From Fluviirhizobium alvei (GTDB taxonomy: Bacteria > Pseudomonadota > Alphaproteobacteria > Rhizobiales > Rhizobiaceae): a DNA stretch of 64,000 nt. Under the pieces are notes generated by a model. The model had not been told where the DNA came from and ran no database searches. It saw nothing but the letters and a program-made list of their open reading frames with translations. This document shows, piece by piece, positions 1 through 64,000 of this stretch; position 1 is the first letter of the stretch; every line of letters starts with the position of its first letter. Where the stretch lies: positions 434,001 to 498,000 of the forward strand of contig NZ_JAUOZU010000006.1 in the NCBI RefSeq assembly GCF_030551875.1, written 5' to 3'. The translations under genes were made by a program, and so were the position numbers.

Positions 1-238
1 GGAGACTTGTGTCAGCATCCTTGCAGCCGCGCGCATTTCCTATGATCGAGCCCTGATCGAAAGCGCGCCATCACCGGAGACGGTAACCGCCGACTATTTC
101 AACAGAAAGGCCAAGGCGGGTGCCATTGCCATTGGAGGTGGCATGCCACAGCCCTCGAGTTTGTCCGTTGCCGAGACCTGGAAAACCGCCATGGAGCGGG
201 CAAACGCCCGTTTCGAAACCTCGAAAATCAAAATCTGA
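1..238 (+). CDS. Unknown protein, C-terminal 78 residues only
   Basis: An open frame enters from the left edge (codons start at position 2) and stops with TGA at 236-238. The visible tail includes FNRKAKAGAIAIGGG and ends in a lysine-rich ISKIKI-like stretch. I do not recognise a family. The next gene starts 20 bases later behind a good ribosome-binding site, so the two probably share a transcript. The tail is compatible with a phage or island structural protein, but nothing in it proves that. Confidence 0.5.
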   Translation, partial: ETCVSILAAARISYDRALIESAPSPETVTADYFNRKAKAGAIAIGGGMPQPSSLSVAETWKTAMERANARFETSKIKI

Positions 239-257
239 TCCACGCCAGGAGGCGCAC

Positions 258-1370
258 GTGAAAGCTCCATCCAAAAAATCTCTTGCCGGTGACATCGAAG
301 AAGAAGTCTCCATTTTGCGTGACCGCCTGGTTGATCAAGAGCGCCGGCATGCTGCTGCACTCGAGGCGCTCGAGAGCGGCCGGCAGGCCCGCCGCGCGGT
401 CCTGACCAAAAACCCGAGCGCGATCGAGGCGGCAACCGCCAAGGTTCGAGCGCTGCAGCTTGATGCAGAAGACGCCGGCAGCCTCGCACAAGACTACCGC
501 GACGAGCTCGAGGCTGCAGAACTCCGCCTTGCCGAAGCTGCAGGCATCGAGAAGCGGACGACAACGGCGGCGACATTCCATTCAATCGCCGAGGTCGCGG
601 AAGCCCACGCCACTGCGATTGCAGACGCTATCGCCGGCCTGATGGCTGTCCGGAAATCTCTCCTCGCCGCGATCCCGGCAGACGCCGGCCTTCTCCCTGG
701 TTACCATTCGCACCGGCCAGATAATCGAAAGGGCGACTCCAGAGCGCCTCTGTCGGGTCGCGAACTGGTTGATGCGGTCATTGCCGAAGGTCTTTACCAC
801 TTCGCCCCCGAGATGTTCGACGAAGAGAGTGGCGGTTTTGGTCGACGTTACGCGCTGGCCAAGCTGATGGATCTGAATAGCGTCATGCCTTGCTATGTCG
901 GCCCCGTGGCGCCAGGTTTAGCCCCCGCCGAGGCATTGAAGGTGCTACTGATCAAGCCGGCCAAGGAGCGCGCGCGCCAGATCCTCGCCGGCGAGGTTGA
1001 GGCAATTGCTGGGCAGATCATTCGGATCGATCAGGCAAGGCCGCAAGATCGCGCCAGGCTGCAGATCGTGGCAACCAAGCCCCTGAAGTTTGTCACACCT
1101 GAGCGAGACGGCTTCCGTATCTGCGAAATTGAGGAAGGCGAGCAGGCGGCGATTATCGAGCCGATTGCCCGGCTGGCGATTGCCAAGCGAGCCGCCATCG
1201 AAGTCAATACGCCGGCGGGTCAGCTTTTTCTGAAAAAGCTCGAGAAGCGGAAAGAGCTGGGCCAAGAGCAACCGCCTGCTGATGTTGTCGATCTGGGCGA
1301 TCCCATGGGCGCCATGGATCCGGCGAACGACGACGAGATTGCCGAGGAAGTGACGAGGGCAATCGGATGA
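258..1370 (+). CDS. Unknown 370-residue protein with coiled-coil N-terminus
   Basis: The start chosen is GTG at 258, preceded by AGGAGGCGC. The frame is open further upstream, but that part overlaps the preceding gene. Roughly the first 150 residues are rich in Ala, Glu and Arg with heptad-like spacing, suggesting a coiled coil. The middle contains ELVDAVIAEGLYHF and a GGFGRRYALAKLMD stretch. The C-terminus is acidic. There is no signal peptide or membrane segment. The family is not recognised. The stop overlaps the next start (ATGA), so the two are translationally coupled. The style and setting suit a phage or island scaffold-type or DNA-associated protein, which is inference only. Confidence 0.6.
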   Translation: MKAPSKKSLAGDIEEEVSILRDRLVDQERRHAAALEALESGRQARRAVLTKNPSAIEAATAKVRALQLDAEDAGSLAQDYRDELEAAELRLAEAAGIEKRTTTAATFHSIAEVAEAHATAIADAIAGLMAVRKSLLAAIPADAGLLPGYHSHRPDNRKGDSRAPLSGRELVDAVIAEGLYHFAPEMFDEESGGFGRRYALAKLMDLNSVMPCYVGPVAPGLAPAEALKVLLIKPAKERARQILAGEVEAIAGQIIRIDQARPQDRARLQIVATKPLKFVTPERDGFRICEIEEGEQAAIIEPIARLAIAKRAAIEVNTPAGQLFLKKLEKRKELGQEQPPADVVDLGDPMGAMDPANDDEIAEEVTRAIG

Positions 1371-1639
1371 CGGACCTTGTCGCAATTGTCGCCATCCGAC
1401 ATTTCTGTTTCTTCAACCGCACGCCTGCCGGCGAGATCGATCGGCGGATCGTCACTGCCGGGACTGCCGAGGCTCTACCGAGGTCCGCTGCTGACAAGGC
1501 GCTTGAGAAAGGCGTAGCGGCCCTTCAGGGAACAAAATTGGCGAAGGAGGCAGCAACGTTCAACGGTTCCACCGATCACATAACCATGGCCCACTGCGTC
1601 AATCTCGGTGATCCGCTCGGCGTCCTGGCGACAGAGTGA
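1367..1639 (+). CDS. Unknown 90-residue protein
   Basis: The ATG overlaps the stop of the preceding gene by four bases (ATGA), the usual sign of a coupled operon. The protein has a hydrophobic start and a C-terminal stretch ITMAHCVNLGDPLGVLATE. No family, signal peptide or metal-binding motif is recognised. Two strong hairpins follow within 70 bases, which fits the end of a transcription unit. Support comes from position and overlap, not from homology. Confidence 0.5.
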   Translation: MTDLVAIVAIRHFCFFNRTPAGEIDRRIVTAGTAEALPRSAADKALEKGVAALQGTKLAKEAATFNGSTDHITMAHCVNLGDPLGVLATE

Positions 1640-1643
1640 ATTG

Positions 1644-1706
1644 CCCGCCACAGCCCTTACAAATCTCGTGGCGGGAAGGGCCGGCGCCAAGGAGCGGGCG
1701 CCGGCC
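1644..1706 (+). terminator. Two tandem GC-rich hairpins closing the first operon
   Basis: The first hairpin pairs CCCGCCAC (1644-1651) with GTGGCGGG (1668-1675). The second pairs GGCCGGCGCC (1679-1688) with GGCGCCGGCC (1697-1706). Both stems are perfect. No T tract follows, so intrinsic termination is uncertain; a Rho-assisted terminator, 3'-end protection or a small structured RNA are alternatives. Confidence 0.45.
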
Positions 1707-1786
1707 AATCCGAACACACAAGCATTGAACTCGATTTAAGACCACTGGCCTGCACAGTGGGAATCTGCAAAAAACAGATTTGAAAT

Positions 1787-2698
1787 GTGATTAGCGTTTT
1801 TCGCGCAGTAGCAAACAGGGTACCTATTTTGGCAAACGTAATTGACCTCAAGGCGCATCCAACCCGCCATGGAGGGGCGGCAGCATCGCCTTTCCGCTAT
1901 CCTGGCGGTAAAGGTTTTCTGACGCCTTTTCTGAAAGATGAGCTACTTCGACGCTTTCCCAAAGGACAAGCAGGGTTTGCCGAACCGTTCTGTGGTGGTG
2001 CCGGAGCTGCGCTGAATCTCTTACTTGATGGTGACGTTAAACGGCTGTTTCTCAACGACGCCGACGTTCGTGTCTACTCTGCGTGGCGAGCAATCACAGA
2101 TGAAACAGACCGATTTATTTCTGCTATAAATAACACGGAACCAACAATCGAAAATTGGGAGACTAGCCTTCGCAAGTTACATGATACCAATGCGACCAGC
2201 TACGATTTTGAACTGGGTTTCGCAGCCTTCTTTGTAAACAGAACTAGCAGATCGGGTGTGCTCTTGGGATCGGGACCAATTGGCGGTTACGATCAAAGTG
2301 GAAAATGGAAAATAGACGCCCGATATTACAAAGATTCGCTTTCTGATAGAGTGGCAAAAATTGGCGCGCTGAGGCATTGTATTGAGACGTCAAATCTAGA
2401 TGGTCTGACATTCTGTAGGGCGCTTGAAGAACGTGAACTTCTTAGCGAAACTTTCCTTTTTGTTGATCCACCTTACGTAAAAGCCGGCAGTCGACTCTAT
2501 TTTGATGGTATGACCGTTGCTAAACATGACGCGCTCGCCCAATGGCTTGCGGCAGACGTCGCTCCGCACTGGCTCCTTACCTATGATGATCATCCGCTTG
2601 TGCGTGAAAACTATAAGAACAAAAAGGAATATAGACTTGATGTCCGCTACAGCTTAGGCCGTCGAAGAACCGAGCGTGAGCTCCTCTTTATGAGCTAA
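1787..2698 (+). CDS. D12-class DNA adenine methyltransferase
   Basis: Predicted S-adenosylmethionine-dependent N6-adenine DNA methyltransferase of the Dam/D12 class. Motifs in order: FRYPGGK (residues 36-42), the SAM-binding PFCGGAG (67-73), the NDAD acidic loop (90-93), NRTSRSG (151-157) and the catalytic DPPY (227-230). At 303 residues it is slightly longer than typical Dam. The GTG at 1787 has no clear ribosome-binding site; an in-frame TTG at 1829 would give a 289-residue protein beginning MANVIDLK. The gene runs tail to tail into the minus-strand nuclease-like gene with a four-base overlap. Its base composition is more AT-rich than the chromosome. The target sequence cannot be read from the protein. 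Its job is probably self-protection in a restriction-like module. Confidence 0.9.
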   Translation: MISVFRAVANRVPILANVIDLKAHPTRHGGAAASPFRYPGGKGFLTPFLKDELLRRFPKGQAGFAEPFCGGAGAALNLLLDGDVKRLFLNDADVRVYSAWRAITDETDRFISAINNTEPTIENWETSLRKLHDTNATSYDFELGFAAFFVNRTSRSGVLLGSGPIGGYDQSGKWKIDARYYKDSLSDRVAKIGALRHCIETSNLDGLTFCRALEERELLSETFLFVDPPYVKAGSRLYFDGMTVAKHDALAQWLAADVAPHWLLTYDDHPLVRENYKNKKEYRLDVRYSLGRRRTERELLFMS

Positions 2699-3756
2699 GA
2701 AAATTTCAACGTGTATGATGAATAGTCATCAATCAATATAGCTCCTTCGAGATCCTTCAAAAGTCTGCGCGCCTGAGCATCCAATCGGCCAAAATACCTT
2801 TTGGTCCAGTTTTGTTCGTTGCGCTTGCCAATGTTTCTCCAAATATCATCATAGGTGTAAAGCAAGCAGCTCCTTGTCGCGCATTTTTCCTTCGTCAGCG
2901 GATCGGCGTCACACGGCCGAACTAGCGCACCAAATAGAGCGCCCGGCCTGATAGCGAAAAAGTCGCCGAACCGTCTAATGGCGTCAGTGTCTACGATCTT
3001 ATGATTTATTTGTGTCGCTTGGACTGTGGCGCCCACAAGGACTAGAAAAGCGGTTCCGGGCATGCCAGGGCCACCTACATGGACTATACAGTCAACTCCG
3101 CCGTCATTAGCTGCCTTCTGTTCAGCTGACCATTGCTGATAGTTGGTCACAACCCCTGCTTCTATGCGGCGACATAGAGCGCCCAGAACACTATGAAGCT
3201 TCTGTGAGCTTCTTACTTCTGACGTTAAATGCGGGACACCCGCCTTCTCACCGGATACCGCATATCCGGCCAGCACCTCAAGAAGCTTGGGGAACCAACG
3301 GTTAAATTGAGAAATCAACGCCCCCCGCCCGACGTCCGAGTCTTCGACCTCAATAAGTCCAGCGTGCAGGGCTCTGTAAAATTGCAGGCCGAGGTAACCA
3401 CCACCGACAGAAGTGATCTCATTCCAAGGTTTCGAAGTAAGTGCATTTCCCGAAGCGTCGAGGACCAGCGGGTAATGGGCACCCAATTCAGCGATTCGGC
3501 CCTCTACTAAATTCTTCAGTCCCGAAGAGAATACTTCGAGCATCTCATCCTCTGCGAGTTGAGGCTCCGAACGATAGTCCTCGCGAGAATCCTCTGCAAC
3601 GAATGTCGAAATATACATTTCTACGGCCGCATCACGATCGATGCTGATGTCGTCAAACAGGGCGTGGCCGCGAAAAATGGCTGCCACTTCCCAAAGCGCC
3701 AACGCATCGTTATTCGCCTCGCAGCTCTCGAGTGTTTTCCATCGGAATGTGAACAT
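2695..3756 (-). CDS. Unknown protein, putative PD-(D/E)XK-like nuclease
   Basis: A 353-residue protein of no firmly recognised family. Residues 218-253 read NDGGVDC, then about 20 residues, then VGATVQATQINHK. An acidic residue in a strand (D222), a Q-containing strand (about 242-246) and a following lysine (K253) resemble a permuted PD-(D/E)XK core, but this rests on pattern and not alignment. The N-terminus includes an FRWKTLE start and the C-terminus is rich in Arg and Lys. The gene lies one base downstream of the ParB-domain gene on the same strand and overlaps the methylase tail, so the three form one compact unit. If the nuclease reading is right, this would be the restriction partner. 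A non-catalytic structural role is possible. Confidence 0.55.
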   Translation of the reverse strand: MFTFRWKTLESCEANNDALALWEVAAIFRGHALFDDISIDRDAAVEMYISTFVAEDSREDYRSEPQLAEDEMLEVFSSGLKNLVEGRIAELGAHYPLVLDASGNALTSKPWNEITSVGGGYLGLQFYRALHAGLIEVEDSDVGRGALISQFNRWFPKLLEVLAGYAVSGEKAGVPHLTSEVRSSQKLHSVLGALCRRIEAGVVTNYQQWSAEQKAANDGGVDCIVHVGGPGMPGTAFLVLVGATVQATQINHKIVDTDAIRRFGDFFAIRPGALFGALVRPCDADPLTKEKCATRSCLLYTYDDIWRNIGKRNEQNWTKRYFGRLDAQARRLLKDLEGAILIDDYSSYTLKFS

Positions 3757-3757
3757 C

Positions 3758-4843
3758 TCATTCTTCCGAGAAAGTTGATCGGATCTGCTTCAATTGCCGA
3801 TCGATACGCTTAAGGAGTGTGTCAGCCTGAAGCTTGTCGTCAGGAGGCAAATCATCGACTATCACTGTAATGTCCGATGCGGATTTTTGTACCATCGCGG
3901 CGATTTTGGCTAAATTATTGAGCCAATCTTCGGATACTATTCCGGCTACAGTCTCTGCGGCCTCGAGATTGCCCGTTGTGCGCAATTCTCTAAGCCCTTC
4001 CTGGCTTGCGAGGACTCGTTGAAGACGAGGACGATCTGTCCCCTGTGCCTTTATCACAGATTTAGAACCGTACAGATAACTTAGCAGTTCCTGTAGTTGT
4101 CCAAAATGAGACTCTGGGACCGGATTATTGATTATCAAGCTTTCGCTTAGGGGTGCTTTCGAAAAACCAATGAATGCGCGACTATCAGGATTATTAATCA
4201 ATGTATAAAGATGTGAAAACTCGATCTCATCACTCTGCACCATAAGCTTGTCGAACATGCCGAGTTCGATAGCCTGTAATACTATTTTGTAGGCAACCAA
4301 AAGCCTTATTATTAGTCCGCGGCTATCACCAAGTTGCTTCGTTAGCGACTGCATCTTTCGTTGAGGCGATAGAGCGTCCCCAAGGGATTCGTAAAAGTCT
4401 ACACCAAACTTCGCTTTCGCGAGGGATGACCAGCGCGTTGGACCATTGACGTGTTTGAAACCGATGTATCCTGACGCCTTCTCTCTGTTTTCAACCACAA
4501 TTACAGGGACAGATTCGCAAGTCGCGAGCTTGTCTGCGGCTAACTGCGGTATCTTCCGACGTGCGATCTCATTTGGTGCGAGATCGGGATCGAGCAAGAA
4601 TTTCACCGCAGCCAAACGTCGGTTGCCTTCAAGCACGACCAGTTCGCCGTCTTCTTCCGTTGCAACTAGAGGCTCATACGGTTCGTAGCCCCTTTCGGCT
4701 ATTGAATCCCAGAGTTCTTTTAAGTTCGCCTTCTCAAGCAAAATGGCGAGCGCTTCGGCCTCGCTCTGTGCAACTTCAAGGCCGAAACGAGGGTTCTTTC
4801 GATCAAGACTCAGCTGCTCGGGTTTGAAGTTGTCATATTTCAT
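3758..4843 (-). CDS. ParB N-terminal domain protein
   Basis: A 361-residue protein whose first 80 or so residues form a ParB/sulfiredoxin-like domain with the diagnostic GNRRLAAVK motif (residues 73-81). The remainder is helical, with a HVNGPTRW segment near 133-140 and a C-terminal stretch rich in charged residues. Chromosomal ParB proteins are near 300 residues and pair with ParA, which is absent here, so this is unlikely to be a segregation protein. Stand-alone ParB-domain proteins are known next to DNA modification or defence genes, where the fold can act as a nucleotide switch or nuclease. The next gene starts one base after its stop, so they are co-translated. The start ATG at 4843 is the first in frame. 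Confidence 0.75.
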   Translation of the reverse strand: MKYDNFKPEQLSLDRKNPRFGLEVAQSEAEALAILLEKANLKELWDSIAERGYEPYEPLVATEEDGELVVLEGNRRLAAVKFLLDPDLAPNEIARRKIPQLAADKLATCESVPVIVVENREKASGYIGFKHVNGPTRWSSLAKAKFGVDFYESLGDALSPQRKMQSLTKQLGDSRGLIIRLLVAYKIVLQAIELGMFDKLMVQSDEIEFSHLYTLINNPDSRAFIGFSKAPLSESLIINNPVPESHFGQLQELLSYLYGSKSVIKAQGTDRPRLQRVLASQEGLRELRTTGNLEAAETVAGIVSEDWLNNLAKIAAMVQKSASDITVIVDDLPPDDKLQADTLLKRIDRQLKQIRSTFSEE

Positions 4844-4980
4844 TTCGCAGGACCGCCCCTATCGGTGTTTGCCGGCATTCACGCCGACCAACCTAATTAT
4901 TGCATCGCCACTTTCATCACAAGCGCGCTAAGGTTCCAAAACGAGCCCTATATCTTACGCGCCAATTATTCCGGAATTCC

Positions 4981-5223
4981 TCATAGGGATTTCAACCGAA
5001 CACCCGGCCCGCCCACCGTCGTTTCACCGTCGGCAAGAAAGACGACGCCGGCCGCCTCTAGGGCACGCTCGACGGCCGCGAGATTGTTTATTGAAGGTAT
5101 ACGCCGACCTTTTTCGAAGTCTCGAACCGTGCTTTCGCTCAAGTTGGACGCTTTTGCCAACTGCGTTTGAGACCAGTCGAGAAGGCCGCGCGCGGCGCGC
5201 GATTGTTCTGGGCTAAGGGACAT
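4981..5223 (-). CDS. XRE-family transcriptional regulator
   Basis: An 80-residue protein that is almost entirely one helix-turn-helix domain of the Cro/CI (HTH_3) type: ARGLLDWSQTQLAKASNLSE then TVRDFEKGRRIPS. This size is common for regulators of restriction-modification modules and plasmid genes. It lies upstream of the ParB and nuclease genes on the same strand, with about 137 bases between, and is divergent from the small-gene operon that starts at 5340. A perfect inverted repeat (5245-5261) sits just upstream of its start and is a likely operator. It probably represses itself and one or both neighbouring units. Confidence 0.85.
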   Translation of the reverse strand: MSLSPEQSRAARGLLDWSQTQLAKASNLSESTVRDFEKGRRIPSINNLAAVERALEAAGVVFLADGETTVGGPGVRLKSL

Positions 5224-5244
5224 GGATTTCCTCTATTTCATTAT

Positions 5245-5261
5245 TTTGTGCTTACCACAAA
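5245..5261. promoter_or_regulatory. Candidate operator of the XRE regulator
   Basis: A perfect inverted repeat TTTGTG-CTTAC-CACAAA lies in the divergent intergenic region. It is 22 bases upstream of the XRE start and 10 bases upstream of a -35 box facing the other way. Position and symmetry suit a Cro/CI-type dimer site that could control both directions. Confidence 0.5.
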
Positions 5262-5270
5262 CGAAAACCG

Positions 5271-5299
5271 TTGACAAACTCAGAAATTCACGGAATATG
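5271..5299 (+). promoter_or_regulatory. Sigma-70-type promoter of the small-gene operon
   Basis: A perfect -35 hexamer TTGACA (5271-5276) is followed after 17 bases by AATATG (5294-5299), a moderate -10. The first gene of the operon starts at 5340, leaving about 35 bases of leader with a GGAG ribosome-binding site. Confidence 0.5.
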
Positions 5300-5339
5300 G
5301 GAACAGTTAACGAAAAGCGTTAAATGTGGAGCGAAGCAA

Positions 5340-5606
5340 ATGCCCAAATCGAGTACCGGCACAATAGCAGCAACCGCCACCTTCCGCGACACCTATGCCG
5401 GCGTAGTCGCCGCCATCTTGGTACCGTTCAAGACGAAGCGGAAAGGCCAGACGGTCACCCGTTATCGTTGGCAGGAAGAAGTTCGTGGCTTCGCTGCCGG
5501 TGGCTGGGCATCCCCGTTTGTGAGTACCGATCAGGCCATTGCATGCGCAAAGCGCCATGCACTGTTCAGCAACGTGCAGGCTGTGGAAACAGCGCTCGCC
5601 GCCTGA
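5340..5606 (+). CDS. Unknown 88-residue protein
   Basis: The start is placed at ATG 5340 because the frame upstream runs through the promoter and GGAG precedes this codon. The protein is basic, with a VPFKTKRKGQTVTRYRW segment, and ends in an alanine-rich helix. No family, signal peptide or membrane helix is recognised. It opens a run of six closely spaced plus-strand genes. Short basic proteins like this are common in rhizobial islands and phages, where they may bind nucleic acid; the function here is unknown. Confidence 0.6.
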   Translation: MPKSSTGTIAATATFRDTYAGVVAAILVPFKTKRKGQTVTRYRWQEEVRGFAAGGWASPFVSTDQAIACAKRHALFSNVQAVETALAA

Positions 5607-5666
5607 CCTTTCGGCGAGGGCGGTCGTCGCCCTGTTCGAAATGCCAGAACATCGAAGGAAACCACC

Positions 5667-6146
5667 ATGCCGATCGCACCGATTCCGGCCACCGCCGAAG
5701 GCTTGCCCATCAACTTGAACCGCCGCCGATTTCTTGCCGCTGCGCCGGCCGCTGCCGGCGCCTTGCTGCCCATTCCGGCACTTGCCGTCACTTCGCCGCC
5801 GGAAACACCCCAAGAAGAGCTTGATCGCGCCGTGGGCGCCCTGTTTGCCGCCATGACCCGCATTCACGGCGAGGGCGTCCGGATCATCCGCAACGGCAAC
5901 AGCGGGATCTGTGTCATGGCGCCCGATCGTCCCGAACTGTTCAATTTCACCGGTGCCGGCCTCTATGAGGTCCAGCACGAGGGTGGGCGGCCTATCTGGC
6001 GAATGGAGCGGGCGCCCGAACATGACGATCCGGCGGGCTACGGCCGGGCATTCTGGGTCACTCCTCAGTTCCGGCCAAAGGAACGAAGCCTGAAATTCGA
6101 TATCGCGCTGACCGGCAAGTTCGTTCGGTTCATCCGCGCAATCTGA
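5667..6146 (+). CDS. Unknown protein with Tat-type signal sequence
   Basis: A 159-residue protein starting at ATG 5667 behind GAAGGAAA. Residues 18-42 read as a twin-arginine-type leader: NRRRFLAAA followed by an Ala/Pro-rich hydrophobic stretch ending ALA. The consensus wants S/T-R-R-x-F-L-K; here an arginine triplet precedes FL, so Tat export is likely but not certain. The mature part contains GEGVRIIRNGNSGICVMAP and no recognised domain or cofactor site. It is the second gene of the small-gene operon. Export of a folded protein by a mobile element is worth noting. Confidence 0.65.
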   Translation: MPIAPIPATAEGLPINLNRRRFLAAAPAAAGALLPIPALAVTSPPETPQEELDRAVGALFAAMTRIHGEGVRIIRNGNSGICVMAPDRPELFNFTGAGLYEVQHEGGRPIWRMERAPEHDDPAGYGRAFWVTPQFRPKERSLKFDIALTGKFVRFIRAI

Positions 6147-6173
6147 TCAACCTCGAAAATTTGGAGAGCCGCA

Positions 6174-6452
6174 ATGCCGAAGTCACTTCAGGCAGCCGCC
6201 GAAGGCTTGCCGAAAATCATCCCGTTCCCCGCCGGTGCTGATGCCGAAGCTCGCGAGGATGTCGTTACCGATCTCGCAGCAGACATGATCCGCCTGTCGT
6301 CAGTGCTGAAGTCGCTGCTTGAGGACAGGATCCGGGACACCGGGAAGGGACCGCTAACGATCGCCCGCAAGGATGCTGCCGACGTGCAGTTCATTGCCCG
6401 CCAGGCCAGCGACACAGCGGAACGCCTACAGAAAGCATGGGAGGCTGTCTGA
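6174..6452 (+). CDS. Unknown 92-residue helical protein
   Basis: The start at ATG 6174 is preceded by TTGGAGAG. The N-terminus is Pro/Gly-containing (GLPKIIPFPAG), then come two predicted helices rich in Ala, Asp and Arg. There is no signal peptide or cysteine motif. The stop overlaps the next small gene's start (TGATG), implying translational coupling. It shares the word AEGLP near its N-terminus with the preceding Tat-leader protein, which may be chance. The family is unknown. Confidence 0.6.
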   Translation: MPKSLQAAAEGLPKIIPFPAGADAEAREDVVTDLAADMIRLSSVLKSLLEDRIRDTGKGPLTIARKDAADVQFIARQASDTAERLQKAWEAV

Positions 6453-6592
6453 TGCCCGACCTTATCCGTGATCTCGCATCGTTCGTTGTGATCGTTGCCT
6501 TTGTCGTCGGCGTTGCCGTGGTGTTGCCCGACCTTTCCGCGGCGGTCCACGGTGACCAACAGGTGATCGTCGCCGATCGCGGGGAGGGCTGA
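6452..6592 (+). CDS. 46-residue single-span membrane protein
   Basis: A short frame from ATG 6452 to TGA 6592, coupled to the preceding gene and ending three bases before the next ATG. The first half is one hydrophobic helix (LASFVVIVAFVVGVAVVLP, about residues 8-26), followed by a short polar tail ending DRGEG. The tight packing on both sides is the main support. The function is unknown; small membrane peptides in such operons can be holin-, toxin- or regulator-like. Confidence 0.5.
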   Translation: MPDLIRDLASFVVIVAFVVGVAVVLPDLSAAVHGDQQVIVADRGEG

Positions 6593-6594
6593 TC

Positions 6595-6903
6595 ATGCGC
6601 AGCGCCCCTGAACCTTGCACCAAACCCGCCCGGCCGAACCATTCCCGGAACGAGTCCGACGAGGGCTATCAGCCGGTTGTCGTTCAGCTTGCGCCCCGGT
6701 GGCGCGTGATCGTCTGCAGAGACGGTTTGCAGTGGATCCTTCAACAGCGGCTCTCCGCCACAGAAACCCTTACAAGGGCGGGTTGGCGAGGTCGGCGGTA
6801 CTTCCGAACGCGAGACGGCCTGATTGCCGCGTGTGGCAGGGCGCTTTCTGACATCGATGGTGCTGCGCTCACGGCACTGCACGCCCTTCCGGAGAGGATT
6901 TGA
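6595..6903 (+). CDS. Unknown 102-residue basic protein
   Basis: ATG 6595 is preceded by GGGGAGGG within the end of the previous gene. The protein contains VQLAPRWRVIVCRDGLQWIL, which looks like a short beta-rich segment, and RAGWRGRRYFRTRDGL, a basic patch. This resembles small island-encoded proteins of rhizobia, but I cannot name a family. The stop lies two bases before the chosen start of the next gene. Confidence 0.6.
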   Translation: MRSAPEPCTKPARPNHSRNESDEGYQPVVVQLAPRWRVIVCRDGLQWILQQRLSATETLTRAGWRGRRYFRTRDGLIAACGRALSDIDGAALTALHALPERI

Positions 6904-6905
6904 TC

Positions 6906-7322
6906 ATGCCCAACCAACCCGATCTCAATTCAACCTTTGCCGCGGCACTCTCATGCTCTGGCGACATTTTGGAGAGCAATCCCATGAACGAACCGCAAGA
7001 GCACCCGTGGGCAAAGGCAAGACGTCTTTGCAAGGAATTGTCAGATGTCCTCGCTGAGGTGGAAAACGCCTGGTACTGCGTCGTTCGCGCCGCCGGAACC
7101 GAGAACGCCCTTGCTGCAGTGGCGATGGACGACAAAGAAGCTGCGCCCGAGATACCCGTTGATCGCGTCAACAGGCTCGGGTGGGAGCTTGCCGCAGCGC
7201 TCAATGATTATGGCGATGGCGAATTCCATGCCTATGTCGTTCCGGCCAAACGTGGGGGCTATTGCGTGATGTTTGCCCATCGACCGAACCGATTGCCGGA
7301 ACCATTTCACGACAGGCTCTGA
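6906..7322 (+). CDS. Unknown 138-residue protein
   Basis: The start is ATG 6906, preceded by GGAGAGGA; a second ATG at 6984 also has a good site (GGAGAG) and would give 112 residues beginning MNEPQEHPW. The protein has an Ala/Glu-rich helical N-terminal part and ends in a beta-rich part (FHAYVVPAKRGGYCVMFAHR). No motif is recognised. It is the last gene of the operon; a perfect 12-base-pair hairpin follows at 7391-7423. Confidence 0.6.
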   Translation: MPNQPDLNSTFAAALSCSGDILESNPMNEPQEHPWAKARRLCKELSDVLAEVENAWYCVVRAAGTENALAAVAMDDKEAAPEIPVDRVNRLGWELAAALNDYGDGEFHAYVVPAKRGGYCVMFAHRPNRLPEPFHDRL

Positions 7323-7390
7323 CAGGATTTGCAGACGCCGTTGAAACCGGCGTTGCTGGGGTAATGGTGCCCCGATTGGAAAGGCAATCG

Positions 7391-7423
7391 GCGCCCACCC
7401 GGAAAGCCCCGCCGGGTGGGCGC
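7391..7423 (+). terminator. Strong hairpin after the small-gene operon
   Basis: GCGCCCACCCGG (7391-7402) pairs perfectly with CCGGGTGGGCGC (7412-7423) around a nine-base loop. No T run follows. It probably ends or attenuates the small-gene transcript before the ATPase gene, which starts at 7490. Confidence 0.45.
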
Positions 7424-7489
7424 AACTTCCGAGAAACACAGTGCTTTGAGGCCTGTTCTCTAGTAACGTTTTCTGAATTGGAGATCGCC

Positions 7490-8980
7490 ATGAATTCAAT
7501 AGAAATCGGCACGACCAATGCCGGAAATCTGGTCGCCTTGCCGCTCAAGATGGCCAATCGTCACGGCCTGGTGACAGGCTCAACCGGCACCGGAAAAACG
7601 ACCACCATGCAGGCACTTGCCGAGAACTTTTCGCGGGCCGGCGTCTCGGTTTTCTGCGCCGATATCAAGGGCGATCTGTCCGGTATCGCGGCACGCGGTG
7701 ACGATGCAAGCCCACTGGCTGCCCGGATGGCGGCCATGGGCCGGCAATTCGCCGCCGATCGGTTCCCGGTCGCCTACTGGGATCTTTTTGGCGATCACGG
7801 TCTTCCGATCCATACCAGCGTGCAGGAGATGGGTGCCGAGCTTCTGGCCCGCATGCTCAAGCTCAACGATGCTCAGGAAGGCGCATTGGCGATCGCCTTC
7901 AAGAAGTGCGAGGACGAAAAGTCGTGGATGCTTACGCTCGACGATCTGCGCTGGACGCTTCACGACATGCTCGAAAGCCGCGAGGAAGTTTGCCGCCAAT
8001 ATGGCAACATCACAGCAGCTTCGATCACGACCATACAACGAAACCTTCTGGCGCTGGAATCACAGGGCGGTGCCTTCCTGTTCGGCGAACCCCGGTTCGA
8101 TATCCTTGACTTCATCCGGAACGATGCCGCCGGTCGTGGCACGATCAATCTGCTGCATGCCGATCGCCTGATCGAGAACCCGAAGCTCTATGCCACCTTC
8201 CTGTTGTGGCTTCTCACCGAATTGTTCAGGGTTTTGCCCGAGGTCGGGGATCTCAACCGCCCCAAGCTGGTCTTCTTCTTCGATGAGGCGCATCTGCTGT
8301 TCACCGATGCGCCGAAGCAATTGATCCAGCAGATCGAGCGTCTGGTCCGCTTGGTGCGCTCGAAGGGTGTCGGCGTCTTCTTCGTCACCCAGTCGCCGGC
8401 AGATATACCGGATACCGTGCTTGCCCAGCTTGGCAGCCGGATCCAGCATGCCTTGCGCGCCTATACCCAGAAAGATCAGCGGATGGTCAGGGCCGCCGCC
8501 CAAGCCTTCCGGGAAAACCGTGGTGTTGACGTCAAGGCAGAAATCACCAAGCTTGCGGTTGGTGAGGCCCTGATATCTGTCCTCGATGAGGCCGGCATCC
8601 CGACGAAGGTGGAAAAGGTCTTGATCATTCCGCCGTCGGCCCAGGTCGGCCCGATCTCGGATATGGAGCGGCGCGCTATCATGGATGGTTCAACCGATGG
8701 CAGCGAAGTTAGCATCCATGCTAAGGAAATGCGCCAGCGCTACGGTGCCAAGCTGGCCGAGCAGGTGGCCGTCCACCAATTCATGAACCGGATGCGGCAA
8801 CAGCGCGGCCTTCCGATCGTCAAGACAGCCAGCGATTGGAAGGAAGGAGACTTCCGCCAATTCATGCCGGACTTCAGCAGTTCATATCCGCCTGCACCTC
8901 GACGCGCCACCTGGCGCGGTCTGTTCGGTTGGTCCGCTGCTCTGGCCTCTTCCGTTTTCCTGTTGTGGGTGTTGGTCTGA
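7490..8980 (+). CDS. HerA/DUF853-type ATPase with C-terminal membrane anchor
   Basis: The start is ATG 7490 behind TTGGAGATC. The 496-residue protein has a Walker A GSTGTGKT (residues 30-37), then DIKGDLSGIAARGDD, typical of DUF853 (YjgR-like) proteins, and a Walker B LVFFFDEAHLLF near 258-269, followed by VTQSPADIPDTVLAQLGSR. These place it with HerA/FtsK-type hexameric ATPases. The C-terminus ends in a single hydrophobic helix (about the last 20 residues), which is not general for the family and suggests membrane attachment. HerA-type ATPases move or process DNA and occur in defence and conjugation contexts; no nuclease partner is adjacent here. The next gene overlaps its stop (TGATG). Confidence 0.85.
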   Translation: MNSIEIGTTNAGNLVALPLKMANRHGLVTGSTGTGKTTTMQALAENFSRAGVSVFCADIKGDLSGIAARGDDASPLAARMAAMGRQFAADRFPVAYWDLFGDHGLPIHTSVQEMGAELLARMLKLNDAQEGALAIAFKKCEDEKSWMLTLDDLRWTLHDMLESREEVCRQYGNITAASITTIQRNLLALESQGGAFLFGEPRFDILDFIRNDAAGRGTINLLHADRLIENPKLYATFLLWLLTELFRVLPEVGDLNRPKLVFFFDEAHLLFTDAPKQLIQQIERLVRLVRSKGVGVFFVTQSPADIPDTVLAQLGSRIQHALRAYTQKDQRMVRAAAQAFRENRGVDVKAEITKLAVGEALISVLDEAGIPTKVEKVLIIPPSAQVGPISDMERRAIMDGSTDGSEVSIHAKEMRQRYGAKLAEQVAVHQFMNRMRQQRGLPIVKTASDWKEGDFRQFMPDFSSSYPPAPRRATWRGLFGWSAALASSVFLLWVLV

Positions 8981-9381
8981 TGGCCAAGCGAGCGAACCAT
9001 TTCACGCGCAATCATCTGCTCTACCGGCGAGGCTGGACCAAGGAGCTCATTGCCGCGCACCTGGGCGAGCCAGATGAAATCAGGCAATACCCGTGAGCAT
9101 CAACGAACAAGGTCGACGAGTTCTTTCACCGGACTCGCGTTGAAGAAATGGAACAGAGGCCCGACATCCGGGATCTGATAGCCGCGCGGGAAGCCGAGCT
9201 TTACAAATCCCGCACCGAGCGGGCGGAAGAATAGTTGCTCGACCATAAGCTAAAGATCCGGATCTCCTTTGCATCAGCATGCTTGGGCGACCTATTCGAG
9301 ACACCTCATTACCAAAAACGGATCGACCTATATGTTAAAGTGAGACCCAAGGCGAGAACAAACTCGAAGCGGTCAGAATAG
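8980..9381 (+). pseudogene. Gene broken by two in-frame stop codons
   Basis: ATG 8980 overlaps the ATPase stop. The frame reads MAKRANHFTRNHLL, then GWTKELIAAHLGEPDEIR, and hits TGA at 9094-9096. The same frame continues as a protein-like sequence (FFHRTRVEEMEQRPDIRDL) to TAG at 9232-9234 and stays open again to TAG at 9379. The layout of a short motif LGEPD followed by RVEEMEQRP matches a class of small proteins I know from rhizobial phages and islands. The two parts are therefore probably one gene carrying nonsense mutations. The 38-residue first part could still be made. Stop-codon readthrough is a less likely alternative. Confidence 0.6.
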
Positions 9382-9451
9382 ATTGATTGCTTGCCAGGTA
9401 TCTCAATCTCTGCTTGTTTTATGGGTGTCGTTCTGCCGCGAGGAGGAAGTC

Positions 9452-10648
9452 TTGCCAGAAAATGAAACGCCGGGCGGAAATTTCAAAGAACGCCTATTCG
9501 AATCAATTTTCCGCGACGGTACCCCTGATCATCGGGCAAAGCTTGCAGAACTACTGTTGGCAGCCGATACAGTAAGCCCGGAGATAGCGTTAGAGCGCCT
9601 TAGAGCCTCGACAGTACGGCGATATCCTGTTCTGCATCTAGTGCCTTGGGCGGCCCTTTTCACCGTTGTTGGCGGATTGGCCACCGCTGGCATTACGGGG
9701 ACGCTTGAGATCATGAAGGACCTCAGCAAGCAAAATCACGACGAGCGCATGGCAGACATTTCTCGGCAGTCTTCTGTTTTTTCTCAGTTGATGGTAGTCG
9801 ATCCGGCCACCCTTCTGGTTGACGGCGACGAGCGCGCAAGTCAGGATGACCTGAAAAATGAAAGAAAAGCGCGTATATGCATGGCTGCTATCTTTGGAAT
9901 AGTGAAAATTCCTGATTATGTTCTCGGCATTCAGGCGCAAAATACCGGAAGTTATGCTGATGAACTGTCAAAATTCTTGAATGAAAAGTATGAATGCGAT
10001 AAGAATTTCGTGTCATCTTCATTTCCTGTGATAGTTTCCAGGCCCAACCCGCTCCGGAGGCCTGTTTGCGATGCGAAGGCTAATGTAGCCCCTCCGCCCC
10101 TCGATTATCCGCAGACCCCGGAGTTACCGGCGATCGCAAAGCAAATGCTGAAGTTCGCTATTGATGAATTCAATAAAGGCGTAGACGAGGTTTGTGAGCC
10201 AGAGGAAGTAGCAAAATATTTCGGTGTAACCAACATTGAAGGTGTGCCACAGGAGACACCTTGGTCAGCCGCATTTGTTTCGTGGGTTGTAAAGTCCGCA
10301 GGCAACCCAGCAAATCTTCAGTTATCTGCTTTAAATCAAGGGATTTGGGAATCGGCGTTACGACAAGGGTTGGTGATAGAGCCAACACAGACCTTGCCAG
10401 GCGACATAATCATATTTCTCAGTAGCGGTAGTTTCAACAATGGGATCAACGCTGACGACATTCGTAAAGGGCCGAGCGATAGGCGATGGACGAGTACCTC
10501 AGGCATCGTGCTAAAGGTTGATGGCGATAAAGTGTCTTTCATCTCTGGAAACATAAGCAATCAAGTGGGAATCAGCGAACGAAGCCTATCGGACCTTTTG
10601 CTAGTTGGGGTTATCCGCGTGCGTGAAAAACAAACCCATGATCGTTAG
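9452..10648 (+). CDS. Membrane-anchored amidase-like (DUF2272/CHAP-like) protein
   Basis: The start is TTG 9452, preceded by AGGAGG five bases upstream; the frame is open further upstream but lacks such a site. The 398-residue protein has a soluble N-terminus, one membrane helix at about residues 63-85, a linker with a Pro-rich stretch (APPPLDYPQTPELP), and a C-terminal domain. The domain layout, PWSAAFVSWVVKSAG (about 271-285), PGDIIIF (316-322) and SGIVLK then SGN (349-367), follows the CHAP/DUF2272-type peptidoglycan amidase fold. Where active relatives often have Cys (WCAAF) there is Ser, and the usual His of the HVG motif is also Ser, so it may be inactive. The gene is AT-richer than its neighbours. 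Confidence 0.6.
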   Translation: MPENETPGGNFKERLFESIFRDGTPDHRAKLAELLLAADTVSPEIALERLRASTVRRYPVLHLVPWAALFTVVGGLATAGITGTLEIMKDLSKQNHDERMADISRQSSVFSQLMVVDPATLLVDGDERASQDDLKNERKARICMAAIFGIVKIPDYVLGIQAQNTGSYADELSKFLNEKYECDKNFVSSSFPVIVSRPNPLRRPVCDAKANVAPPPLDYPQTPELPAIAKQMLKFAIDEFNKGVDEVCEPEEVAKYFGVTNIEGVPQETPWSAAFVSWVVKSAGNPANLQLSALNQGIWESALRQGLVIEPTQTLPGDIIIFLSSGSFNNGINADDIRKGPSDRRWTSTSGIVLKVDGDKVSFISGNISNQVGISERSLSDLLLVGVIRVREKQTHDR

Positions 10649-11041
10649 CCACCGGGGCACTATCTGAGATCTAAGCATTTTGTGGGCCGATCTAAAGTAA
10701 TCCGGCCTTTGATCGACTAAGCGAGCGCACCTCGAACGAGGCCAGCGGCTGTAATAGGCAAACCTGCAGAGACGCCCTACAGCGTGCGCGGCTGCCGAGA
10801 TGAGGCGGCATTCGTCCGAGGTACTCAACGCGCCGGTACACTCCGCAGACGTGGCCTGGTGGTTTTGATTACCTTTTGGCTTGCGCGTCTTGTCGGAAAC
10901 CCTGATGAAACAAGCTTTGGTCGCCGTTCTCGACGGACGGCAATGGGAGAAAGCTGAAGGAGACCGGCGGAATACAAGTTTATTTCTGGGTTTCTGCTGA
11001 TCTGCTATTCTCTTCACCGATGCTTCGCGGGGAGTTTTGCT
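10649..11041. other. Intergenic region, no gene seen
   Basis: About 390 bases with no reading frame I can support. The minus-strand frame open across it lacks protein-like features. A GGGGAG ribosome-binding site at 11029-11034 belongs to the next gene. Confidence 0.5.
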
Positions 11042-11308
11042 TTGAATGAGTTCCGGGAATTCATGCTGCTGATGGGCTTGAACGGCAAGCAGGTGGCCAA
11101 GGCCGGCGAATTGATTGGCATGGGCCGCCCCACGGCCCTCATGTGTTACAGCGGCGAGCGCCGATTGACCAAGACCGAGCGGTTGGCAATCACCGCGGTC
11201 GTCTCGCAAGCTTCGCCCTGGTCACCGGATACCCATTCCCAGATCGCTGCCGCGGGAAAGGTTATGGCAGCGGTCAAGGATGTATTGCGGGCCGCCGGGC
11301 CGGCATAG
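11042..11308 (+). CDS. Small putative HTH protein
   Basis: An 88-residue protein from TTG 11042, with GGGGAG seven bases upstream. Residues 10-50 (GLNGKQVAKAGELIGMGRPT onward, then GERRLTKTERLAI) resemble a Cro/CI-like helix-turn-helix in which the recognition helix follows GKQVAKA. It is short, acidic to neutral, and has no membrane helix. It may regulate the island's phage-like genes downstream, but 750 bases of apparently non-coding DNA separate them. The assignment rests on pattern only. Confidence 0.5.
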   Translation: MNEFREFMLLMGLNGKQVAKAGELIGMGRPTALMCYSGERRLTKTERLAITAVVSQASPWSPDTHSQIAAAGKVMAAVKDVLRAAGPA

Positions 11309-12063
11309 TTCCCGGTCCAAACTGAAGCGGTTTGCGGAAGTCAAAATCGATCCGGCCGGGGATGGTTCCATATTGCTGCCCTCGATCGGCTGCGCCCCAT
11401 CGAAATCGGTTTTGGCATTCCGTCCTGATCAACGACCAAACGACATTCACCATTCAATTCGTCGGCGGCCATTGCCCTATTGCCGGCATGGTGCACCCGA
11501 TGGCGCCCTATGGCGCCCAGCACTGTTCCGGGCCCACGCGCCCCGCCGCGCTCACCGTCAACCAATCAGCCCTCACCGTCGAGTTTCGCCCATGCCGATC
11601 ACGCCCGCGCGCCTCGACCCACACGACAGCGCAGGCCAGAGCGCGGAGAGGGTGTGTGCCAAGAGAAGCCCGCGTGGCGTGCCTTCATTGCGAGGTGGGT
11701 CGAACATCATCAAACTCGCGTAACGCGCGCTGGTGGCCCATTCTGGGCGGGCCAGGGCCGTTTAGGGACCGTACCAGCCCCCGAGCCCCCGCGGGGCGCA
11801 GCACCCCGGATAGTCGCGCACCTTATGTTTTCTAGGGGGAGGTCTTCCCCGCCATGCCGGCCCCTGAATTCATTTGGCTTTCGGCGCTCAAAGACCTGGG
11901 GCCAGGCCAAACGGGGGTTCCAAATCGAGGGAGTTCCGCTTTTTTCGACTTCGAAGGCCGAAGCTGGTGTTCATTGAGCGCGCAACGACTTCCATATGCG
12001 TCCAGTTTTGTTGGTTTCTCGCGCCTGATAAACTTCGCTCTGTGATCGGTTCAGGGGAAAAGA
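11309..12063. other. Long GC-rich region without a supported gene
   Basis: About 750 bases before the terminase gene. All frames are long only because stop codons are rare in GC-rich DNA; the translations are rich in Arg, Pro and Ser with no domain, and several overlap one another on the same strand. A short GGGGA/TCCCC hairpin lies at 11836-11850. This could hold control signals or a decayed gene. Confidence 0.45.
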
Positions 12064-12597
12064 ATGGCGAGACAGTCGAAACCAGCAGGTGATTGGATCC
12101 CGGATTATTGCAGCAAGGCTGATTTGGCCGTGCTGTTCGGAGTTTCAATCCGCACCATCTCTGATCTTGATCAGCGAGGCTTGATCAGTCGGGCTGAGAA
12201 GCGGGGGCTGTATCTCACAAAGCCTTCGATCGAAGCCTATATCGGAAGCCTTCGGAAGACGGCAGCGGGTCGGACAGAAGAGACCAAGAGCAAGCTTACC
12301 GATGAACGCCTCGCAACGGAGCGGGTTACCCGGCAGATATCCGAGATGAAACTTGCCGAGTTGCGCGGTGAGACGTTGACGCTCGACGAAGTTTCAGAGG
12401 CATGGGCAAAAATTGCCTCCTTCATGAAAACGGCCGTGTTGGCGCTGCCGTCCAAGGCACGTGCACAGATCCCGCATCTGACGGCCCATGATGCCGAAAC
12501 CCTGAAATCATTGGTCAAGGATGTTCTGAACGATCTCGCCGACGAGATCGAGGATGCGGGCGGCGTTGGCGCCAGCCCTGACAAAATCAAATCGTAA
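12064..12597 (+). CDS. Phage terminase small subunit (Nu1-like)
   Basis: A 177-residue protein. The N-terminal part (about residues 14-50) is a winged helix-turn-helix: YCSKADLAVLFGVSIRTISD. It is followed by a basic linker and the family pattern LTDERLATERVTRQISEMKL then ELRGETLTLDEVSEAW, and FMKTAVLALPSKARAQIPHL. This matches lambda Nu1-type terminase small subunits, which bind the packaging site and recruit the large ATPase. No large subunit, portal or capsid gene follows. Instead, a tape-measure-like gene starts 12 bases later. It is probably a relic or a regulator within a phage-derived satellite. Confidence 0.78.
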   Translation: MARQSKPAGDWIPDYCSKADLAVLFGVSIRTISDLDQRGLISRAEKRGLYLTKPSIEAYIGSLRKTAAGRTEETKSKLTDERLATERVTRQISEMKLAELRGETLTLDEVSEAWAKIASFMKTAVLALPSKARAQIPHLTAHDAETLKSLVKDVLNDLADEIEDAGGVGASPDKIKS

Positions 12598-12609
12598 GAG
12601 GGCAAGACC

Positions 12610-14880
12610 ATGGCCAGAACTTTCATCGGCGAGCTTATCCTCCGTCTGAAGGACGAGATGAGCGGCAAGGCAAAAGCCGCTGCGTCGAATCTCGAAGGAT
12701 CTGTCGAGAAGATCCAGCGCGCCGCCCAGCGGATGAATCAGACCAGTTGGGGAGGGCAGTTCGAGGAGCGCCTTCGCAAGCTCGGGGCATCGGCTGGCGA
12801 TATCGACAAGCTGCGGAAAGCCTGGGATGGTCTGAATACGTCGTTCGAGGGCCGGAACCTCTCGAAGTCGCTGCAGGCGATGGAAAAGAGCAACTTCAAG
12901 ACGGCAAGCCTGGCATACTTCGCTGAAATCGCAGCCGGTGCGGACAAGGCCGACAAGAGCGTCAGCAGATTCCACAGCCGATGGAAGGAAGCCGCCAAGG
13001 ATATGGCTGTTTACGGCACCATTGGCACGCTGATGTATGGCGGCGCAAACGCGCTCCGAGGTGGAGTTTTTGCCAACGCTGAGTTCATCCGCGAAAAAAG
13101 CAGATGGAAAGATGCCAATATCCCCGACAGCGAGCGCGATGCCGCAATCGCCGAGGCGGACAAGCTCACCACCCAATACCCTTCGGCAGGGCTCCTGAAC
13201 ATGGTGGAACTGGCGCGCAAGGCGCGCGCCATGATGGGAGACAATGAACGAGGTCTTGCCATTCTTCCGGATCTTGCCAAGGCGTTTGTTGCCTTGCAGT
13301 CGGCAAAGGGGACCGACGCTGCGGTTCAGGAATTGGAAGGCTTTCTCAAGGGGGCGGACGTTGCTGGTCTCAACGCCCCGGGCGCCAAGGGCATCGAATC
13401 CGTTCGCCAGGTGATCGGCGGTTGGGTGCGCGCTGCGCAGGTCGAGGGGCGAGATCTTGATGTCGGCAAGTTCCTCGAATTTTCTCGGTATGGCAAGATG
13501 GCAGTGCCGAGCCTGTCCGACCGTTTTCTTGCGGGTGTCCTGCCGGCGATCGTGCAGGACTATGGCCCAAGCCAGTTCGGCAATGCTTTGAACATGGCCT
13601 ACAAATCGTTCGTGATCGGCAGCAACAGCGTTGCCGGCAAGAAGAACCTTGCGGCCCAGCGCAATCTTGGGATCCGCGTTGGTGAAGGAAAGGGTGAGCT
13701 CGTCGAGGATCAGCTGTTCGCGTCTGATCCTTACGCCTGGGTCAACAGCGTTCTCATTCCCGCGCTTCAGAAGAAGGGGATCGACACCGAAAACGCGACG
13801 GCTGTCAACAAAGCCATCGCCGAACTTGCTGCAAATTCCAACTCAACGACCGTGCTCACTCGTATGGTCACCCAAAAAGCCCAAATCGATCGCCTGCTTC
13901 AACAGTATGACGCAGCGAAGGGTTTGGAGTCAGCAGATACGGCCGCCGCCCAAGATCCCTTTGTCGCATGGAAGGGCTTTACCGAAAGCTGGCGCGAACT
14001 CGCGAGTGCGGTGAAAGGCATGCCGGAAGTAATCGGCGGCTTGAACATGCTCACCGGCGGCATTCAACGGTTCGCGACGGCTCTTCGTAACGATAGCGGC
14101 GCGGCCCAGGCAGCGCTTGCAGGCGCCGGGGTTGGGGCACTGTTCGCCGGTTGGAAGGTGATGGGTGCTGTTTGGGGCCTGATCACTGCCGGCACCAATT
14201 TGAACGCGGCAGCTGTAGCGCTCGAGGCGGCCGCTGTCAGCTTGGGTGGGGCAGGCGTTGCGGGTGATGCAGCCGGGAAGAAGCCGGGGCCAGGCAACAA
14301 GGCGGGCCTGCTTGGCATTCTTGGCCGGTTGTCGCCAGTCGCAGCAGCTTTGCTCTTGAGCGGGGATAGCCGGAATAACCCCTACACCGATGCGCCAGAT
14401 GACAAGCAGAAGGCGCAGCGCAATTCAGCGCGTGACGAGGCAGGGTTTCAGAACCGATACGGGTTCCCTTCATACGATCCCCGCAAAGGCCAGAAAGCTG
14501 ACACGGAAGGAAGAGCCGCCGCGATCGCGATTTACGATCATGCGGTCTCCTTGATGGAGCAGCGGAAGATGATGGAGACGGTGACAACGCCATACAATCC
14601 GAACACCCCTGGCTTGGATCAGTTTTTCAAGCCGACGGTTGATCTCGGAGATGCAATCGCAGCGGCCGCGCAAGCCGGCAAGATCGGCGAGGACATCACG
14701 AGAGGGCTAACCGTTTCCGCCACCCCGCAGGTCAACAACGCCCAGCTTCAGGAAACGCTTCGTCTAGTGAACGCCATCAAGGCCGGCCTTGCCGTGATCG
14801 GTGGATCAATCGCGGCGGCTCACCAGTCCGTGGCCCGCGAGATGAACAGAAACTTCTCTGATCATGGTATTGTGCCCTAA
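12610..14880 (+). CDS. Phage tail tape-measure-like protein
   Basis: A 756-residue protein, rich in Ala, Gly and Lys. The N-terminus (FIGELILRLKDEMSGKAKAA then VEKIQRAAQRMN) has the coiled-coil lead-in typical of tail length tape-measure proteins. The central part holds a hydrophobic stretch near residues 495-560 (GAGVGALFAGWKVMGAVWGL followed by Ala/Gly-rich sequence), as in tape measures that form a membrane channel. The C-terminal part is a low-complexity tail. Siphophage tape measures are often longer. There is no tail chaperone, tube or baseplate gene nearby. The start ATG 12610 has GAGGGCAAG upstream. Confidence 0.7.
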   Translation: MARTFIGELILRLKDEMSGKAKAAASNLEGSVEKIQRAAQRMNQTSWGGQFEERLRKLGASAGDIDKLRKAWDGLNTSFEGRNLSKSLQAMEKSNFKTASLAYFAEIAAGADKADKSVSRFHSRWKEAAKDMAVYGTIGTLMYGGANALRGGVFANAEFIREKSRWKDANIPDSERDAAIAEADKLTTQYPSAGLLNMVELARKARAMMGDNERGLAILPDLAKAFVALQSAKGTDAAVQELEGFLKGADVAGLNAPGAKGIESVRQVIGGWVRAAQVEGRDLDVGKFLEFSRYGKMAVPSLSDRFLAGVLPAIVQDYGPSQFGNALNMAYKSFVIGSNSVAGKKNLAAQRNLGIRVGEGKGELVEDQLFASDPYAWVNSVLIPALQKKGIDTENATAVNKAIAELAANSNSTTVLTRMVTQKAQIDRLLQQYDAAKGLESADTAAAQDPFVAWKGFTESWRELASAVKGMPEVIGGLNMLTGGIQRFATALRNDSGAAQAALAGAGVGALFAGWKVMGAVWGLITAGTNLNAAAVALEAAAVSLGGAGVAGDAAGKKPGPGNKAGLLGILGRLSPVAAALLLSGDSRNNPYTDAPDDKQKAQRNSARDEAGFQNRYGFPSYDPRKGQKADTEGRAAAIAIYDHAVSLMEQRKMMETVTTPYNPNTPGLDQFFKPTVDLGDAIAAAAQAGKIGEDITRGLTVSATPQVNNAQLQETLRLVNAIKAGLAVIGGSIAAAHQSVAREMNRNFSDHGIVP

Positions 14881-14991
14881 ACAGCTGAGCGACGAATTGT
14901 GATCTCCCAGCTGGCAAAAACAGTCCTTGATCCCTACTTGGACTGTATGCAACCATATCGGGAGCGATGTGAGCTAGAGAAGCCAGCAGTT

Positions 14992-15792
14992 ATGAAAAAG
15001 ACGCCATTCATCATTGTCAGCATCACAATCTTGATTTGTTGCATTTGGATCACGTTGGTGATCATAGCTCTCCAAAGTAAGGGGGGGCTGAACGCTTTGT
15101 ACGCGCTCAATCTCAACGAGATAGGGGATGCAGCGTCAGGATTCTTTTCTTCGCTTGCGTTTATTGGGCTCATTGCGACGGTCTTCATTCAAGGCTTCGA
15201 AATCAGGAGGCAAATTAAAGAAAAAGAACGAGAACGATACTCGAGTGCCAAGCGTATAGTGGGCGTGGCTATGTGGAAAATAACTTCAATGTTTAGTGAT
15301 TTCTCCAATGAGCTACAATATACGGAACCGCTCTACGCCAAATCGGCAGAAAAACCTCGTAATAATACATGGACACTCATATCTGAGAGAAGTTGGGTGC
15401 CTGCGCCGGTAACCTTTGATGCATCTGAACGCGTTATGCTGATGGCGGTAAATGACGCAGAATTTCTTCGCGATGTTATGAGTTTGGAAAAGATGCATCA
15501 CCGATATATTCAGACACGCAAGAACTATGATGAATTGAGAATTTCTCTTATGAATAGAAGTGAAATAAATAGTGTAAATGATGATTTGAAGGTATTCATA
15601 AGGCCATCTAAAGGAATAATTGAATACGATGTAATAAGGGCGAACTTAACCCTGAAGGATTTGCGTGATGAAACCCATGTTGCATATGAGACTGCCAAAA
15701 GTGTAATTAAAAAATTTGAGGTTTTTTCTCGCGAATATTTCCCGGAAGCTGTTGTGAAAATGCCTACAAAGTCATGGAAAGATCACGTCTAA
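14992..15792 (+). CDS. Two-helix membrane protein of unknown function
   Basis: The start is placed at ATG 14992 (MKKTPFIIV), giving 266 residues. The frame is open upstream to GTG 14899, but that part is polar and has no good ribosome-binding site. There are two membrane helices at about residues 6-27 and 50-70. The second carries GDAASGFFSSLAFIGLIATV, then a QIKEKERERY coiled segment and a large cytosolic domain. This layout (GD-x-x-x-GFF...LAF helix followed by a coiled coil) is widespread in uncharacterised bacterial membrane proteins. The gene is markedly AT-rich compared with its neighbours, suggesting separate transfer. It lies next to an IS66 remnant. Confidence 0.7.
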   Translation: MKKTPFIIVSITILICCIWITLVIIALQSKGGLNALYALNLNEIGDAASGFFSSLAFIGLIATVFIQGFEIRRQIKEKERERYSSAKRIVGVAMWKITSMFSDFSNELQYTEPLYAKSAEKPRNNTWTLISERSWVPAPVTFDASERVMLMAVNDAEFLRDVMSLEKMHHRYIQTRKNYDELRISLMNRSEINSVNDDLKVFIRPSKGIIEYDVIRANLTLKDLRDETHVAYETAKSVIKKFEVFSREYFPEAVVKMPTKSWKDHV

Positions 15793-16046
15793 TATATAGC
15801 ACGTCAAATTTATTCGGGTTCATATCCGCGCGATTTGAAGTAATTGGCGCTTTTGTGAGGATCGAACAGCTTCTATAGAGACGGTATTCGCCTGACACTG
15901 CCGCGGTTTGAAGCGGGTTCAGGCGGCGCGTCTGTGCCGTGGAGACGAGAACGCCGGAGACCGTCGAATAACTCGAATAACTGCGGCACGATGACTCACG
16001 ACACCAGAATCCGAAGGCAACGTGGACCGGAATTTGGTAGTTTCCA

Positions 16047-17367
16047 GTCACGCTGAATGCCGATGATATTGCCGCCCTGAAGGCGATGCTGATTGCGGCA
16101 ACAGGACGCGAAGCGGAGACGGTTGCGCAGATCGCCCGTAAGGATGAACGGATCGAACGGCTTGAGAAGCTGGTCGCCGCCTTTAAGCAAGCCGCCTTCG
16201 GGCGCAAATCCGAGAAGACCGATCCTGATCAATTCGATCTGGCATTGGAAGACCTGGATACGGCTGTGGCCGCGATCCATGCCGAGGATGAGGCGGACGC
16301 TGATGCGGTTGGCGGAAACAGAATTGCCAAGTCCCGCGCGGCCAATCGCGGCTCCCTTCCAAAACATCTTCCCCTTATCGAAGAGATGATCGAGCCGGAA
16401 AGCCTGGTCTGTGCCTGCGGTGGCGACCTGCATTGCATTGGCGAGGATGTCTCCGAACGGCTGGATATCGTCCCCGCGCAGTTCCGCGTCATCATCACCC
16501 GCCGTCCTAAATATGCGTGCCGCGCCTGCGCTGACGGTGTCGTTCAGGCTCCGGCTCCCGCTCGGTTGATCCAGGCAGGACTGCCGACGGAAGCGACCGT
16601 CGCCCACGTGCTAGTTTCCAAATATGCCGATCATCTGCCGCTATATCGACAGGCACAGATCATGAGCCGCCAGGGCCTCGATCTCGATCGCTCCACGCTT
16701 GCCGACTGCGTCGGCCGGGCCGCCTATGAACTGCGTCCTGTCTTCGATGCTCTGATGGTCGACCTTAAACGGTCAACCAAGCTATTCATGGACGAGACGC
16801 GCGCTCCGGTTCTCAATCCCGGCTCACGCAAGACGAAGACTGGATACTTTTGGCCGTTGGCGCGTGATGACCGACCTTGAGCGGATTGGCGAACTTTATC
16901 GGATCGAGGCCGAATTGCACGGCCTCGATCCCCAGGCCCGGCTGGCTGTAAGGCGCGAACGATCTACGCCGCTCGTCGCCGACATGCAGATCTGGCTCAG
17001 CCATCACCGCGCTCTTGTTGCGACGAAGTCCTCGCTCGGCGAGGCTCTGGCCTACATCGCCAAATACTGGGACGGTCTCCAGCTCTTCCTAGCCGACGGC
17101 TGCATCGAGATCGACAACAACAGCATCGAGCGGACCATCCGGCCGATTGCCTTCAATCGCAAGAACGCCCTCTTTGCTGGACACGATGCAGGGGCCGAGA
17201 ACTGGGCGACCCTCGCTTCGCTTGTCGAAACGTGCAAGCTCAATGCCGTCGATCCGCAGGCGTATCTGACCGCCACGCTCACCGCCATCGTCAAAGGCCA
17301 CAAGCGGAGCCGGGTTGATGAGTTGCTGCCTTGGAACTTCCAGAAGGCCGCCGGGCCCGCCGCTTGA
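16047..17367 (+). pseudogene. IS66-family transposase TnpC remnant
   Basis: The frame from about 16047 to 16880 carries the typical TnpC leucine-zipper N-terminus (RIERLEKLVAAFKQAAFGRK), a zinc-finger-like CACGG...CRAC region and the first catalytic Asp in LFMDETRAP. It breaks at WPLARDDRP. A second frame (16864-17367) resumes at LERIGELYRIEAELHG and includes the catalytic Glu in DNNSIERTIRP, ending in TATLTAIVKGHK. The segment between, which in intact TnpC holds the second catalytic Asp and the CWAHARR motif, is missing. The usual ATG is also lost: the first codons (VTLNADDIAALKAML) have no start. tnpA and tnpB are absent. The element cannot move by itself. Confidence 0.88.
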
Positions 17368-17723
17368 CGCTGACCGCCCCGAAAGGGGCAATGACATCAC
17401 GAATCCGGCCCGAGATCAGAGCCAAATGCCGCCAAAAGCCGTCAAGCCGCGCCGCTGATCACAAATTCAGCCGTAATTCGAGGTCTCCAGCTGATCTGAA
17501 TAGCCTAGTCGAATCAATCAGGTCGGAAGTCGCTCTAATCGCTGTAGGATGAAAATTCAGTGGCAGGTTGCCTTGGCTATTCCGGAAATCATGCCTTTCG
17601 CATACTGTCCCAGTATGGGTCCGATAATCTGCTCGGCAAGTTTCGATTGAAAAGGCAGGAATTCTCTGCAACATGACAGTGACAAACATAAAAAATATGT
17701 AATATTTCCAATCATAGGGCGAA
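17368..17723. other. Region between IS66 remnant and attachment fragment
   Basis: About 350 bases without a gene. It starts with a small hairpin (GCCCC-GAAA-GGGGC at 17376-17389) just after the transposase stop, likely part of the old insertion sequence. A minus-strand frame crossing the tRNA fragment is an artefact. Confidence 0.5.
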
Positions 17724-17725
17724 GC

Positions 17726-17769
17726 CTGCAAATCCTTGCACCCCGGTTCGATTCCGGGCGAGGCCTCCA
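17726..17769 (+). repeat. Attachment site: 3' fragment of tRNA-Cys
   Basis: The sequence from CTGCAAA (a GCA anticodon loop) through the T arm CCCGG-TTCGATT-CCGGG to the acceptor 3' strand CGAGGCC, discriminator T and CCA (17767-17769) is the 3' half of a tRNA-Cys. The 5' half is absent: the bases before the loop (GAAGC) do not pair with TCCTT, and no GGCCTCG acceptor strand precedes. This is the expected product of tyrosine-recombinase integration into a tRNA gene. It marks the island's right end. Confidence 0.8.
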
Positions 17770-17874
17770 AAATTTCTCCCTCTGATGTCGAAGCGGTTCC
17801 TGCTATACGCTTAAGCTAAAATAGAGATATTAGAGATAGCGTTGGTCTGTCTTGTCGCTGGAATATCGTCGTTC

Positions 17875-20097
17875 ATGCCATCGCTACGCTTTCGATCCAA
17901 CCGGTCCTTTTTTCTCCGTGTTGCCTTGCCGGTGTTGCTTGTCACCATGTCGGCGATCGCGATGGCAAACTATTCGCTACAATGGGCAAGCGAGAGCATC
18001 GACCAGGCCGCTGAAAAGCGGCAGGCCGCGCTCATCAACATGGTGGTGAACAAGCTCAAGGCCCGCATTGCCCACGATCAGGAAAGCGTGACGATCTGGG
18101 ACGATGCCGTCGTCAATACTGCCCAGAAGCCTGATCCGGAATGGATCGACAGCAACCTCGGCAGCTGGATGCACAGCTATTTCGGGCATGACGAACTCTA
18201 TGTGATCGATGGCAAGGACAAGCCGGTCTATGCCTTTCGACAGGAGGGGGTTGTCGCCCCTGAGCGCTTTTCGGCTGTCGCGCCAATCACGGTACCGATG
18301 GCAGAACGGTTTCGCGAAAAATTGCGTCAGGCCGCATCGGCTGCCGAAAATGGGGCAGGGAAGACAAGAGGCCTCGCTGAATTTGTGTTCGTCAATCAGC
18401 GGCCGGCCATCCTCAGCCTGAAACCCATTCTTCCGGATTCCGGAGCGCCGGAGCTGATGCCAGTCCCGGGTCAGGAATATCTCCATGTTGCGCTCCGCTA
18501 TCTCGATGGCGATGTTCTGAAAGAAATAGGCGGCGACTACAGGATTAGCTCCTTGCGGTTTTCGAAAAGATTGCCCGAGTCGAATCAAGCGGCATATGCG
18601 GATCTGAGGACCGGCTCTGGAGGATTTCTCGGCTATTTCATCTGGGAGCCGATCCGGCCCGGCAGCGATTTCATGCAGCAGATCCGGCCGGTGATCTACG
18701 CGATCAACAGCGCCATTTTCGTGCTGGTTCTGGCAACGCTCGGCATCCAGTATTTCCGCATGAAGGCCGATGAGCGCAATCGCAAGCGCTTCGAATTCCT
18801 AGCCCTGCACGACAATCTGACCGGGCTTCCCAATCGCCATTCGTTCGATCGCGATCTTGATTCCCTCTTGAAGGCGGCCAATACCAGCACGATCTCGGTG
18901 GGGTTCCTGGATCTGGATCGCTTCAAGCTGGTCAATGATACACTTGGCCATGAGGCAGGCGACTATGTGATTGCCGAGGCGGGGCGGCGTATCAAGGGGC
19001 AGCTCGGGGCGGGTGGATCCCTTTATAGAATCGGTGGTGATGAATTCATGATCATCGCCCTCATTCCCACCAGCAGCATGCTGTTGATCGCCGAGCGCAT
19101 CGTGAACTCGGTCGAGCAACCGATGTATTATAGCGACAATGTCATTCAGGTGGGCGTTTCTATCGGCATTGCCTGCTGGCCGGAACATGGAGCCGACCGA
19201 ACCACACTTGCGCGCAAGGCGGATCGTGCCCTCTATTCGGCGAAGGGCATGGGGCGAGGACGCGCAGTGCTGTTTGTGCCGAAGATGGATATGGAGATAG
19301 CATCCGAACAGCCCATTCGCGATGATCTCAGGCGATCGCTTGCCCAATCCTCAGAGCTTATGGTCACCCTGCGTCCTGTCACCAGCCGCGATACGGATGA
19401 TGTCATCGCGGTAGATATGGATGTTCGATGGGATCATCCGGAGCATGGTTCCTTTGCGATCCGGAACCTTTTCGACAGGATTGCGAACGACCATGGCCTG
19501 ACCGATGCGCTCGGCCGCCATGTCTTTGCGGAAGCCATACAACTGGCGTTGCAGATACCCTACGCTCGGATTCTTGTCCCCATCAGCAAGCAGCAGCTTC
19601 GCCAGCCCTCGTTCCCGCTGGTGCTCACAAGCCTGCTCGAAAAGGTGAAGTTACCATCCTCCCGCTTTGTGCTCGATCTTGGCGAAAGTACGCGCTTATG
19701 CGAGGAGCCTGAATGCCAGAAGACGATGGGATTGCTCGGGCAGCTGGGGCTCCACCTGATGACGGCAGGCTTGCCCGCAAAATATCAGGGTGTCGAGCAG
19801 TTAAGGGCAATCGGAATGGATTTCCTGCGGATCGATGCAGGTCTGGTGCAAACAGCCCTGGCCGACAAGGGAGCCGAAACACTTGTGCGGGCGATGATCG
19901 AGATCGCGCGGGAGAATCGGATGACGGTCCTCGCTGAAGGTGTCGATCGGATCGACTCGCTCCTCTTCCTGACCGAATGCGGCTGCGATGCCTTTCAGGG
20001 TGCGGTCTGCTCTGGCGATCTTGGCCTTGCAGATCTGGTGCAGCGGGCGGGTTCTGCGGTAAATTCGGCAGAGATCGGCATTGTGCGTGGAATTTGA
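17875..20097 (+). CDS. CHASE4-GGDEF-degenerate EAL signalling protein
   Basis: Start placed at ATG 17875 (MPSLRFRSN; 740 residues). There is a membrane helix near residues 14-35, a periplasmic CHASE4-like sensor to about 270, a second helix near 275-295, then a GGDEF domain with an intact IGGDEF (residue 387-391) for making cyclic di-GMP. No RxxD inhibition site is seen five residues upstream. The C-terminal domain follows the EAL fold but has DMDVRW in place of EALxRW, LGE where ITE is usual and no DDFGTG, so hydrolysis is not expected. Its ending AEGVD and FQGAVCSG are retained. It probably acts as a diguanylate cyclase. It is the first backbone gene after the island. Confidence 0.85.
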   Translation: MPSLRFRSNRSFFLRVALPVLLVTMSAIAMANYSLQWASESIDQAAEKRQAALINMVVNKLKARIAHDQESVTIWDDAVVNTAQKPDPEWIDSNLGSWMHSYFGHDELYVIDGKDKPVYAFRQEGVVAPERFSAVAPITVPMAERFREKLRQAASAAENGAGKTRGLAEFVFVNQRPAILSLKPILPDSGAPELMPVPGQEYLHVALRYLDGDVLKEIGGDYRISSLRFSKRLPESNQAAYADLRTGSGGFLGYFIWEPIRPGSDFMQQIRPVIYAINSAIFVLVLATLGIQYFRMKADERNRKRFEFLALHDNLTGLPNRHSFDRDLDSLLKAANTSTISVGFLDLDRFKLVNDTLGHEAGDYVIAEAGRRIKGQLGAGGSLYRIGGDEFMIIALIPTSSMLLIAERIVNSVEQPMYYSDNVIQVGVSIGIACWPEHGADRTTLARKADRALYSAKGMGRGRAVLFVPKMDMEIASEQPIRDDLRRSLAQSSELMVTLRPVTSRDTDDVIAVDMDVRWDHPEHGSFAIRNLFDRIANDHGLTDALGRHVFAEAIQLALQIPYARILVPISKQQLRQPSFPLVLTSLLEKVKLPSSRFVLDLGESTRLCEEPECQKTMGLLGQLGLHLMTAGLPAKYQGVEQLRAIGMDFLRIDAGLVQTALADKGAETLVRAMIEIARENRMTVLAEGVDRIDSLLFLTECGCDAFQGAVCSGDLGLADLVQRAGSAVNSAEIGIVRGI

Positions 20098-20190
20098 AGA
20101 AGTCGCCGTCGTTTCGCCTTGAAAGCGGTGCTCAGGCAAATTATGACCGCACTAATGGAATTTCACGCGCCGCCAAGGATGGGCAACAAG

Positions 20191-20835
20191 ATGGATTTCT
20201 CCGCTCTGCGCAGCAAGATGGTCGACAATCAGATCCGGACCACAGACGTAACCTCTCATTCCGTGCTGAACGCGTTTCTCGATGTTGAGCGCGATAGCTT
20301 TGTCGGTGATCGTCTGAAACCGCTGGCTTATATCGACACCGATCTCGAGATTGCGCCCGGCCGCTATATCATGTCGCCGTCGCCGCTCGCCAAGCTCCTG
20401 CAACTCGCAGAAATCGACAAGGACTGTTCCGTGCTCGAGATCGGTGCGGGCAATGGTTACGTTTCGGCACTTCTTTCAGAACTGTCGGCATCGGTTGTGG
20501 CGCTTGAAAGCGATGCGGCGCTTGCCGACGCAGCGCGCGCCAATCTGGCGACACGCAGCAACGTCAAGGTCGTGACGGGCAGTCTGCCCGCCGGCTATGC
20601 GGCCGCCGCTCCCTACGACGTCATCTTCGTCAACGGCAGCGTTGAAACGCTTCCCGATTCCCTGTTTTCCCAATTGAAGGATGGCGGTCGTCTGGTCGCA
20701 GTCATGGGAACTGGTCTCTCTTCCGGAGCGCGGCTCTATATTCGCGAGAATGGCAGCCAGTCCGAACGGTTCGCATTCAATGCTTCGGTGCGGCCGCTGC
20801 CCGGTTTCGAGGCAAAGCCGGAATTCGTTTTCTGA
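20191..20835 (+). CDS. Protein-L-isoaspartate O-methyltransferase family protein
   Basis: Start placed at ATG 20191 (MDFSALRSKMVDNQIRT; 214 residues), the usual N-terminus of this rhizobial group; upstream in-frame codons lack protein-like sequence. It has the Pcm family's SAM-binding motif VLEIGAGNGYVSALL (about residues 72-86) and VALESD. Pcm enzymes methylate isoaspartyl residues in aged proteins, but this group, encoded immediately before tolC, is divergent and its substrate is untested. A hairpin terminator follows at 20863-20887. Confidence 0.85.
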   Translation: MDFSALRSKMVDNQIRTTDVTSHSVLNAFLDVERDSFVGDRLKPLAYIDTDLEIAPGRYIMSPSPLAKLLQLAEIDKDCSVLEIGAGNGYVSALLSELSASVVALESDAALADAARANLATRSNVKVVTGSLPAGYAAAAPYDVIFVNGSVETLPDSLFSQLKDGGRLVAVMGTGLSSGARLYIRENGSQSERFAFNASVRPLPGFEAKPEFVF

Positions 20836-20862
20836 TCCTTGCGGTCGATACCATTTGTCGAA

Positions 20863-20887
20863 GGGCGGCGTAACAACCGCCCTTTTT
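20863..20887 (+). terminator. Rho-independent terminator after the pcm-like gene
   Basis: GGGCGG (20863-20868) pairs with CCGCCC (20877-20882), followed by TTTTT. Loop of eight bases. Confidence 0.8.
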
Positions 20888-21151
20888 CGTTCGCCCTGAT
20901 CCTGTCTGATTAAACTTGTTGCCGAATGGCAACGACAGGACTCATTGTGAAACTCATATCTGTTGAAACAATTGCGTTGATAATTGCCTACGCCGCTATA
21001 ATGGTGATGGTTGTGGCAGTCGGGTCGAATAGGGTCGGCTGTGACAGCGAATTTGCGACGCCTCGCAAGTAGCGGGTAGGGGCGTTTTTAAGACATGAGA
21101 CGGACCGAAGTCCGCGATTTAAGGCATGATGCCGAAAGCAGGGTGATTGCA
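20888..21151. other. tolC leader region with possible -10 box
   Basis: About 260 bases without a gene. A perfect TATAAT lies at 20997-21002; the nearest -35-like hexamer TTGCGT (20972-20977) is 19 bases away, so the promoter is only tentative. Confidence 0.35.
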
Positions 21152-22546
21152 GTGTTGAGATTAAAGCGGGTTTTCCTCGCCGCCTGTGCGGTGCCGTTGT
21201 TGGCGATGACGTCGCTTCCAGCCTCCGCTGAGAGCATATACGAGGCGATGGCAAAAGCCTACGAGCACAATCCGGATCTGAATGCTGCTCGGGCCGGATT
21301 GCGGGCCACCGATGAAGGTGTTTCGATCGCCAAGGCCGGATGGCGGCCGCAGATCTCGGCTTTTGCCCAGAAGACACGCACGAAGATCGACAATGTCGGT
21401 GTTTTCTCGGCCAGCAATCCGACCGACAAATATACCTACACGAGCAATCAGATCGGCCTGACCATCACGCAGCAGATCTTCGATGGCTTCCAGACCCTGA
21501 ATAATGTGCGTGCCGCCGAGTCCAACGTCTATGCGCAACGTGCGCAGGTTCGGGCTTCGGAAATCCAGATCCTGCTTTCTGCCGCCCAGTCCTATGCCAA
21601 CATCGCCCGTGATCAGCAGATCGTTGCCATTCGCAAGCAGAACCTTGCCTTCCTCCGGGAGCAGGTGAATGCCGCCAATGCCCGTCTGGATGTCGGCGAA
21701 GGCACCAAGACGGATGTCAGCCTGGCACAGGCGCAGCTGGCACAGGCCCAGGCGCTTCTGGCAACCGCCGTTTTCCAGCTCAAGCAGAGCGAGGCTGTTT
21801 ACGTACAGATCGTTGGTGACGCACCGCGCGGCATCCGCCAGCCGAGCCCGCTGACGCGTCAGTTGCCGAAGGGCATCGACAATGCGGTTGCGACCGGCAT
21901 GCGCGAACATCCGTCGGTGATAGCTGCGAGCTATGCCATCGACGCAGCCGGTTATCAGGTGAAATCGGCCGAGGGTGCGATGTTGCCGGGTGTCGTGATC
22001 CAGGGCCAGCTTCAGAACACCAACGGCGATCCGACGCTGTCGTCGCTCAGCAACTACAATTCGGCCTCTCTTACGGCTCGGCTCAATGTGCCGATCTATC
22101 AGGGCGGTGCCGAATATGGCCAGATCCGTCAGGCCAAGGAGCGCCTGGGTCAGCAGCGCATTCTCCTTGATTCGGCGCGCGCCGAAGTCCAGCAGACGAT
22201 TGTTTCGGCCATGGCTCAACACGAAGCGGCCAAGGCCGTCATTGCCGCCAACAATTCGCAGATTCGCGCCGCGCAGGAAGCCCTCAACGGTGTGATCGAA
22301 GAGCGCAATGTGGGGCAGGCCACCACACTGGATGTGCTTGATGCGCAGGCCAATGTTTTGACCGCCAAGGAGAGCCTGGCACAGTCCCAGCGTGATTCCG
22401 TGGTCTCGAGCTTTGCGATTGTTGCTTCGATGGGCCAGCTGACGATCGATAATCTCAGCCTGAAGGTGGCGAAGTACGAGCCTGACGTTCATTACAAGGC
22501 CGTCAAGGATGCCTGGATCGGCCTGCGGACCGTCGACGGTCGCTGA
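21152..22546 (+). CDS. tolC: TolC-type outer membrane efflux channel
   Basis: Start placed at GTG 21152 (or GTG 21143, three codons earlier), giving a signal peptide KRVFLAACAVPLLAM ending SLPASA before ESIYEAMAKAYEHNPDLNAA. About 464 residues, standard for TolC. Two repeated alpha-barrel/beta-barrel halves are visible through the paired helical segments (ALATAVFQLKQSEAVYVQIVG and later EALNGVIEERNVGQATTLDV, which carries the conserved VGxxTxxDV word). TolC forms the outer membrane exit for type I secretion and RND efflux. The serralysin-type protease at 29735 would be a plausible type I substrate of such a channel. A strong terminator follows. Confidence 0.92.
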   Translation: MLRLKRVFLAACAVPLLAMTSLPASAESIYEAMAKAYEHNPDLNAARAGLRATDEGVSIAKAGWRPQISAFAQKTRTKIDNVGVFSASNPTDKYTYTSNQIGLTITQQIFDGFQTLNNVRAAESNVYAQRAQVRASEIQILLSAAQSYANIARDQQIVAIRKQNLAFLREQVNAANARLDVGEGTKTDVSLAQAQLAQAQALLATAVFQLKQSEAVYVQIVGDAPRGIRQPSPLTRQLPKGIDNAVATGMREHPSVIAASYAIDAAGYQVKSAEGAMLPGVVIQGQLQNTNGDPTLSSLSNYNSASLTARLNVPIYQGGAEYGQIRQAKERLGQQRILLDSARAEVQQTIVSAMAQHEAAKAVIAANNSQIRAAQEALNGVIEERNVGQATTLDVLDAQANVLTAKESLAQSQRDSVVSSFAIVASMGQLTIDNLSLKVAKYEPDVHYKAVKDAWIGLRTVDGR

Positions 22547-22569
22547 TCGGAACGCGACTTACATTCGAA

Positions 22570-22593
22570 CCCGGCCTTGCGGCCGGGTTTTTT
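22570..22593 (+). terminator. Rho-independent terminator of tolC
   Basis: CCCGGCC - TTGC - GGCCGGG followed by six T residues. Confidence 0.9.
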
Positions 22594-22713
22594 GTTCGAC
22601 TACAATTCGGTACAAAGCTGTGCATCATCGGAATTAATTGATTCGTGACAGTTTTTTCGCATCGAGTGATCGCGTAAGCTTTTGCCAATGCGTCAGTCAG
22701 ACTGAGGATAACA

Positions 22714-23469
22714 ATGGCCCAGGCGAATGTAGTGCGTGAACCTTCCATGGACGAAATTCTGGCGTCCATCCGCCGGATCATCGAAAGCAACGACGTGGCT
22801 CCGACCGGTCTTGCGACGGCCATGGCTGAGCCGCAGGGCTTTGTCGGCCAGCCAGCCAATGACGATACGGAAGAAGTGCCGCTCACCATCGATGGCGCGT
22901 TTGACGAGGACGCAGCCGAAATGGCAGGCGAAGCAGCCTTCGAACGGCACGTGGCAGGGACAATCATGCCGGCGCAGGTTGAATCGACCGTCGAGCGCAA
23001 TGCTCCTTCGGCTCCGAAGTCACTCTCGCTTGCCGATGTGGCTGCACGGGTACGTGCGGCCTCCGAGCGCAACTCGGCCATGTTGCGCGAAACCCAGCCG
23101 CAGCGCGCCGAACCATCGTTCGAGGCTGTGGCCGTTCGGGAAGAACAGTCGCACCAGCCGGTCCACACGCCGATGACCGACAGGGCGTCGTCCGAACCGG
23201 TGGCCGAGGTTGCAGCAGAATACGTCGAGAAGTTCGAGGCCACTGAGGCACGTCCGTTGATTTCGAATGCGGCAAGCGAGCAGGTCTCGCGTTCTTTCCA
23301 GAGCCTGGCGCTCGCGGTCGATGACGCCAACCGCCGCTCGTTCGACGACATCGCGGCGGATCTCCTGCGTCCGATGCTGCAGGAATGGCTCGACGACAAT
23401 CTGCCGACGCTGGTCGAACGGCTGGTACGGGAAGAGATCGAACGCGTGGCGCGCGGTCCGCGTCGTTGA
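22714..23469 (+). CDS. popZ: PopZ-type polar organizing protein (DUF2497)
   Basis: A 251-residue acidic protein with the two diagnostic ends of PopZ: an N-terminal helix EPSMDEILASIRRIIE (about residues 8-23) that recruits client proteins, a long acidic and disordered middle, and a C-terminal helical module ADLLRPMLQEWLDDNLPTLV followed by REEIERVARG that drives self-assembly. PopZ forms a microdomain at the cell pole and, in Rhizobiales, at the growing pole. The gene sits between tolC and valS, which I regard as the usual order in this group. A hairpin terminator follows. Confidence 0.9.
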   Translation: MAQANVVREPSMDEILASIRRIIESNDVAPTGLATAMAEPQGFVGQPANDDTEEVPLTIDGAFDEDAAEMAGEAAFERHVAGTIMPAQVESTVERNAPSAPKSLSLADVAARVRAASERNSAMLRETQPQRAEPSFEAVAVREEQSHQPVHTPMTDRASSEPVAEVAAEYVEKFEATEARPLISNAASEQVSRSFQSLALAVDDANRRSFDDIAADLLRPMLQEWLDDNLPTLVERLVREEIERVARGPRR

Positions 23470-23495
23470 TCCTGGTTGCCATTGTTCGACAATCG

Positions 23496-23525
23496 AGCCG
23501 CCAGTTTGGCGGCTTTATTGTTTTT
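23496..23525 (+). terminator. Rho-independent terminator of popZ
   Basis: GCCGCC (23497-23502) pairs with GGCGGC (23508-23513), loop AGTTT, followed by TTTATTGTTTTT. Confidence 0.8.
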
Positions 23526-23592
23526 GGCGAATTGACTTCAATATACGCAACCCTTTACGGAAGAGCCAAATTCATCATTGGCGGATTGTACC

Positions 23593-26421
23593 ATGCTTGA
23601 AAAAACCTATGATTCCGCAGCGGTTGAACCGAAGATCGCAAAGAAGTGGGAAGACGCGGATGCATTTGAAGCCGGGGCCAACGCAGCTCCCGGTGCCGAC
23701 AGCTTCTGCATTGTGATCCCGCCGCCGAATGTCACCGGCTCCCTGCATATGGGCCACGCCCTCAACAACACGCTCCAGGATGTGATGATCCGGTTTGAGC
23801 GCATGCGTGGCAAGGACGTTCTCTGGCAACCGGGTATGGACCATGCCGGCATTGCGACCCAGATGGTTGTCGAGCGCCAACTGATGGAACGGCAGGAACC
23901 CTCGCGTCGCGATATGGGCCGCGAAGCCTTCGTCGAACGGGTCTGGCAGTGGAAGGGCGAATCCGGCGGCATGATCTTCAACCAGTTGAAGCGTCTGGGC
24001 GCTTCCTGCGACTGGTCGCGCGAACGCTTCACCATGGATGAAGGCCTGTCCGAAGCGGTTCTCGAAGTCTTCGTCCGTCTCTTCAAGGAAGGCCTGATCT
24101 ACAAGGACAAGCGCCTCGTCAACTGGGATCCGAAGTTGCTGACGGCGATTTCCGATCTTGAAGTCGAACAGGTCGAGATCAAGGGCAATCTCTGGCATCT
24201 GCGCTATCCGCTTGAGGAAGGCGTCACTTACGAACATCCCGTCGGCTATGACGAGGAACATGATCAGGTCATCACCGAAACGCGTGATTATCTCGTCGTC
24301 GCAACGACGCGGCCCGAGACCTATCTCGGTGATACAGGTGTTGCCGTCCACCCCGATGACACACGCTATCAGTCGCTGATCGGCAAGCATGTGGTGCTTC
24401 CGGGCGTTGGGCGCCTGATCCCGATCGTCGGCGATGAATATCCGGATCCCGAAGCGGGAACCGGTGCCGTCAAGATGACACCCGCGCATGATTTCAACGA
24501 CTTCGAGGTGGGCAAGCGTGCCGGCTTGCGGATGATCAACATCATGTCGATCGACGGCCATATTTCGATCGACGAGAATAGCGATTTCCTCGAAGGTCTC
24601 GAGCGCACCGACGAACTTAACAAGCTCATCAAGGCGCTCGACGGTGTCGAACGCTTTGCCGCGCGCAAGCTGATCGTCGAAATGTTCGAACAGTGGGGCC
24701 TGCTCGAAAAGATCGATGCCCATACGCATATGGTTCCCCATGGCGATCGCGGCGGCGTTCCGATCGAGCCGCGCCTGACCGAGCAATGGTATGTCGACGC
24801 CAAGACGCTGGCGCAGCCGGCAATCGCCTCTGTTCGCGAAGGCCGGACCAAGTTCGTTCCCAAGAACTGGGAAAAGACCTATTATGAGTGGATGGAGAAT
24901 ATCCAGCCCTGGTGTGTCTCTCGCCAGCTCTGGTGGGGACACCAGATTCCGGCCTGGTATGGGCCGGATGGCACGGTCTTCGTCGAAAAGACCGAGGAAG
25001 AGGCGCTGCACGCCGCAATCCAGCATTACATCTCCCACGAAGGTCCTTGGAAGGCCTGGGTCGAGGAAAAGCTCGAAGAGATGAAGCCGGGCGAGATCCT
25101 GACCCGAGACGAGGATGTTCTCGACACCTGGTTCTCGTCTGCGCTCTGGCCTTTCTCGACGCTCGGCTGGCCGGACAAGACGCCGGAACTGGCGCGCTAC
25201 TACCCGACCAGCGTTCTGGTGACCGGTTTCGACATCATCTTCTTCTGGGTCGCCCGCATGATGATGATGGGTCTGCATTTCATGAAGGACGAGCATGGCA
25301 ACCCGGTCGAGCCGTTCGACACGGTCTATGTCCATGCGCTGGTTCGCGACAAGAACGGCCAGAAGATGTCGAAGTCGAAGGGCAACGTCATCGACCCGCT
25401 GTCGCTGATCGACGAATATGGCGCCGACGCCCTGCGCTTCACGCTCGCCATCATGGCGGCGCAGGGCCGCGATGTGAAGCTCGACCCCGCCCGCATTGCC
25501 GGCTACCGGAATTTCGGCACCAAGCTCTGGAACGCGACCCGCTTTGCCGAAATGAACGGCGTCAAGCGCGACCCGGATTTCTCGCCGACCAAGGCGAAGA
25601 CGACCCTGAGCCGCTGGATCCTGACCGAGCTTTCCAAGACCGTTCGCGAGGTCACGGAAGGGATCGAGCAGTACCGTTTCAACGAAGCGGCGGGGGCTCT
25701 TTACCGCTTCATCTGGAACCAGTTCTGTGATTGGTATCTCGAATTGCTGAAGCCGGTGTTCGGTGGCGAAGATGAGGCTGCCAAGTCCGAAGCGCAGGCC
25801 TGTGTCGCCTATGTCCTCGAAGAGACCTACAAGCTTCTGCACCCGTTCATGCCGTTCATGACCGAGGAGCTTTGGGAACATACCGCCGAACGCGATCGCC
25901 TTCTCTGCCATGCCGCATGGCCGTCATCCGATTTCGCCGACAATGAGGCGGCTGACGACATCAACTGGCTGATTGATCTCGTGACCGGCATTCGCTCGGC
26001 CCGCGCCGAAATGAATGTCCCACCTGCCTCCAAGGCGCCGCTTGTCATCGTTGGTGCCAACAGCGTGACGCGCGAGCGCGGCGAACGCCATGGTGCCGCC
26101 ATCGAGCGACTTGCCCGCATCGAAGGCGTCTCCTTTGCCGAAGCCGCGCCGAAGGGCTCGGCCCAGATCGTGGTGGGCGAGGCGACGGCCTGCCTGCCGC
26201 TCGGTCAGCTCATTGACGTGTCGGCCGAAAAGGCCCGGCTCGACAAGGCGCTTGGCAAGACGCAGGCCGATATCGACCGGATCCTGTCCAAGCTGGGCAA
26301 CGAAAAGTTCGTCGCCAATGCCAAGCCGGAAGTGGTGGAAGCCGAGCGCGAGAAGCTTGCCGAACTCGAACAGCAGAAGGCGAGCCTCGAGACAGCCCTG
26401 AAGCGGATTTCCGAAGCCTGA
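23593..26421 (+). CDS. valS: Valyl-tRNA synthetase
   Basis: Class I aminoacyl-tRNA synthetase that charges tRNA-Val. Start at ATG 23593 (MLEKTYDSAAVEPKIAKKWE; 942 residues, normal length). It has the HIGH signature as HMGH (residues 52-55, in PPPNVTGSLHMGHA) and KMSKS at 591-595. The editing domain lies between, with the TTRPETYLGDTGVAVHP signature. The anticodon-binding domain is followed by a C-terminal coiled coil (residues about 880-940, AEKARLDKALGKTQADIDRI). It is essential and not part of an operon, with terminators on both sides. Confidence 0.98.
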   Translation: MLEKTYDSAAVEPKIAKKWEDADAFEAGANAAPGADSFCIVIPPPNVTGSLHMGHALNNTLQDVMIRFERMRGKDVLWQPGMDHAGIATQMVVERQLMERQEPSRRDMGREAFVERVWQWKGESGGMIFNQLKRLGASCDWSRERFTMDEGLSEAVLEVFVRLFKEGLIYKDKRLVNWDPKLLTAISDLEVEQVEIKGNLWHLRYPLEEGVTYEHPVGYDEEHDQVITETRDYLVVATTRPETYLGDTGVAVHPDDTRYQSLIGKHVVLPGVGRLIPIVGDEYPDPEAGTGAVKMTPAHDFNDFEVGKRAGLRMINIMSIDGHISIDENSDFLEGLERTDELNKLIKALDGVERFAARKLIVEMFEQWGLLEKIDAHTHMVPHGDRGGVPIEPRLTEQWYVDAKTLAQPAIASVREGRTKFVPKNWEKTYYEWMENIQPWCVSRQLWWGHQIPAWYGPDGTVFVEKTEEEALHAAIQHYISHEGPWKAWVEEKLEEMKPGEILTRDEDVLDTWFSSALWPFSTLGWPDKTPELARYYPTSVLVTGFDIIFFWVARMMMMGLHFMKDEHGNPVEPFDTVYVHALVRDKNGQKMSKSKGNVIDPLSLIDEYGADALRFTLAIMAAQGRDVKLDPARIAGYRNFGTKLWNATRFAEMNGVKRDPDFSPTKAKTTLSRWILTELSKTVREVTEGIEQYRFNEAAGALYRFIWNQFCDWYLELLKPVFGGEDEAAKSEAQACVAYVLEETYKLLHPFMPFMTEELWEHTAERDRLLCHAAWPSSDFADNEAADDINWLIDLVTGIRSARAEMNVPPASKAPLVIVGANSVTRERGERHGAAIERLARIEGVSFAEAAPKGSAQIVVGEATACLPLGQLIDVSAEKARLDKALGKTQADIDRILSKLGNEKFVANAKPEVVEAEREKLAELEQQKASLETALKRISEA

Positions 26422-26476
26422 TCCCAAGGCGGCGCTCTTGCCGCCTCAGGCGACCGAACGTTACTGACAACCGATG

Positions 26477-26505
26477 AACCGCGGCAGGCCCTGCCGCGGT
26501 TTTTC
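26477..26505 (+). terminator. Rho-independent terminator of valS
   Basis: AACCGCGGCAGG (26477-26488) pairs with CCTGCCGCGGTT (26490-26501), then TTTT. The stem is twelve base pairs with a one-base gap, so the inner pairs may open to form the loop. Confidence 0.88.
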
Positions 26506-26890
26506 CATGAATGCGTGCTTGCCATGGGATGATTTCATCCGGCGAAAGAACCGACCTGGATTGGTTCGGTCGGCTGCGTTCATCTTTGTGACGATTTGGC
26601 AACACATTTTCGGTTATTGTCTTCGGGCTCCGGTCGGTATGGAAAAGACGTCCATTTCCTGCCACAAACCGAGCGCAGCGATAGGGTCAAGAGAGCGAGG
26701 CCGAGTGCCTTGCCAAAGCTGGAACGAAAGATTTGCGTAAACGCGGATTAGGGATGCATTCACTGGAGGTCGCAAGGCCGGCCAAAGGATTCCGTGTCTC
26801 TTTCGCGATGCAGAACGGCCAGACCGGTGAACGCTTAACTTACGCCTGTTTGCAAGACGGCTTCCGGACAATGAAAGATTTCGCGTAATC
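26506..26890. other. exoR upstream region
   Basis: About 385 bases without a supported gene. I see no near-consensus promoter. The exoR promoter presumably lies here. Confidence 0.4.
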
Positions 26891-27688
26891 ATGCCGAAGC
26901 GTGCATATGCCAGAATGACGAAGATTGGCCTGACCGTGGCGTTCCTCGCGGTGGGTTCGGTTCAGGCGCTCGCGCTGGATCCGAATGCGGATGCCGGCAA
27001 GGAGCGCGGTCCCTTCGATGTGTTCCGCCTGGGTTTCAAGGCCTATCAGAAGGGCAACAAGCAGGAAGCGGTGGAAGCCTATCGCTATGCGGCCGAGAAA
27101 GGCCATACCGGCTCGCGCTGGGCACTGGCGACGATGTATGCCGATGGCGATGGCGTCATCAAGAACGATTTCGAAGCCTTCAAGATCTATTCGGAAATCG
27201 CGCGCGAAGGCGTCGAACCGGGCTCGGATGACACCGGCTTTTTCGTCAACGCCCTGATTGCGCTTGCCGATTACTATTACCAGGGCATTCCCGAAAGCCC
27301 GGTCACGGCCGACCCGTCCCAGGCCCGCCAACTCTATTTCCAGGCCGCATCTGCCTTCGGTAATGCCGAAGCTCAGTTCCGTCTCGCGCGCATGCTGCTG
27401 CAGGGCGAGGGCGGTGAAGCCAACATTCGCCAGGCCAAGAAGTGGCTCAATCATGCTCGCAAGGAAGGGCATGTTGGCGCCATGGGCATGTTCGGCAATG
27501 TCATCTTCCAGGAAGGCCAGACCGTTCGTGGCCTCGCCTATATGACGGCTGCGCTCGACATCTGTTCGCCACGCGACCGCAAGTGGCTGCAGGACATGCA
27601 GGAACAGGCCTTTTCGCTCGCCAGCGAAAAAGATCGCCGGGAAGCGATCGAGCTTTCCGCCAATATCCGCCTCAAGGGCCAGGACTGA
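26891..27688 (+). CDS. exoR: ExoR, periplasmic Sel1-repeat repressor
   Basis: A 265-residue protein with an N-terminal signal sequence (MTKIGLTVAFLAVGSVQALA within the first 30 residues) and several Sel1-like repeats, e.g. GFKAYQKGNKQEAVEAYRYA then AEKGHTGSRWALATMYADG, and FGNAEAQFRLARMLLQGEGG. Length and sequence match rhizobial ExoR. ExoR holds the membrane kinase ExoS/ChvG inactive in the periplasm and is degraded at low pH, which switches on succinoglycan and represses motility. An alternative start is ATG 26915. ilvD follows on the same strand with an inverted repeat between. Confidence 0.9.
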   Translation: MPKRAYARMTKIGLTVAFLAVGSVQALALDPNADAGKERGPFDVFRLGFKAYQKGNKQEAVEAYRYAAEKGHTGSRWALATMYADGDGVIKNDFEAFKIYSEIAREGVEPGSDDTGFFVNALIALADYYYQGIPESPVTADPSQARQLYFQAASAFGNAEAQFRLARMLLQGEGGEANIRQAKKWLNHARKEGHVGAMGMFGNVIFQEGQTVRGLAYMTAALDICSPRDRKWLQDMQEQAFSLASEKDRREAIELSANIRLKGQD

Positions 27689-27749
27689 GTGTTTTAACGC
27701 CTCGACCGTACCGGATCGGCCGGATCCGATAGTGACAGCTTTTGTCAAT

Positions 27750-27775
27750 TACGGTACCTAACTCGGAATACCGTA
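27750..27775. promoter_or_regulatory. Inverted repeat upstream of ilvD
   Basis: TACGGTA (27750-27756) and TACCGTA (27769-27775) form a perfect inverted repeat with a 12-base spacer, 58 bases before the ilvD start. No T run follows, so it looks like a protein-binding site more than a terminator. Confidence 0.4.
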
Positions 27776-27832
27776 TAGCCGGCCAACCGTCATTCGCTTG
27801 ATGGGGCAAGGCCGGGAGCCGAGGAAAACACC

Positions 27833-29674
27833 ATGCCAGCCTATCGTTCGAGAACAACCACCCATGGACGCAATATGGCCGGAGCCCGCGGGCTTTGGCG
27901 CGCCACCGGGATGAAGGACAGCGATTTCGGCAAGCCGATCATCGCCGTCGTCAACTCTTTCACGCAGTTCGTGCCGGGCCATGTCCATCTCAAGGATCTT
28001 GGCCAGCTCGTTGCCCGCGAAATCGAGGCCGCCGGCGGCGTCGCCAAGGAATTCAACACGATTGCCGTCGATGACGGGATCGCCATGGGCCATGATGGCA
28101 TGCTCTATTCGCTGCCGTCGCGTGAACTGATCGCGGATTCTGTCGAATATATGGTGAATGCCCATTGTGCCGATGCCATGGTCTGCATTTCGAACTGCGA
28201 CAAGATCACGCCCGGCATGCTGATGGCCGCACTCCGGATCAACATTCCGGTCGTTTTCGTCTCCGGTGGTCCGATGGAAGCCGGCAAGGTCATCCTGCAC
28301 GGAAAGAAACATGCGCTCGATCTGGTCGATGCCATGGTGGCCGCAGCCGACGACAATGTGTCCGATGAAGATGTGAACGTGATCGAGCGTTCGGCCTGTC
28401 CGACCTGCGGTTCCTGCTCGGGCATGTTCACCGCCAATTCGATGAACTGCCTGACCGAAGCGCTCGGCCTGTCCTTGCCCGGCAATGGCTCGACCCTTGC
28501 GACGCACGCCGATCGTAAGCGCCTGTTCGTTGAAGCCGGCCATCTGATCGTCGATCTGGCCCGCCGTTATTACGAGCAGGACGACGCAAACGTGCTGCCG
28601 CGGTCGATCGCCAACAAGGCTGCCTTCGAGAATGCCATGGCGCTCGATATTGCCATGGGCGGCTCGACCAATACGGTGCTGCATATTCTCGCTGCCGCCA
28701 AGGAAGCGGAAGTCGATTTCACGATGGACGATATCGATCGTCTGTCGCGCAAGGTTCCTTGCCTGTCGAAGGTGGCGCCGGCCAAGAGCGATGTTCACAT
28801 GGAAGATGTCCACCGTGCCGGTGGCATCATGCGCATCCTCGGCGAACTCGAACGCGGCGATCTCATCAACCGCGATTGCGTGACTGTGCATTCCGCCACG
28901 CTCGGCGATGCAATCGATCGCTGGGATATCACCCGCACCAACCTCGAAAGCGTGCGCACCTTCTTCCGCGCGGCTCCTGGTGGCGTGCCGACCCAGGTGG
29001 CCTTCAGCCAGGAAGCCCGTTGGGACGATCTCGATACTGACAGCGACAATGGTGTCATCCGTTCGGTCGAGAATCCCTTCTCGAAGGATGGCGGCCTTGC
29101 TGTTCTCAAGGGCAATGTCGCGATCGATGGCTGCATCGTCAAGACCGCCGGCGTCGATGAAAGCATCCTGAAATTCTCCGGCCCGGCCAAGGTCTATGAG
29201 AGCCAGGATTCGGCGGTGAAGGCCATCCTCAGCAACGAAGTCAAGGCTGGTGACGTCGTCGTGATCCGCTATGAAGGCCCTAAGGGCGGCCCAGGCATGC
29301 AGGAAATGCTCTATCCGACGAGCTATCTGAAATCGAAGGGCCTCGGCAAGGCCTGCGCGCTTCTCACCGATGGCCGTTTCTCCGGCGGCACGTCCGGTCT
29401 TTCGATCGGTCACGTGTCTCCGGAAGCGGCAACCGGTGGTACGATCGGTCTGGTACGCGAAGGCGATATGATCGATATCGATATTCCGAACCGCACGATC
29501 AACCTGCGCGTCAGCGATGAAGAGCTTGCGGCCCGCCGCAAGGAGCAGGACGCGAAGGGCTGGAAGCCGGCCGAAAAGCGCAAGCGCAATGTGTCGACGG
29601 CCCTCAAGGCCTATGCCGCCTTTGCAACTTCGGCCGACAAGGGTGCGGTCCGCGATCTCGGCGCGTTCGAGTAA
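27833..29674 (+). CDS. ilvD: Dihydroxy-acid dehydratase
   Basis: Catalyses the third step of branched-chain amino acid synthesis, converting 2,3-dihydroxy-isovalerate or -methylvalerate to the 2-keto acid, with an iron-sulfur cluster. Family signatures: [13 protein letters not shown] (Cys near residue 122), the cluster-binding [20 protein letters not shown] (Cys near 192 and 195), and [17 protein letters not shown] near the C-terminus. At 613 residues it is of the long bacterial IlvD form, which carries an [4Fe-4S]-type cluster in E. coli. The start is ATG 27833 ([20 protein letters not shown]). A shared bidirectional terminator separates it from the convergent protease gene. Confidence 0.97.
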
Positions 29675-29695
29675 GCGATCGGTTTCTGAATTTTG

Positions 29696-29727
29696 AAAGG
29701 CCGGCGAGAGGTTCTCGCCGGCCTTTT
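29696..29727. terminator. Bidirectional terminator between ilvD and the protease gene
   Basis: AAAGGCCGGCGAGA (29696-29709) pairs with TCTCGCCGGCCTTT (29713-29726). T tracts occur on both strands, so it can serve both convergent genes. Confidence 0.88.
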
Positions 29728-29734
29728 GATTCGA

Positions 29735-31615
29735 TCAGGCAAACATGATCTGGTCGACATCCCCGACATCGAAATCCTTGAGCGTCAGGATCGTCGAGCT
29801 TGAGAAGGTTATGACCGTATCGGAGCCGACCTGTTTGGCCGCCGAAACCACCTGTGCCTGCATGCTGGTGATGCCGAGTTTGAGCATATCGTGTAAGTAG
29901 TCGAAATCGGTAATGACATCGCGACCGATACTGCGGTTGCTTTCGAGCACGAAAATATCGGCTTCGTCGATGTTGTAATCGCCGGTCATCGTGTCATTGC
30001 CGGCGCCGCCGATAATCGTATCGGTTAGTTCGTCGCCGATGAGGATATCGTTGCCGGTGCTGCCATTGATATAGTCAGCGCCCTCGTTGCCGCGAATGGA
30101 ATCGTTGCCGGCACCACCGATGATCGAGTCCGAATCCCAGTTGCCCCAGATCGTGTCACTACCCGTGCCACCGGTAATCTTGTCGGCACCCGCACCGGCC
30201 CACAGGTAATTGTTGCCGGAAGTAAGCGTCACGACATCGGCCGCATGGCTGCCCCAGATGGAATCGTTGCCAGATCCAGCGACGATTGTATCGCCGGATG
30301 TCGCCGCTTCGTCGAACTGTGTGCCCGCGCTGTAGATGACGTCGTTGCCTGCGCCCGCGCTGATGACATCCGAACCTGCACCGCCGTAAAACGTATCGTT
30401 TCCGGTGGCATCCGTCATCTTGTTGAGCCCGGCACCGCCATAATAGATGTCGTTGCCGGCAGCCCCCAGCAGCATGTCGTCGCCATCGCCGCCGGTCAGC
30501 TGGTCGTCGCCGGTTCCGCCGTCGATCGTATCGTTGCCACTTCCACCGGTCAGCGTATCGTTTCCTTCAAGCCCAAACAGCTTGTCGTTACCTCCGCCGG
30601 CATCGAGTGCGTTGTTGATCTTGTTGCCGGAAACCTGATCATTACCGCTGCCGGTCGTGGCATTCTCGATCATCGAGGCCGTGTTCTTGTTGTAGAGCAG
30701 GGCGTTATAGACGCTGCCGCTCGCATATTTTCCGCCGCCGAGGAAAGCGGTCTGGTCGCGCCCAAGGGCAGTAAACCCGCCCGGAGCGAGGTCCACCGTA
30801 AGTGCCGCCGAATAGGCGCTGAAATCGTAGGTATCGTTGCCCGCGCCATCCCAGATGGTCGCGAAAATGACCGAACCGCCGGCATCGATCGCCAGTTCAC
30901 CGTCGATATAGGTATCGCCACTGGACGGCGTCCATTTATAAACCGTGTCGCCGCTGTTGGCCGTATAGTCGGCTCCATACATATGCTGCAGCGCGGCGAT
31001 ATCCGCCATCATATAGGTCTGCGGCGCGCTCCAGGACGAATAGGTATAGCCTGACGGCGTGGCATTATAATAAGATCGGTAGGACATGAGCGTGTATTCG
31101 ACGGAGTCGTTGGCGAGCGCCATGACGCCCCAGCTGCCGAATTTTTCATGCGCATGCTTGAGGCCAAGGGCATGACCGATTTCATGCAGGATTGTATGCC
31201 AGGCATAATTACCAGCCTGTGGTGCTGTATAATTGTAAGTGGTTCCGAACCACACATCACCGCCTTCCTCCGCCGTGTTGGGCAGATAGGCATATGCGGT
31301 TTTGGGAACATTAGACTGGCCAAAGCGTAAAGTTGCATCGGTGGTCGAACCGGATTCGAAGTTCGCATTGGTGAAACCTTCCACCGAGAATGCGTCATTG
31401 GCATCATTGCCGTCGCCGCTTTCGAGCGCGAAAAGGACAGTCGATTGCATGGCCGAATTGATGGCGGCAAATCCGTTCGACGCTTCCGTCGTATAGCCAT
31501 AATCGGCAGCATCGGTGGGGAAGGCGTAGGTGATCGTGCCCGACCAGCCCGTTCCGCTTAGAATGCCGTTGGCCATGGAGACGGCGGAACGCGAAACACT
31601 GATTGTACTTGCCAT
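29735..31615 (-). CDS. Serralysin-type RTX metalloprotease
   Basis: A secreted zinc peptidase of family M10B. Start chosen at 31615 (MASTISVSRS; 626 residues), preceded by GGGAAG. The zinc site HEIGHALGLKH lies at residues 144-154 and the Met-turn TLMSYRSY follows about 30 residues later. After it come many calcium-binding GGxGxDxUx nonapeptides (for example GGSGNDTIDGGTGDDQLTG), a beta-roll, and a C-terminal segment ending in DVGDVDQIMFA that carries the type I secretion signal. There is no classical signal peptide, as expected. No type I ABC transporter, adaptor or inhibitor gene is adjacent; secretion must use proteins encoded elsewhere, with TolC as the likely outer channel. Confidence 0.9.
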   Translation of the reverse strand: MASTISVSRSAVSMANGILSGTGWSGTITYAFPTDAADYGYTTEASNGFAAINSAMQSTVLFALESGDGNDANDAFSVEGFTNANFESGSTTDATLRFGQSNVPKTAYAYLPNTAEEGGDVWFGTTYNYTAPQAGNYAWHTILHEIGHALGLKHAHEKFGSWGVMALANDSVEYTLMSYRSYYNATPSGYTYSSWSAPQTYMMADIAALQHMYGADYTANSGDTVYKWTPSSGDTYIDGELAIDAGGSVIFATIWDGAGNDTYDFSAYSAALTVDLAPGGFTALGRDQTAFLGGGKYASGSVYNALLYNKNTASMIENATTGSGNDQVSGNKINNALDAGGGNDKLFGLEGNDTLTGGSGNDTIDGGTGDDQLTGGDGDDMLLGAAGNDIYYGGAGLNKMTDATGNDTFYGGAGSDVISAGAGNDVIYSAGTQFDEAATSGDTIVAGSGNDSIWGSHAADVVTLTSGNNYLWAGAGADKITGGTGSDTIWGNWDSDSIIGGAGNDSIRGNEGADYINGSTGNDILIGDELTDTIIGGAGNDTMTGDYNIDEADIFVLESNRSIGRDVITDFDYLHDMLKLGITSMQAQVVSAAKQVGSDTVITFSSSTILTLKDFDVGDVDQIMFA

Positions 31616-31727
31616 GAAATCTTCCCCGAATGTCAATTCGGGAAAGATATGACTAATGCATTAAAACCGATCGAATGAGCGTGGTAAACCGAAGCCTAAC
31701 ATCCTCATTTGAAACGGATTTGCCGGT

Positions 31728-32501
31728 TCAATGCAGTATCTGGCTTAAGAACAGCTTCGTCCGTTCATGCTGCGGATTGTCGAAGAAATTCACCGGATCG
31801 TTCTGCTCGACGATCTGGCCCTGGTCCATGAAGATGACCCGGTTTGCGACCTGACGGGCAAAGCCCATTTCGTGGGTCACGCACAGCATCGTCATGCCTT
31901 CTTCGGCAAGACCGACCATCGTATCGAGCACTTCCTTGACCATTTCCGGATCGAGCGCCGATGTCGGCTCATCGAACAGCATGATCTTCGGCTTCATGCA
32001 CAGGGCGCGCGCAATTGCAACGCGCTGCTGCTGGCCGCCCGAAAGCTGGCCCGGATATTTGTTGGCCTGTTCCGGAATCTTGACGCGCTTGAGGAAATGC
32101 ATCGCCACTTCCTCGGCCTGCTTCTTCGGCATCTTGCGCACCCAGATTGGCGCCAGCGTGCAGTTTTCCAGAATGGTCAGATGCGGGAAGAGGTTGAAGT
32201 GCTGGAACACCATGCCGACTTCGCGGCGCACTTCATCGATCCGCTTCAGATCGTTGGTCAGTTCGATCCCATCGACGACGATCCGGCCCTTCTGGTGTTC
32301 TTCCAGCCGGTTGATACAGCGGATCATCGTCGATTTTCCCGAGCCCGACGGCCCGGCGATGACGATACGCTCGCCCTTCATGACCTTGAGATTGATATCG
32401 CGAAGCACGTGGAATTCGCCATACCATTTGTTCATGCCGATAATCTCGACCGCTGAATCGGTCTTGGAGACGGTCATTTTTTGTGTGGCTTCATTGGCCA
32501 T
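31728..32501 (-). CDS. aapP: General amino acid ABC transporter ATPase AapP
   Basis: A 257-residue ABC ATPase with Walker A GPSGSGKS, the ABC signature LSGGQQQR, Walker [14 protein letters not shown] and the switch His in CVTHEM. Together with AapJ, AapQ and AapM it forms the broad-specificity amino acid importer of rhizobia. It is the last gene of the minus-strand operon aapJ-aapQ-aapM-aapP and starts nine bases after the stop of aapM. Rhizobial Aap carries many L-amino acids and in R. leguminosarum is needed for bacteroid function. Confidence 0.95.
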
Positions 32502-32510
32502 GATTTTCCC

Positions 32511-33665
32511 CTATCTCTTATGTCCAGTGTCGAGACGGCGCTCGATGAAAGCGGAATAGCGCGACATGCCGAAGCAGAAAAGCCAGAACACGAAGCCAGC
32601 GAAAATAAGCCCCGTCAATGGGGTGACCGGCGTCAGCCAGTGAGAATCGCCGAAGCTTGCTTTGACGATGCCAAGCAGGTCGTACATGTTGATGATCGAA
32701 ACCAGCGACGTGTCCTTGAACATGCCGATGAAAGTGTTGACGATGCCGGGGATCACGAGCTTGATCGCCTGCGGCATGATGATGAAGGTCATCTTCTGGG
32801 CGTAGTTGAGCCCGAGGGAATCGGCCCCTTCATACTGGCCCTTCGGGATTGCCTGCAGGCCGCCGCGGATCACTTCCGCCATATAGGCGGAGGCGAAAAT
32901 CGATACACCCACCAATGCACGAAGGAATTTGTCGATACCCTGTCCCGGTGCCAGGAAGAGCGGCAGCACCACACTCGCCATGAAGAGAACCGTGATCAAC
33001 GGCACGCCACGGACAAGTTCGATGAAGGCCACGGAAGCTGCCCTGACGATCGGCATCTTCGATCGGCGGCCGAGGGCCAGCACAATCCCGAAGGGCAGTG
33101 AAACAACGATACCGACGAATGACAGGATGAGGGTGACCATGAGCCCGCCCCACATGCTGGTTTCGACATGGCTGAGGCCGAAGGAGCCACCCAGCAGCAG
33201 AATGTAGGCGATGAGCGGCAGCACCACGAGCAGGAGAAGGGCGTTAAGCCCCTTTCTCGGAGCCGAAGGCATCAGGAAAGGGATCAGAAGGGCCACGAAC
33301 AGCACGGCAACCAGGATGGGCCGCCACAGTTGATCGCGTGGATAGGACCCCACCATGAATTGGGTGAACCAGTCGCCGACATAGGCCCAGCAGGCACCAT
33401 GCCAGCCATCGGGCAGGGTGCCGCCCTGTGCAATCGTTGCACAGGCAGCGCGATCGCTTCCCGACCAGACGGCCGAGAACAGCAGGAAATCGAGCGCGTT
33501 GACGATGAACCAGACGATGGCAACCGCTGCTGCGACGGTCAGAATCGAATCCTTGACCGAAGCAAAGAGGTTGCGCCTGACCCAACCGATCGCAGACTTG
33601 TCGTTCGTCGGCGCGGCAAGAGCCGGAAGGAAGTCCTTGCGGACATAAGAAATGTCATCTGCCAT
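32511..33665 (-). CDS. aapM: General amino acid ABC transporter permease AapM
   Basis: A 384-residue inner-membrane permease. The N-terminal extension is long, as in AapM/AapQ, before the binding-protein-dependent transport domain. The hallmark of His/Glu/Gln-type permeases, [22 protein letters not shown], is the EAA-like loop contacting AapP (about residues 275-296); [14 protein letters not shown]-type sequence precedes it. The stop codon of the upstream aapQ and this start are one base apart, so translation is coupled. Confidence 0.94.
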
Positions 33666-33666
33666 C

Positions 33667-34860
33667 TTATCGCTCCACCAAAGCCATCTTGGCGTTGAAC
33701 CAGTTCATGAACAGCGATGTCGCCAGGCTGATCGAGACATAGACCAGCATCCAGATCGCGATGATCTCGATGGAATGGCCAGACTGGTTGAGGATGGTGC
33801 CGCCGACGGCCACAAGATCGGCATAACCGATCGCCACGGCCAGAGACGAGTTCTTGGTGAGATTCAGATATTGCGACGTCAACGGTGGAATGATGATCCG
33901 CAGGGCCTGCGGCAGAATGATGAGCCGCGTTGCCAGGTTCGGTCGCACGCCCAGTGCAAACGCCGCTTCGCTTTGCCCTTTCGAGACGCCACGAATGCCG
34001 GCGCGCACGATTTCGGCAATGAAGGAGGCCGTATAGAACGACAATGCGAGGTAGAGGGACAGGAATTCCGGTCCGATCACCGTACCGCCGCGCATGTTGA
34101 ACTTGCCAAGCACCGGAATATCGAACGTGACCGGAAAGCCCGCGACGATCAGCGCCACCAGGGGCAGACCGATGATCAGGCCCAAGCCCGCCAGCAGAAC
34201 CGGCGAACGTTGGCCTGTGGCCATCTGGCGATTGCGGGCCCAGCGCGCATAAAGCACGGTGATAACAATGCCGACGACCAGCGCGACGGGCACGATCCAG
34301 AACCCGTCGCCAAAGACGGGAGCCGGCATGTAGATGCCGCGATTGCTGACAAAGACCGAGAGCGGCAAGGCGAGGGCCGCCTTCACGTCCGGCAGCAGCG
34401 ACAGAACGCCCTTGTACCAGAAGAAGATCACGAGCAGCGGCGGGATGTTGCGGAACACTTCGACATAGACCGTCGAAAGGCGCGCAATCAGCCAGTTGTT
34501 CGAAAGTCGTCCGATGCCGACCAGCAGGCCGATGATCGAGGCCGTCACGATGCCGCAAGCGGCAACGATCAGCGTATTGGTCAATCCGAGAAAGAGCGCG
34601 CGCAGATAGGTCGAGTCACTCGAATATTCGATCGGTGTCTGGGCGATATCGAACCCGGCCCGGCCATTTAGGAATCCGAAGCCGGCGGTCATGTTCGCCT
34701 TGGCCAGGTTCTGCGACGCATTGGTCCCGGCATACCAGATCAGCCAGACGATAAAGAGTACCGTGAGAGCCTGATAGGCAAACTGGCGTAGTTCAGGATT
34801 GTAGAGCAGGTTTTGCGCAGGTCGTTTGGACGGCGCCGAACCGGCAACTGGAGCTGCCAT
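33667..34860 (-). CDS. aapQ: General amino acid ABC transporter permease AapQ
   Basis: A 397-residue permease with about eight hydrophobic helices. The C-terminal half holds the EAA-like loop: [20 protein letters not shown] followed by [17 protein letters not shown]. It pairs with AapM to form the pore. The gene begins 99 bases after the stop of aapJ, a gap that contains a perfect hairpin. That arrangement normally lets the binding protein be made in excess over the membrane parts. Confidence 0.94.
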
Positions 34861-34913
34861 GCATTTTTCCCCTCTTCCGTTGCCCTGTATCCGGGCGTTT
34901 TTATCGGAATGAA

Positions 34914-34937
34914 CGGGAAGGCGTTTTCGCCTTCCCG
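34914..34937 (-). terminator. Hairpin between aapJ and aapQ
   Basis: CGGGAAGGCG (34914-34923) pairs perfectly with CGCCTTCCCG (34928-34937) around TTTT. In the minus-strand transcript no U run follows, so it probably stabilises the aapJ 3' end or terminates partially and does not end the operon. Confidence 0.6.
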
Positions 34938-34959
34938 GCAGTCAGGTGTCCGCGAAGAC

Positions 34960-35988
34960 TTAGCGGATCGGCGGCGAGTACTGCAGACCACCCTTGGTCC
35001 ACAGGGCGTTCAGGCCGCGTTCGATCTTGAGGTTCGAGCCCTGGCCGACATTGCGTTCGAAGCTTTCGCCGTAATTGCCGACCTGCTTGACGATGTTGTA
35101 GGCCCACTTCTCGTCAAGACCGAGATCCTTGCCGATCGTCTGGTCCTTTTCTTCGCCGAGGAAGCGCTTGATGTCCGGATTTTCGGACTTGGTCATCTCA
35201 TCGACATTGGCCGTGGTGATGCCGAATTCTTCAGCCGTCACCATCGCGTAATGTGCCCAGGTCACGATGTCGAACCACTTGGAATCGTTCTGGCGAACGG
35301 CCGGTCCGAGCGGCTCCTTGGAAATGATTTCCGGAAGGATGACATGGTCGGCCGGGTTCGACAGCGACAGGCGGATCGAATAAAGGCCGGACTGGTCGGT
35401 CGTGTAGACGTCGCAACGGCCGGCCTGGTAGGCGGCGTCGACTTCTTCCTGCTTTTCGAACACGACCGGCTTGTATTCGAGGTTGTTGGCCTTGAAGTAG
35501 TCGGCGAGATTGAGTTCGGTCGTGGTACCCGACTGAACGCAGACGGCAGCGCCCGACAGTTCGAGAGCCGACTTCACTTCCAGCTTCTTCGGAACCATGA
35601 AGCCCTGGCCGTCATAGTAATTGACGGCGCGGAAATCGAAGCCAAGCTGCGAGTCACGGCTGACGGTCCAGGTCGTGTTGCGGGCCAGCATGTCGATTTC
35701 GCCCGACTGCAGTGCCGGGAAGCGGTCCTTGGCGGAGAGGGGGGTGTACTTCACCTTGGTTGCATCGCCGAACACGGCGGCTGCGACGGCACGGCACAGG
35801 TCGACATCGAGACCCGACCAGTTGCCGGAAGAATCCTGGGCGCCGAAGCCAGCCAGGTTCGACCCGTTGACGCCGCACTGTACGAACCCCTTTGCCTTGA
35901 CGTCTTCAAGCGTCCCTGCATGCGCGGCAGATGCGCCCAGTGCGATGATCGCTGCGCCGATGGCGCCTGTCAAAAGCTGCTTGGTCAT
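34960..35988 (-). CDS. aapJ: Amino acid-binding periplasmic protein AapJ
   Basis: A 342-residue solute-binding protein. The start at 35988 (MTKQLLTGAIGAAIIALGAS) has AGGTTGGA upstream and gives a signal peptide cut after AAHA, before GTLEDVKAKGFVQCG. The binding domain pattern GLDVDLCRAVAAAVFGDATK and the RDSQLGFDFRAVNYYDGQGF stretch fit family 3 amino acid-binding proteins. There is no lipobox cysteine, so it is soluble in the periplasm. It is the first gene of the aap operon. A hairpin directly downstream probably raises its expression relative to the permeases. Confidence 0.95.
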   Translation of the reverse strand: MTKQLLTGAIGAAIIALGASAAHAGTLEDVKAKGFVQCGVNGSNLAGFGAQDSSGNWSGLDVDLCRAVAAAVFGDATKVKYTPLSAKDRFPALQSGEIDMLARNTTWTVSRDSQLGFDFRAVNYYDGQGFMVPKKLEVKSALELSGAAVCVQSGTTTELNLADYFKANNLEYKPVVFEKQEEVDAAYQAGRCDVYTTDQSGLYSIRLSLSNPADHVILPEIISKEPLGPAVRQNDSKWFDIVTWAHYAMVTAEEFGITTANVDEMTKSENPDIKRFLGEEKDQTIGKDLGLDEKWAYNIVKQVGNYGESFERNVGQGSNLKIERGLNALWTKGGLQYSPPIR

Positions 35989-36317
35989 TTTTTCCAACCT
36001 TTTGATTTGTTGTCTGTTTCCCCGCCGGGCCCTGATCGGGCCCAGCCGCCGCTCCGGTTTCCCTTCCGGAATAGACGTTCTATTACAACAGTCGCAAAAA
36101 CACCGTTCGTCAAGATCAACGATTGATAATGCAAAAAAAATTGCGACTTTTTGCTGAAATGTGAAAAAAAGTGCAGCAAACGGCTCTGCAAATAGGCTTG
36201 TTGGCGAATAAAATTGCGTTTTCTGTAGGTATCCCGGCATTCCACTTCGCAAATGCGCCAGCCTTGACCGCGGCTTTGTCCTATGAAAAGTCGGTGGGAG
36301 AGAGACAGGAAGGTCAA
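35989..36317. other. Divergent control region of aapJ and metC-type gene
   Basis: About 330 bases, with an A-rich core at 36128-36172. No SAM riboswitch pattern or near-consensus promoter is clear. AGGAAGG at 36307-36313 is the ribosome-binding site of the plus-strand gene. Confidence 0.45.
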
Positions 36318-37511
36318 ATGAGCAGCAAGTTTGAGAATGCGGAAGAATGGGGTGACAACACGAGCCTCGTCCATAGCGGCTACAACCCGCGCGACTATTT
36401 CGGGTTCGTCAATCCGCCGGTCGTCCATGCGTCGACGGTCCTCTATCCCGATGCCAACACGCTGGAAACCCGAGCGCAGAAGTATACTTATGGCACGAGG
36501 GGAACCCCGACGACGGATGCCCTGTGCGCCGCCATCGACGAGCTGGAAGGCTCGGCGGGCACGATCCTTGTCCCGTCGGGTCTCGCTGCCGTCACGGTTC
36601 CGTTCCTCGCATTCCTGCGGGCGGGAGACCATGTTCTGGTTGTTGATTCGGTCTATTATCCGACTCGCCATTTCTGCGACACGATGCTGAAGAAACTGGG
36701 GATCGAGACGGAATATTATCATCCCTCGATCGGGGCAGACATTGCCTCGCTGTGCCGTCCCAACACGCGGCTCGTGCATCTGGAGGCGCCGGGTTCCAAC
36801 ACGTTCGAAATGCAGGACGTACGCGCAACCGCAGAAGCTGCCAAGGCGCATGGCGCCATCGTGACGATGGACAATACCTGGGCGACACCGCTCTATTTCA
36901 AGCCGCTCGATTTTGGCGTCGACATTTCCATCCATGCCGCCACAAAGTACCCGTCAGGCCATTCGGACATTCTGATGGGCACAGTGTCGGCGAACGACCG
37001 TTGCTGGGCAGAGCTCAAGGAAGCGACCGTTACGCTCGGCATCTGCGGCGCACCGGATGATTCCTACCAGATCCTCCGCGGTCTGCGCACGATGGGCCTT
37101 CGGCTGGAACGTCATCAGCAGAGTGCGCTGGAGATTGCCCAGTGGCTCGAAAGCCGTGACGATGTCGCAAAGGTCCTGCATCCGGCCCTGCCGTCCTTCG
37201 AAGGCCATGAGATCTGGAAGCGCGACTTCAAAGGCGCGAGCGGCGTCTTCTCCTTCATCCTCAAGAGCCCGGATGCGTCGAGCTACAAGCTGCGTTCGCA
37301 CGCCTTTCTCGATGCTCTGAAACTCTTCGGGCTCGGATATTCCTGGGGCGGCTACGAAAGCCTGGCCGTGCCCGTCAATCTCGGCGATCGCAAGCTTTCC
37401 AAGCCCACGGTCGAGGGGCCGGTGATCCGCCTGCAGATTGGTCTCGAAGATGCTGTGGATCTGAAGCGCGACCTCGAAGCCGGCTTTGCCGCGGCGGCCG
37501 AAGCCAAATAG
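36318..37511 (+). CDS. metC: Cystathionine beta-lyase-type PLP enzyme
   Basis: A 397-residue Cys/Met-metabolism PLP enzyme. The start at ATG 36318 (MSSKFENAEEWGDNTSLVHS) follows AGGAAGG. YGTRGTPTTDAL and SGLAAVTVPFLAFLRAGDHV are the cofactor phosphate-binding region, and the Schiff-base lysine is in HAATKYPSGHSDILMG. The family member most similar in layout is cystathionine beta-lyase, which releases homocysteine, ammonia and pyruvate from cystathionine for methionine synthesis. Gamma-lyases and gamma-synthases share the fold, so the exact reaction is inferred. Confidence 0.88.
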   Translation: MSSKFENAEEWGDNTSLVHSGYNPRDYFGFVNPPVVHASTVLYPDANTLETRAQKYTYGTRGTPTTDALCAAIDELEGSAGTILVPSGLAAVTVPFLAFLRAGDHVLVVDSVYYPTRHFCDTMLKKLGIETEYYHPSIGADIASLCRPNTRLVHLEAPGSNTFEMQDVRATAEAAKAHGAIVTMDNTWATPLYFKPLDFGVDISIHAATKYPSGHSDILMGTVSANDRCWAELKEATVTLGICGAPDDSYQILRGLRTMGLRLERHQQSALEIAQWLESRDDVAKVLHPALPSFEGHEIWKRDFKGASGVFSFILKSPDASSYKLRSHAFLDALKLFGLGYSWGGYESLAVPVNLGDRKLSKPTVEGPVIRLQIGLEDAVDLKRDLEAGFAAAAEAK

Positions 37512-37524
37512 TTAAGTGAAGGCA

Positions 37525-37560
37525 CAAGGCGCTTGGCTGGTGGATCAGCCCGGCGCCTTG
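37525..37560. terminator. Branched hairpin between convergent genes
   Basis: CAAGGCGC (37525-37532) pairs with GCGCCTTG (37553-37560), and inside it GGCTG pairs with CAGCC. It spans the stop codon of the minus-strand gene and has no T tract, so it is at best a weak bidirectional terminator. Confidence 0.35.
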
Positions 37561-38699
37561 TAGCCATAAAGCCAGTCGAGATCGGCGGCGACATTTTCCG
37601 GGCTGCGAAGCCGAAGCACGAGATCGCGTGCGAGCCGGACTGGCCCACGCGCATGATAGGCGAACTTGTTGAAGGCGCCGCGCGAACGCACCTGGGCGAC
37701 GCGCTGACGGCGGGTGCGCTCGAAAAACAGCAGCGCATCGGCAAGCGACACATCGGCCGTCGTGATTCCTGCCAGTTCATATGCATCTTCGATCGCCATG
37801 GCCGCCCCCTGGGCGGCAAACGGCGTCATCGCATGGGCGGCATCGCCAACCAGAATGCTGTGATTGCCATCGGTCCAGCGGCCTTCGCTGACGCCAAACA
37901 GCGGCCACCAGGTCGGCTTCGGTGCATAGGACAGAAGCGTGCGGATATCGCGATGCCAGCCGCTGAACTGCTTCACCATGTCGGAACGATGGCTGGGATT
38001 GCAATCCGCCGCCCAGGTCTCACCAGGATTGGTTCCGCTTGCCAGCGCCACCACGTTGAAGGCACCCGAATCCTTGAGCGGATAGGCGACAATATGGGCC
38101 CGCGGTCCGACGAAGGCGGTTACATTGCGCGGATTGAGGAAGGAGGGCGCATCCTTCTGCGGAATGATGAAGCGCCAGGCAACCATGCCTGAAAAGACCG
38201 GATGGCCGGCTTCGGGAATCTTCTTGCGAAATTTCGACCAGACGCCATCCGCACCGACCAGAAGATCGGGAACGGTTCCCGTAGCGCGAATGACATCAGC
38301 TTGCGAATCGATGGCGCTATCGAGCCGAAGCGTGATCAGTGGGTTTTCTTCCGCGGCCTCCAGCAATACCTTCTGCAGCGTCGCCCTGTGAATGGCGGCG
38401 TAGGGAGAGCCCCAGCGTTGGGCGGCAAGCGTCTTGGCCGCAATTGCAGTGACCGGAGCGAGCGTCGCTCCGGAGACCAGACAGATATTGTCCGGCTCCC
38501 GCCAGAGATCCTTCAGACGCTCCGTCAGGCCAAGCTGGTTGAGCACATGGGTGGCATTGGGAGACAATTGCAGCCCTGCGCCAACCTCCTGGAGCTTGCT
38601 GGTCCGCTCGAAAATGGTCGAGGGAACGCCCTTGCGCGCATAGGAGAGCGCAGTCACAAGACCGGCTATGCCGGCGCCGATCACGGCTACAGATTTCAT
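37545..38699 (-). CDS. FAD-dependent aromatic-ring monooxygenase
   Basis: A 384-residue flavoprotein of the salicylate/p-hydroxybenzoate hydroxylase superfamily. The N-terminal dinucleotide-binding motif is GAGIAGLVTALSYARKG, the second flavin motif is GADGVWSKFR (about residues 147-156), and the third is VGDAAHAMTPFAAQGAAMAI (about 290-309). These enzymes use NAD(P)H and oxygen to hydroxylate an aromatic ring. The gene is alone on its strand, so the substrate cannot be inferred from neighbours. Its closest general type is the salicylate 1-monooxygenase-like group common in rhizobia. Confidence 0.9.
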   Translation of the reverse strand: MKSVAVIGAGIAGLVTALSYARKGVPSTIFERTSKLQEVGAGLQLSPNATHVLNQLGLTERLKDLWREPDNICLVSGATLAPVTAIAAKTLAAQRWGSPYAAIHRATLQKVLLEAAEENPLITLRLDSAIDSQADVIRATGTVPDLLVGADGVWSKFRKKIPEAGHPVFSGMVAWRFIIPQKDAPSFLNPRNVTAFVGPRAHIVAYPLKDSGAFNVVALASGTNPGETWAADCNPSHRSDMVKQFSGWHRDIRTLLSYAPKPTWWPLFGVSEGRWTDGNHSILVGDAAHAMTPFAAQGAAMAIEDAYELAGITTADVSLADALLFFERTRRQRVAQVRSRGAFNKFAYHARGPVRLARDLVLRLRSPENVAADLDWLYGYKAPG

Positions 38700-38731
38700 T
38701 TTACCATCCTGGCCACTTCGGGCCAGGCCTT

Positions 38732-38977
38732 TCAGGCTGCGTGCTCGACGAAAACACAGCCGGCAGGATTGGACTGATCTGCCTTCAATGCCGGGTTATA
38801 GCGATAGAGCGTGGAGCAATAGGAACAGATCTTCTCGTTTTCATCCCCCATATCGATATAGATATGCGGATGGTCGAACGGAGAGGAAGCGCCGGTGCAC
38901 ATGAACTCCTTGACCCCGATCTCGATAGTCTTGTATCCGCCATCATTCTGGAAGTGAGGAACGCTGTGTCCGGCCAT
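38732..38977 (-). CDS. Zinc-finger (CHCC) domain protein
   Basis: An 81-residue protein; start chosen at 38977 (MAGHSVPHFQND), with an alternative ATG six codons upstream. The pattern Cys...His...EKICSYCSTLYRY is that of the CHCC zinc-finger family (NDUFS6-like; PF10276). In mitochondria and alphaproteobacteria the family is linked to respiratory complex I assembly. The gene is monocistronic here. Confidence 0.82.
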   Translation of the reverse strand: MAGHSVPHFQNDGGYKTIEIGVKEFMCTGASSPFDHPHIYIDMGDENEKICSYCSTLYRYNPALKADQSNPAGCVFVEHAA

Positions 38978-39103
38978 GCCAGTCTCCGAAGTCATGTCAT
39001 TTTGTGGCGCAACATAGAGATGTTCGGAGCAAAAGTGTAGGGGTCTAAATGCCGCAAACCACATCCATCCGCCAAAATTGTGACGATCGGAAGCTGACCC
39101 GCG

Positions 39104-39889
39104 ATGCACCTCAATCCACCGGCATTTCAACAGTTCCAGCATGACGGGCTGTCTTTATCCTATTTCGATGCCGGCCACGCCGCCGGAAAGCCAGTCCTTC
39201 TCATTCACGGATTTGCCTCCTCGGCGATGGTCAACTGGGTGCATCCCGGCTGGCTGCAGACGCTCGAAAAGGCTGGCCGCCGCGTTATCGCCATCGATAA
39301 TCGCGGCCATGGCCGCAGCGGTAAACCACATGAGGCAAAGGCTTATAATCCCAACATCATGGCCGAGGATGTGCGCGCGCTGCTGGATCATCTCGATATC
39401 GAGACGGCAGATGTGATCGGCTATTCGATGGGCGCGCGGATTTCCGCGTTTCTCGCGCTCGCCCATCCGAATCGGATCCGCTCTCTCGTCTGGGGCGGCC
39501 TGGGTATCGGGCTGGTTCGCGGCGTCGGCGACTGGGATCCGATCGCCGAGGCGCTTTTGGCACCGAGTCTCGATGTCGTCACCCATGAGCGCGGACGCAT
39601 GTTTCGGGCGTTCGCGGACAAGACGGGCAGCGACCGAATTGCGCTTGCCGCCTGCATCTCCTCCAATCGCGTGCTCGTGACGGAAGCCGAACTGGCGCGT
39701 CTCATGATGCCGACGCTTATCTGCGTCGGCACCACAGACGATATCGCCGGCTCACCGCATGAACTCGCAGACCTGATGCCTGATGCGCGTGCGATCGACA
39801 TTCCGGGCCGCGATCATATGCTGGCGGTGGGTGATCGCGTCTTCAAGAAAGCGGTTCTCGATTTCTACGAAGAGCTGGGTGAGGATTGA
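39104..39889 (+). CDS. Alpha/beta-fold hydrolase
   Basis: A 261-residue single-domain alpha/beta hydrolase. The oxyanion region LLIHGFASSAMVNW lies at about residues 32-45, the nucleophile elbow is GYSMGARI (Ser near residue 109), the acid is probably Asp in VGTTDDIAGSPHELADL, and the base is the His in IPGRDHMLAVGDRVF. No signal peptide is present, so it is cytosolic. The substrate is unknown; the neighbouring enoyl-CoA hydratase on the opposite strand ends 12 bases away. Confidence 0.88.
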   Translation: MHLNPPAFQQFQHDGLSLSYFDAGHAAGKPVLLIHGFASSAMVNWVHPGWLQTLEKAGRRVIAIDNRGHGRSGKPHEAKAYNPNIMAEDVRALLDHLDIETADVIGYSMGARISAFLALAHPNRIRSLVWGGLGIGLVRGVGDWDPIAEALLAPSLDVVTHERGRMFRAFADKTGSDRIALAACISSNRVLVTEAELARLMMPTLICVGTTDDIAGSPHELADLMPDARAIDIPGRDHMLAVGDRVFKKAVLDFYEELGED

Positions 39890-39901
39890 GGTAATCCTTC
39901 G

Positions 39902-40696
39902 TCACCGGCCGGTGAATTGTGGCGACCGTTTCTCGGCGAAAGCCTTGCGGCCCTCGGCATAGTCGGCGCTGTCGAAAGTGACGGCACCGGCCGCGACTGC
40001 CGCGTCAAACGAGGTCGGGTCACCATTGATCGCTGCCTGGATGGCAAGGCTGGAAGCCCTGATCGACAGCGGTGCATTGGCGGCGATCGTTTGGGCAAGA
40101 TCCATCGCCCGCGATGTCGCGCCGCCGACGGCTGTGACCTCGGCAAGGAAGCCGTGATCGTAAAGCTCCGACGCCGAAAAGCGCCGCGCGGTATAAAGGG
40201 CTATCTTGGTCCATTGGGTGCCGAGCGCATCGACAATATCGCCGATCGCATCGGCCGGATAGGCAAGGCCCAGCCGGGCTGCGGGGACTGCAAAGGAAGC
40301 CCCGGCTTCGGCAATGCGAATATCGGCCGCAGCAGCAAGCCCGAAGCCGCCGCCAAAACAGATACCGGCAATCGCCGCGATCACCGGCACTGGCGATTGC
40401 CGCACGGCGCGGAAGGCTGCGCTGTTAAGCGCTTCATAGGCGAGGGCGGTTTCGGTGTCGCGCCGGACGCGGTCGAATTCTGAAATGTCGGCTCCGGCTG
40501 AAAAATCGGTCCCTTCGCCCGCAAGAACGATGGCGCGTGCACCCGCTTGTGTCAGCGCGTCGATTGCCTCGGGAAAAGAAGCCCACATGGCCTGATCGAC
40601 CGCATTCTTGCGACCCGGATTGGCCATCACGATATGGCCGGTCAGGCCCTCGAGCCGCGTCCGCAACCGGTTTTCCGCATAGGTCCTTTCAAACAC
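39902..40696 (-). CDS. Enoyl-CoA hydratase/isomerase family protein
   Basis: A 264-residue crotonase-fold enzyme. It has the CoA-binding loop EGTDFSAGADISEFDRVR near residues 60-80 and the oxyanion-hole segment IAGICFGGGFGLAAAADIRI (about 108-127). The catalytic Glu position after the second loop is not obvious: ARLGLAYPADAIGDIVDALG lacks the usual Glu, so hydratase activity is uncertain and another crotonase reaction is possible. Convergent with the hydrolase at 39104. Confidence 0.88.
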   Translation of the reverse strand: MFERTYAENRLRTRLEGLTGHIVMANPGRKNAVDQAMWASFPEAIDALTQAGARAIVLAGEGTDFSAGADISEFDRVRRDTETALAYEALNSAAFRAVRQSPVPVIAAIAGICFGGGFGLAAAADIRIAEAGASFAVPAARLGLAYPADAIGDIVDALGTQWTKIALYTARRFSASELYDHGFLAEVTAVGGATSRAMDLAQTIAANAPLSIRASSLAIQAAINGDPTSFDAAVAAGAVTFDSADYAEGRKAFAEKRSPQFTGR

Positions 40697-40772
40697 GTCG
40701 ACATCACCCCATTTCTATCTGAATGCAGATGGCTTATAATAAGTGGCGAGAATAGCAACAAGGAGAGCGGCA

Positions 40773-41597
40773 ATGGCCGTAAAGACGGAAGTCCGGAGCG
40801 CAGATCATATCTCTGCAGTCGATCCGATCTGGAGCGCGTTGCGCCAGGAAGCACAGTCGGCCGCCGATGCCGATCCTGTTCTGGCTGCCTTTCTCTATTC
40901 GACCGTGATCAATCACCGGAGCCTGGAAGATTGCGTCATCTACCGGATCTGCGAACGGCTGGACCATCCCGATATGCAGGCGATCCTGCTGCGCCAGACC
41001 TTTGAGGAAATGCGCGATGACTGGCCGGAATGGAGCGACATCATTCGCGTCGATATCCAGGCCTATTATGATCGCGATCCGGTGTGCACGCGCTATCTCG
41101 AGCCGGTTCTCTATTTCAAGGGCTTCCATGCGATCCAGACCCACAGGCTCGCCCATTGGCTCATGAAGAAGGGGCGCAAGGACTTCGCCCTCTATCTGCA
41201 GAGCCGCTCGTCGAGCGTGTTCCAGACCGACATCAATCCTGCCGCGAAGGTCGGCAAGGGCTTCTTCCTCGATCACGCGACGGGGCTTGTGGTCGGTGAG
41301 ACCGCAACGATCGGCGACAATGTCTCAATCCTGCAGGGTGTGACGCTTGGCGGTACGGGCAAGGAGAGCGGCGATCGTCATCCCAAGGTCGGCAACGGCG
41401 TTCTGATCGGCGCCGGCGCCAAGGTTCTCGGCAATATCGAAATCGGCTGCTGCTCGCGCATCGCCTCGGGTTCGGTGGTTCTGAAGCCGGTTCCGCCGAA
41501 CACGACCGTCGCAGGCGTTCCGGCAAAGGTGGTTGGCGAAGCGGGCTGCTCCGAACCCTCACGCGCCATGAACCAGATCCTGCCGGCGATGGAATAA
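40773..41597 (+). CDS. cysE: Serine O-acetyltransferase
   Basis: A 274-residue enzyme making O-acetylserine, the carbon skeleton for cysteine synthesis. Start at ATG 40773 behind AAGGAGAG. The N-terminal helical domain (PIWSALRQEAQSAADADPVL onward) is followed by a left-handed beta-helix of hexapeptide repeats from about residue 165, with catalytic His in FLDHATGLVVGETA, then GGTGKESGDRHPKVGNGVLI and VAGVPAKVVG. In the cytosol it associates with O-acetylserine sulfhydrylase in other bacteria. No cysK lies nearby. Confidence 0.95.
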   Translation: MAVKTEVRSADHISAVDPIWSALRQEAQSAADADPVLAAFLYSTVINHRSLEDCVIYRICERLDHPDMQAILLRQTFEEMRDDWPEWSDIIRVDIQAYYDRDPVCTRYLEPVLYFKGFHAIQTHRLAHWLMKKGRKDFALYLQSRSSSVFQTDINPAAKVGKGFFLDHATGLVVGETATIGDNVSILQGVTLGGTGKESGDRHPKVGNGVLIGAGAKVLGNIEIGCCSRIASGSVVLKPVPPNTTVAGVPAKVVGEAGCSEPSRAMNQILPAME

Positions 41598-41690
41598 GGC
41601 TGGACGATCGCCGACCGGGGTCACTTTCGTGTTTACACACCGGGATGGCCATGGCAAAAGCCGCGCAATCGAACCGCAAGGAGCTTTGAC

Positions 41691-41894
41691 GTGAAGCCAG
41701 ACGAACTCAAGAAACTCGATGCCTATCTGAAGCGGGTGCTCAATCCGAACATCAGCGTCAAGGCCCGGCCGCGCAAGAACGACTCGGCCGAAGTCTATAA
41801 CGGCGACGAGTTTCTCGGTGTGATCTACCGCGACGATGAGGACGGTGACCTGTCCTACAACTTCTCGATGGCGATCCTCGACGTCGATCTCTGA
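41691..41894 (+). CDS. DUF3126 family protein
   Basis: A 67-residue protein starting at GTG 41691 with AAGGAG upstream. The pattern KPDELKKLDAYLKRVLNPNI and then VIYRDDEDGDLSYNFSMAIL matches the DUF3126 family of alphaproteobacteria, which usually follows cysE. No catalytic motif is visible. It lies 93 bases after cysE and may be co-transcribed. Confidence 0.85.
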   Translation: MKPDELKKLDAYLKRVLNPNISVKARPRKNDSAEVYNGDEFLGVIYRDDEDGDLSYNFSMAILDVDL

Positions 41895-41983
41895 CATCGA
41901 TCCGCCGATCCGGCGATCGAAACTTTCCGAACCCTCGAATGCCGGTCCGCCGCGTTCGGGGGTTTTGTTTATCGTCAAAATTG

Positions 41984-42023
41984 TGCGGCGCAATATCTGC
42001 TCTTGACAATTTTGTGCAATGCA
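41984..42023. promoter_or_regulatory. Two TGC-N3-GCA sites at the phasin promoter
   Basis: TGCGGCGCA (41984-41992) and TGCAATGCA (42015-42023) are both TGC-N3-GCA, 31 bases centre to centre (three helical turns). The second fills the spacer of the phasin promoter. PhaR, the repressor of phasin genes in PHB-making bacteria, binds TGC-rich palindromes of this type, so these are good operator candidates. Confidence 0.6.
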
Positions 42024-42031
42024 TATATTAT
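42003..42031 (+). promoter_or_regulatory. Promoter of the phasin gene
   Basis: TTGACA (42003-42008), 17-base spacer, TATTAT (42026-42031): a near-consensus sigma-70-type promoter, about 35 bases before the start codon. Confidence 0.8.
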
Positions 42032-42066
42032 GAATACATAATAACAATTGGAAGGACGGAAATACC

Positions 42067-42417
42067 ATGTTCAAGTTTGATGACACGAGTGCATACGGCA
42101 AGGAAGCAATGGATTCCGTGCTGACGAGCTATTCCACGGCAGCCAAGGGCTTCCAGGCTATCGCTGCCGAGACGGCTGACTATTCCAAGAAGAGCTTTGA
42201 AGCGACTGTCTCGCACTACGAAAAGCTGATGGCGACCAAGAGCGTCGAAGCCGCTTTCGAACTGCAGTCGTCTTTCGCGAAGTCCTCGATGGAATCCTTC
42301 ATCGCCGAGATGAGCAAGATCGGCGAAATGTATGTCGATCTCGCCAAGGGCGCCTTCAAGCCGGTCGAAGCCGCAGCTTCCAAGGTTGCAGAAGCCATCG
42401 AAACCAAGGCTGCCTGA
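42067..42417 (+). CDS. Phasin family protein
   Basis: A 116-residue helical protein with the phasin (PF09361) layout: amphipathic helices ETADYSKKSFEATVSHYEKL then SVEAAFELQSSFAKSSMESF and a C-terminal VEAAASKVAEAIETKAA. Phasins coat polyhydroxybutyrate granules and control their number and size. The gene has its own near-consensus promoter, an AAGGA ribosome-binding site and its own terminator, fitting the high expression typical of phasins. The polymer synthase genes are not in this window. Confidence 0.92.
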   Translation: MFKFDDTSAYGKEAMDSVLTSYSTAAKGFQAIAAETADYSKKSFEATVSHYEKLMATKSVEAAFELQSSFAKSSMESFIAEMSKIGEMYVDLAKGAFKPVEAAASKVAEAIETKAA

Positions 42418-42474
42418 TAAAGGCTCCAGCCTTTGCCAGATAGGCCGGTCTTGTCGCTGGCCACATTTCAGACG

Positions 42475-42512
42475 AACCCGTCGAGCATCTCGGCGGGTTT
42501 GTTCGTTTTTCC
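42475..42512 (+). terminator. Rho-independent terminator of the phasin gene
   Basis: AACCCGTCGAG (42475-42485) pairs with CTCGGCGGGTT (42489-42499), one G-T pair, followed by TGTTCGTTTTT. Confidence 0.78.
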
Positions 42513-42648
42513 ACGCTCATCTTCAGTGTCCGATCCCGTATTCTCCCGGCTCGGGGCTTGCGGATGGCTCTGCCTCTTGTCGCATCGCCACGTCACCTTG
42601 AGGAAAGTTTAACGTTTTAATGTTGCGGGACGATAAAAGGGTCTTAAA

Positions 42649-43071
42649 ATGGACGCTCGCGCACCACATATGGAGAAATCCGCCAGGGGCGGAAGCGTTG
42701 CGACAGGTATGCCACAGATGAATGACTATTCTTACCGGATGCAGGGTGACGATGAGCGCGGAGGTCCGTCGGGCAATCGCGGAACATCGGTCATCACCCG
42801 CATCCAGCCGAAGGTGAAGAAACCCTCCCTTTACCGGGTACTGCTCCTGAACGACGACTACACCCCGATGGAGTTCGTGATCCTTATTCTGGAGCGCTTT
42901 TTCCAGAAGGACCGCGAAGCTGCCACCCGCATTATGCTGCAAGTCCACAATCATGGTGTGGGGGAGTGCGGGGTCTATACCTACGAAGTGGCGGAGACGA
43001 AGGTGGTCCAGGTGATGGATTTCGCCCGGGAAAACCAGCATCCGCTTCAATGCGTCATGGAAAAGAAATGA
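42649..43071 (+). CDS. clpS: ClpS adaptor of the ClpAP protease
   Basis: A 140-residue protein with the ClpS core from about residue 56: [20 protein letters not shown], then [20 protein letters not shown]. It binds proteins with N-end rule destabilising N-termini (Phe, Trp, Tyr, Leu) and hands them to ClpA. The core ends [11 protein letters not shown]. The N-terminal extension of about 50 residues is longer than in E. coli and disordered; starts at 42649 or at internal ATGs (42718) are possible. clpA follows after ten bases. Confidence 0.93.
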
Positions 43072-43081
43072 GGTTCTGAAC

Positions 43082-45514
43082 GTGCCCACATTCTCCTCAA
43101 GCCTGGAAAAGGCCCTTCACCGGGCACTCACGATCGCAAACGAACGCCGTCATGAATATGCGACGCTCGAACATCTGCTTCTGTCACTGATCGATGACAA
43201 TGATGCCGCCGCCGTGATGAAAGCCTGCAGTGTCGATATCGACAAGCTGCGGCGCACGGTCACCGACTATGTCGATAATGATCTTGCCAATCTCGCCACC
43301 GGATATGACGAGGATTCCAAGCCGACCTCCGGCTTCCAGCGCGTCATCCAGCGCGCGGTCATCCATGTCCAGTCGTCCGGCCGCGAAGAGGTGACCGGCG
43401 CCAATGTGCTGGTCGCGATCTTCGCCGAGCGCGAAAGCCATGCCGCCTATTTCCTGCAGGAGCAGGATATGACCCGCTACGATGCGGTGAACTTCATCTC
43501 GCATGGCATCGCCAAGCGGCCGGGCGCTTCGGAAAATCGCGCTCCGAAGGGCGTCGAGGAAAACGAGAACGAAGCCAAGCCCACGAGCAAGGAACAGGAC
43601 GACAATCAGAAGAAGCCGCTCGAGGCGCTCAAGGCCTATTGCGTCAATCTCAATGAGAAGGCGCGCGGTGGCCGCATCGATCCCTTGATCGGCCGGCAGG
43701 CGGAAGTCAACCGCACGATCCAGATCCTGTGCCGGCGCTCCAAGAACAACCCGCTCTATGTCGGCGATCCCGGCGTCGGCAAGACGGCGATTGCCGAAGG
43801 ACTTGCCAAGCGCATCGTCGAAAAGCAGGTGCCGGAAGCACTGCTCGACGCCACCATCTTCTCGCTCGACATGGGCACGCTGCTCGCCGGCACCCGCTAT
43901 CGCGGTGATTTCGAGGAACGGCTGAAGCAGGTGGTGAAGGAACTTGAGGATTTCCCCGGTGCGGTTCTGTTCATCGACGAGATCCATACGGTCATCGGAG
44001 CCGGCGCAACATCCGGCGGCGCCATGGACGCATCCAACCTCCTCAAGCCGGCGCTGTCGTCAGGCGCGATCCGTTGCATCGGTTCGACCACCTACAAGGA
44101 GTACCGGCAGTTCTTCGAAAAGGACCGGGCGCTCGTTCGGCGTTTCCAGAAGATCGACGTCAACGAACCGTCGATCGAGGATGCGATTGAGATCATGAAG
44201 GGTCTGAAGCCCTATTTCGAGGAATTCCACCATCTTCGCTATTCCAATGACGCCATCAAGGCAGCGGTGGAACTATCGGCCCGCTACATTACCGACCGCA
44301 AGCTGCCGGACAAGGCGATCGATGTGATCGACGAGACCGGTGCTGCCCAGATGCTGCTGCCGGTGTCGCGTCGCCGCAAGCTGATCACCGAAAAGGAGAT
44401 CGAAGCGACGATTTCGACCATGGCCCGCATTCCGCCGAAAACGGTGTCGCGGGATGACGAAGAGGTGCTCTCCAACCTCGAACAGGAATTGCGTGCCGTC
44501 GTCTATGGGCAGGAACTGGCGATCGAGGCGCTGTCCTCCGCGATCAAGCTGGCGCGTGCCGGCTTGCGCGAACCCAACAAGCCGATCGGCTCCTACCTGT
44601 TCTCGGGTCCGACCGGCGTCGGCAAGACCGAAGTCGCCCGTCAGCTCGCGTCCTCGCTCGGCGTCGAACTGCTGCGCTTCGATATGTCGGAATATATGGA
44701 GCGCCATACCGTCTCGCGGCTCATCGGCGCGCCTCCCGGCTATGTCGGCTTCGACCAGGGCGGGCTTCTGTCCGATCAGGTCGACCAGCATCCCTATTGC
44801 GTCCTTCTTCTCGATGAAATCGAGAAGGCGCATCCGGATATCTACAACATCCTGTTGCAGGTGATGGATAACGGTACGCTGACCGACAACAACGGCAAGA
44901 AGATCGACTTCCGCAACGTCATTCTGATCATGACGACCAATGCGGGCGCCTCCGACATGCAGCGGGCGGCAATCGGCTTCGGCTCGACCAGACGCGAAGG
45001 CGACGATATCGAGGCGATCAACAAGCTGTTCACGCCGGAATTCCGCAACCGTCTGGATGCGATCATTCCCTTCTCGCCGCTGCCGATGTCGGTGGTCCAC
45101 AAGGTGGTTCAGAAGTTTGTCATGCAGCTGGAAACCCAGTTGGCCGAACGTCATGTCACGTTCGAACTGACCGAAGAAGCCATCACATGGCTGGCCGAAA
45201 AAGGCTATGATGAGAAAATGGGTGCGCGTCCGCTCGGTCGCGTCATCCAGGAAAACATCAAGAAGCCGCTCGCCGAAGAGATCCTGTTCGGCAAGCTCAA
45301 GAAGGGCGGCATCGTGCGGGTCACCGTCGGAACCAAGCTCGACGGCAAGAGCGGTCTCGTTCTCGAAAGCCTGCCGGAGAATGTGCCGGTACAGCCGAAG
45401 GAAGAGGCCGAAGTCGCCGCGACCGCAAAATCTGCACCGCAGACGGCTGTCGAAACCGCCACCGAGGAGGGTGCAACCAAACCTTCCAAGCGGGCTCCGA
45501 AGAAGGGCGAATAG
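43082..45514 (+). CDS. clpA: ATP-dependent protease ATPase subunit ClpA
   Basis: An 810-residue Hsp100 chaperone with two AAA+ modules. The N-domain (first about 140 residues) docks ClpS. The first module has GDPGVGKT near residue 228 and Walker B AVLFIDEIHT; the second has GPTGVGKTEVA near 510 and VLLLDEIEKAHPD. The IGL-type ClpP-docking loop is present as AIGFGSTRREGD (IGF). The C-terminus has a basic Ala/Pro-rich tail. Start GTG 43082 lies ten bases from clpS. ClpA unfolds substrates for ClpP, encoded elsewhere. Confidence 0.97.
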   Translation: MPTFSSSLEKALHRALTIANERRHEYATLEHLLLSLIDDNDAAAVMKACSVDIDKLRRTVTDYVDNDLANLATGYDEDSKPTSGFQRVIQRAVIHVQSSGREEVTGANVLVAIFAERESHAAYFLQEQDMTRYDAVNFISHGIAKRPGASENRAPKGVEENENEAKPTSKEQDDNQKKPLEALKAYCVNLNEKARGGRIDPLIGRQAEVNRTIQILCRRSKNNPLYVGDPGVGKTAIAEGLAKRIVEKQVPEALLDATIFSLDMGTLLAGTRYRGDFEERLKQVVKELEDFPGAVLFIDEIHTVIGAGATSGGAMDASNLLKPALSSGAIRCIGSTTYKEYRQFFEKDRALVRRFQKIDVNEPSIEDAIEIMKGLKPYFEEFHHLRYSNDAIKAAVELSARYITDRKLPDKAIDVIDETGAAQMLLPVSRRRKLITEKEIEATISTMARIPPKTVSRDDEEVLSNLEQELRAVVYGQELAIEALSSAIKLARAGLREPNKPIGSYLFSGPTGVGKTEVARQLASSLGVELLRFDMSEYMERHTVSRLIGAPPGYVGFDQGGLLSDQVDQHPYCVLLLDEIEKAHPDIYNILLQVMDNGTLTDNNGKKIDFRNVILIMTTNAGASDMQRAAIGFGSTRREGDDIEAINKLFTPEFRNRLDAIIPFSPLPMSVVHKVVQKFVMQLETQLAERHVTFELTEEAITWLAEKGYDEKMGARPLGRVIQENIKKPLAEEILFGKLKKGGIVRVTVGTKLDGKSGLVLESLPENVPVQPKEEAEVAATAKSAPQTAVETATEEGATKPSKRAPKKGE

Positions 45515-45543
45515 TTTTTCCGCAATTCAGAATACCATCAGAG

Positions 45544-45569
45544 AGGCCGGACCCGTTCCGGCCTTTCTT
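45544..45569 (+). terminator. Rho-independent terminator of clpA
   Basis: AGGCCGGA (45544-45551) pairs with TCCGGCCT (45557-45564), followed by TTCTT. Confidence 0.8.
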
Positions 45570-45676
45570 GTTGGAGAATGGCGGAGATCGATACTCGCCT
45601 GTAGCTTCGGCAAACGTTACCGGTTATCAAAACGGAAGCGCGTCGTGATCCCGCGGCCGGACGGAGGTGGTCAGTC

Positions 45677-46417
45677 ATGCGAATATTCAGTTACATCTTC
45701 AACTACCGCGCCGTTCCCTATGCCGAAATCCGGGCTTTCTGCGTTCATCTGCTGACGGCATCCGGTTCCTTTCTCGCTTTTCTTGGCGTTGTTGCCGCCG
45801 CCGAACATCGGTTCGTCGATATGTTCTGGTGGCTTGGCCTTGCGCTGATCGTCGATGGCATCGACGGGCCGATCGCACGCAAGGTGCGCGTCAAGGAGGT
45901 GCTGCCGAACTGGTCTGGCGATACGCTCGACAATATCATCGACTATGTCACCTATGTGTTGCTGCCCGCTTTCGCGCTCTATCAGAGCGGCATGATCGGG
46001 GAAAATCTGTCCTTCGTCGCTGCCGGCATCATCGTCGTATCGTCCGCCATCTACTATGCCGACATGGGCATGAAGACGGACGAGTATTTCTTCTCCGGTT
46101 TTCCCGTCGTCTGGAACATGGTGGTTTTCACGCTGTTCGTCATCAAGCCGGATGATACGGTCGCCTTCGCCATCGTCGTCGTCTCTGCGATCCTGTCCTT
46201 CTTCCCGATCTGGTTCCTGCATCCGGTGCGGGTGAAGCGGCTCCGCCCGCTCAATCTCGCGATTTTCATTCTCTGGACGGTGCTGTCCGGCATCGCTCTG
46301 CTCAAGCATTTCGCTTCGCCCGACTGGGTCGTCTGGGGCGTCGTGATCACAGGTCTCTACCTTTATTGCATCGGATTTGTTTTGCAGCTGTTCCCCAATC
46401 TGGGTCGGAGGGATTGA
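45677..46417 (+). CDS. pcs: Phosphatidylcholine synthase
   Basis: A 246-residue integral membrane enzyme that condenses choline with CDP-diacylglycerol to form phosphatidylcholine in one step, typical of rhizobia, Agrobacterium and Brucella. The CDP-alcohol phosphotransferase motif is D63-G-x-x-A-R68 then G81-x3-D85-x3-D89, as in DGIDGPIARKVRV and SGDTLDNIIDY. About eight hydrophobic helices. The start is ATG 45677 with GGAGGTGG upstream. The stop lies two bases before the next start. Confidence 0.95.
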   Translation: MRIFSYIFNYRAVPYAEIRAFCVHLLTASGSFLAFLGVVAAAEHRFVDMFWWLGLALIVDGIDGPIARKVRVKEVLPNWSGDTLDNIIDYVTYVLLPAFALYQSGMIGENLSFVAAGIIVVSSAIYYADMGMKTDEYFFSGFPVVWNMVVFTLFVIKPDDTVAFAIVVVSAILSFFPIWFLHPVRVKRLRPLNLAIFILWTVLSGIALLKHFASPDWVVWGVVITGLYLYCIGFVLQLFPNLGRRD

Positions 46418-46418
46418 G

Positions 46419-47399
46419 ATGAAATCGCTTGCCATCGTCATGCGCCAGAATGGCGGTCCGGAGGTTCTGAAGCTCGAGGAAATCGAGGTAGCCGCACCGG
46501 GCGAGGGCGAAGTGCAGATCCGCCATGTGGCGATGGGCGTCAACTATATCGACACCTATATCCGCTCCGGCCTCTATCCTGTCCCCGGTGGCTTTCCCTA
46601 TATTGCCGGCAAGGAGGGAGCGGGCACCGTCATTGCAGTCGGACGGGGTGTCAGCGAGTTCCGCGAGGGCGACCGCGTCGCCTATCCGTCCGGCGATGGC
46701 GGCTATTGCGAAGTGCGCAACATCCCGGCCCGCGCGCTCGTGAAGGTGCCAGATACGATTGCGCTCGATGTAGCCGGTTCGATGATGCTCAAGGGCATGA
46801 CGGCGGAATATCTGCTGCGCCGCACCTTCAAGGTCGGACCCGAGACGGTTCTGCTCTTCCATGCGGCTGCGGGTGGCGTTGGCCTCATCGCCGGCCAGTG
46901 GGCCAAAGCACTCGGCGCGACGGTGATCGGCACCGCTGGCAGCGAAGAGAAGATCGCGCTCGCCAAGGCGCATGGCTATGATCATGTCATCAACTATCGC
47001 AGCGATGATTTCGTGGCGCGAGTGAAGGAGATCACGGGCGGCAAGGGCGTCGATGTCGTCTATGATTCGGTCGGCAAGGACACGTTCCCGCATTCGCTCG
47101 ACTGCCTGAAGCCGAGAGGAATGTGGGTCAGTTTCGGTCAGTCCTCAGGCCCGTTACCGCCATTCAATCTTGCGCTTCTGATGCAGAAGGGCTCGCTGTT
47201 TGCGACCCGGCCGACCCTGTTTTCCTATATCGCGACCCGGGCCGAACTCGACGAAAGTGCAAACTCTCTTTTTAAGGTTGTGCAGAGCGGCGAAGTGGTT
47301 ATCAATGTCAATCAGCGCTATCGGTTGGCGGATGCGGCACAGGCGCACGCCGATCTCGAGAACAGAAAAACGAGCGGGACAACGATCCTGATTCCCTGA
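46419..47399 (+). CDS. qor: NADPH:quinone oxidoreductase (zeta-crystallin type)
   Basis: A 326-residue medium-chain dehydrogenase/reductase without the structural or catalytic zinc cysteines. The cofactor motif AAAGGVGLIAGQWAKALGA lies near residues 149-167 and the YNR... loop NYRSDDF follows. YIDTYIRSGLYPVPGGFPYI (about residues 47-66) is the quinone reductase signature region. It reduces quinones with NADPH in the cytosol. Start ATG 46419 (MKSLAIVMRQNGGPEVL) behind GGAGGGATTG overlaps closely with pcs, so they may be co-transcribed. Confidence 0.93.
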   Translation: MKSLAIVMRQNGGPEVLKLEEIEVAAPGEGEVQIRHVAMGVNYIDTYIRSGLYPVPGGFPYIAGKEGAGTVIAVGRGVSEFREGDRVAYPSGDGGYCEVRNIPARALVKVPDTIALDVAGSMMLKGMTAEYLLRRTFKVGPETVLLFHAAAGGVGLIAGQWAKALGATVIGTAGSEEKIALAKAHGYDHVINYRSDDFVARVKEITGGKGVDVVYDSVGKDTFPHSLDCLKPRGMWVSFGQSSGPLPPFNLALLMQKGSLFATRPTLFSYIATRAELDESANSLFKVVQSGEVVINVNQRYRLADAAQAHADLENRKTSGTTILIP

Positions 47400-47427
47400 C
47401 CGGGAAGCAGGCAAACTGGGGTGGTTC

Positions 47428-48999
47428 GTGGCGAACACGGAAAATGGGGAGACCGTACCTCTTCTCGAGGTGCGTCATATAACGAAACTGTTCGGGGTCT
47501 TCGCGGCCTGCAATGAGATCGACCTCAAGATCCGGCCCGGCGAGATCCATGCACTGCTTGGCGAAAACGGCGCCGGCAAATCGACGCTGGTCAAGATGCT
47601 GTTCGGTGTTCTGGCGCCGACATCGGGTCAGATCCTCTGGCAGGGAAAACCTGTGCAGATCGGTAGCCCCGGCGAAGCGCGTCGCACCGGCATCGGCATG
47701 GTGTTCCAGCATTTCTCGTTGTTTGAAGCGCTGACAGTGGCCGAAAATATCGCGCTGTCGCTCGACAAATCCATTTCGCTTGCCCGCATCGCCGAAGAAG
47801 CGCGTGCGCTTTCCATCGCCTATGGTTTGCCGCTCGATCCATCGGCCCACGTTGCCGATCTTTCCGTCGGCGAGCGCCAGCGGATCGAGATCGTTCGTGC
47901 CCTGTTGCAGAATCCGAAGCTCATCATTCTCGACGAGCCGACGTCGGTCCTGACCCCGCAGGAGGCCGACAAGCTGTTCGAAACGCTCGAGAAGCTGAAG
48001 GCGGAAGGCCGTTCGGTTCTCTATATCAGCCACCGGCTCGAAGAGGTGCAGCGCATTTGCGACCGCGCGACCGTTCTGCGTCATGGCAAGGTGACGGGCG
48101 CCTGTGATCCGCGACAGGAGACGCCGGCATCGCTCGCCCGCATGATGGTGGGGTCGGATGTCGCCTCTGTCTCCCGCACAGCCAATGCCGGCGCGGGCGA
48201 AACCGGTTTTGCCACCCGCAAACTGAGTGCAGCGGCGCGCACCCCGTTTGCCGTGGCGCTGAAGGATGTGTCGCTTTCCGTTCGCAAGGGCGAGGTTCTG
48301 GCGATTGCCGGTGTTGCGGGCAACGGGCAGGGCGAACTGTTCGATGTTCTGTCGGGTGAGTATCCGGTTGGTGACAATGAGGCGGTGAGCATTCTCGGCA
48401 AGCCCGTCGGTCGGCTCGGCATCAATGCGCGTCGCCTCATGGGAGCGGCCTTCGTTCCGGAAGAGCGGCACGGTCATGGTGCCGTGACAGGCATGAGCCT
48501 GTCTGAAAACATGCTCCTGTCGCGCAATCAGTCAGACCGGAAAGCCTTTCTCGGCGGCGGTTTCTTCAAGGTCATCCGCGGCGGCACGATCAAGGCGGCG
48601 ACCAAACGCATCTGTTCGGATATGGATGTGCGCAAGAGTGGTGAAGATCCAAGCGCCGGTTCCCTGTCCGGCGGCAACTTGCAGAAATTCATCGTCGGAC
48701 GTGAGCTCGATCGCCAGCCGACGGTCATGATCGTCAATCAGCCGACCTGGGGTGTGGATGCGGGTGCGGCGAGCCGTATCCGTCAGGCGCTGGTCGACCT
48801 GGCGAAATCCGGTTCCGCCGTTCTGGTGATCAGCCAGGATCTGGATGAGATTTTCGAAGTCGCAACCCATGTGGCTGTCATTTCCGACGGTCGTTTGTCC
48901 GAAGCCTATCCGGCTGGCGAAATGAACCGCGAAAAGATCGGCCTCCTAATGGGTGGCATGCATGCGGGCGAGAAGGAGGCGGCGCATGCTGCGCATTGA
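47428..48999 (+). CDS. Nucleoside-type ABC transporter ATPase (two domains)
   Basis: A 523-residue protein with two ABC domains fused. The N-terminal domain has GENGAGKSTLVK, the signature LSVGERQRIEI and Walker B LIILDEPTSVL; the C-terminal domain has GVAGNGQGELFD in place of a full Walker A and LSGGNLQKFIVGREL, as usual for the sugar/nucleoside family (CUT2/BMP type). It drives an importer with two permeases and a BMP-family binding protein that follow. It overlaps the next gene by 14 bases. Confidence 0.92.
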   Translation: MANTENGETVPLLEVRHITKLFGVFAACNEIDLKIRPGEIHALLGENGAGKSTLVKMLFGVLAPTSGQILWQGKPVQIGSPGEARRTGIGMVFQHFSLFEALTVAENIALSLDKSISLARIAEEARALSIAYGLPLDPSAHVADLSVGERQRIEIVRALLQNPKLIILDEPTSVLTPQEADKLFETLEKLKAEGRSVLYISHRLEEVQRICDRATVLRHGKVTGACDPRQETPASLARMMVGSDVASVSRTANAGAGETGFATRKLSAAARTPFAVALKDVSLSVRKGEVLAIAGVAGNGQGELFDVLSGEYPVGDNEAVSILGKPVGRLGINARRLMGAAFVPEERHGHGAVTGMSLSENMLLSRNQSDRKAFLGGGFFKVIRGGTIKAATKRICSDMDVRKSGEDPSAGSLSGGNLQKFIVGRELDRQPTVMIVNQPTWGVDAGAASRIRQALVDLAKSGSAVLVISQDLDEIFEVATHVAVISDGRLSEAYPAGEMNREKIGLLMGGMHAGEKEAAHAAH

Positions 49000-50080
49000 G
49001 CTTGAGAAACGCCCCAATCCGTCGAAACTCTATGCGGCGCTGTCGCCGTTCATTGCGCTGCTTTTGACGCTGACCTGCGGTGCGATCCTGTTTGCCGCGC
49101 TCGGCAAGGATCCGATCGAGGCGCTCTATCTCTTCTTCATCGATCCTCTGCGGGAAGTCTGGTCACTGCACGAACTGGCGATCAAGGCCGGACCGTTGAT
49201 CCTGATCGGCGCTGGCCTGTCGATCTGCTACCGCGCCGGCAACTGGAATATCGGTGCCGAAGGCCAGTTCATCTTCGGCGGCATTTTCGGCTCGTTTCTA
49301 CCGGTCGTCTTCCACGGCTGGTCGTCGCCGCTGCTTCTGCCATTGATGCTGATTTTCGGCATGGTGGGTGGCGCTCTCTATGCCGCCATCCCGGCGCTTT
49401 TGAAAACAAGGTTCAATACCAACGAGATCCTGACGAGCCTCATGCTCGTCTATATCGCGCAGCTCTTTCTCGATTGGCTGGTGCGTGGTCCCTGGCGCAA
49501 TCCCGAAGGTCAGAACTTTCCCGAAACCCGGCTTTTCGACGCTTCCGGCGTTTTGCCGCCCATCTGGGACGCATCGGGTCGTGCCCATTGGGGCTTCGTC
49601 TTCGCGATTGTGATCGCGATCGCGCTCTGGTTCATGATGGAATTCACGCTGCGCGGCTACCAGGTCAAGGTGCTCGGCCAGTCGGCAAGGGCAGGGCGGT
49701 TTGCCGGTTTCTCCGCATCCGGCATGGTCTGGTTCACCATGCTTCTCTCCGGAGCGCTTGCCGGGCTCGCGGGGATCGCGGAAGTCTCAGGCGCGATTGG
49801 TCAGTTGCGTCCATCGATTTCGCCCGGCTACGGTTTCACGGCCATCATCGTTGCCTTTCTCGGCCGCCTCAATCCGCTCGGCATCATCGTGGCTGGCCTT
49901 GTGCTCGCGCTGACCTATCTGGGTGGGGAGGCAGCGCAGATGACGCTCGGCCTCTCCGACAAGGTGACGCGCCTCTTTCAGGGGCTGCTGCTGTTCTTCG
50001 TCCTGTCCTGCGACACGCTGATTGCCTACCGGATCAAGCTCGTCGTGAGCCGGGCAATCGCCAAGACCGGAGGAGCGTGA
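48986..50080 (+). CDS. Nucleoside-type ABC transporter permease, first
   Basis: A 364-residue permease of the BPD_transp_2 family. Start ATG 48986 (MLRIELEKRPNPSKLYAALS) lies within the end of the ATPase gene. The helices include LIGAGLSICYRAGNWNIGAEGQ, with the typical motif NIGAEGQ. The C-terminal part runs to YRIKLVVSRAIAKTG. The gene is followed one base later by the second permease. Confidence 0.92.
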   Translation: MLRIELEKRPNPSKLYAALSPFIALLLTLTCGAILFAALGKDPIEALYLFFIDPLREVWSLHELAIKAGPLILIGAGLSICYRAGNWNIGAEGQFIFGGIFGSFLPVVFHGWSSPLLLPLMLIFGMVGGALYAAIPALLKTRFNTNEILTSLMLVYIAQLFLDWLVRGPWRNPEGQNFPETRLFDASGVLPPIWDASGRAHWGFVFAIVIAIALWFMMEFTLRGYQVKVLGQSARAGRFAGFSASGMVWFTMLLSGALAGLAGIAEVSGAIGQLRPSISPGYGFTAIIVAFLGRLNPLGIIVAGLVLALTYLGGEAAQMTLGLSDKVTRLFQGLLLFFVLSCDTLIAYRIKLVVSRAIAKTGGA

Positions 50081-50081
50081 C

Positions 50082-51002
50082 ATGACGCCAGCTGAATCCA
50101 TCGCGATTACCATCATCACCGCATCGACACCGCTGGTGCTGGCCTCCGCCGGTGAACTGGTGACCGAACGGTCCGGCGTCCTCAATCTCGGCGTCGAAGG
50201 CATGATGGTCATGGGCGCGGTGACGGCGTTTGCCGTGGCGCAGATGACCGGTTCGCCCATGGCGGGCGCTGCGGCCGGTTTCGTGGCCGGAGCCGTGGTT
50301 TCGCTGCTCTTCGGTTTCCTCACGCTGACGCTGGTCGCCAACCAGGTGGCAACCGGTCTGGCGCTCACCATCCTCGGCCTCGGTCTTTCCGGCATGATCG
50401 GCGAATCCTATGTCGGTATGCAGGGCATCAAGCTCACCCCGATTGCCATTCCGGGATTGTCGTCGATACCGTTCCTCGGGCCGGTTCTGTTCAATCAGGA
50501 TGTGATCTTCTATTTCTCGATCGCGCTCGTCATTTTCCTGCACTGGTTCCTGTTTCGCACCCGCGCCGGTCTGGTGCTCAGATCGGTGGGCGACAACCAT
50601 GCCTCGGCCCATGCGCTCGGTGTCAATGTCGTGGGCATCCGCTATCTCGCCGTCATGTTCGGCGGCGCCTGCGCCGGTCTTGCCGGCGCCTATCTTTCGC
50701 TCGTCTATACCCCGCAATGGGTGGAAAACATGACCGCCGGCCGTGGCTGGATTGCGCTGGCGCTGGTCGTGTTCGCCTCCTGGCGGCCCTTGCGGCTCAT
50801 CATCGGCGGCTATCTCTTCGGTGCCGTCTCGATCGGCCAGCTGCATGCCCAGGCGTTCGGCATTGCCATTCCGGCACAGTTTCTCTCCGCAATGCCCTAT
50901 GTCGCGACAGTGCTGGTGCTGATCATCATCTCGCAGAACAGACGCATGACGCTCATCAATACACCGGCTTCGCTCGGCAAATCCTTTGTCCCGGACCGGT
51001 GA
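50082..51002 (+). CDS. Nucleoside-type ABC transporter permease, second
   Basis: A 306-residue permease with the companion motif NLGVEGMMVMGAVTAF (about residues 37-52), which in this family pairs with the NIGAEGQ motif of the first permease. About eight to ten hydrophobic helices. The start ATG 50082 follows GGAGGAG and lies one base after the previous stop. Together the two form the membrane channel of a purine/nucleoside-type importer. Confidence 0.92.
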   Translation: MTPAESIAITIITASTPLVLASAGELVTERSGVLNLGVEGMMVMGAVTAFAVAQMTGSPMAGAAAGFVAGAVVSLLFGFLTLTLVANQVATGLALTILGLGLSGMIGESYVGMQGIKLTPIAIPGLSSIPFLGPVLFNQDVIFYFSIALVIFLHWFLFRTRAGLVLRSVGDNHASAHALGVNVVGIRYLAVMFGGACAGLAGAYLSLVYTPQWVENMTAGRGWIALALVVFASWRPLRLIIGGYLFGAVSIGQLHAQAFGIAIPAQFLSAMPYVATVLVLIIISQNRRMTLINTPASLGKSFVPDR

Positions 51003-51033
51003 CAGACAACAACCATAACCAATGGAGGCAAAC

Positions 51034-52104
51034 ATGAAGAAACTCATTCTCACGCTCGCAGCGAGCGCCGCCGTGCTCGGCTTCAGCGTTTCGGCACAGG
51101 CAGCAGACAAGCTCAAGGTCTGCTTCCTCTATGTCGGCTCCAAGACCGACGGTGGCTGGACGCAGGCGCACGATATCGGCCGCCAGAAGCTGGAAGCCGA
51201 ACTGGGCGACAAGATCGAAACGTCCTATCTGGAAAACATTCCGGAAGGACCGGATGCCGAACGCGCCATCGAGCGTTTCGCCCGCTCGGGCTGCGGCCTC
51301 GTCTTCACCACCTCGTTCGGCTTCATGGACCAGACCGTCAAGGTTGCTGCCAAGTTCCCGGATGTGAAGTTCGAACATGCGACCGGCTACAAGACCGCGC
51401 CGAACCTGACGGCCTACAATTCGCGTTTCTATGAAGGTCGCTATATCCAGGGCCAGATCGCCGCAAAGATGTCGAAGACCGGAACGGCTGCCTATCTCGC
51501 ATCGTTCCCGATCCCGGAAGTCGTGCAGGGTATCGATTCCTTCGTCATCGGCGCCCGTTCGATCAATCCGGATTTCAAGCTCAAGGTCATCTGGGTGAAC
51601 AGCTGGTTTGACGCCGGCAAGGAAGCCGATGCGGCTAAGGCTGCCATCGACCAGGGTGTGGACATCATCACCCAGCATACGGACTCCACCGCGCCGATGC
51701 AGGTTGCCGAAGAGCGCAAGATCCACGCCTTCGGTCAGGCGTCCGACATGATCAAGGCCGGCCCGAATGCGCAGCTGACCGCAATCGTCGACAATTGGGG
51801 CGCCTATTACATTGCTCGTACCAAGGCGGTGCTCGATGGCACCTGGAAGAGCCAGATGAGCTGGGATGGTCTGGCGCAGAACATTCTCTACATGGCGCCC
51901 TACACCAACATGCCGGATGACGTGAAGAAGATGGCTGAGGAAACCGAAGCCAAGATCAAGTCTGGCGAACTCAAGCCCTTCACCGGTCCGCTGAAGAAGC
52001 AGGATGGCACCGAATGGCTGAAGGCTGGCGAAAGCGCTGGCGATGACGTTCTCGGCGGCCTGAACTTCTACGTCGAAGGCGTCGAAGGCGACCTGCCGAA
52101 GTAA
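51034..52104 (+). CDS. BMP-family periplasmic substrate-binding protein
   Basis: A 356-residue protein of the basic membrane protein (BMP/PnrA) family, which binds purine nucleosides or related compounds. Start ATG 51034 with GGAGG upstream. The signal peptide (LTLAASAAVLGFSVSAQA) is cut before ADKLKVCFLYVG. It is not a lipoprotein, since no lipobox Cys is present. The pattern GWTQAHDIGRQKLEAELGD near the start and ITQHTDSTAPMQVAEERKI match the family. It is the last gene of the ABC operon and may carry its own hairpin. The exact ligand is not known. Confidence 0.92.
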   Translation: MKKLILTLAASAAVLGFSVSAQAADKLKVCFLYVGSKTDGGWTQAHDIGRQKLEAELGDKIETSYLENIPEGPDAERAIERFARSGCGLVFTTSFGFMDQTVKVAAKFPDVKFEHATGYKTAPNLTAYNSRFYEGRYIQGQIAAKMSKTGTAAYLASFPIPEVVQGIDSFVIGARSINPDFKLKVIWVNSWFDAGKEADAAKAAIDQGVDIITQHTDSTAPMQVAEERKIHAFGQASDMIKAGPNAQLTAIVDNWGAYYIARTKAVLDGTWKSQMSWDGLAQNILYMAPYTNMPDDVKKMAEETEAKIKSGELKPFTGPLKKQDGTEWLKAGESAGDDVLGGLNFYVEGVEGDLPK

Positions 52105-52124
52105 GGCCTGTCGAGCCCATAACG

Positions 52125-52152
52125 AACCCCGCCGGACCATGTCCGGCAGGGT
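52125..52152. terminator. Hairpin after the BMP gene
   Basis: AACCC-GCCGGAC pairs with GTCCGGC-GGGTT, with one internal mismatch (C/A) and a CAT loop. No strong T run; it lies between convergent genes. Confidence 0.5.
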
Positions 52153-52174
52153 TCTGTATTTCGAGGACAGTGGA

Positions 52175-52576
52175 TCAGGCGCCGACCTGAGCAATCCAGT
52201 CGTTGAGATTGTAGGTGTTGGAAATCCGCGCCACCTTGCCATTGCGGATTTCGAAGAAGGCGCCAGCCGGCAGCACATAGGTCTGGCCATTGGCCTCCGG
52301 AAGGCCTTCATCGGTCTTGAGATATTCACCATTGACCACGAATTCCGCTGCGCCGCGGCTGCCATCTGCATTTTCCATGATCACGATATCGGTCAACCGC
52401 TCGCGATAGCAATTGTTCATGTGATCCATGAAGGTAGCGAAGGCGGCCTTGCCGACCTGACGCCCGCCCTGATTGATGTCATGGATGACATTGTCGTCGA
52501 GGAGGTCGAGAAAGGCTGCCATGTCCTGCCGGTTGAAGGCGTCATAATAGGCCTGGATCGTATCTTTCGCGCGCAT
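52175..52576 (-). CDS. NTF2/SnoaL-like protein (ketosteroid isomerase fold)
   Basis: A 133-residue protein; start placed at 52576 (MRAKDTIQAYYDAFNRQDMA) with GGAGAC upstream. The pattern of the N-terminal helix, FLDLLDDNVIHDINQGGRQV, then FEIRNGKVARISNTYNL at the end is that of the NTF2-like/SnoaL cone fold. These act as small isomerases, hydrolases or binding proteins. Function cannot be set from the sequence. Confidence 0.82.
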   Translation of the reverse strand: MRAKDTIQAYYDAFNRQDMAAFLDLLDDNVIHDINQGGRQVGKAAFATFMDHMNNCYRERLTDIVIMENADGSRGAAEFVVNGEYLKTDEGLPEANGQTYVLPAGAFFEIRNGKVARISNTYNLNDWIAQVGA

Positions 52577-52656
52577 TTTGTCTCCATCTTGTGCTGGTAA
52601 AAACATTGGATGCTGCTCTATAGCAGCACGCATTCAGTTTGGAACAGCGAGAATTC

Positions 52657-53244
52657 ATGCAGATCCTTCTCCGCAACGGCTCCGCCATCGAACCCTATCT
52701 CGAAGATCTCGCACGTTTGCGCATCACGGTCTTCCGCGAGTTTCCCTATCTCTACGAGGGAACGGCCGAGTATGAGCGGTCCTACATCGCCACCTATGCC
52801 CGCTCGCCGGATAGCCTGTTCGTTCTTGCGATCGACGGGAACCGCGTCGTCGGCTGCTCGACCGGCATACCGATGACGGATGAGAGCGAGGCCTTTAGAA
52901 AGCCCTTCGTCGATGCCGGCTGGGATCCGGACAGGATCTTCTATTTTGGCGAATCCGTGCTTGAAAAAACCTATCGCGGCCAAGGTCTCGGCGTCCGCTT
53001 TTTTGAAGAGCGGGAAGCCTATGCGCGCGGCCTTAGGCGGTTTGATCACTGTGCCTTCTGCGCAGTCGAGCGATCTCATGCGCATCCATTGCGCCCGGCC
53101 GGCTATGAGCCGCTCGATTCATTCTGGAAAAAACGCGGCTACAGGCATCACCCGGAGCTTCGCACCCACTATTCCTGGCGAGACATCGACCAGTCCGAGG
53201 AAACCGAAAAGCCGATGTCCTTCTGGCTCAAGTCGATCGGTTGA
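52657..53244 (+). CDS. GNAT-family N-acetyltransferase
   Basis: A 195-residue protein; ATG 52657 is chosen (upstream TTG 52639 is possible). The acetyl-CoA loop is ESVLEKTYRGQGLGVRFFEE (RGQGLG near residues 108-113), preceded by FVLAIDGNRVVGCSTGIPM in the beta-4 strand. The substrate is unknown. The 3' end overlaps the convergent acyltransferase gene by 17 bases. Confidence 0.85.
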   Translation: MQILLRNGSAIEPYLEDLARLRITVFREFPYLYEGTAEYERSYIATYARSPDSLFVLAIDGNRVVGCSTGIPMTDESEAFRKPFVDAGWDPDRIFYFGESVLEKTYRGQGLGVRFFEEREAYARGLRRFDHCAFCAVERSHAHPLRPAGYEPLDSFWKKRGYRHHPELRTHYSWRDIDQSEETEKPMSFWLKSIG

Positions 53245-54397
53245 GATCAGGCTTTGGGGGATTGCCAATCCGCCCGGCCAAAGTGCGGCCCCAGCCTATC
53301 CCGGGCTGTTCGATGAACCGGTAGGAGAGCCAGGCCAGCGCATAAGTGATGGCGACGCTCAGGGTGAGAGCCGCGCCGAAACGTGGCAGAGGTTCCATGG
53401 CAGGGAATGTGTTGGCGAGCCAGCCCACCACCGGCAGCATGACCAGAAGATGGATCAGATAGACGCCGTAGGAAACGTCGCCGACAAAGCGCGCCAGCCG
53501 GTTCGACAACAGCCAGTCCAGCCAATCGAGCATGCGCGCGGCAAAAAGCGGTAGCCGATCGCGATAGAGAAACAGGAAGAAGCCACAGACGATTGCGATC
53601 TTGATTGCGCGGTGCAGGCTGTCACGCCCGCCGCCCAGCGGCACGAAGATCGCGGCGATAGCGCCTGCCAGATAAAGCCATTTCCAGTGCCCCTCGACCC
53701 TGAGCGACATGGCAACCAGCATGCCGGCGCCGAACAGGTGGAACTTCATCGGCAGCATCGAATAGGCGCCGATGACGAAGCCGCTCTTGTCGAGCCAGCG
53801 GCCGAAGGCCCAAAGGCCGAGGATCAGCGCGGCCATGGTCAAGACGCGACCGAATTTCAGCACCGCCAGCATCATGAATGGCAACACGGCATAATACTGC
53901 ATCTCAAGCCCGATCGACCAGTCGGGCAGGGCGGTGCGGAAATTGTGCGTCCAGGTCATGCCGAACAGGAAGCTCACATGCATCAGGATATTGGTGAGCG
54001 AACTGTCGAGATAGCGTTCGGCATAGCGCTGGGTTTCCTCGACGCCGTTCGGGAAGAGTGCGGCCGCATCCAGCCGCGCCTGCCAGAGCTCGGGGCCGAA
54101 AAAGAGCGCGAAGGCGAGGGCGACATAATAGAGCGGCGCGATGCGAAAGAAGCGCCGGATCCAGAAAATCGTCCAGGTCGACGGCGCATCCCAGGGCTCG
54201 CGCTCCTGCCGCAACTGGTAGTGATAGGTCATCAGGAAGCCGGAAATGATGATGAACACCTCAACGGCCAGATCGGGTTGCGCGAAAATGCCGATCTTGT
54301 AGCCGGTCAGGAACATGGCATGCCCGATCAGCACCCAGAGCGAGGCATAGCCGCGCAATCCATCCAGGAATGCGAGCTGGTGGCGCTGATCAGACAT
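53228..54397 (-). CDS. OafA/NodX-family acyltransferase
   Basis: A 389-residue integral membrane acyltransferase 3 protein. About ten hydrophobic helices, starting with LAFLDGLRGYASLWVLIGHA, which holds the conserved catalytic-site His and Arg near the N-terminus. Such proteins O-acetylate surface sugars (LPS O-antigen, exopolysaccharide or Nod factors). It lies 15 bases downstream of fcl on the same strand, so it is likely co-transcribed with gmd-fcl and modifies a polysaccharide that contains fucose. Confidence 0.9.
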   Translation of the reverse strand: MSDQRHQLAFLDGLRGYASLWVLIGHAMFLTGYKIGIFAQPDLAVEVFIIISGFLMTYHYQLRQEREPWDAPSTWTIFWIRRFFRIAPLYYVALAFALFFGPELWQARLDAAALFPNGVEETQRYAERYLDSSLTNILMHVSFLFGMTWTHNFRTALPDWSIGLEMQYYAVLPFMMLAVLKFGRVLTMAALILGLWAFGRWLDKSGFVIGAYSMLPMKFHLFGAGMLVAMSLRVEGHWKWLYLAGAIAAIFVPLGGGRDSLHRAIKIAIVCGFFLFLYRDRLPLFAARMLDWLDWLLSNRLARFVGDVSYGVYLIHLLVMLPVVGWLANTFPAMEPLPRFGAALTLSVAITYALAWLSYRFIEQPGIGWGRTLAGRIGNPPKPDLNRST

Positions 54398-54412
54398 GAA
54401 TGCTCCCGAAGG

Positions 54413-55345
54413 TCAGGCCTTGTTGGCCAGGAACCACTGGTAAACGGCGGCCACACCCTCTTCGAGGCCGATTTTCGGTGCCCAGCCCATAGAGCGCAGC
54501 TTGTCGGCACTCATGAGCTTGCGCGGTGTCCCATCCGGCTTGGAAAGATCATGCACGATCTCGCCCGTAAAGCCGACGACATCGCAAACGAGCTTCGTCA
54601 GTTCGAGGATCGTCACATCTTCACCGGAGCCGATATTGACATGGCCGGCAGCCGAATAGGTCTTCATCAGATGCACGCAGGCATCGGCACAATCATCGAC
54701 ATGCAGGAATTCGCGGCGCGGCGTGCCGGTGCCCCAGACTGTGATCGACGGAGCGCCGCTCAGCTTGGCCTCGTGGGCCTTGCGGATCAGCGCCGGCATC
54801 ACATGGCTCGAATTGAGATCGAAATTATCGCCCGGACCATAAAGGTTGGTCGGCATGCCCGAAATGAAATCGGAGCCATGCTGCTTGCGGTAGGCGTCGC
54901 TGAGCTTGATGCCGGCGATCTTGGCTATCGCGTACCATTCGTTGGTCGGTTCGAGCGTACCGGTCAGCAGCGCATCCTCGGTGATCGGCTGCGGCGCAAA
55001 TTTCGGATAGATGCAGGACGAACCGAGGAACATCAGCTTTTCGACGCCCACCTTGTGGGCGCCGTTGATGATGTTGGCCTCGATCATCAGGTTGTCATAA
55101 AGAAAATCGGCCGGAAAGGTGTCATTTGCCAGAATGCCGCCCACCTTGGCCGCGGCGAGAAACACCGCGTCTGGCCTGTTCTTCTCGATCCAGGCGGTGG
55201 TGGCAGCCTGATCGCGCAGATCGGCATCCTGGCGGCTTGCCGTCAGGACCTCGCAATTTTCCGCCTGCAGGCGACGGACGATGGCAGAGCCGACCATGCC
55301 GCGATGGCCGGCGACCCAGACACGCTTTCCGGACAGATCGTACAT
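54413..55345 (-). CDS. fcl: GDP-L-fucose synthase
   Basis: A 310-residue short-chain dehydrogenase-fold epimerase/reductase. It converts GDP-4-keto-6-deoxymannose to GDP-L-fucose with NADPH. The N-terminal nucleotide motif is [14 protein letters not shown], with [18 protein letters not shown] carrying the catalytic Ser-Cys region and [18 protein letters not shown] the Tyr-x3-Lys. The gene follows gmd after five bases. GDP-L-fucose feeds LPS, exopolysaccharide or nodulation-factor decoration in rhizobia. Confidence 0.95.
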
Positions 55346-55350
55346 CGGGC

Positions 55351-56659
<1,309 letters not shown>

Positions 56660-56688
56660 AGAAAATGCCGGGCAGGCGGGCCCGGCAT
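56660..56688 (-). terminator. Rho-independent terminator of lexA
   Basis: On the minus strand ATGCCGGGC (56688-56680) pairs with GCCCGGCAT (56673-56665) around a six-base loop and is followed by TTTTC. It ends the lexA transcript 33 bases after its stop. Confidence 0.75.
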
Positions 56689-56721
56689 GGGATATCTTGC
56701 CAGCGATCATAAGCGCAACGC

Positions 56722-57438
56722 TCAGTGATAGCGGCGGATCAGCCCCACCAGCTTGCCCTGGATCTTGACCCGGTCAGGTCCGAAGATGCGCGTCTCATAG
56801 GCAGGGTTGGCAGCTTCAAGCGCGATCGAGGCGCCCTTGCGCCGGAACCGCTTGAGGGTTGCTTCCTCATCATCGACGAGTGCCACGACAATATCACCCG
56901 GATTGGCGGTCGAGCCGTTGCGGATGATCACCGTATCGCCATCGAGGATGCCGGCCTCGATCATCGAATCGCCCTTCACTTCGAGCGCATAATGTTCGCC
57001 GCTGCCGATCATGCCGGCCGGAACACCGATATCATGCGTATTGTTCTGGATGGCGGAGATCGGCACACCTGCAGCGATGCGGCCCATGACCGGGATGGAG
57101 ACGCTGTTGCCCATATCCTCCTGCACCGGTTTCGGCGGCGGAGGGGGAGGAGCCTTGCCGAGACTGCCCTCGATGACGCTCGGCGAGAAGCCCCGCACCT
57201 GCGGCTTGATGCTCGGCGAATAGGCTTCCGGCAGCTTGATGACCTCAAGCGCGCGCGCCCGGTTCGGCAGCCGGCGGATGAAGCCGCGTTCTTCGAGCGC
57301 CGTGATCAGCCGGTGAATTCCCGACTTCGAGGCGAGGTCGAGCGCGTCCTTCATTTCGTCGAAAGAGGGCGGCACGCCGGACTCCTTCATGCGTTCATGA
57401 ATGAACAGCAACAATTCCTGTTGTTTTCTGGTGAGCAT
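56722..57438 (-). CDS. lexA: LexA SOS repressor
   Basis: Start placed at 57438 ([20 protein letters not shown]; 238 residues), matching LexA N-termini. The N-terminal winged helix binds the SOS box. The autocleavage bond is A123-G124 (RIAAGVPI), with the catalytic Ser158 in GDSMIEAG and Lys196 in ATLKRFRR. The linker between the domains is unusually long and proline-rich (APPPPPPKP, residues 96-104). RecA filaments trigger self-cleavage after DNA damage and release the SOS genes. A GTTC-N7-GTTC box sits at 57486-57500, so it represses itself. Confidence 0.95.
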
Positions 57439-57485
57439 ATGACCCCTCGCAGAATCGCGAAACAAATCTGGAACAGACACTATAT

Positions 57486-57500
57486 GTTCCATGTATGTTC
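57486..57500. promoter_or_regulatory. SOS (LexA) box of lexA
   Basis: GTTC (57486-57489), seven bases, GTTC (57497-57500): the exact alphaproteobacterial LexA recognition pattern, 48 bases upstream of the lexA start. Confidence 0.88.
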
Positions 57501-57653
57501 CGCAAGAGGTTAATATTCCGTGCAAGTTCATGCGCTTCATTGAAGAGAATTGCTGATGGGGCCGGCGAGATTCGGAGACAGGCTCAGCGCGCGTGCGCGG
57601 CTTGACAAAACCGCATCCATTGCCGTCATTGCAGCACAGGCCGGAGACAGGAC

Positions 57654-58592
57654 ATGACCATTCTGACAGTGACGCTCAATCCGACGATCGATATCTCCAG
57701 TGATGTCGCCGAAGTGCGTCCGACCCACAAGATCAGAACCTACAACCAGCGCCGCCATGCCGGTGGTGGCGGCATCAATGCGGCGCGCGTGATTGCCGAA
57801 CTTGGCGGTGATCCGAAGGCGGTCTTTCTCTCCGGTGGCGCCACCGGCGCGCTGCTGGAAGACACGCTCCTCCATCTCGGCCTGGCCTTCGAGGCAATCC
57901 CGATTGCGGGTTTCACCCGCATCGCCTTCATGGTGCATGAAGAGAATACCGGCCTCGAATATCGCTTCGTTCCGGAAGGGCCCGATGTCGAAGCCGCTGA
58001 CCTCGAAAAGGTCATCGAGGTGGTCAAGGCCTTTCGGGGCGAATTCATTGTGGCGAGCGGCAGCCTGCCGCATGGTGCGCCGGTCGATACCTATTGCCGG
58101 ATGGCCGATATCGCCCGCCAGAACAGCATGCGTTTCGTGCTCGATACGTCCGGCCAGGCACTGATTGAAACGCTCGCGCGCGCGTCGGTCTATATGGTCA
58201 AGCCGAGCCGGGGCGAACTCGAAAAGTTCCTCGGCCACACGCTGGACGAGGCTGAAATCGGCCCCGCCGCGCACCGGCTGGTGGAAGAAGGGCGCGCAGA
58301 GGTCGTCTGCGTGACGATGGGTGGCGATGGCGCGATCCTCGCAAGCCGGGACGGCATCTTCCATCTGCCGGCCCGCAAGCTCGAGGTCCGCTCAGCGGTG
58401 GGTGCGGGCGACAGTTTCGTCGGCGCCTTCGTCTGGGCGCTGGCCAAAGGCTATGGCGAGCGCGATGCCTTCCGGATGGCCACCGCCGCCGGCACCGCAG
58501 CCGTTCTGACCCCCGGCACCGAACTCTGCCAGCGCGCCGACATCGAGCGGATTTATGCCGAGACGCCGGAGCCCGACCGGATCGAAGGCTGA
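57654..58592 (+). CDS. PfkB-family sugar kinase
   Basis: A 312-residue kinase of the PfkB/ribokinase family. N-terminus TLNPTIDIS is typical of 1-phosphofructokinase/tagatose-6-phosphate kinase (LacC/FruK) members. The glycine-rich substrate loop [20 protein letters not shown] comes next, then the ATP site with the catalytic Asp in [16 protein letters not shown] near residue 250. The substrate could be fructose-6-phosphate or a related sugar phosphate. It is monocistronic. A diverged copy of its 3' end lies at 59258. Confidence 0.9.
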
Positions 58593-58641
58593 AAATTCCG
58601 ACGTTCCGTCGCTTGGTCCGCGATGGATCGCCAGAGCCTGC

Positions 58642-59070
58642 CTAAAACTCCAGCACCACCGACGGGGCGCTGCGTTTGGCCTCACCGTGAAACACCGCCT
58701 CGATATTGTTGCCATCGGGGTCGAGCACGAACGCCGCATAGTAACCGGGATGATAGGCCCGCTCGCCGGGCGCGCCGTTGTCACGTCCGCCATGAGCGAG
58801 TGCGGCGTGATAGAACGCATCCACCATCGGCCGGTCCTTCGCCTGGAAGGCGAGATGATGCCGGCCCGTCAGGGCGCCGAGAGCAGCGGGGCTTTCGGCG
58901 GAAGAGACGACCAGTTCGTCCGCCCAGAAATAGCCATCTGCCGTATCCACAAGCGGAATCTCGAGCACGGACAGAATGGCTGCATAGAAATCTCGACTGG
59001 CGCCAAGGTCCTGGACCACAAGTTGGATATGGTCGATCAGCCGGCCACGATGCAGTTGCTGCGTTTCCAT
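58642..59070 (-). CDS. VOC (glyoxalase/dioxygenase) family protein
   Basis: A 142-residue protein of the vicinal oxygen chelate superfamily. Start placed at 59070 (METQQLHRGRLIDHIQLVVQ) with GAAAGGAAAG upstream. The pattern DHIQLVVQDLGASRDFYAAI is the first beta-alpha motif with a metal-ligand His; HHLAFQAKDRPMVDAFYHAA and DPDGNNIEAVFH (a metal-ligand Glu) follow. Members include glyoxalases and dioxygenases; the substrate is unknown. It lies between the pfkB gene and its remnant. Confidence 0.88.
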   Translation of the reverse strand: METQQLHRGRLIDHIQLVVQDLGASRDFYAAILSVLEIPLVDTADGYFWADELVVSSAESPAALGALTGRHHLAFQAKDRPMVDAFYHAALAHGGRDNGAPGERAYHPGYYAAFVLDPDGNNIEAVFHGEAKRSAPSVVLEF

Positions 59071-59257
59071 CAATACTTTCCTTTCAAATCCGTACCGATC
59101 CAATTCTTAACGAAGGACCATCCTTATGTAACGCCACCATTCGGTGTTTTGGTAACCGGTCGAGGGGGCGGGATGCGCCGATCCTGGAATGGGCCTTTGC
59201 CGCGCTATCGCTCTTGCCGTTTCCGCACTCAGGAACACCAGCGCCTCCGCCATGGAC

Positions 59258-59342
59258 GCTGTCCTCACATCTGGCACCGAACTCAGTAAGCGCGCCGGCA
59301 TTGAACGGATTTTTACCGAAACACCGGAGCCCGACAGGATCG
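59258..59342 (+). pseudogene. Diverged remnant of a pfkB 3' end
   Basis: The translated stretch (AVLTSGTELSKRAGIERIFT then ETPEPDRI) matches the last 28 residues of the PfkB kinase at 57654 ([20 protein letters not shown] then ETPEPDRI). Aligned by hand over 85 bases, about 80 percent of bases agree. No start, kinase motif or remaining domain precedes it. It is a fragment of a second kinase copy. The rest of 59071-59576 holds nothing I can support. Confidence 0.75.
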
Positions 59343-59576
59343 GCGAAGCGGGTGGTCGTCAGGATTGCTTATCGGGATTAAACACACGGGACGGCAAAAA
59401 CAGGCCCGCCGCTGCCATAAGAACCGCAAGGAGGCACGCAGATTAAAGCGCAGAAACAGGAGTCAATTTAACCCGAAATCCGAGCCGCCTGAATCCGCTT
59501 CAATACGCGGCACTGTCAAGTGAATACGTTTCTGTACAAACGGTAGCACAGTCAGGCATGTATCATCTCTCTACGC

Positions 59577-60002
59577 CTAATTTTTAAAATCTGACGCCAA
59601 AAAAGTAACTAGGCTCATCAGCATGAGCGCGATAAACCTCGCCAGAACTGTAATTGAAAGCCCTCCCAACGTGAAAAGCAAAGAGGCAATAAGTTTCGAA
59701 CTCGAAAATCCTTTGAAATTTGTATAGCCATCGATTGCTATCTTTCTAAAATCATCAATTCCATCAGAGATGAATATGTAGCTTGCATGCGCAGATATAA
59801 AGATCGCAAGCGCCAAAGAAAAATAGTTACTTTCTCGAATTATTTTAGGGCGTGAAAAAATAGCGAAGAAAAATAAAATTGAAATTCAAAAGAATAATGT
59901 CCCGTTTCTATTTTGGAGGCCTGTGGCCAGAACCATGGAAGATGACAGTGCTGCGCCAATAAACATGCGTACGAATGTATTTGGTGTAAGCTCTGTTTTC
60001 AT
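59577..60002 (-). pseudogene. Membrane protein gene with one in-frame TGA
   Basis: From ATG at 60002 the frame reads MKTELTPNTFVRMFIGAAL, then GTLFF and TGA (59888-59886). The same frame then stays open for 102 codons to TAG at 59577: ISILFFFAIFSRPKIIRE, LALAIFISAHASYIFI, LIASLLFTLGGLSITVL. The joined product would be a 141-residue, four-helix membrane protein. A TGG (Trp) to TGA change would explain the break, since a tryptophan would fit between the Phe pairs. The family is not recognised. The region is AT-rich, unlike its surroundings. Confidence 0.6.
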
Positions 60003-60021
60003 TAAAATTTCCGTTGAGCCG

Positions 60022-60498
60022 TCACTTCAGACTATATGTTTTACTCGAAATTTTTGGCCCCACAAAACCGCCGCCTCGAAACTTTGCACATAGATTTTTT
60101 TGCTGGCCGATTATATCATTTTTTATATAGAAACTGGCTACTATGGATCTTCCTGGTGAATTGACGATAGATTTAAAGTTATGCTCATCAACTGATCCAG
60201 TTTGGAAGATTGAAATATCTTTCACGTACAAATCGAGATTGTCGATATGAAGTCCTTTGCAATCTGTTAGTTCCATAAAAATAGTCGCCGATACCCTTCG
60301 AGCAGAATAGATCATGTTCTTATCTACAACGACGTTGTATTTTATCCATTCAGAATCTGCTACATCAGACGGATAGATATCTGATCTCGGCCTGCTAGCA
60401 ACCAAACCCACAGGCTCTATTTTTGCGTCAACCATTATCGTGCAAGCGGCACATATCAAGGCTAACAGCAATGAGAATCCCAACCTAATAATTGTCAT
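60022..60498 (-). CDS. Small lipoprotein of unknown function
   Basis: A 158-residue protein; start placed at 60498 (MTIIRLGFSLLLALICAACT). The lipobox LICAAC shows it is a lipoprotein, with the mature Cys at residue 19. The mature part has no known domain; it contains SEWIKYNVVVDKNMIYSARR and a C-terminal SSKTYSLK. The AT-rich composition matches the preceding broken gene. It probably came with the same insertion event. Confidence 0.65.
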   Translation of the reverse strand: MTIIRLGFSLLLALICAACTIMVDAKIEPVGLVASRPRSDIYPSDVADSEWIKYNVVVDKNMIYSARRVSATIFMELTDCKGLHIDNLDLYVKDISIFQTGSVDEHNFKSIVNSPGRSIVASFYIKNDIIGQQKNLCAKFRGGGFVGPKISSKTYSLK

Positions 60499-60625
60499 AC
60501 TTTCTTGCACCGGTCTTGGCGACAATCTCCCTCGATCTAGCGTGATTTCGCGGCACAATTCGCGCGGAAATTTTCGCTTCAGGTAGGGCGTTAAGTTGCC
60601 AATACTCATGTTGGATCGTTCGTGG

Positions 60626-60898
60626 CTAAGCATCAAACGGCTGTCCGTCCTCGTACGTCAACGCCTGTTTGGCGTCGGCCAGAACATCCGGCCAGTTTGC
60701 AAGGAAGGGCTCCGCAAGCACTTTCTCGAAGGTACTGCAGAAGTTCCAAAGCGCCTGGCGTTCCGCAGCATCCTCAATCACGAGCACTCGATCCTGAGTG
60801 CTATCGCTGTAACGCGACAGCATCTCGAAAAGGACTAGAGCCTCGGCGCGGGTCAGCGAAATGGAAACATCCTTGGCTTTCGCTGCGTCTGTGGTCAT
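60626..60898 (-). CDS. Unknown 90-residue protein
   Basis: A small, acidic, helical protein with SLTRAEALVLFEMLSRYSDS and an AERQALWNFCSTFEKVLAEP segment. I have seen this layout in many small hypothetical proteins of proteobacteria, but know no function. No motif for catalysis, metal or membranes. Base composition is close to the backbone, unlike the two genes before it. Confidence 0.7.
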   Translation of the reverse strand: MTTDAAKAKDVSISLTRAEALVLFEMLSRYSDSTQDRVLVIEDAAERQALWNFCSTFEKVLAEPFLANWPDVLADAKQALTYEDGQPFDA

Positions 60899-61007
60899 GC
60901 GAGTGATCCGCTTGTTGAAGCCTTGAAAATCGGGAGGCGGTCACAGTCATTCTCCCCCTTCCGCAGTCAATTTTTCAAGCGCAAATACGTCATTTCTGCG
61001 GGGAAAG

Positions 61008-61083
61008 TGGTGAGAGCGATGGGATTCGAACCCATGACCTACTGATTAAAAGTCAGTTGCTCTACCGGCTGAGCTACGCTCTC
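61008..61083 (-). tRNA. tRNA-Lys (anticodon UUU)
   Basis: On the minus strand the acceptor stem GAGAGCG (61083-61077) pairs with CGCTCTC (61018-61012), the anticodon loop is CTTTTAA, the T arm carries GTTCGAATC, and CCA is encoded (61010-61008). All four arms fold. The gene is intact. Its 3' end faces the AT-rich patch. Confidence 0.97.
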
Positions 61084-61305
61084 ACAACGCAGTTGGCGCA
61101 AATCTTCGGCGCCTCCGGAATGGCGCGATACATATGCGAAGGCGCTTTTGCCGGTCAACCCTCCGCACGAAGAATTTTCGCCCTTTTGCGGCAAATTGGC
61201 CTTTCAAGAAAAGGTGACTGGCCTTTCTGGTCCGCAATACGTTAAGACCCGCCGCATTGGGACGGTACGAAGGCCTCAACGCCTGATATTGCAGAGGAGA
61301 GACCC

Positions 61306-62055
61306 TTGGCGGTTTCGGAAGTGTCATCGATCAGCGCGATTCTTGCGGGAACCTTCTCCTTCCTGTCACCCTGCGTGCTGCCACTGGTGCCGCCCTATCT
61401 CTGCTATATGGCCGGCGTTTCGATGGATGATTTCGTCGATCCGGAAACCCGCGAGCCGCGCAAGGGTGTCAGGCTTTCGGTTCTGTTCGCCTCGCTGTTC
61501 TTCACGCTCGGCTTTTCCACAGTCTTCATCGCGCTCGGCGCCAGCGCCACCACCATCGGCATGGTTCTGCGCCAGCATATGGTGCTGCTGTCGCAGATCG
61601 GCGGCCTCGTCATCATCATCATGGGGCTGAATTTTCTCGGCGTGATCCGCATTCCGTTCCTGTCGCGGGAGGCGCGCTTCCAGTCGGGTGGCAAGCCGGC
61701 CACGCTCACAGGCGCCTATATCATGGGCCTTGCCTTCGCCTTTGGCTGGACGCCCTGCATCGGGCCGATCCTCGGCGCCATCCTCGGCGTTGCCGCCTCG
61801 CAGGAGACGGTGGGCGAGGGCGCCCGGCTGCTGGCGCTCTATTCGCTCGGCCTTGCGGTGCCGTTCTGGTTCGCTGCGGCCTTTTCTGGCCTCTTCATGG
61901 CCTTCCTCATCCGCTTCCGCCGCCATCTCGGCATCATGGAAAAGATCCTGGGAACGCTTCTGGTGCTCACCGGGCTTGCATTCATGTTCGGTTACATCAG
62001 TGATATCGCCATCTGGTTCCAGCAGACCTTTCCGATTCTGATGACGATCGGCTGA
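61306..62055 (+). CDS. ccdA: Cytochrome c biogenesis protein CcdA
   Basis: A 249-residue membrane protein with six predicted helices. The redox pair of cysteines is seen in SPCVLPLVPPYLCYMAG and GWTPCIGPILGAILG. CcdA carries electrons from thioredoxin across the membrane to reduce periplasmic cysteines for cytochrome c assembly. Start TTG 61306 has AGAGGAGA upstream. A single copy gene here, not in an operon with other ccm genes. Confidence 0.93.
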   Translation: MAVSEVSSISAILAGTFSFLSPCVLPLVPPYLCYMAGVSMDDFVDPETREPRKGVRLSVLFASLFFTLGFSTVFIALGASATTIGMVLRQHMVLLSQIGGLVIIIMGLNFLGVIRIPFLSREARFQSGGKPATLTGAYIMGLAFAFGWTPCIGPILGAILGVAASQETVGEGARLLALYSLGLAVPFWFAAAFSGLFMAFLIRFRRHLGIMEKILGTLLVLTGLAFMFGYISDIAIWFQQTFPILMTIG

Positions 62056-62081
62056 GCGTCTGCCTCTTGGAGGTGTCGACG

Positions 62082-63044
62082 ATGGCCGAAATTGCCGCGC
62101 TCGTGCTGCCGTTCTTCGGCCTGATTCTGCTCGGCTATATCGCCGGCAAATGGCGCAAGCTGCCGGAAGTCGCGCTCGGCTGGCTGAATTTCTTCATCAT
62201 CTATGTCTCGCTGCCGGCCTTGTTCTTCAAGATCATCGGCCGCACCCCGGTCGAGGAACTGACGCGGTTCGATTTCATTCTGACCAGCCTTGCAGCGACC
62301 TATACCTTGTTTGCCATCGTCTTTCTGGTCGGCCGTTATGTCCGTCGCAATCCCGTGGGCGAATCGACCATTCAGGGACTGGCAGCCGCTTATGGCAATA
62401 TCGGCTATCTCGGGCCCGGCATTGCGCTTGCCGCCTTCGGCGAGGCTGCCGCGCTGCCGCTGGCGCTGATCTTCGCCTTCGAGAACATGGTGCATTTCAC
62501 GGTGGCGCCGGCTTTCATGGCATTCGACGGTAACGACAAACGCAAACCGGCCCAGCTGGCGCGCGATGTTTTCCTGAAGATCGCGTTGCATCCCTTCATT
62601 CTCGCCACCGTCGCCGGTTTCATCGCCGCTTTCACCGGCCTTGCCCTACCGGGCTTCCTGCAGACGATGATCGACAATCTCGCGCCCGCCGCCGCGCCTT
62701 GCGCCCTCTTTGCCATGGGCGTGACGCTGGCCCTGCGCCCCTTGAAAAGGGTGCCAGCCGAAATCGGCTACATCGTGCCGGCGAAACTCGTGCTGTTGCC
62801 GCTGCTGATGTATCTCTATCTCAGCCTGTTTGGAAACTTCCCGCCGATCTGGGTCGGTACCGCGCTCCTTCTGTCGGCGCTGCCGACGGCGACGAATGTG
62901 TTCGTCATCGCCCAGCAATATGGTCTCTGGCAGGAGCGCGCTTCCGCAACCGTGATGATCACCACGGTGATTTCGGTGCTGACGGTCTCGACCGTTCTCT
63001 ACCTTCTGAAATCAGGCACTCTGCCGGCTGACCTTTTTCCGTAG
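62082..63044 (+). CDS. AEC (auxin efflux carrier) family transporter
   Basis: A 320-residue protein with about ten helices (e.g. LVLPFFGLILLGYIAGKWRK) and the family layout of two repeats of five helices. Start ATG 62082 behind TTGGAGG. The bacterial members export or import small organic acids such as malonate or malate; the name auxin efflux carrier comes from plants. The C-terminus overlaps a UbiH-family gene on the other strand by 33 bases. Confidence 0.88.
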   Translation: MAEIAALVLPFFGLILLGYIAGKWRKLPEVALGWLNFFIIYVSLPALFFKIIGRTPVEELTRFDFILTSLAATYTLFAIVFLVGRYVRRNPVGESTIQGLAAAYGNIGYLGPGIALAAFGEAAALPLALIFAFENMVHFTVAPAFMAFDGNDKRKPAQLARDVFLKIALHPFILATVAGFIAAFTGLALPGFLQTMIDNLAPAAAPCALFAMGVTLALRPLKRVPAEIGYIVPAKLVLLPLLMYLYLSLFGNFPPIWVGTALLLSALPTATNVFVIAQQYGLWQERASATVMITTVISVLTVSTVLYLLKSGTLPADLFP

Positions 63045-64000
63045 AAAATCCGGAAAGCCGCGCAGGGCACGACCGGGCGCCACCCCTTCCTGCATCACGG
63101 CATGACGCAGCGGCGGGATGGTCGCGAGAAGCTGGAGGCCGGCTGCGCGCATCATCTGCACCGGCAGGAAATCCGACAGCAGCGACCGGTTGAGAAGATC
63201 GATGCTGACGGTGCGGCTCACCACATCGGTGCGCCGCGCCCGGTCATAGTCGTCACCGATCGTCAGCATGCGGCCGGCAAGCCGCGCCTTGGTGGCAAGG
63301 TCGACGGCCTTTTCGATATCGCGCAGGGAGAGGTTGAGCCCCTGGGCGCCGATGGGCGGGAAGACATGCGCCGCTTCGCCGATCAGCACCGACGGTCCGC
63401 GTCCGAAGCGGGTGGCCGTCATTGCCGAAAGCGGCCAGGATTGCCAGCCTTCCTCGACCGTCACCTTGCCGAGCATCGATTGCATCCGTTCCTCGATGCG
63501 GCGACCGAGTGCCTCAACCGTCATATCCATCAGGGCCCGCGCTTCTTCCGGCTTCACCACCCAGACCAGGCTGGAGCGTGTGGGCGCGAGCGGCACCTGC
63601 GTGAAGGGGCCAGTGGGCGTATGGAATTCGGTTGAGACATCGCCATGCGGCCGTTCGTGGGTGAAATTCAGAACCACCGCGGTTTGCGGATAATCGTGGC
63701 GGCGCATCTCGATGCCAGCCGAGCGTCGAACGAGAGAATTGCGGCCATCGGCGCCCACCACAAGGCCTGCTTCCAGCGCCATTCCGGATGCCAGCGTCAA
63801 GTGGGCCAGGTCATTTTCAAGCGCCACCGTCTCGACACTGTCGTGAATGACAGAAAGATTGGGCTCAGACTCCATCGCTGCGGCCAGAACGGCAAGGAAG
63901 GGCGCGTTGGGAATATTGTAGCCGAAGGCGTCAAGACCGATCTCGCTCGCCCGGAAGGCCACGGTGGGCGCGCGCAGAAGCCGGTTGGTGCCGTCGATGA
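63012..64000 (-). CDS. UbiH/UbiF-family hydroxylase, C-terminal part
   Basis: A flavin-dependent monooxygenase, incomplete at its N-terminus because the gene runs off the right edge; the frame is open to position 64000. Motifs seen: GADGRNSLVRRSAGI and GEAAHVFPPIGAQGLNLSLR (the third flavin motif with GE in place of GD). This fits the UbiH/UbiF/VisC family that hydroxylates the ubiquinone ring. The C-terminal tail is typical in length. It overlaps the AEC transporter by 33 bases tail to tail. Confidence 0.88.
   Translation of the reverse strand, partial: IDGTNRLLRAPTVAFRASEIGLDAFGYNIPNAPFLAVLAAAMESEPNLSVIHDSVETVALENDLAHLTLASGMALEAGLVVGADGRNSLVRRSAGIEMRRHDYPQTAVVLNFTHERPHGDVSTEFHTPTGPFTQVPLAPTRSSLVWVVKPEEARALMDMTVEALGRRIEERMQSMLGKVTVEEGWQSWPLSAMTATRFGRGPSVLIGEAAHVFPPIGAQGLNLSLRDIEKAVDLATKARLAGRMLTIGDDYDRARRTDVVSRTVSIDLLNRSLLSDFLPVQMMRAAGLQLLATIPPLRHAVMQEGVAPGRALRGFPDFLRKKVSRQSA

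Follow-up and report, generated by a model that had tools for sequence, protein, structure and literature searches.

The window, a 64,000-nucleotide stretch of the Fluviirhizobium alvei genome, carries three intact core genes, with open reading frames of 303, 353 and 361 aa. On the plus strand, positions 1787–2698 encode a D12-class DNA adenine methyltransferase, the modification enzyme. The minus strand encodes X (2695–3756), for which we predict a helical N-terminal domain and a C-terminal Mrr-like PD-(D/E)XK domain, and a ParB-like protein (3758–4843). The original prediction had placed these genes correctly and had also described their arrangement accurately: the methylase and X genes meet tail to tail with a four-base overlap (2695–2698), X is separated from the ParB-like gene by one base (position 3757), and an XRE gene lies upstream of the ParB-like gene.

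The unit is AT-rich cargo of a 23,805-bp island at a tRNA-Cys gene. At the right border of the island, the 3′ end of tRNA-Cys is directly repeated over 46 bp (17726–17771, plus strand), and the left copy (C43:427967-428012) lies outside the window, adjoined by a tyrosine integrase (phrog_1, E = 9e-65). The GC content is 48.2% for the methylase gene, 51.2% for X and 48.1% for the ParB-like gene; the flanks have about 60% and the window as a whole 57.9%. The earlier statement that all four genes are more AT-rich than the host thus applies to the three core genes, but not to the XRE gene, which at 58.8% GC resembles the flanks.

This XRE/HTH_3 regulator (4981–5223, minus strand; 80 aa; Pfam HTH_3, E = 3e-12) had been proposed as the controller of the unit. 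We considered it as a C-protein and rejected it, given its GC content and the three weak tblastn matches (33%, E = 0.008) that the window protein finds in other X loci, namely L020, L026 and L027, a comparison that covers relatives of this protein. We therefore regard it as a neighbor outside the unit.

The assignment of the methylase to the D12 class is confirmed by its match to Pfam PF02086 (E = 2e-11). It also matches the PADLOC models PD-Lambda-5_B (PDLC04018, E = 2.6e-81) and MTase_II (E = 4e-55) and the PDB entry 7m6b (E = 3e-13), and it contains the motifs DPPY and PFCGGAG. Going by the start sites of its two nearest relatives, the TTG at position 1829 is the likelier true start.

The ParB domain reported earlier is real but faint. 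A Pfam search of the window protein returned no match, the NCBIfam model parB_part matches below its curated cut-off (E = 3e-4), and the family profile reaches PDB ParB chains with a best E of 6e-6. The protein matches phrog_3694 over its full length (E = 5e-66), PADLOC PD-Lambda-5_A (PDLC04007) over residues 1–144 (E = 2e-30), and PADLOC PDC-M38 over residues 38–348 (E = 3e-13). Its motifs NPR (residues 17–19) and EGNRRLxA (residues 72–79) are invariant in 11 of 11 aligned ParB-like proteins and are followed by a helix-turn-helix (HTH)-like region and a C-terminal part. We presume that it is the DNA recognition and NTP-switch component. No ParA partner was recognized among the seven window proteins scanned with Pfam, or by eye among the open reading frames of positions 1–12000, in line with the original prediction.

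Nuclease homology of the X family

Profile comparison supports the assignment of the X family to the Mrr-like PD-(D/E)XK nucleases, as the earlier view of X as nuclease-like had it. The C-terminal half of X (family alignment A6) matches Mrr_cat with a probability of 91.6, an E of 8e-7 and a score of 43.8 (42.5 in the reverse direction), while 40 column shuffles reach at most 14.6, and the ParB and methylase profiles, used as controls, 13–15. Taken singly, 2 of 27 members match Mrr_cat, both weakly, with a best E of 0.019, and the match of the window clade alone is weak as well (probability 11, E = 0.003). By profile similarity, the window clade is nevertheless part of the X family: its hhalign score against the family profile is 86.0, with 119 of 120 shuffles at or below 19.4. 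The remaining shuffle scored 133.6 over four aligned columns and was treated as a numerical fault; the same outlier occurs in a smaller set of 40 shuffles made for this pair.

Residues of catalytic type are conserved across the 39 clusters (at 90% identity) of the 56 X loci. D218 and D222 are present in 39/39 clusters and K253 in 38/39, the exception being L006, which alone has the canonical QxK lysine. The active-site glutamine column of the family corresponds to residue 242 and contains Q in 36/39 clusters and G in the three members of the window clade. Q246 of the window protein occupies another column, with Q in 14/39. The D...Q...K pattern proposed earlier is therefore right in D222 and K253, which are conserved family-wide, but not in its glutamine. 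Because of the glycine at this position and the weak Mrr_cat match of its clade, the window copy of X could be altered or inactive.

The helical N-terminal domain has its own invariant residues across the family (E23, R87, P96 and Y121). phrog_3984 matches 26 of 27 aligned X members, the window member being the one unmatched. In the AlphaFold2 model of X, the nuclease region has a pLDDT of about 40–74; searches with this model by Foldseek and VIA-align gave no credible nuclease match.

Recurrence of the cassette and exchange of its methylase

The ParB-like gene directly precedes X on the same strand in 56/56 X loci, and 46 of the 55 loci outside the window were found by searching for X rather than for ParB. 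Using three separate methylase profiles (m6A, m5C, N4/N6), we found a methylase as part of the unit in 55/56 loci, with two calls (L005 and L007) resting on edge-cut fragments of 101 and 72 aa. The methylase lies within 200 bp of X in 53/56 loci; two others belong to the unit beside the ParB-like gene (L006) or past an insertion in X (L027). At L022, the three profiles detected none in the 10.6 kb of sequence examined. The methylase is convergent to X in 31/39 clusters. The three genes are found in this same order in other bacteria, in phages and in a Vibrio replicon (records viewed: three phages, one under two accessions, from 12 phage records, and 3/6 plasmid records), which is more than chance would give. 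The outcome named earlier as refuting, that the three genes rarely occur together, is thus contradicted, and the data support a co-inherited unit of methylase, nuclease-like X and ParB-like protein.

Three methylase families occur in the cassettes (PF02086, PF00145 and PF01555; 10 methylases scanned). Methylase type shows 6 label changes along the X tree against a minimum of 3, with L006, whose methylase adjoins the ParB-like gene, labeled D12 by hand. The type (m6A D12, m5C or N4/N6) has switched along the X tree while the ParB–X pair was kept. What the units retain is a methylase of one chemistry or another, which would be expected if the partners read its product, a methyl mark.

Pairwise distances were compared among 24 of the 26 m5C clusters, leaving out L007 and L070. 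ParB and X distances agree (Spearman 0.65–0.85) and methylase distances hardly do (0.08–0.36), in correlations whose pairs are not independent and carry no tree control. Mean distances are 0.51–0.68 for ParB and X, and 0.26–0.33 for the m5C methylase, whose recognition region is conserved (mean distance 0.33). We also considered that the ParB HTH region might co-vary with the methylase recognition region, with region borders set by hand and the same non-independent pairs; these cassettes gave no sign of it (partial correlation -0.02).

Among 5,426 complete E. coli genomes, 139 carry the cassette. In E. coli W, an apparently complete unit (orf98-orf96-mth) lies together with two small genes between the portal and replication-endonuclease genes of the Wphi prophage, and in P2-like prophages the triplet is annotated as ‘ParB N-terminal domain / hypothetical / DNA cytosine methyltransferase’. 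Passages of PMC9519451 locate the P2 defense hotspot at this phage position, which supports the view that the cassette fills this hotspot in P2-like phages. E. coli W itself has been designated a safe laboratory strain and is described as restriction-minus (PMC3032704).

Proposed mechanism and alternative readings

Based on gene structure, co-inheritance, methylase exchange, nuclease homology, and residence in mobile elements and the P2 defense hotspot, we consider it probable that the three genes form a restriction-modification-like defense cassette that cuts unmarked foreign DNA. The restriction-like unit of the original prediction is thereby retained, without its XRE controller. The methylase would mark the carrier DNA at a target sequence. 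The ParB-like protein, with its nucleotide-switch domain and HTH, would distinguish marked from unmarked DNA as the recognition and switch subunit, using NTP, and would bring or activate X, which in turn would cut unmarked incoming DNA. Methylation would block cleavage, and the outcome would be phage defense. The distance comparison gives no support for the step in which the ParB-like protein would sense unmethylated DNA, since variation in its HTH region does not follow that in the recognition region of the methylase.

The proximity to PD-lambda-5 raises the question of whether the cassette is simply that system with its effector half now encoded by a gene of its own. The best PADLOC matches of the window ParB-like protein and methylase are the two PD-lambda-5 components, and the N-terminal domains of both kinds of ParB-like protein agree strongly (profile score 198). 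We nonetheless find this reading unlikely, as all 24 matching PD-Lambda-5_A models align within residues 1–177 of 361 only. Moreover, when 11 PD-Lambda-5_A-like proteins were compared, their C-terminal halves gave no profile match to X, Mrr or the ParB C-terminus (scores 13–20), a result on which we rejected X as a detached PD-Lambda-5_A C-terminus, and their loci (L008-L017, L071) showed no X in the flanks searched.

The same chemistry as in restriction could instead serve a modification and stability module, a selfish addiction system whose loss kills the cell through cleavage of the undermethylated chromosome, so that the island or prophage is kept and phage defense is secondary. The location of the cassette on an integrative island in this genome, and on phages in other cases, fits this idea, but residence in the P2 defense hotspot and the faster divergence of ParB and X relative to the m5C methylase look more like an arms race, and we judge it improbable. 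Still more remote is a role in element maintenance or regulation, with the ParB-like protein partitioning or regulating the element, the methylase protecting it against host restriction and X acting as a processing enzyme. ParB homology would suit such a role, as would the methylase, lone methylases being common in phages. However, no ParA was recognized among the neighbors scanned, X adjoins the ParB-like gene in every one of the loci (themselves chosen for X), and the methylase type was exchanged while ParB–X was kept. Finally, the unit is found on an integrated island and in prophages of the P2 type, and because the latter integrate they do not depend on partition.

Returning to the restriction-modification-like cassette, we tentatively suggest that it may be a distinct kind of restriction system, whose target is read not by the nuclease but by a nucleotide-gated clamp of the ParB type. 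Such a clamp might load at unmethylated sites, spread or switch on NTP, and license the Mrr-like nuclease. The ParB/methylase core would then be a platform for different effectors, the Mrr-like X in one case and another C-terminal domain in PD-lambda-5, with exchangeable methylase chemistry (m6A, m5C, N4/N6). If true, this would be a new restriction type with a ParB-like switch as a recognition part separate from nuclease and methylase. It would explain the annotated triplets in P2-like prophages and make PD-lambda-5 one member of a larger family whose effectors can be exchanged.

Comparison with known systems

The original prediction knew of no described type to which the unit would belong. 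The open-licence literature searched contained no account of the three genes as a unit, but the ParB N-terminal domain and the methylase match PD-lambda-5, so that the novelty is partial. Sections of Vassallo et al. 2022 (PMC9519451) describe PD-lambda-5 as a compact, prophage-borne restriction-plus-abortive-infection system. In the PADLOC models, its component A has a ParB-like N-terminal domain, and its component B is a D12-type methylase like that of the window. PD-lambda-5 has two components in PADLOC, whereas the cassette has a separate X gene and a methylase that may also be m5C or N4/N6. Component A further possesses its own C-terminal domain (models of 428–613 positions), which the window ParB-like protein lacks.

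The PADLOC candidate PDC-M38 shares the ParB-like domain, but in its four full-length members (L072-L075) this domain is fused to an ATPase, putatively of OLD/ABC type judging from its motifs, and not to X. PDC-M38A as a ParB–X fusion was rejected on this ground. X resembles Mrr and MspJI (PF04471; PDB 4f0p, which we take to be MspJI) in its GDGGxD...Q motif and profile similarity, and differs in its displaced lysine (K253), its long helical N-terminal domain, and its association with ParB-like and methylase partners. Mrr and MspJI cleave modified DNA and act alone. As in type II restriction-modification systems, the methylase adjoins a presumed restriction nuclease, but every cassette seen has the extra ParB-like subunit, and one nuclease family is combined with three methylase chemistries, mostly in convergent orientation.

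Compared with GmrSD, BrxU and SspE (DUF262 + HNH), the cassette has a separate nuclease of another family and its own methylase; Pfam searches (E up to 1) of the window ParB-like protein and X detected no DUF262 (PF03235), DGQQR or HNH/DUF1524. Going by portions of PMC10952713 and PMC12373910, these systems and the cassette may nevertheless work alike, with a nucleotide-switch domain of the ParB superfamily gating a nuclease according to DNA modification.

The cassette and its integrative island

The window carries a three-gene cassette whose open reading frames are all open and complete, and the gene positions of the original prediction are borne out. It consists of a D12-class adenine methylase (1787-2698, plus strand; Pfam E 2e-11), the proposed nuclease X of 353 residues (2695-3756, minus strand) and a ParB-like protein of 361 residues (3758-4843, minus strand). 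PD-Lambda-5_A, a PADLOC component of the defence system PD-lambda-5, covers residues 1-144 of the ParB-like protein (E 2e-30), phrog_3694 spans its full length, and PD-Lambda-5_B is the top PADLOC match of the methylase (E 2.6e-81). X had no family match in NCBIfam, PADLOC or PHROGs at E values up to 1; its sole Pfam match, Npa1 (E 0.048), fell below the cut-off and was taken as noise. The GC content is 48.2% for the methylase, 51.2% for X and 48.1% for the ParB-like gene, with about 60% in the flanks. The neighbouring XRE gene (4981-5223, minus strand), earlier proposed as a component, has a GC content of 58.8% against those of the core genes and is to be excluded.

An integrative island of 23,805 bp (window 1-17771 plus C43:427967-434000, outside the window) carries the cassette; a 46-bp repeat of the tRNA-Cys 3' end marks each border, and a tyrosine integrase lies at the left one. 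The cargo also includes a HerA-type ATPase (7262-8980; Pfam HerA_C, E 2e-168); less similar DNA to this gene occurs elsewhere in the same genome and in the genus. Near the right border, a gene with membrane-like segments, as judged by eye (14899-15792), sits where the DNA is AT-rich (43.6% GC at 15-16 kb), has no PHROGs match, and is possibly a second cargo or defence gene. Elsewhere in the window, the gene at 29735-31636 contains HExxHxxGxxH and glycine-rich repeat motifs, which we take to be those of a serralysin-like zinc protease. An AT-rich stretch (59-61 kb, 46-48% GC) adjoins a tRNA-Lys gene (61008-61083), possibly another insertion site.

Recurrence and arrangement

A close relative, in an alphaproteobacterial MAG (identity of 63% for the ParB-like protein and 45-46% for X), has the same gene order and convergent methylase as the window cassette, as does a Phreatobacter MAG. 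More distant cassettes occur in phages Wphi, 12474III and D14A, in a Vibrio campbellii replicon and, in a search with X profiles, in 40 viral contigs (38 + 2). A profile survey found X in 5 of 398 phylum genomes, including the window's own, accompanied in all five by the ParB-like gene and a methylase. With single window proteins as queries, X was matched in 2 of 385 class genomes, one being the window's own, and the ParB-like protein in 14 of the same set; the latter had no match in the eight other genus genomes, some of which are incomplete.

After removal of duplicates (L001-L004 and L067), the X comparison set comprised 56 loci (the window, L005-L007, L018-L066 and L068-L070), forming 39 clusters at 90% identity. 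The ParB-like gene lies immediately upstream of X on the same strand in 56/56 loci, a count that is non-independent for the nine found via the ParB-like protein. In 53 loci, X has a methylase no more than 200 bp away (42 m5C, 8 D12 and 3 N4/N6), where the viral loci are mostly P2-like m5C cassettes and the calls for L005 and L007 rest on locus-edge fragments of 101 and 72 aa. The D12 methylase of L006 adjoins the ParB-like gene and is not within 200 bp of X, that of L027 (m5C) lies past an insertion in X, and the Persicobacter plasmid L022 shows none within 10.6 kb by the methylase profiles used. Methylase and X are convergent in 31 of the 39 clusters. In L027 (6001-8139), a Citexvirus-type viral contig, about 0.9 kb of other DNA splits X, while the ParB-like gene and methylase are retained.

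Between the portal and replication-endonuclease genes of both E. coli W and phage 12474III stand the cassette and two small genes; this interval is described as a P2 defence hotspot in the available text of Vassallo et al. (PMC9519451). Among 5,426 complete E. coli genomes, 139 carry the cassette, 103 of Wphi type and 36 of 12474III type by identity bands. E. coli W, called restriction-minus in the accessible part of its genome paper (PMC3032704), harbours a complete-looking ParB-X-m5C methylase cassette inside its Wphi prophage (NC_017664.1, 4335184-4338222).

X as a predicted Mrr-like protein

Profile comparison identifies X as a predicted Mrr-like protein. Its C-terminal half aligned over 111 columns with a profile built from 20 domains of the Mrr_cat nuclease family (probability 91.6, E 8e-7, score 43.8); 40 column shuffles scored at most 14.6, and the ParB and methylase profiles 13-15. 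Single members matched Mrr_cat weakly in 2 of 27 cases (best E 0.019), and the X profile matched the restriction endonuclease PDB 4f0p, presumably MspJI, at E 0.044. The three-member window clade alone matched Mrr_cat weakly (probability 11). In an AF2 model of X, the predicted nuclease region has a pLDDT of about 40-74, and comparison with known structures by Foldseek and VIA-align gave no credible nuclease match. This clade belongs to the X family, as a profile built without it recovers window X among all ORFs of the loci (E 7e-6), and the clade scores 86 against the rest of the family, whereas 119 of 120 shuffles did not exceed 19.4 and the remaining one was a four-column artefact.

E23, R87, P96, Y121, D218 and D222 are invariant across the 39 clusters, and K253 is retained in 38. 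The exception, L006, is the sole member with a lysine at the textbook site, two residues past Q, a swap that would be expected if K253 stands in for the catalytic lysine. The active-site Q column holds Q in 36 of 39 clusters and G in the window clade, a substitution that would count against activity of the window copy.

Methylase exchange and relation to known systems

Ten partner methylases fall in PF02086, PF00145 or PF01555 (Pfam). On the X tree of 39 clusters, in which several long branches, including L007 and L005, are unsure in placement, the methylase label changes 6 times (possible minimum 3); branches with good support require no fewer than 3 changes for the m5C label and 2 for D12. 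In a set of 24 m5C cassettes, the correlation between ParB and X distances is 0.65-0.85 across their parts, that of either with methylase distances is 0.08-0.36, and the methylase is far more conserved than both. Because some DNA methylase is always needed, whatever its chemistry, we propose that the ParB-like protein and X read methyl marks; this constant requirement is the strongest argument for such marks as the information read. The ParB-like part would act as a nucleotide switch, by analogy with GmrSD, BrxU and SspE as covered in part of PMC10952713.

The word ParB is absent from the main text, as available, of a 2025 restriction-modification review (PMC12707154) and of the paper by Rousset et al. 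about hotspots of phage defence (PMC9122126). The window cassette is probably a ParB-dependent restriction-modification cassette, still putative, related to PD-lambda-5. In the PADLOC candidate PDC-M38A (L072-L075), a ParB-like domain is fused to an ATPase that looks like an OLD/ABC type from its motifs; downstream of it, L072 and L075 have an additional gene (290-299 aa). This ATPase would be a different effector joined to the same kind of ParB domain; with this fusion beside the other partners, the ParB-like domains of the cassette group have at least three different kinds of partner.
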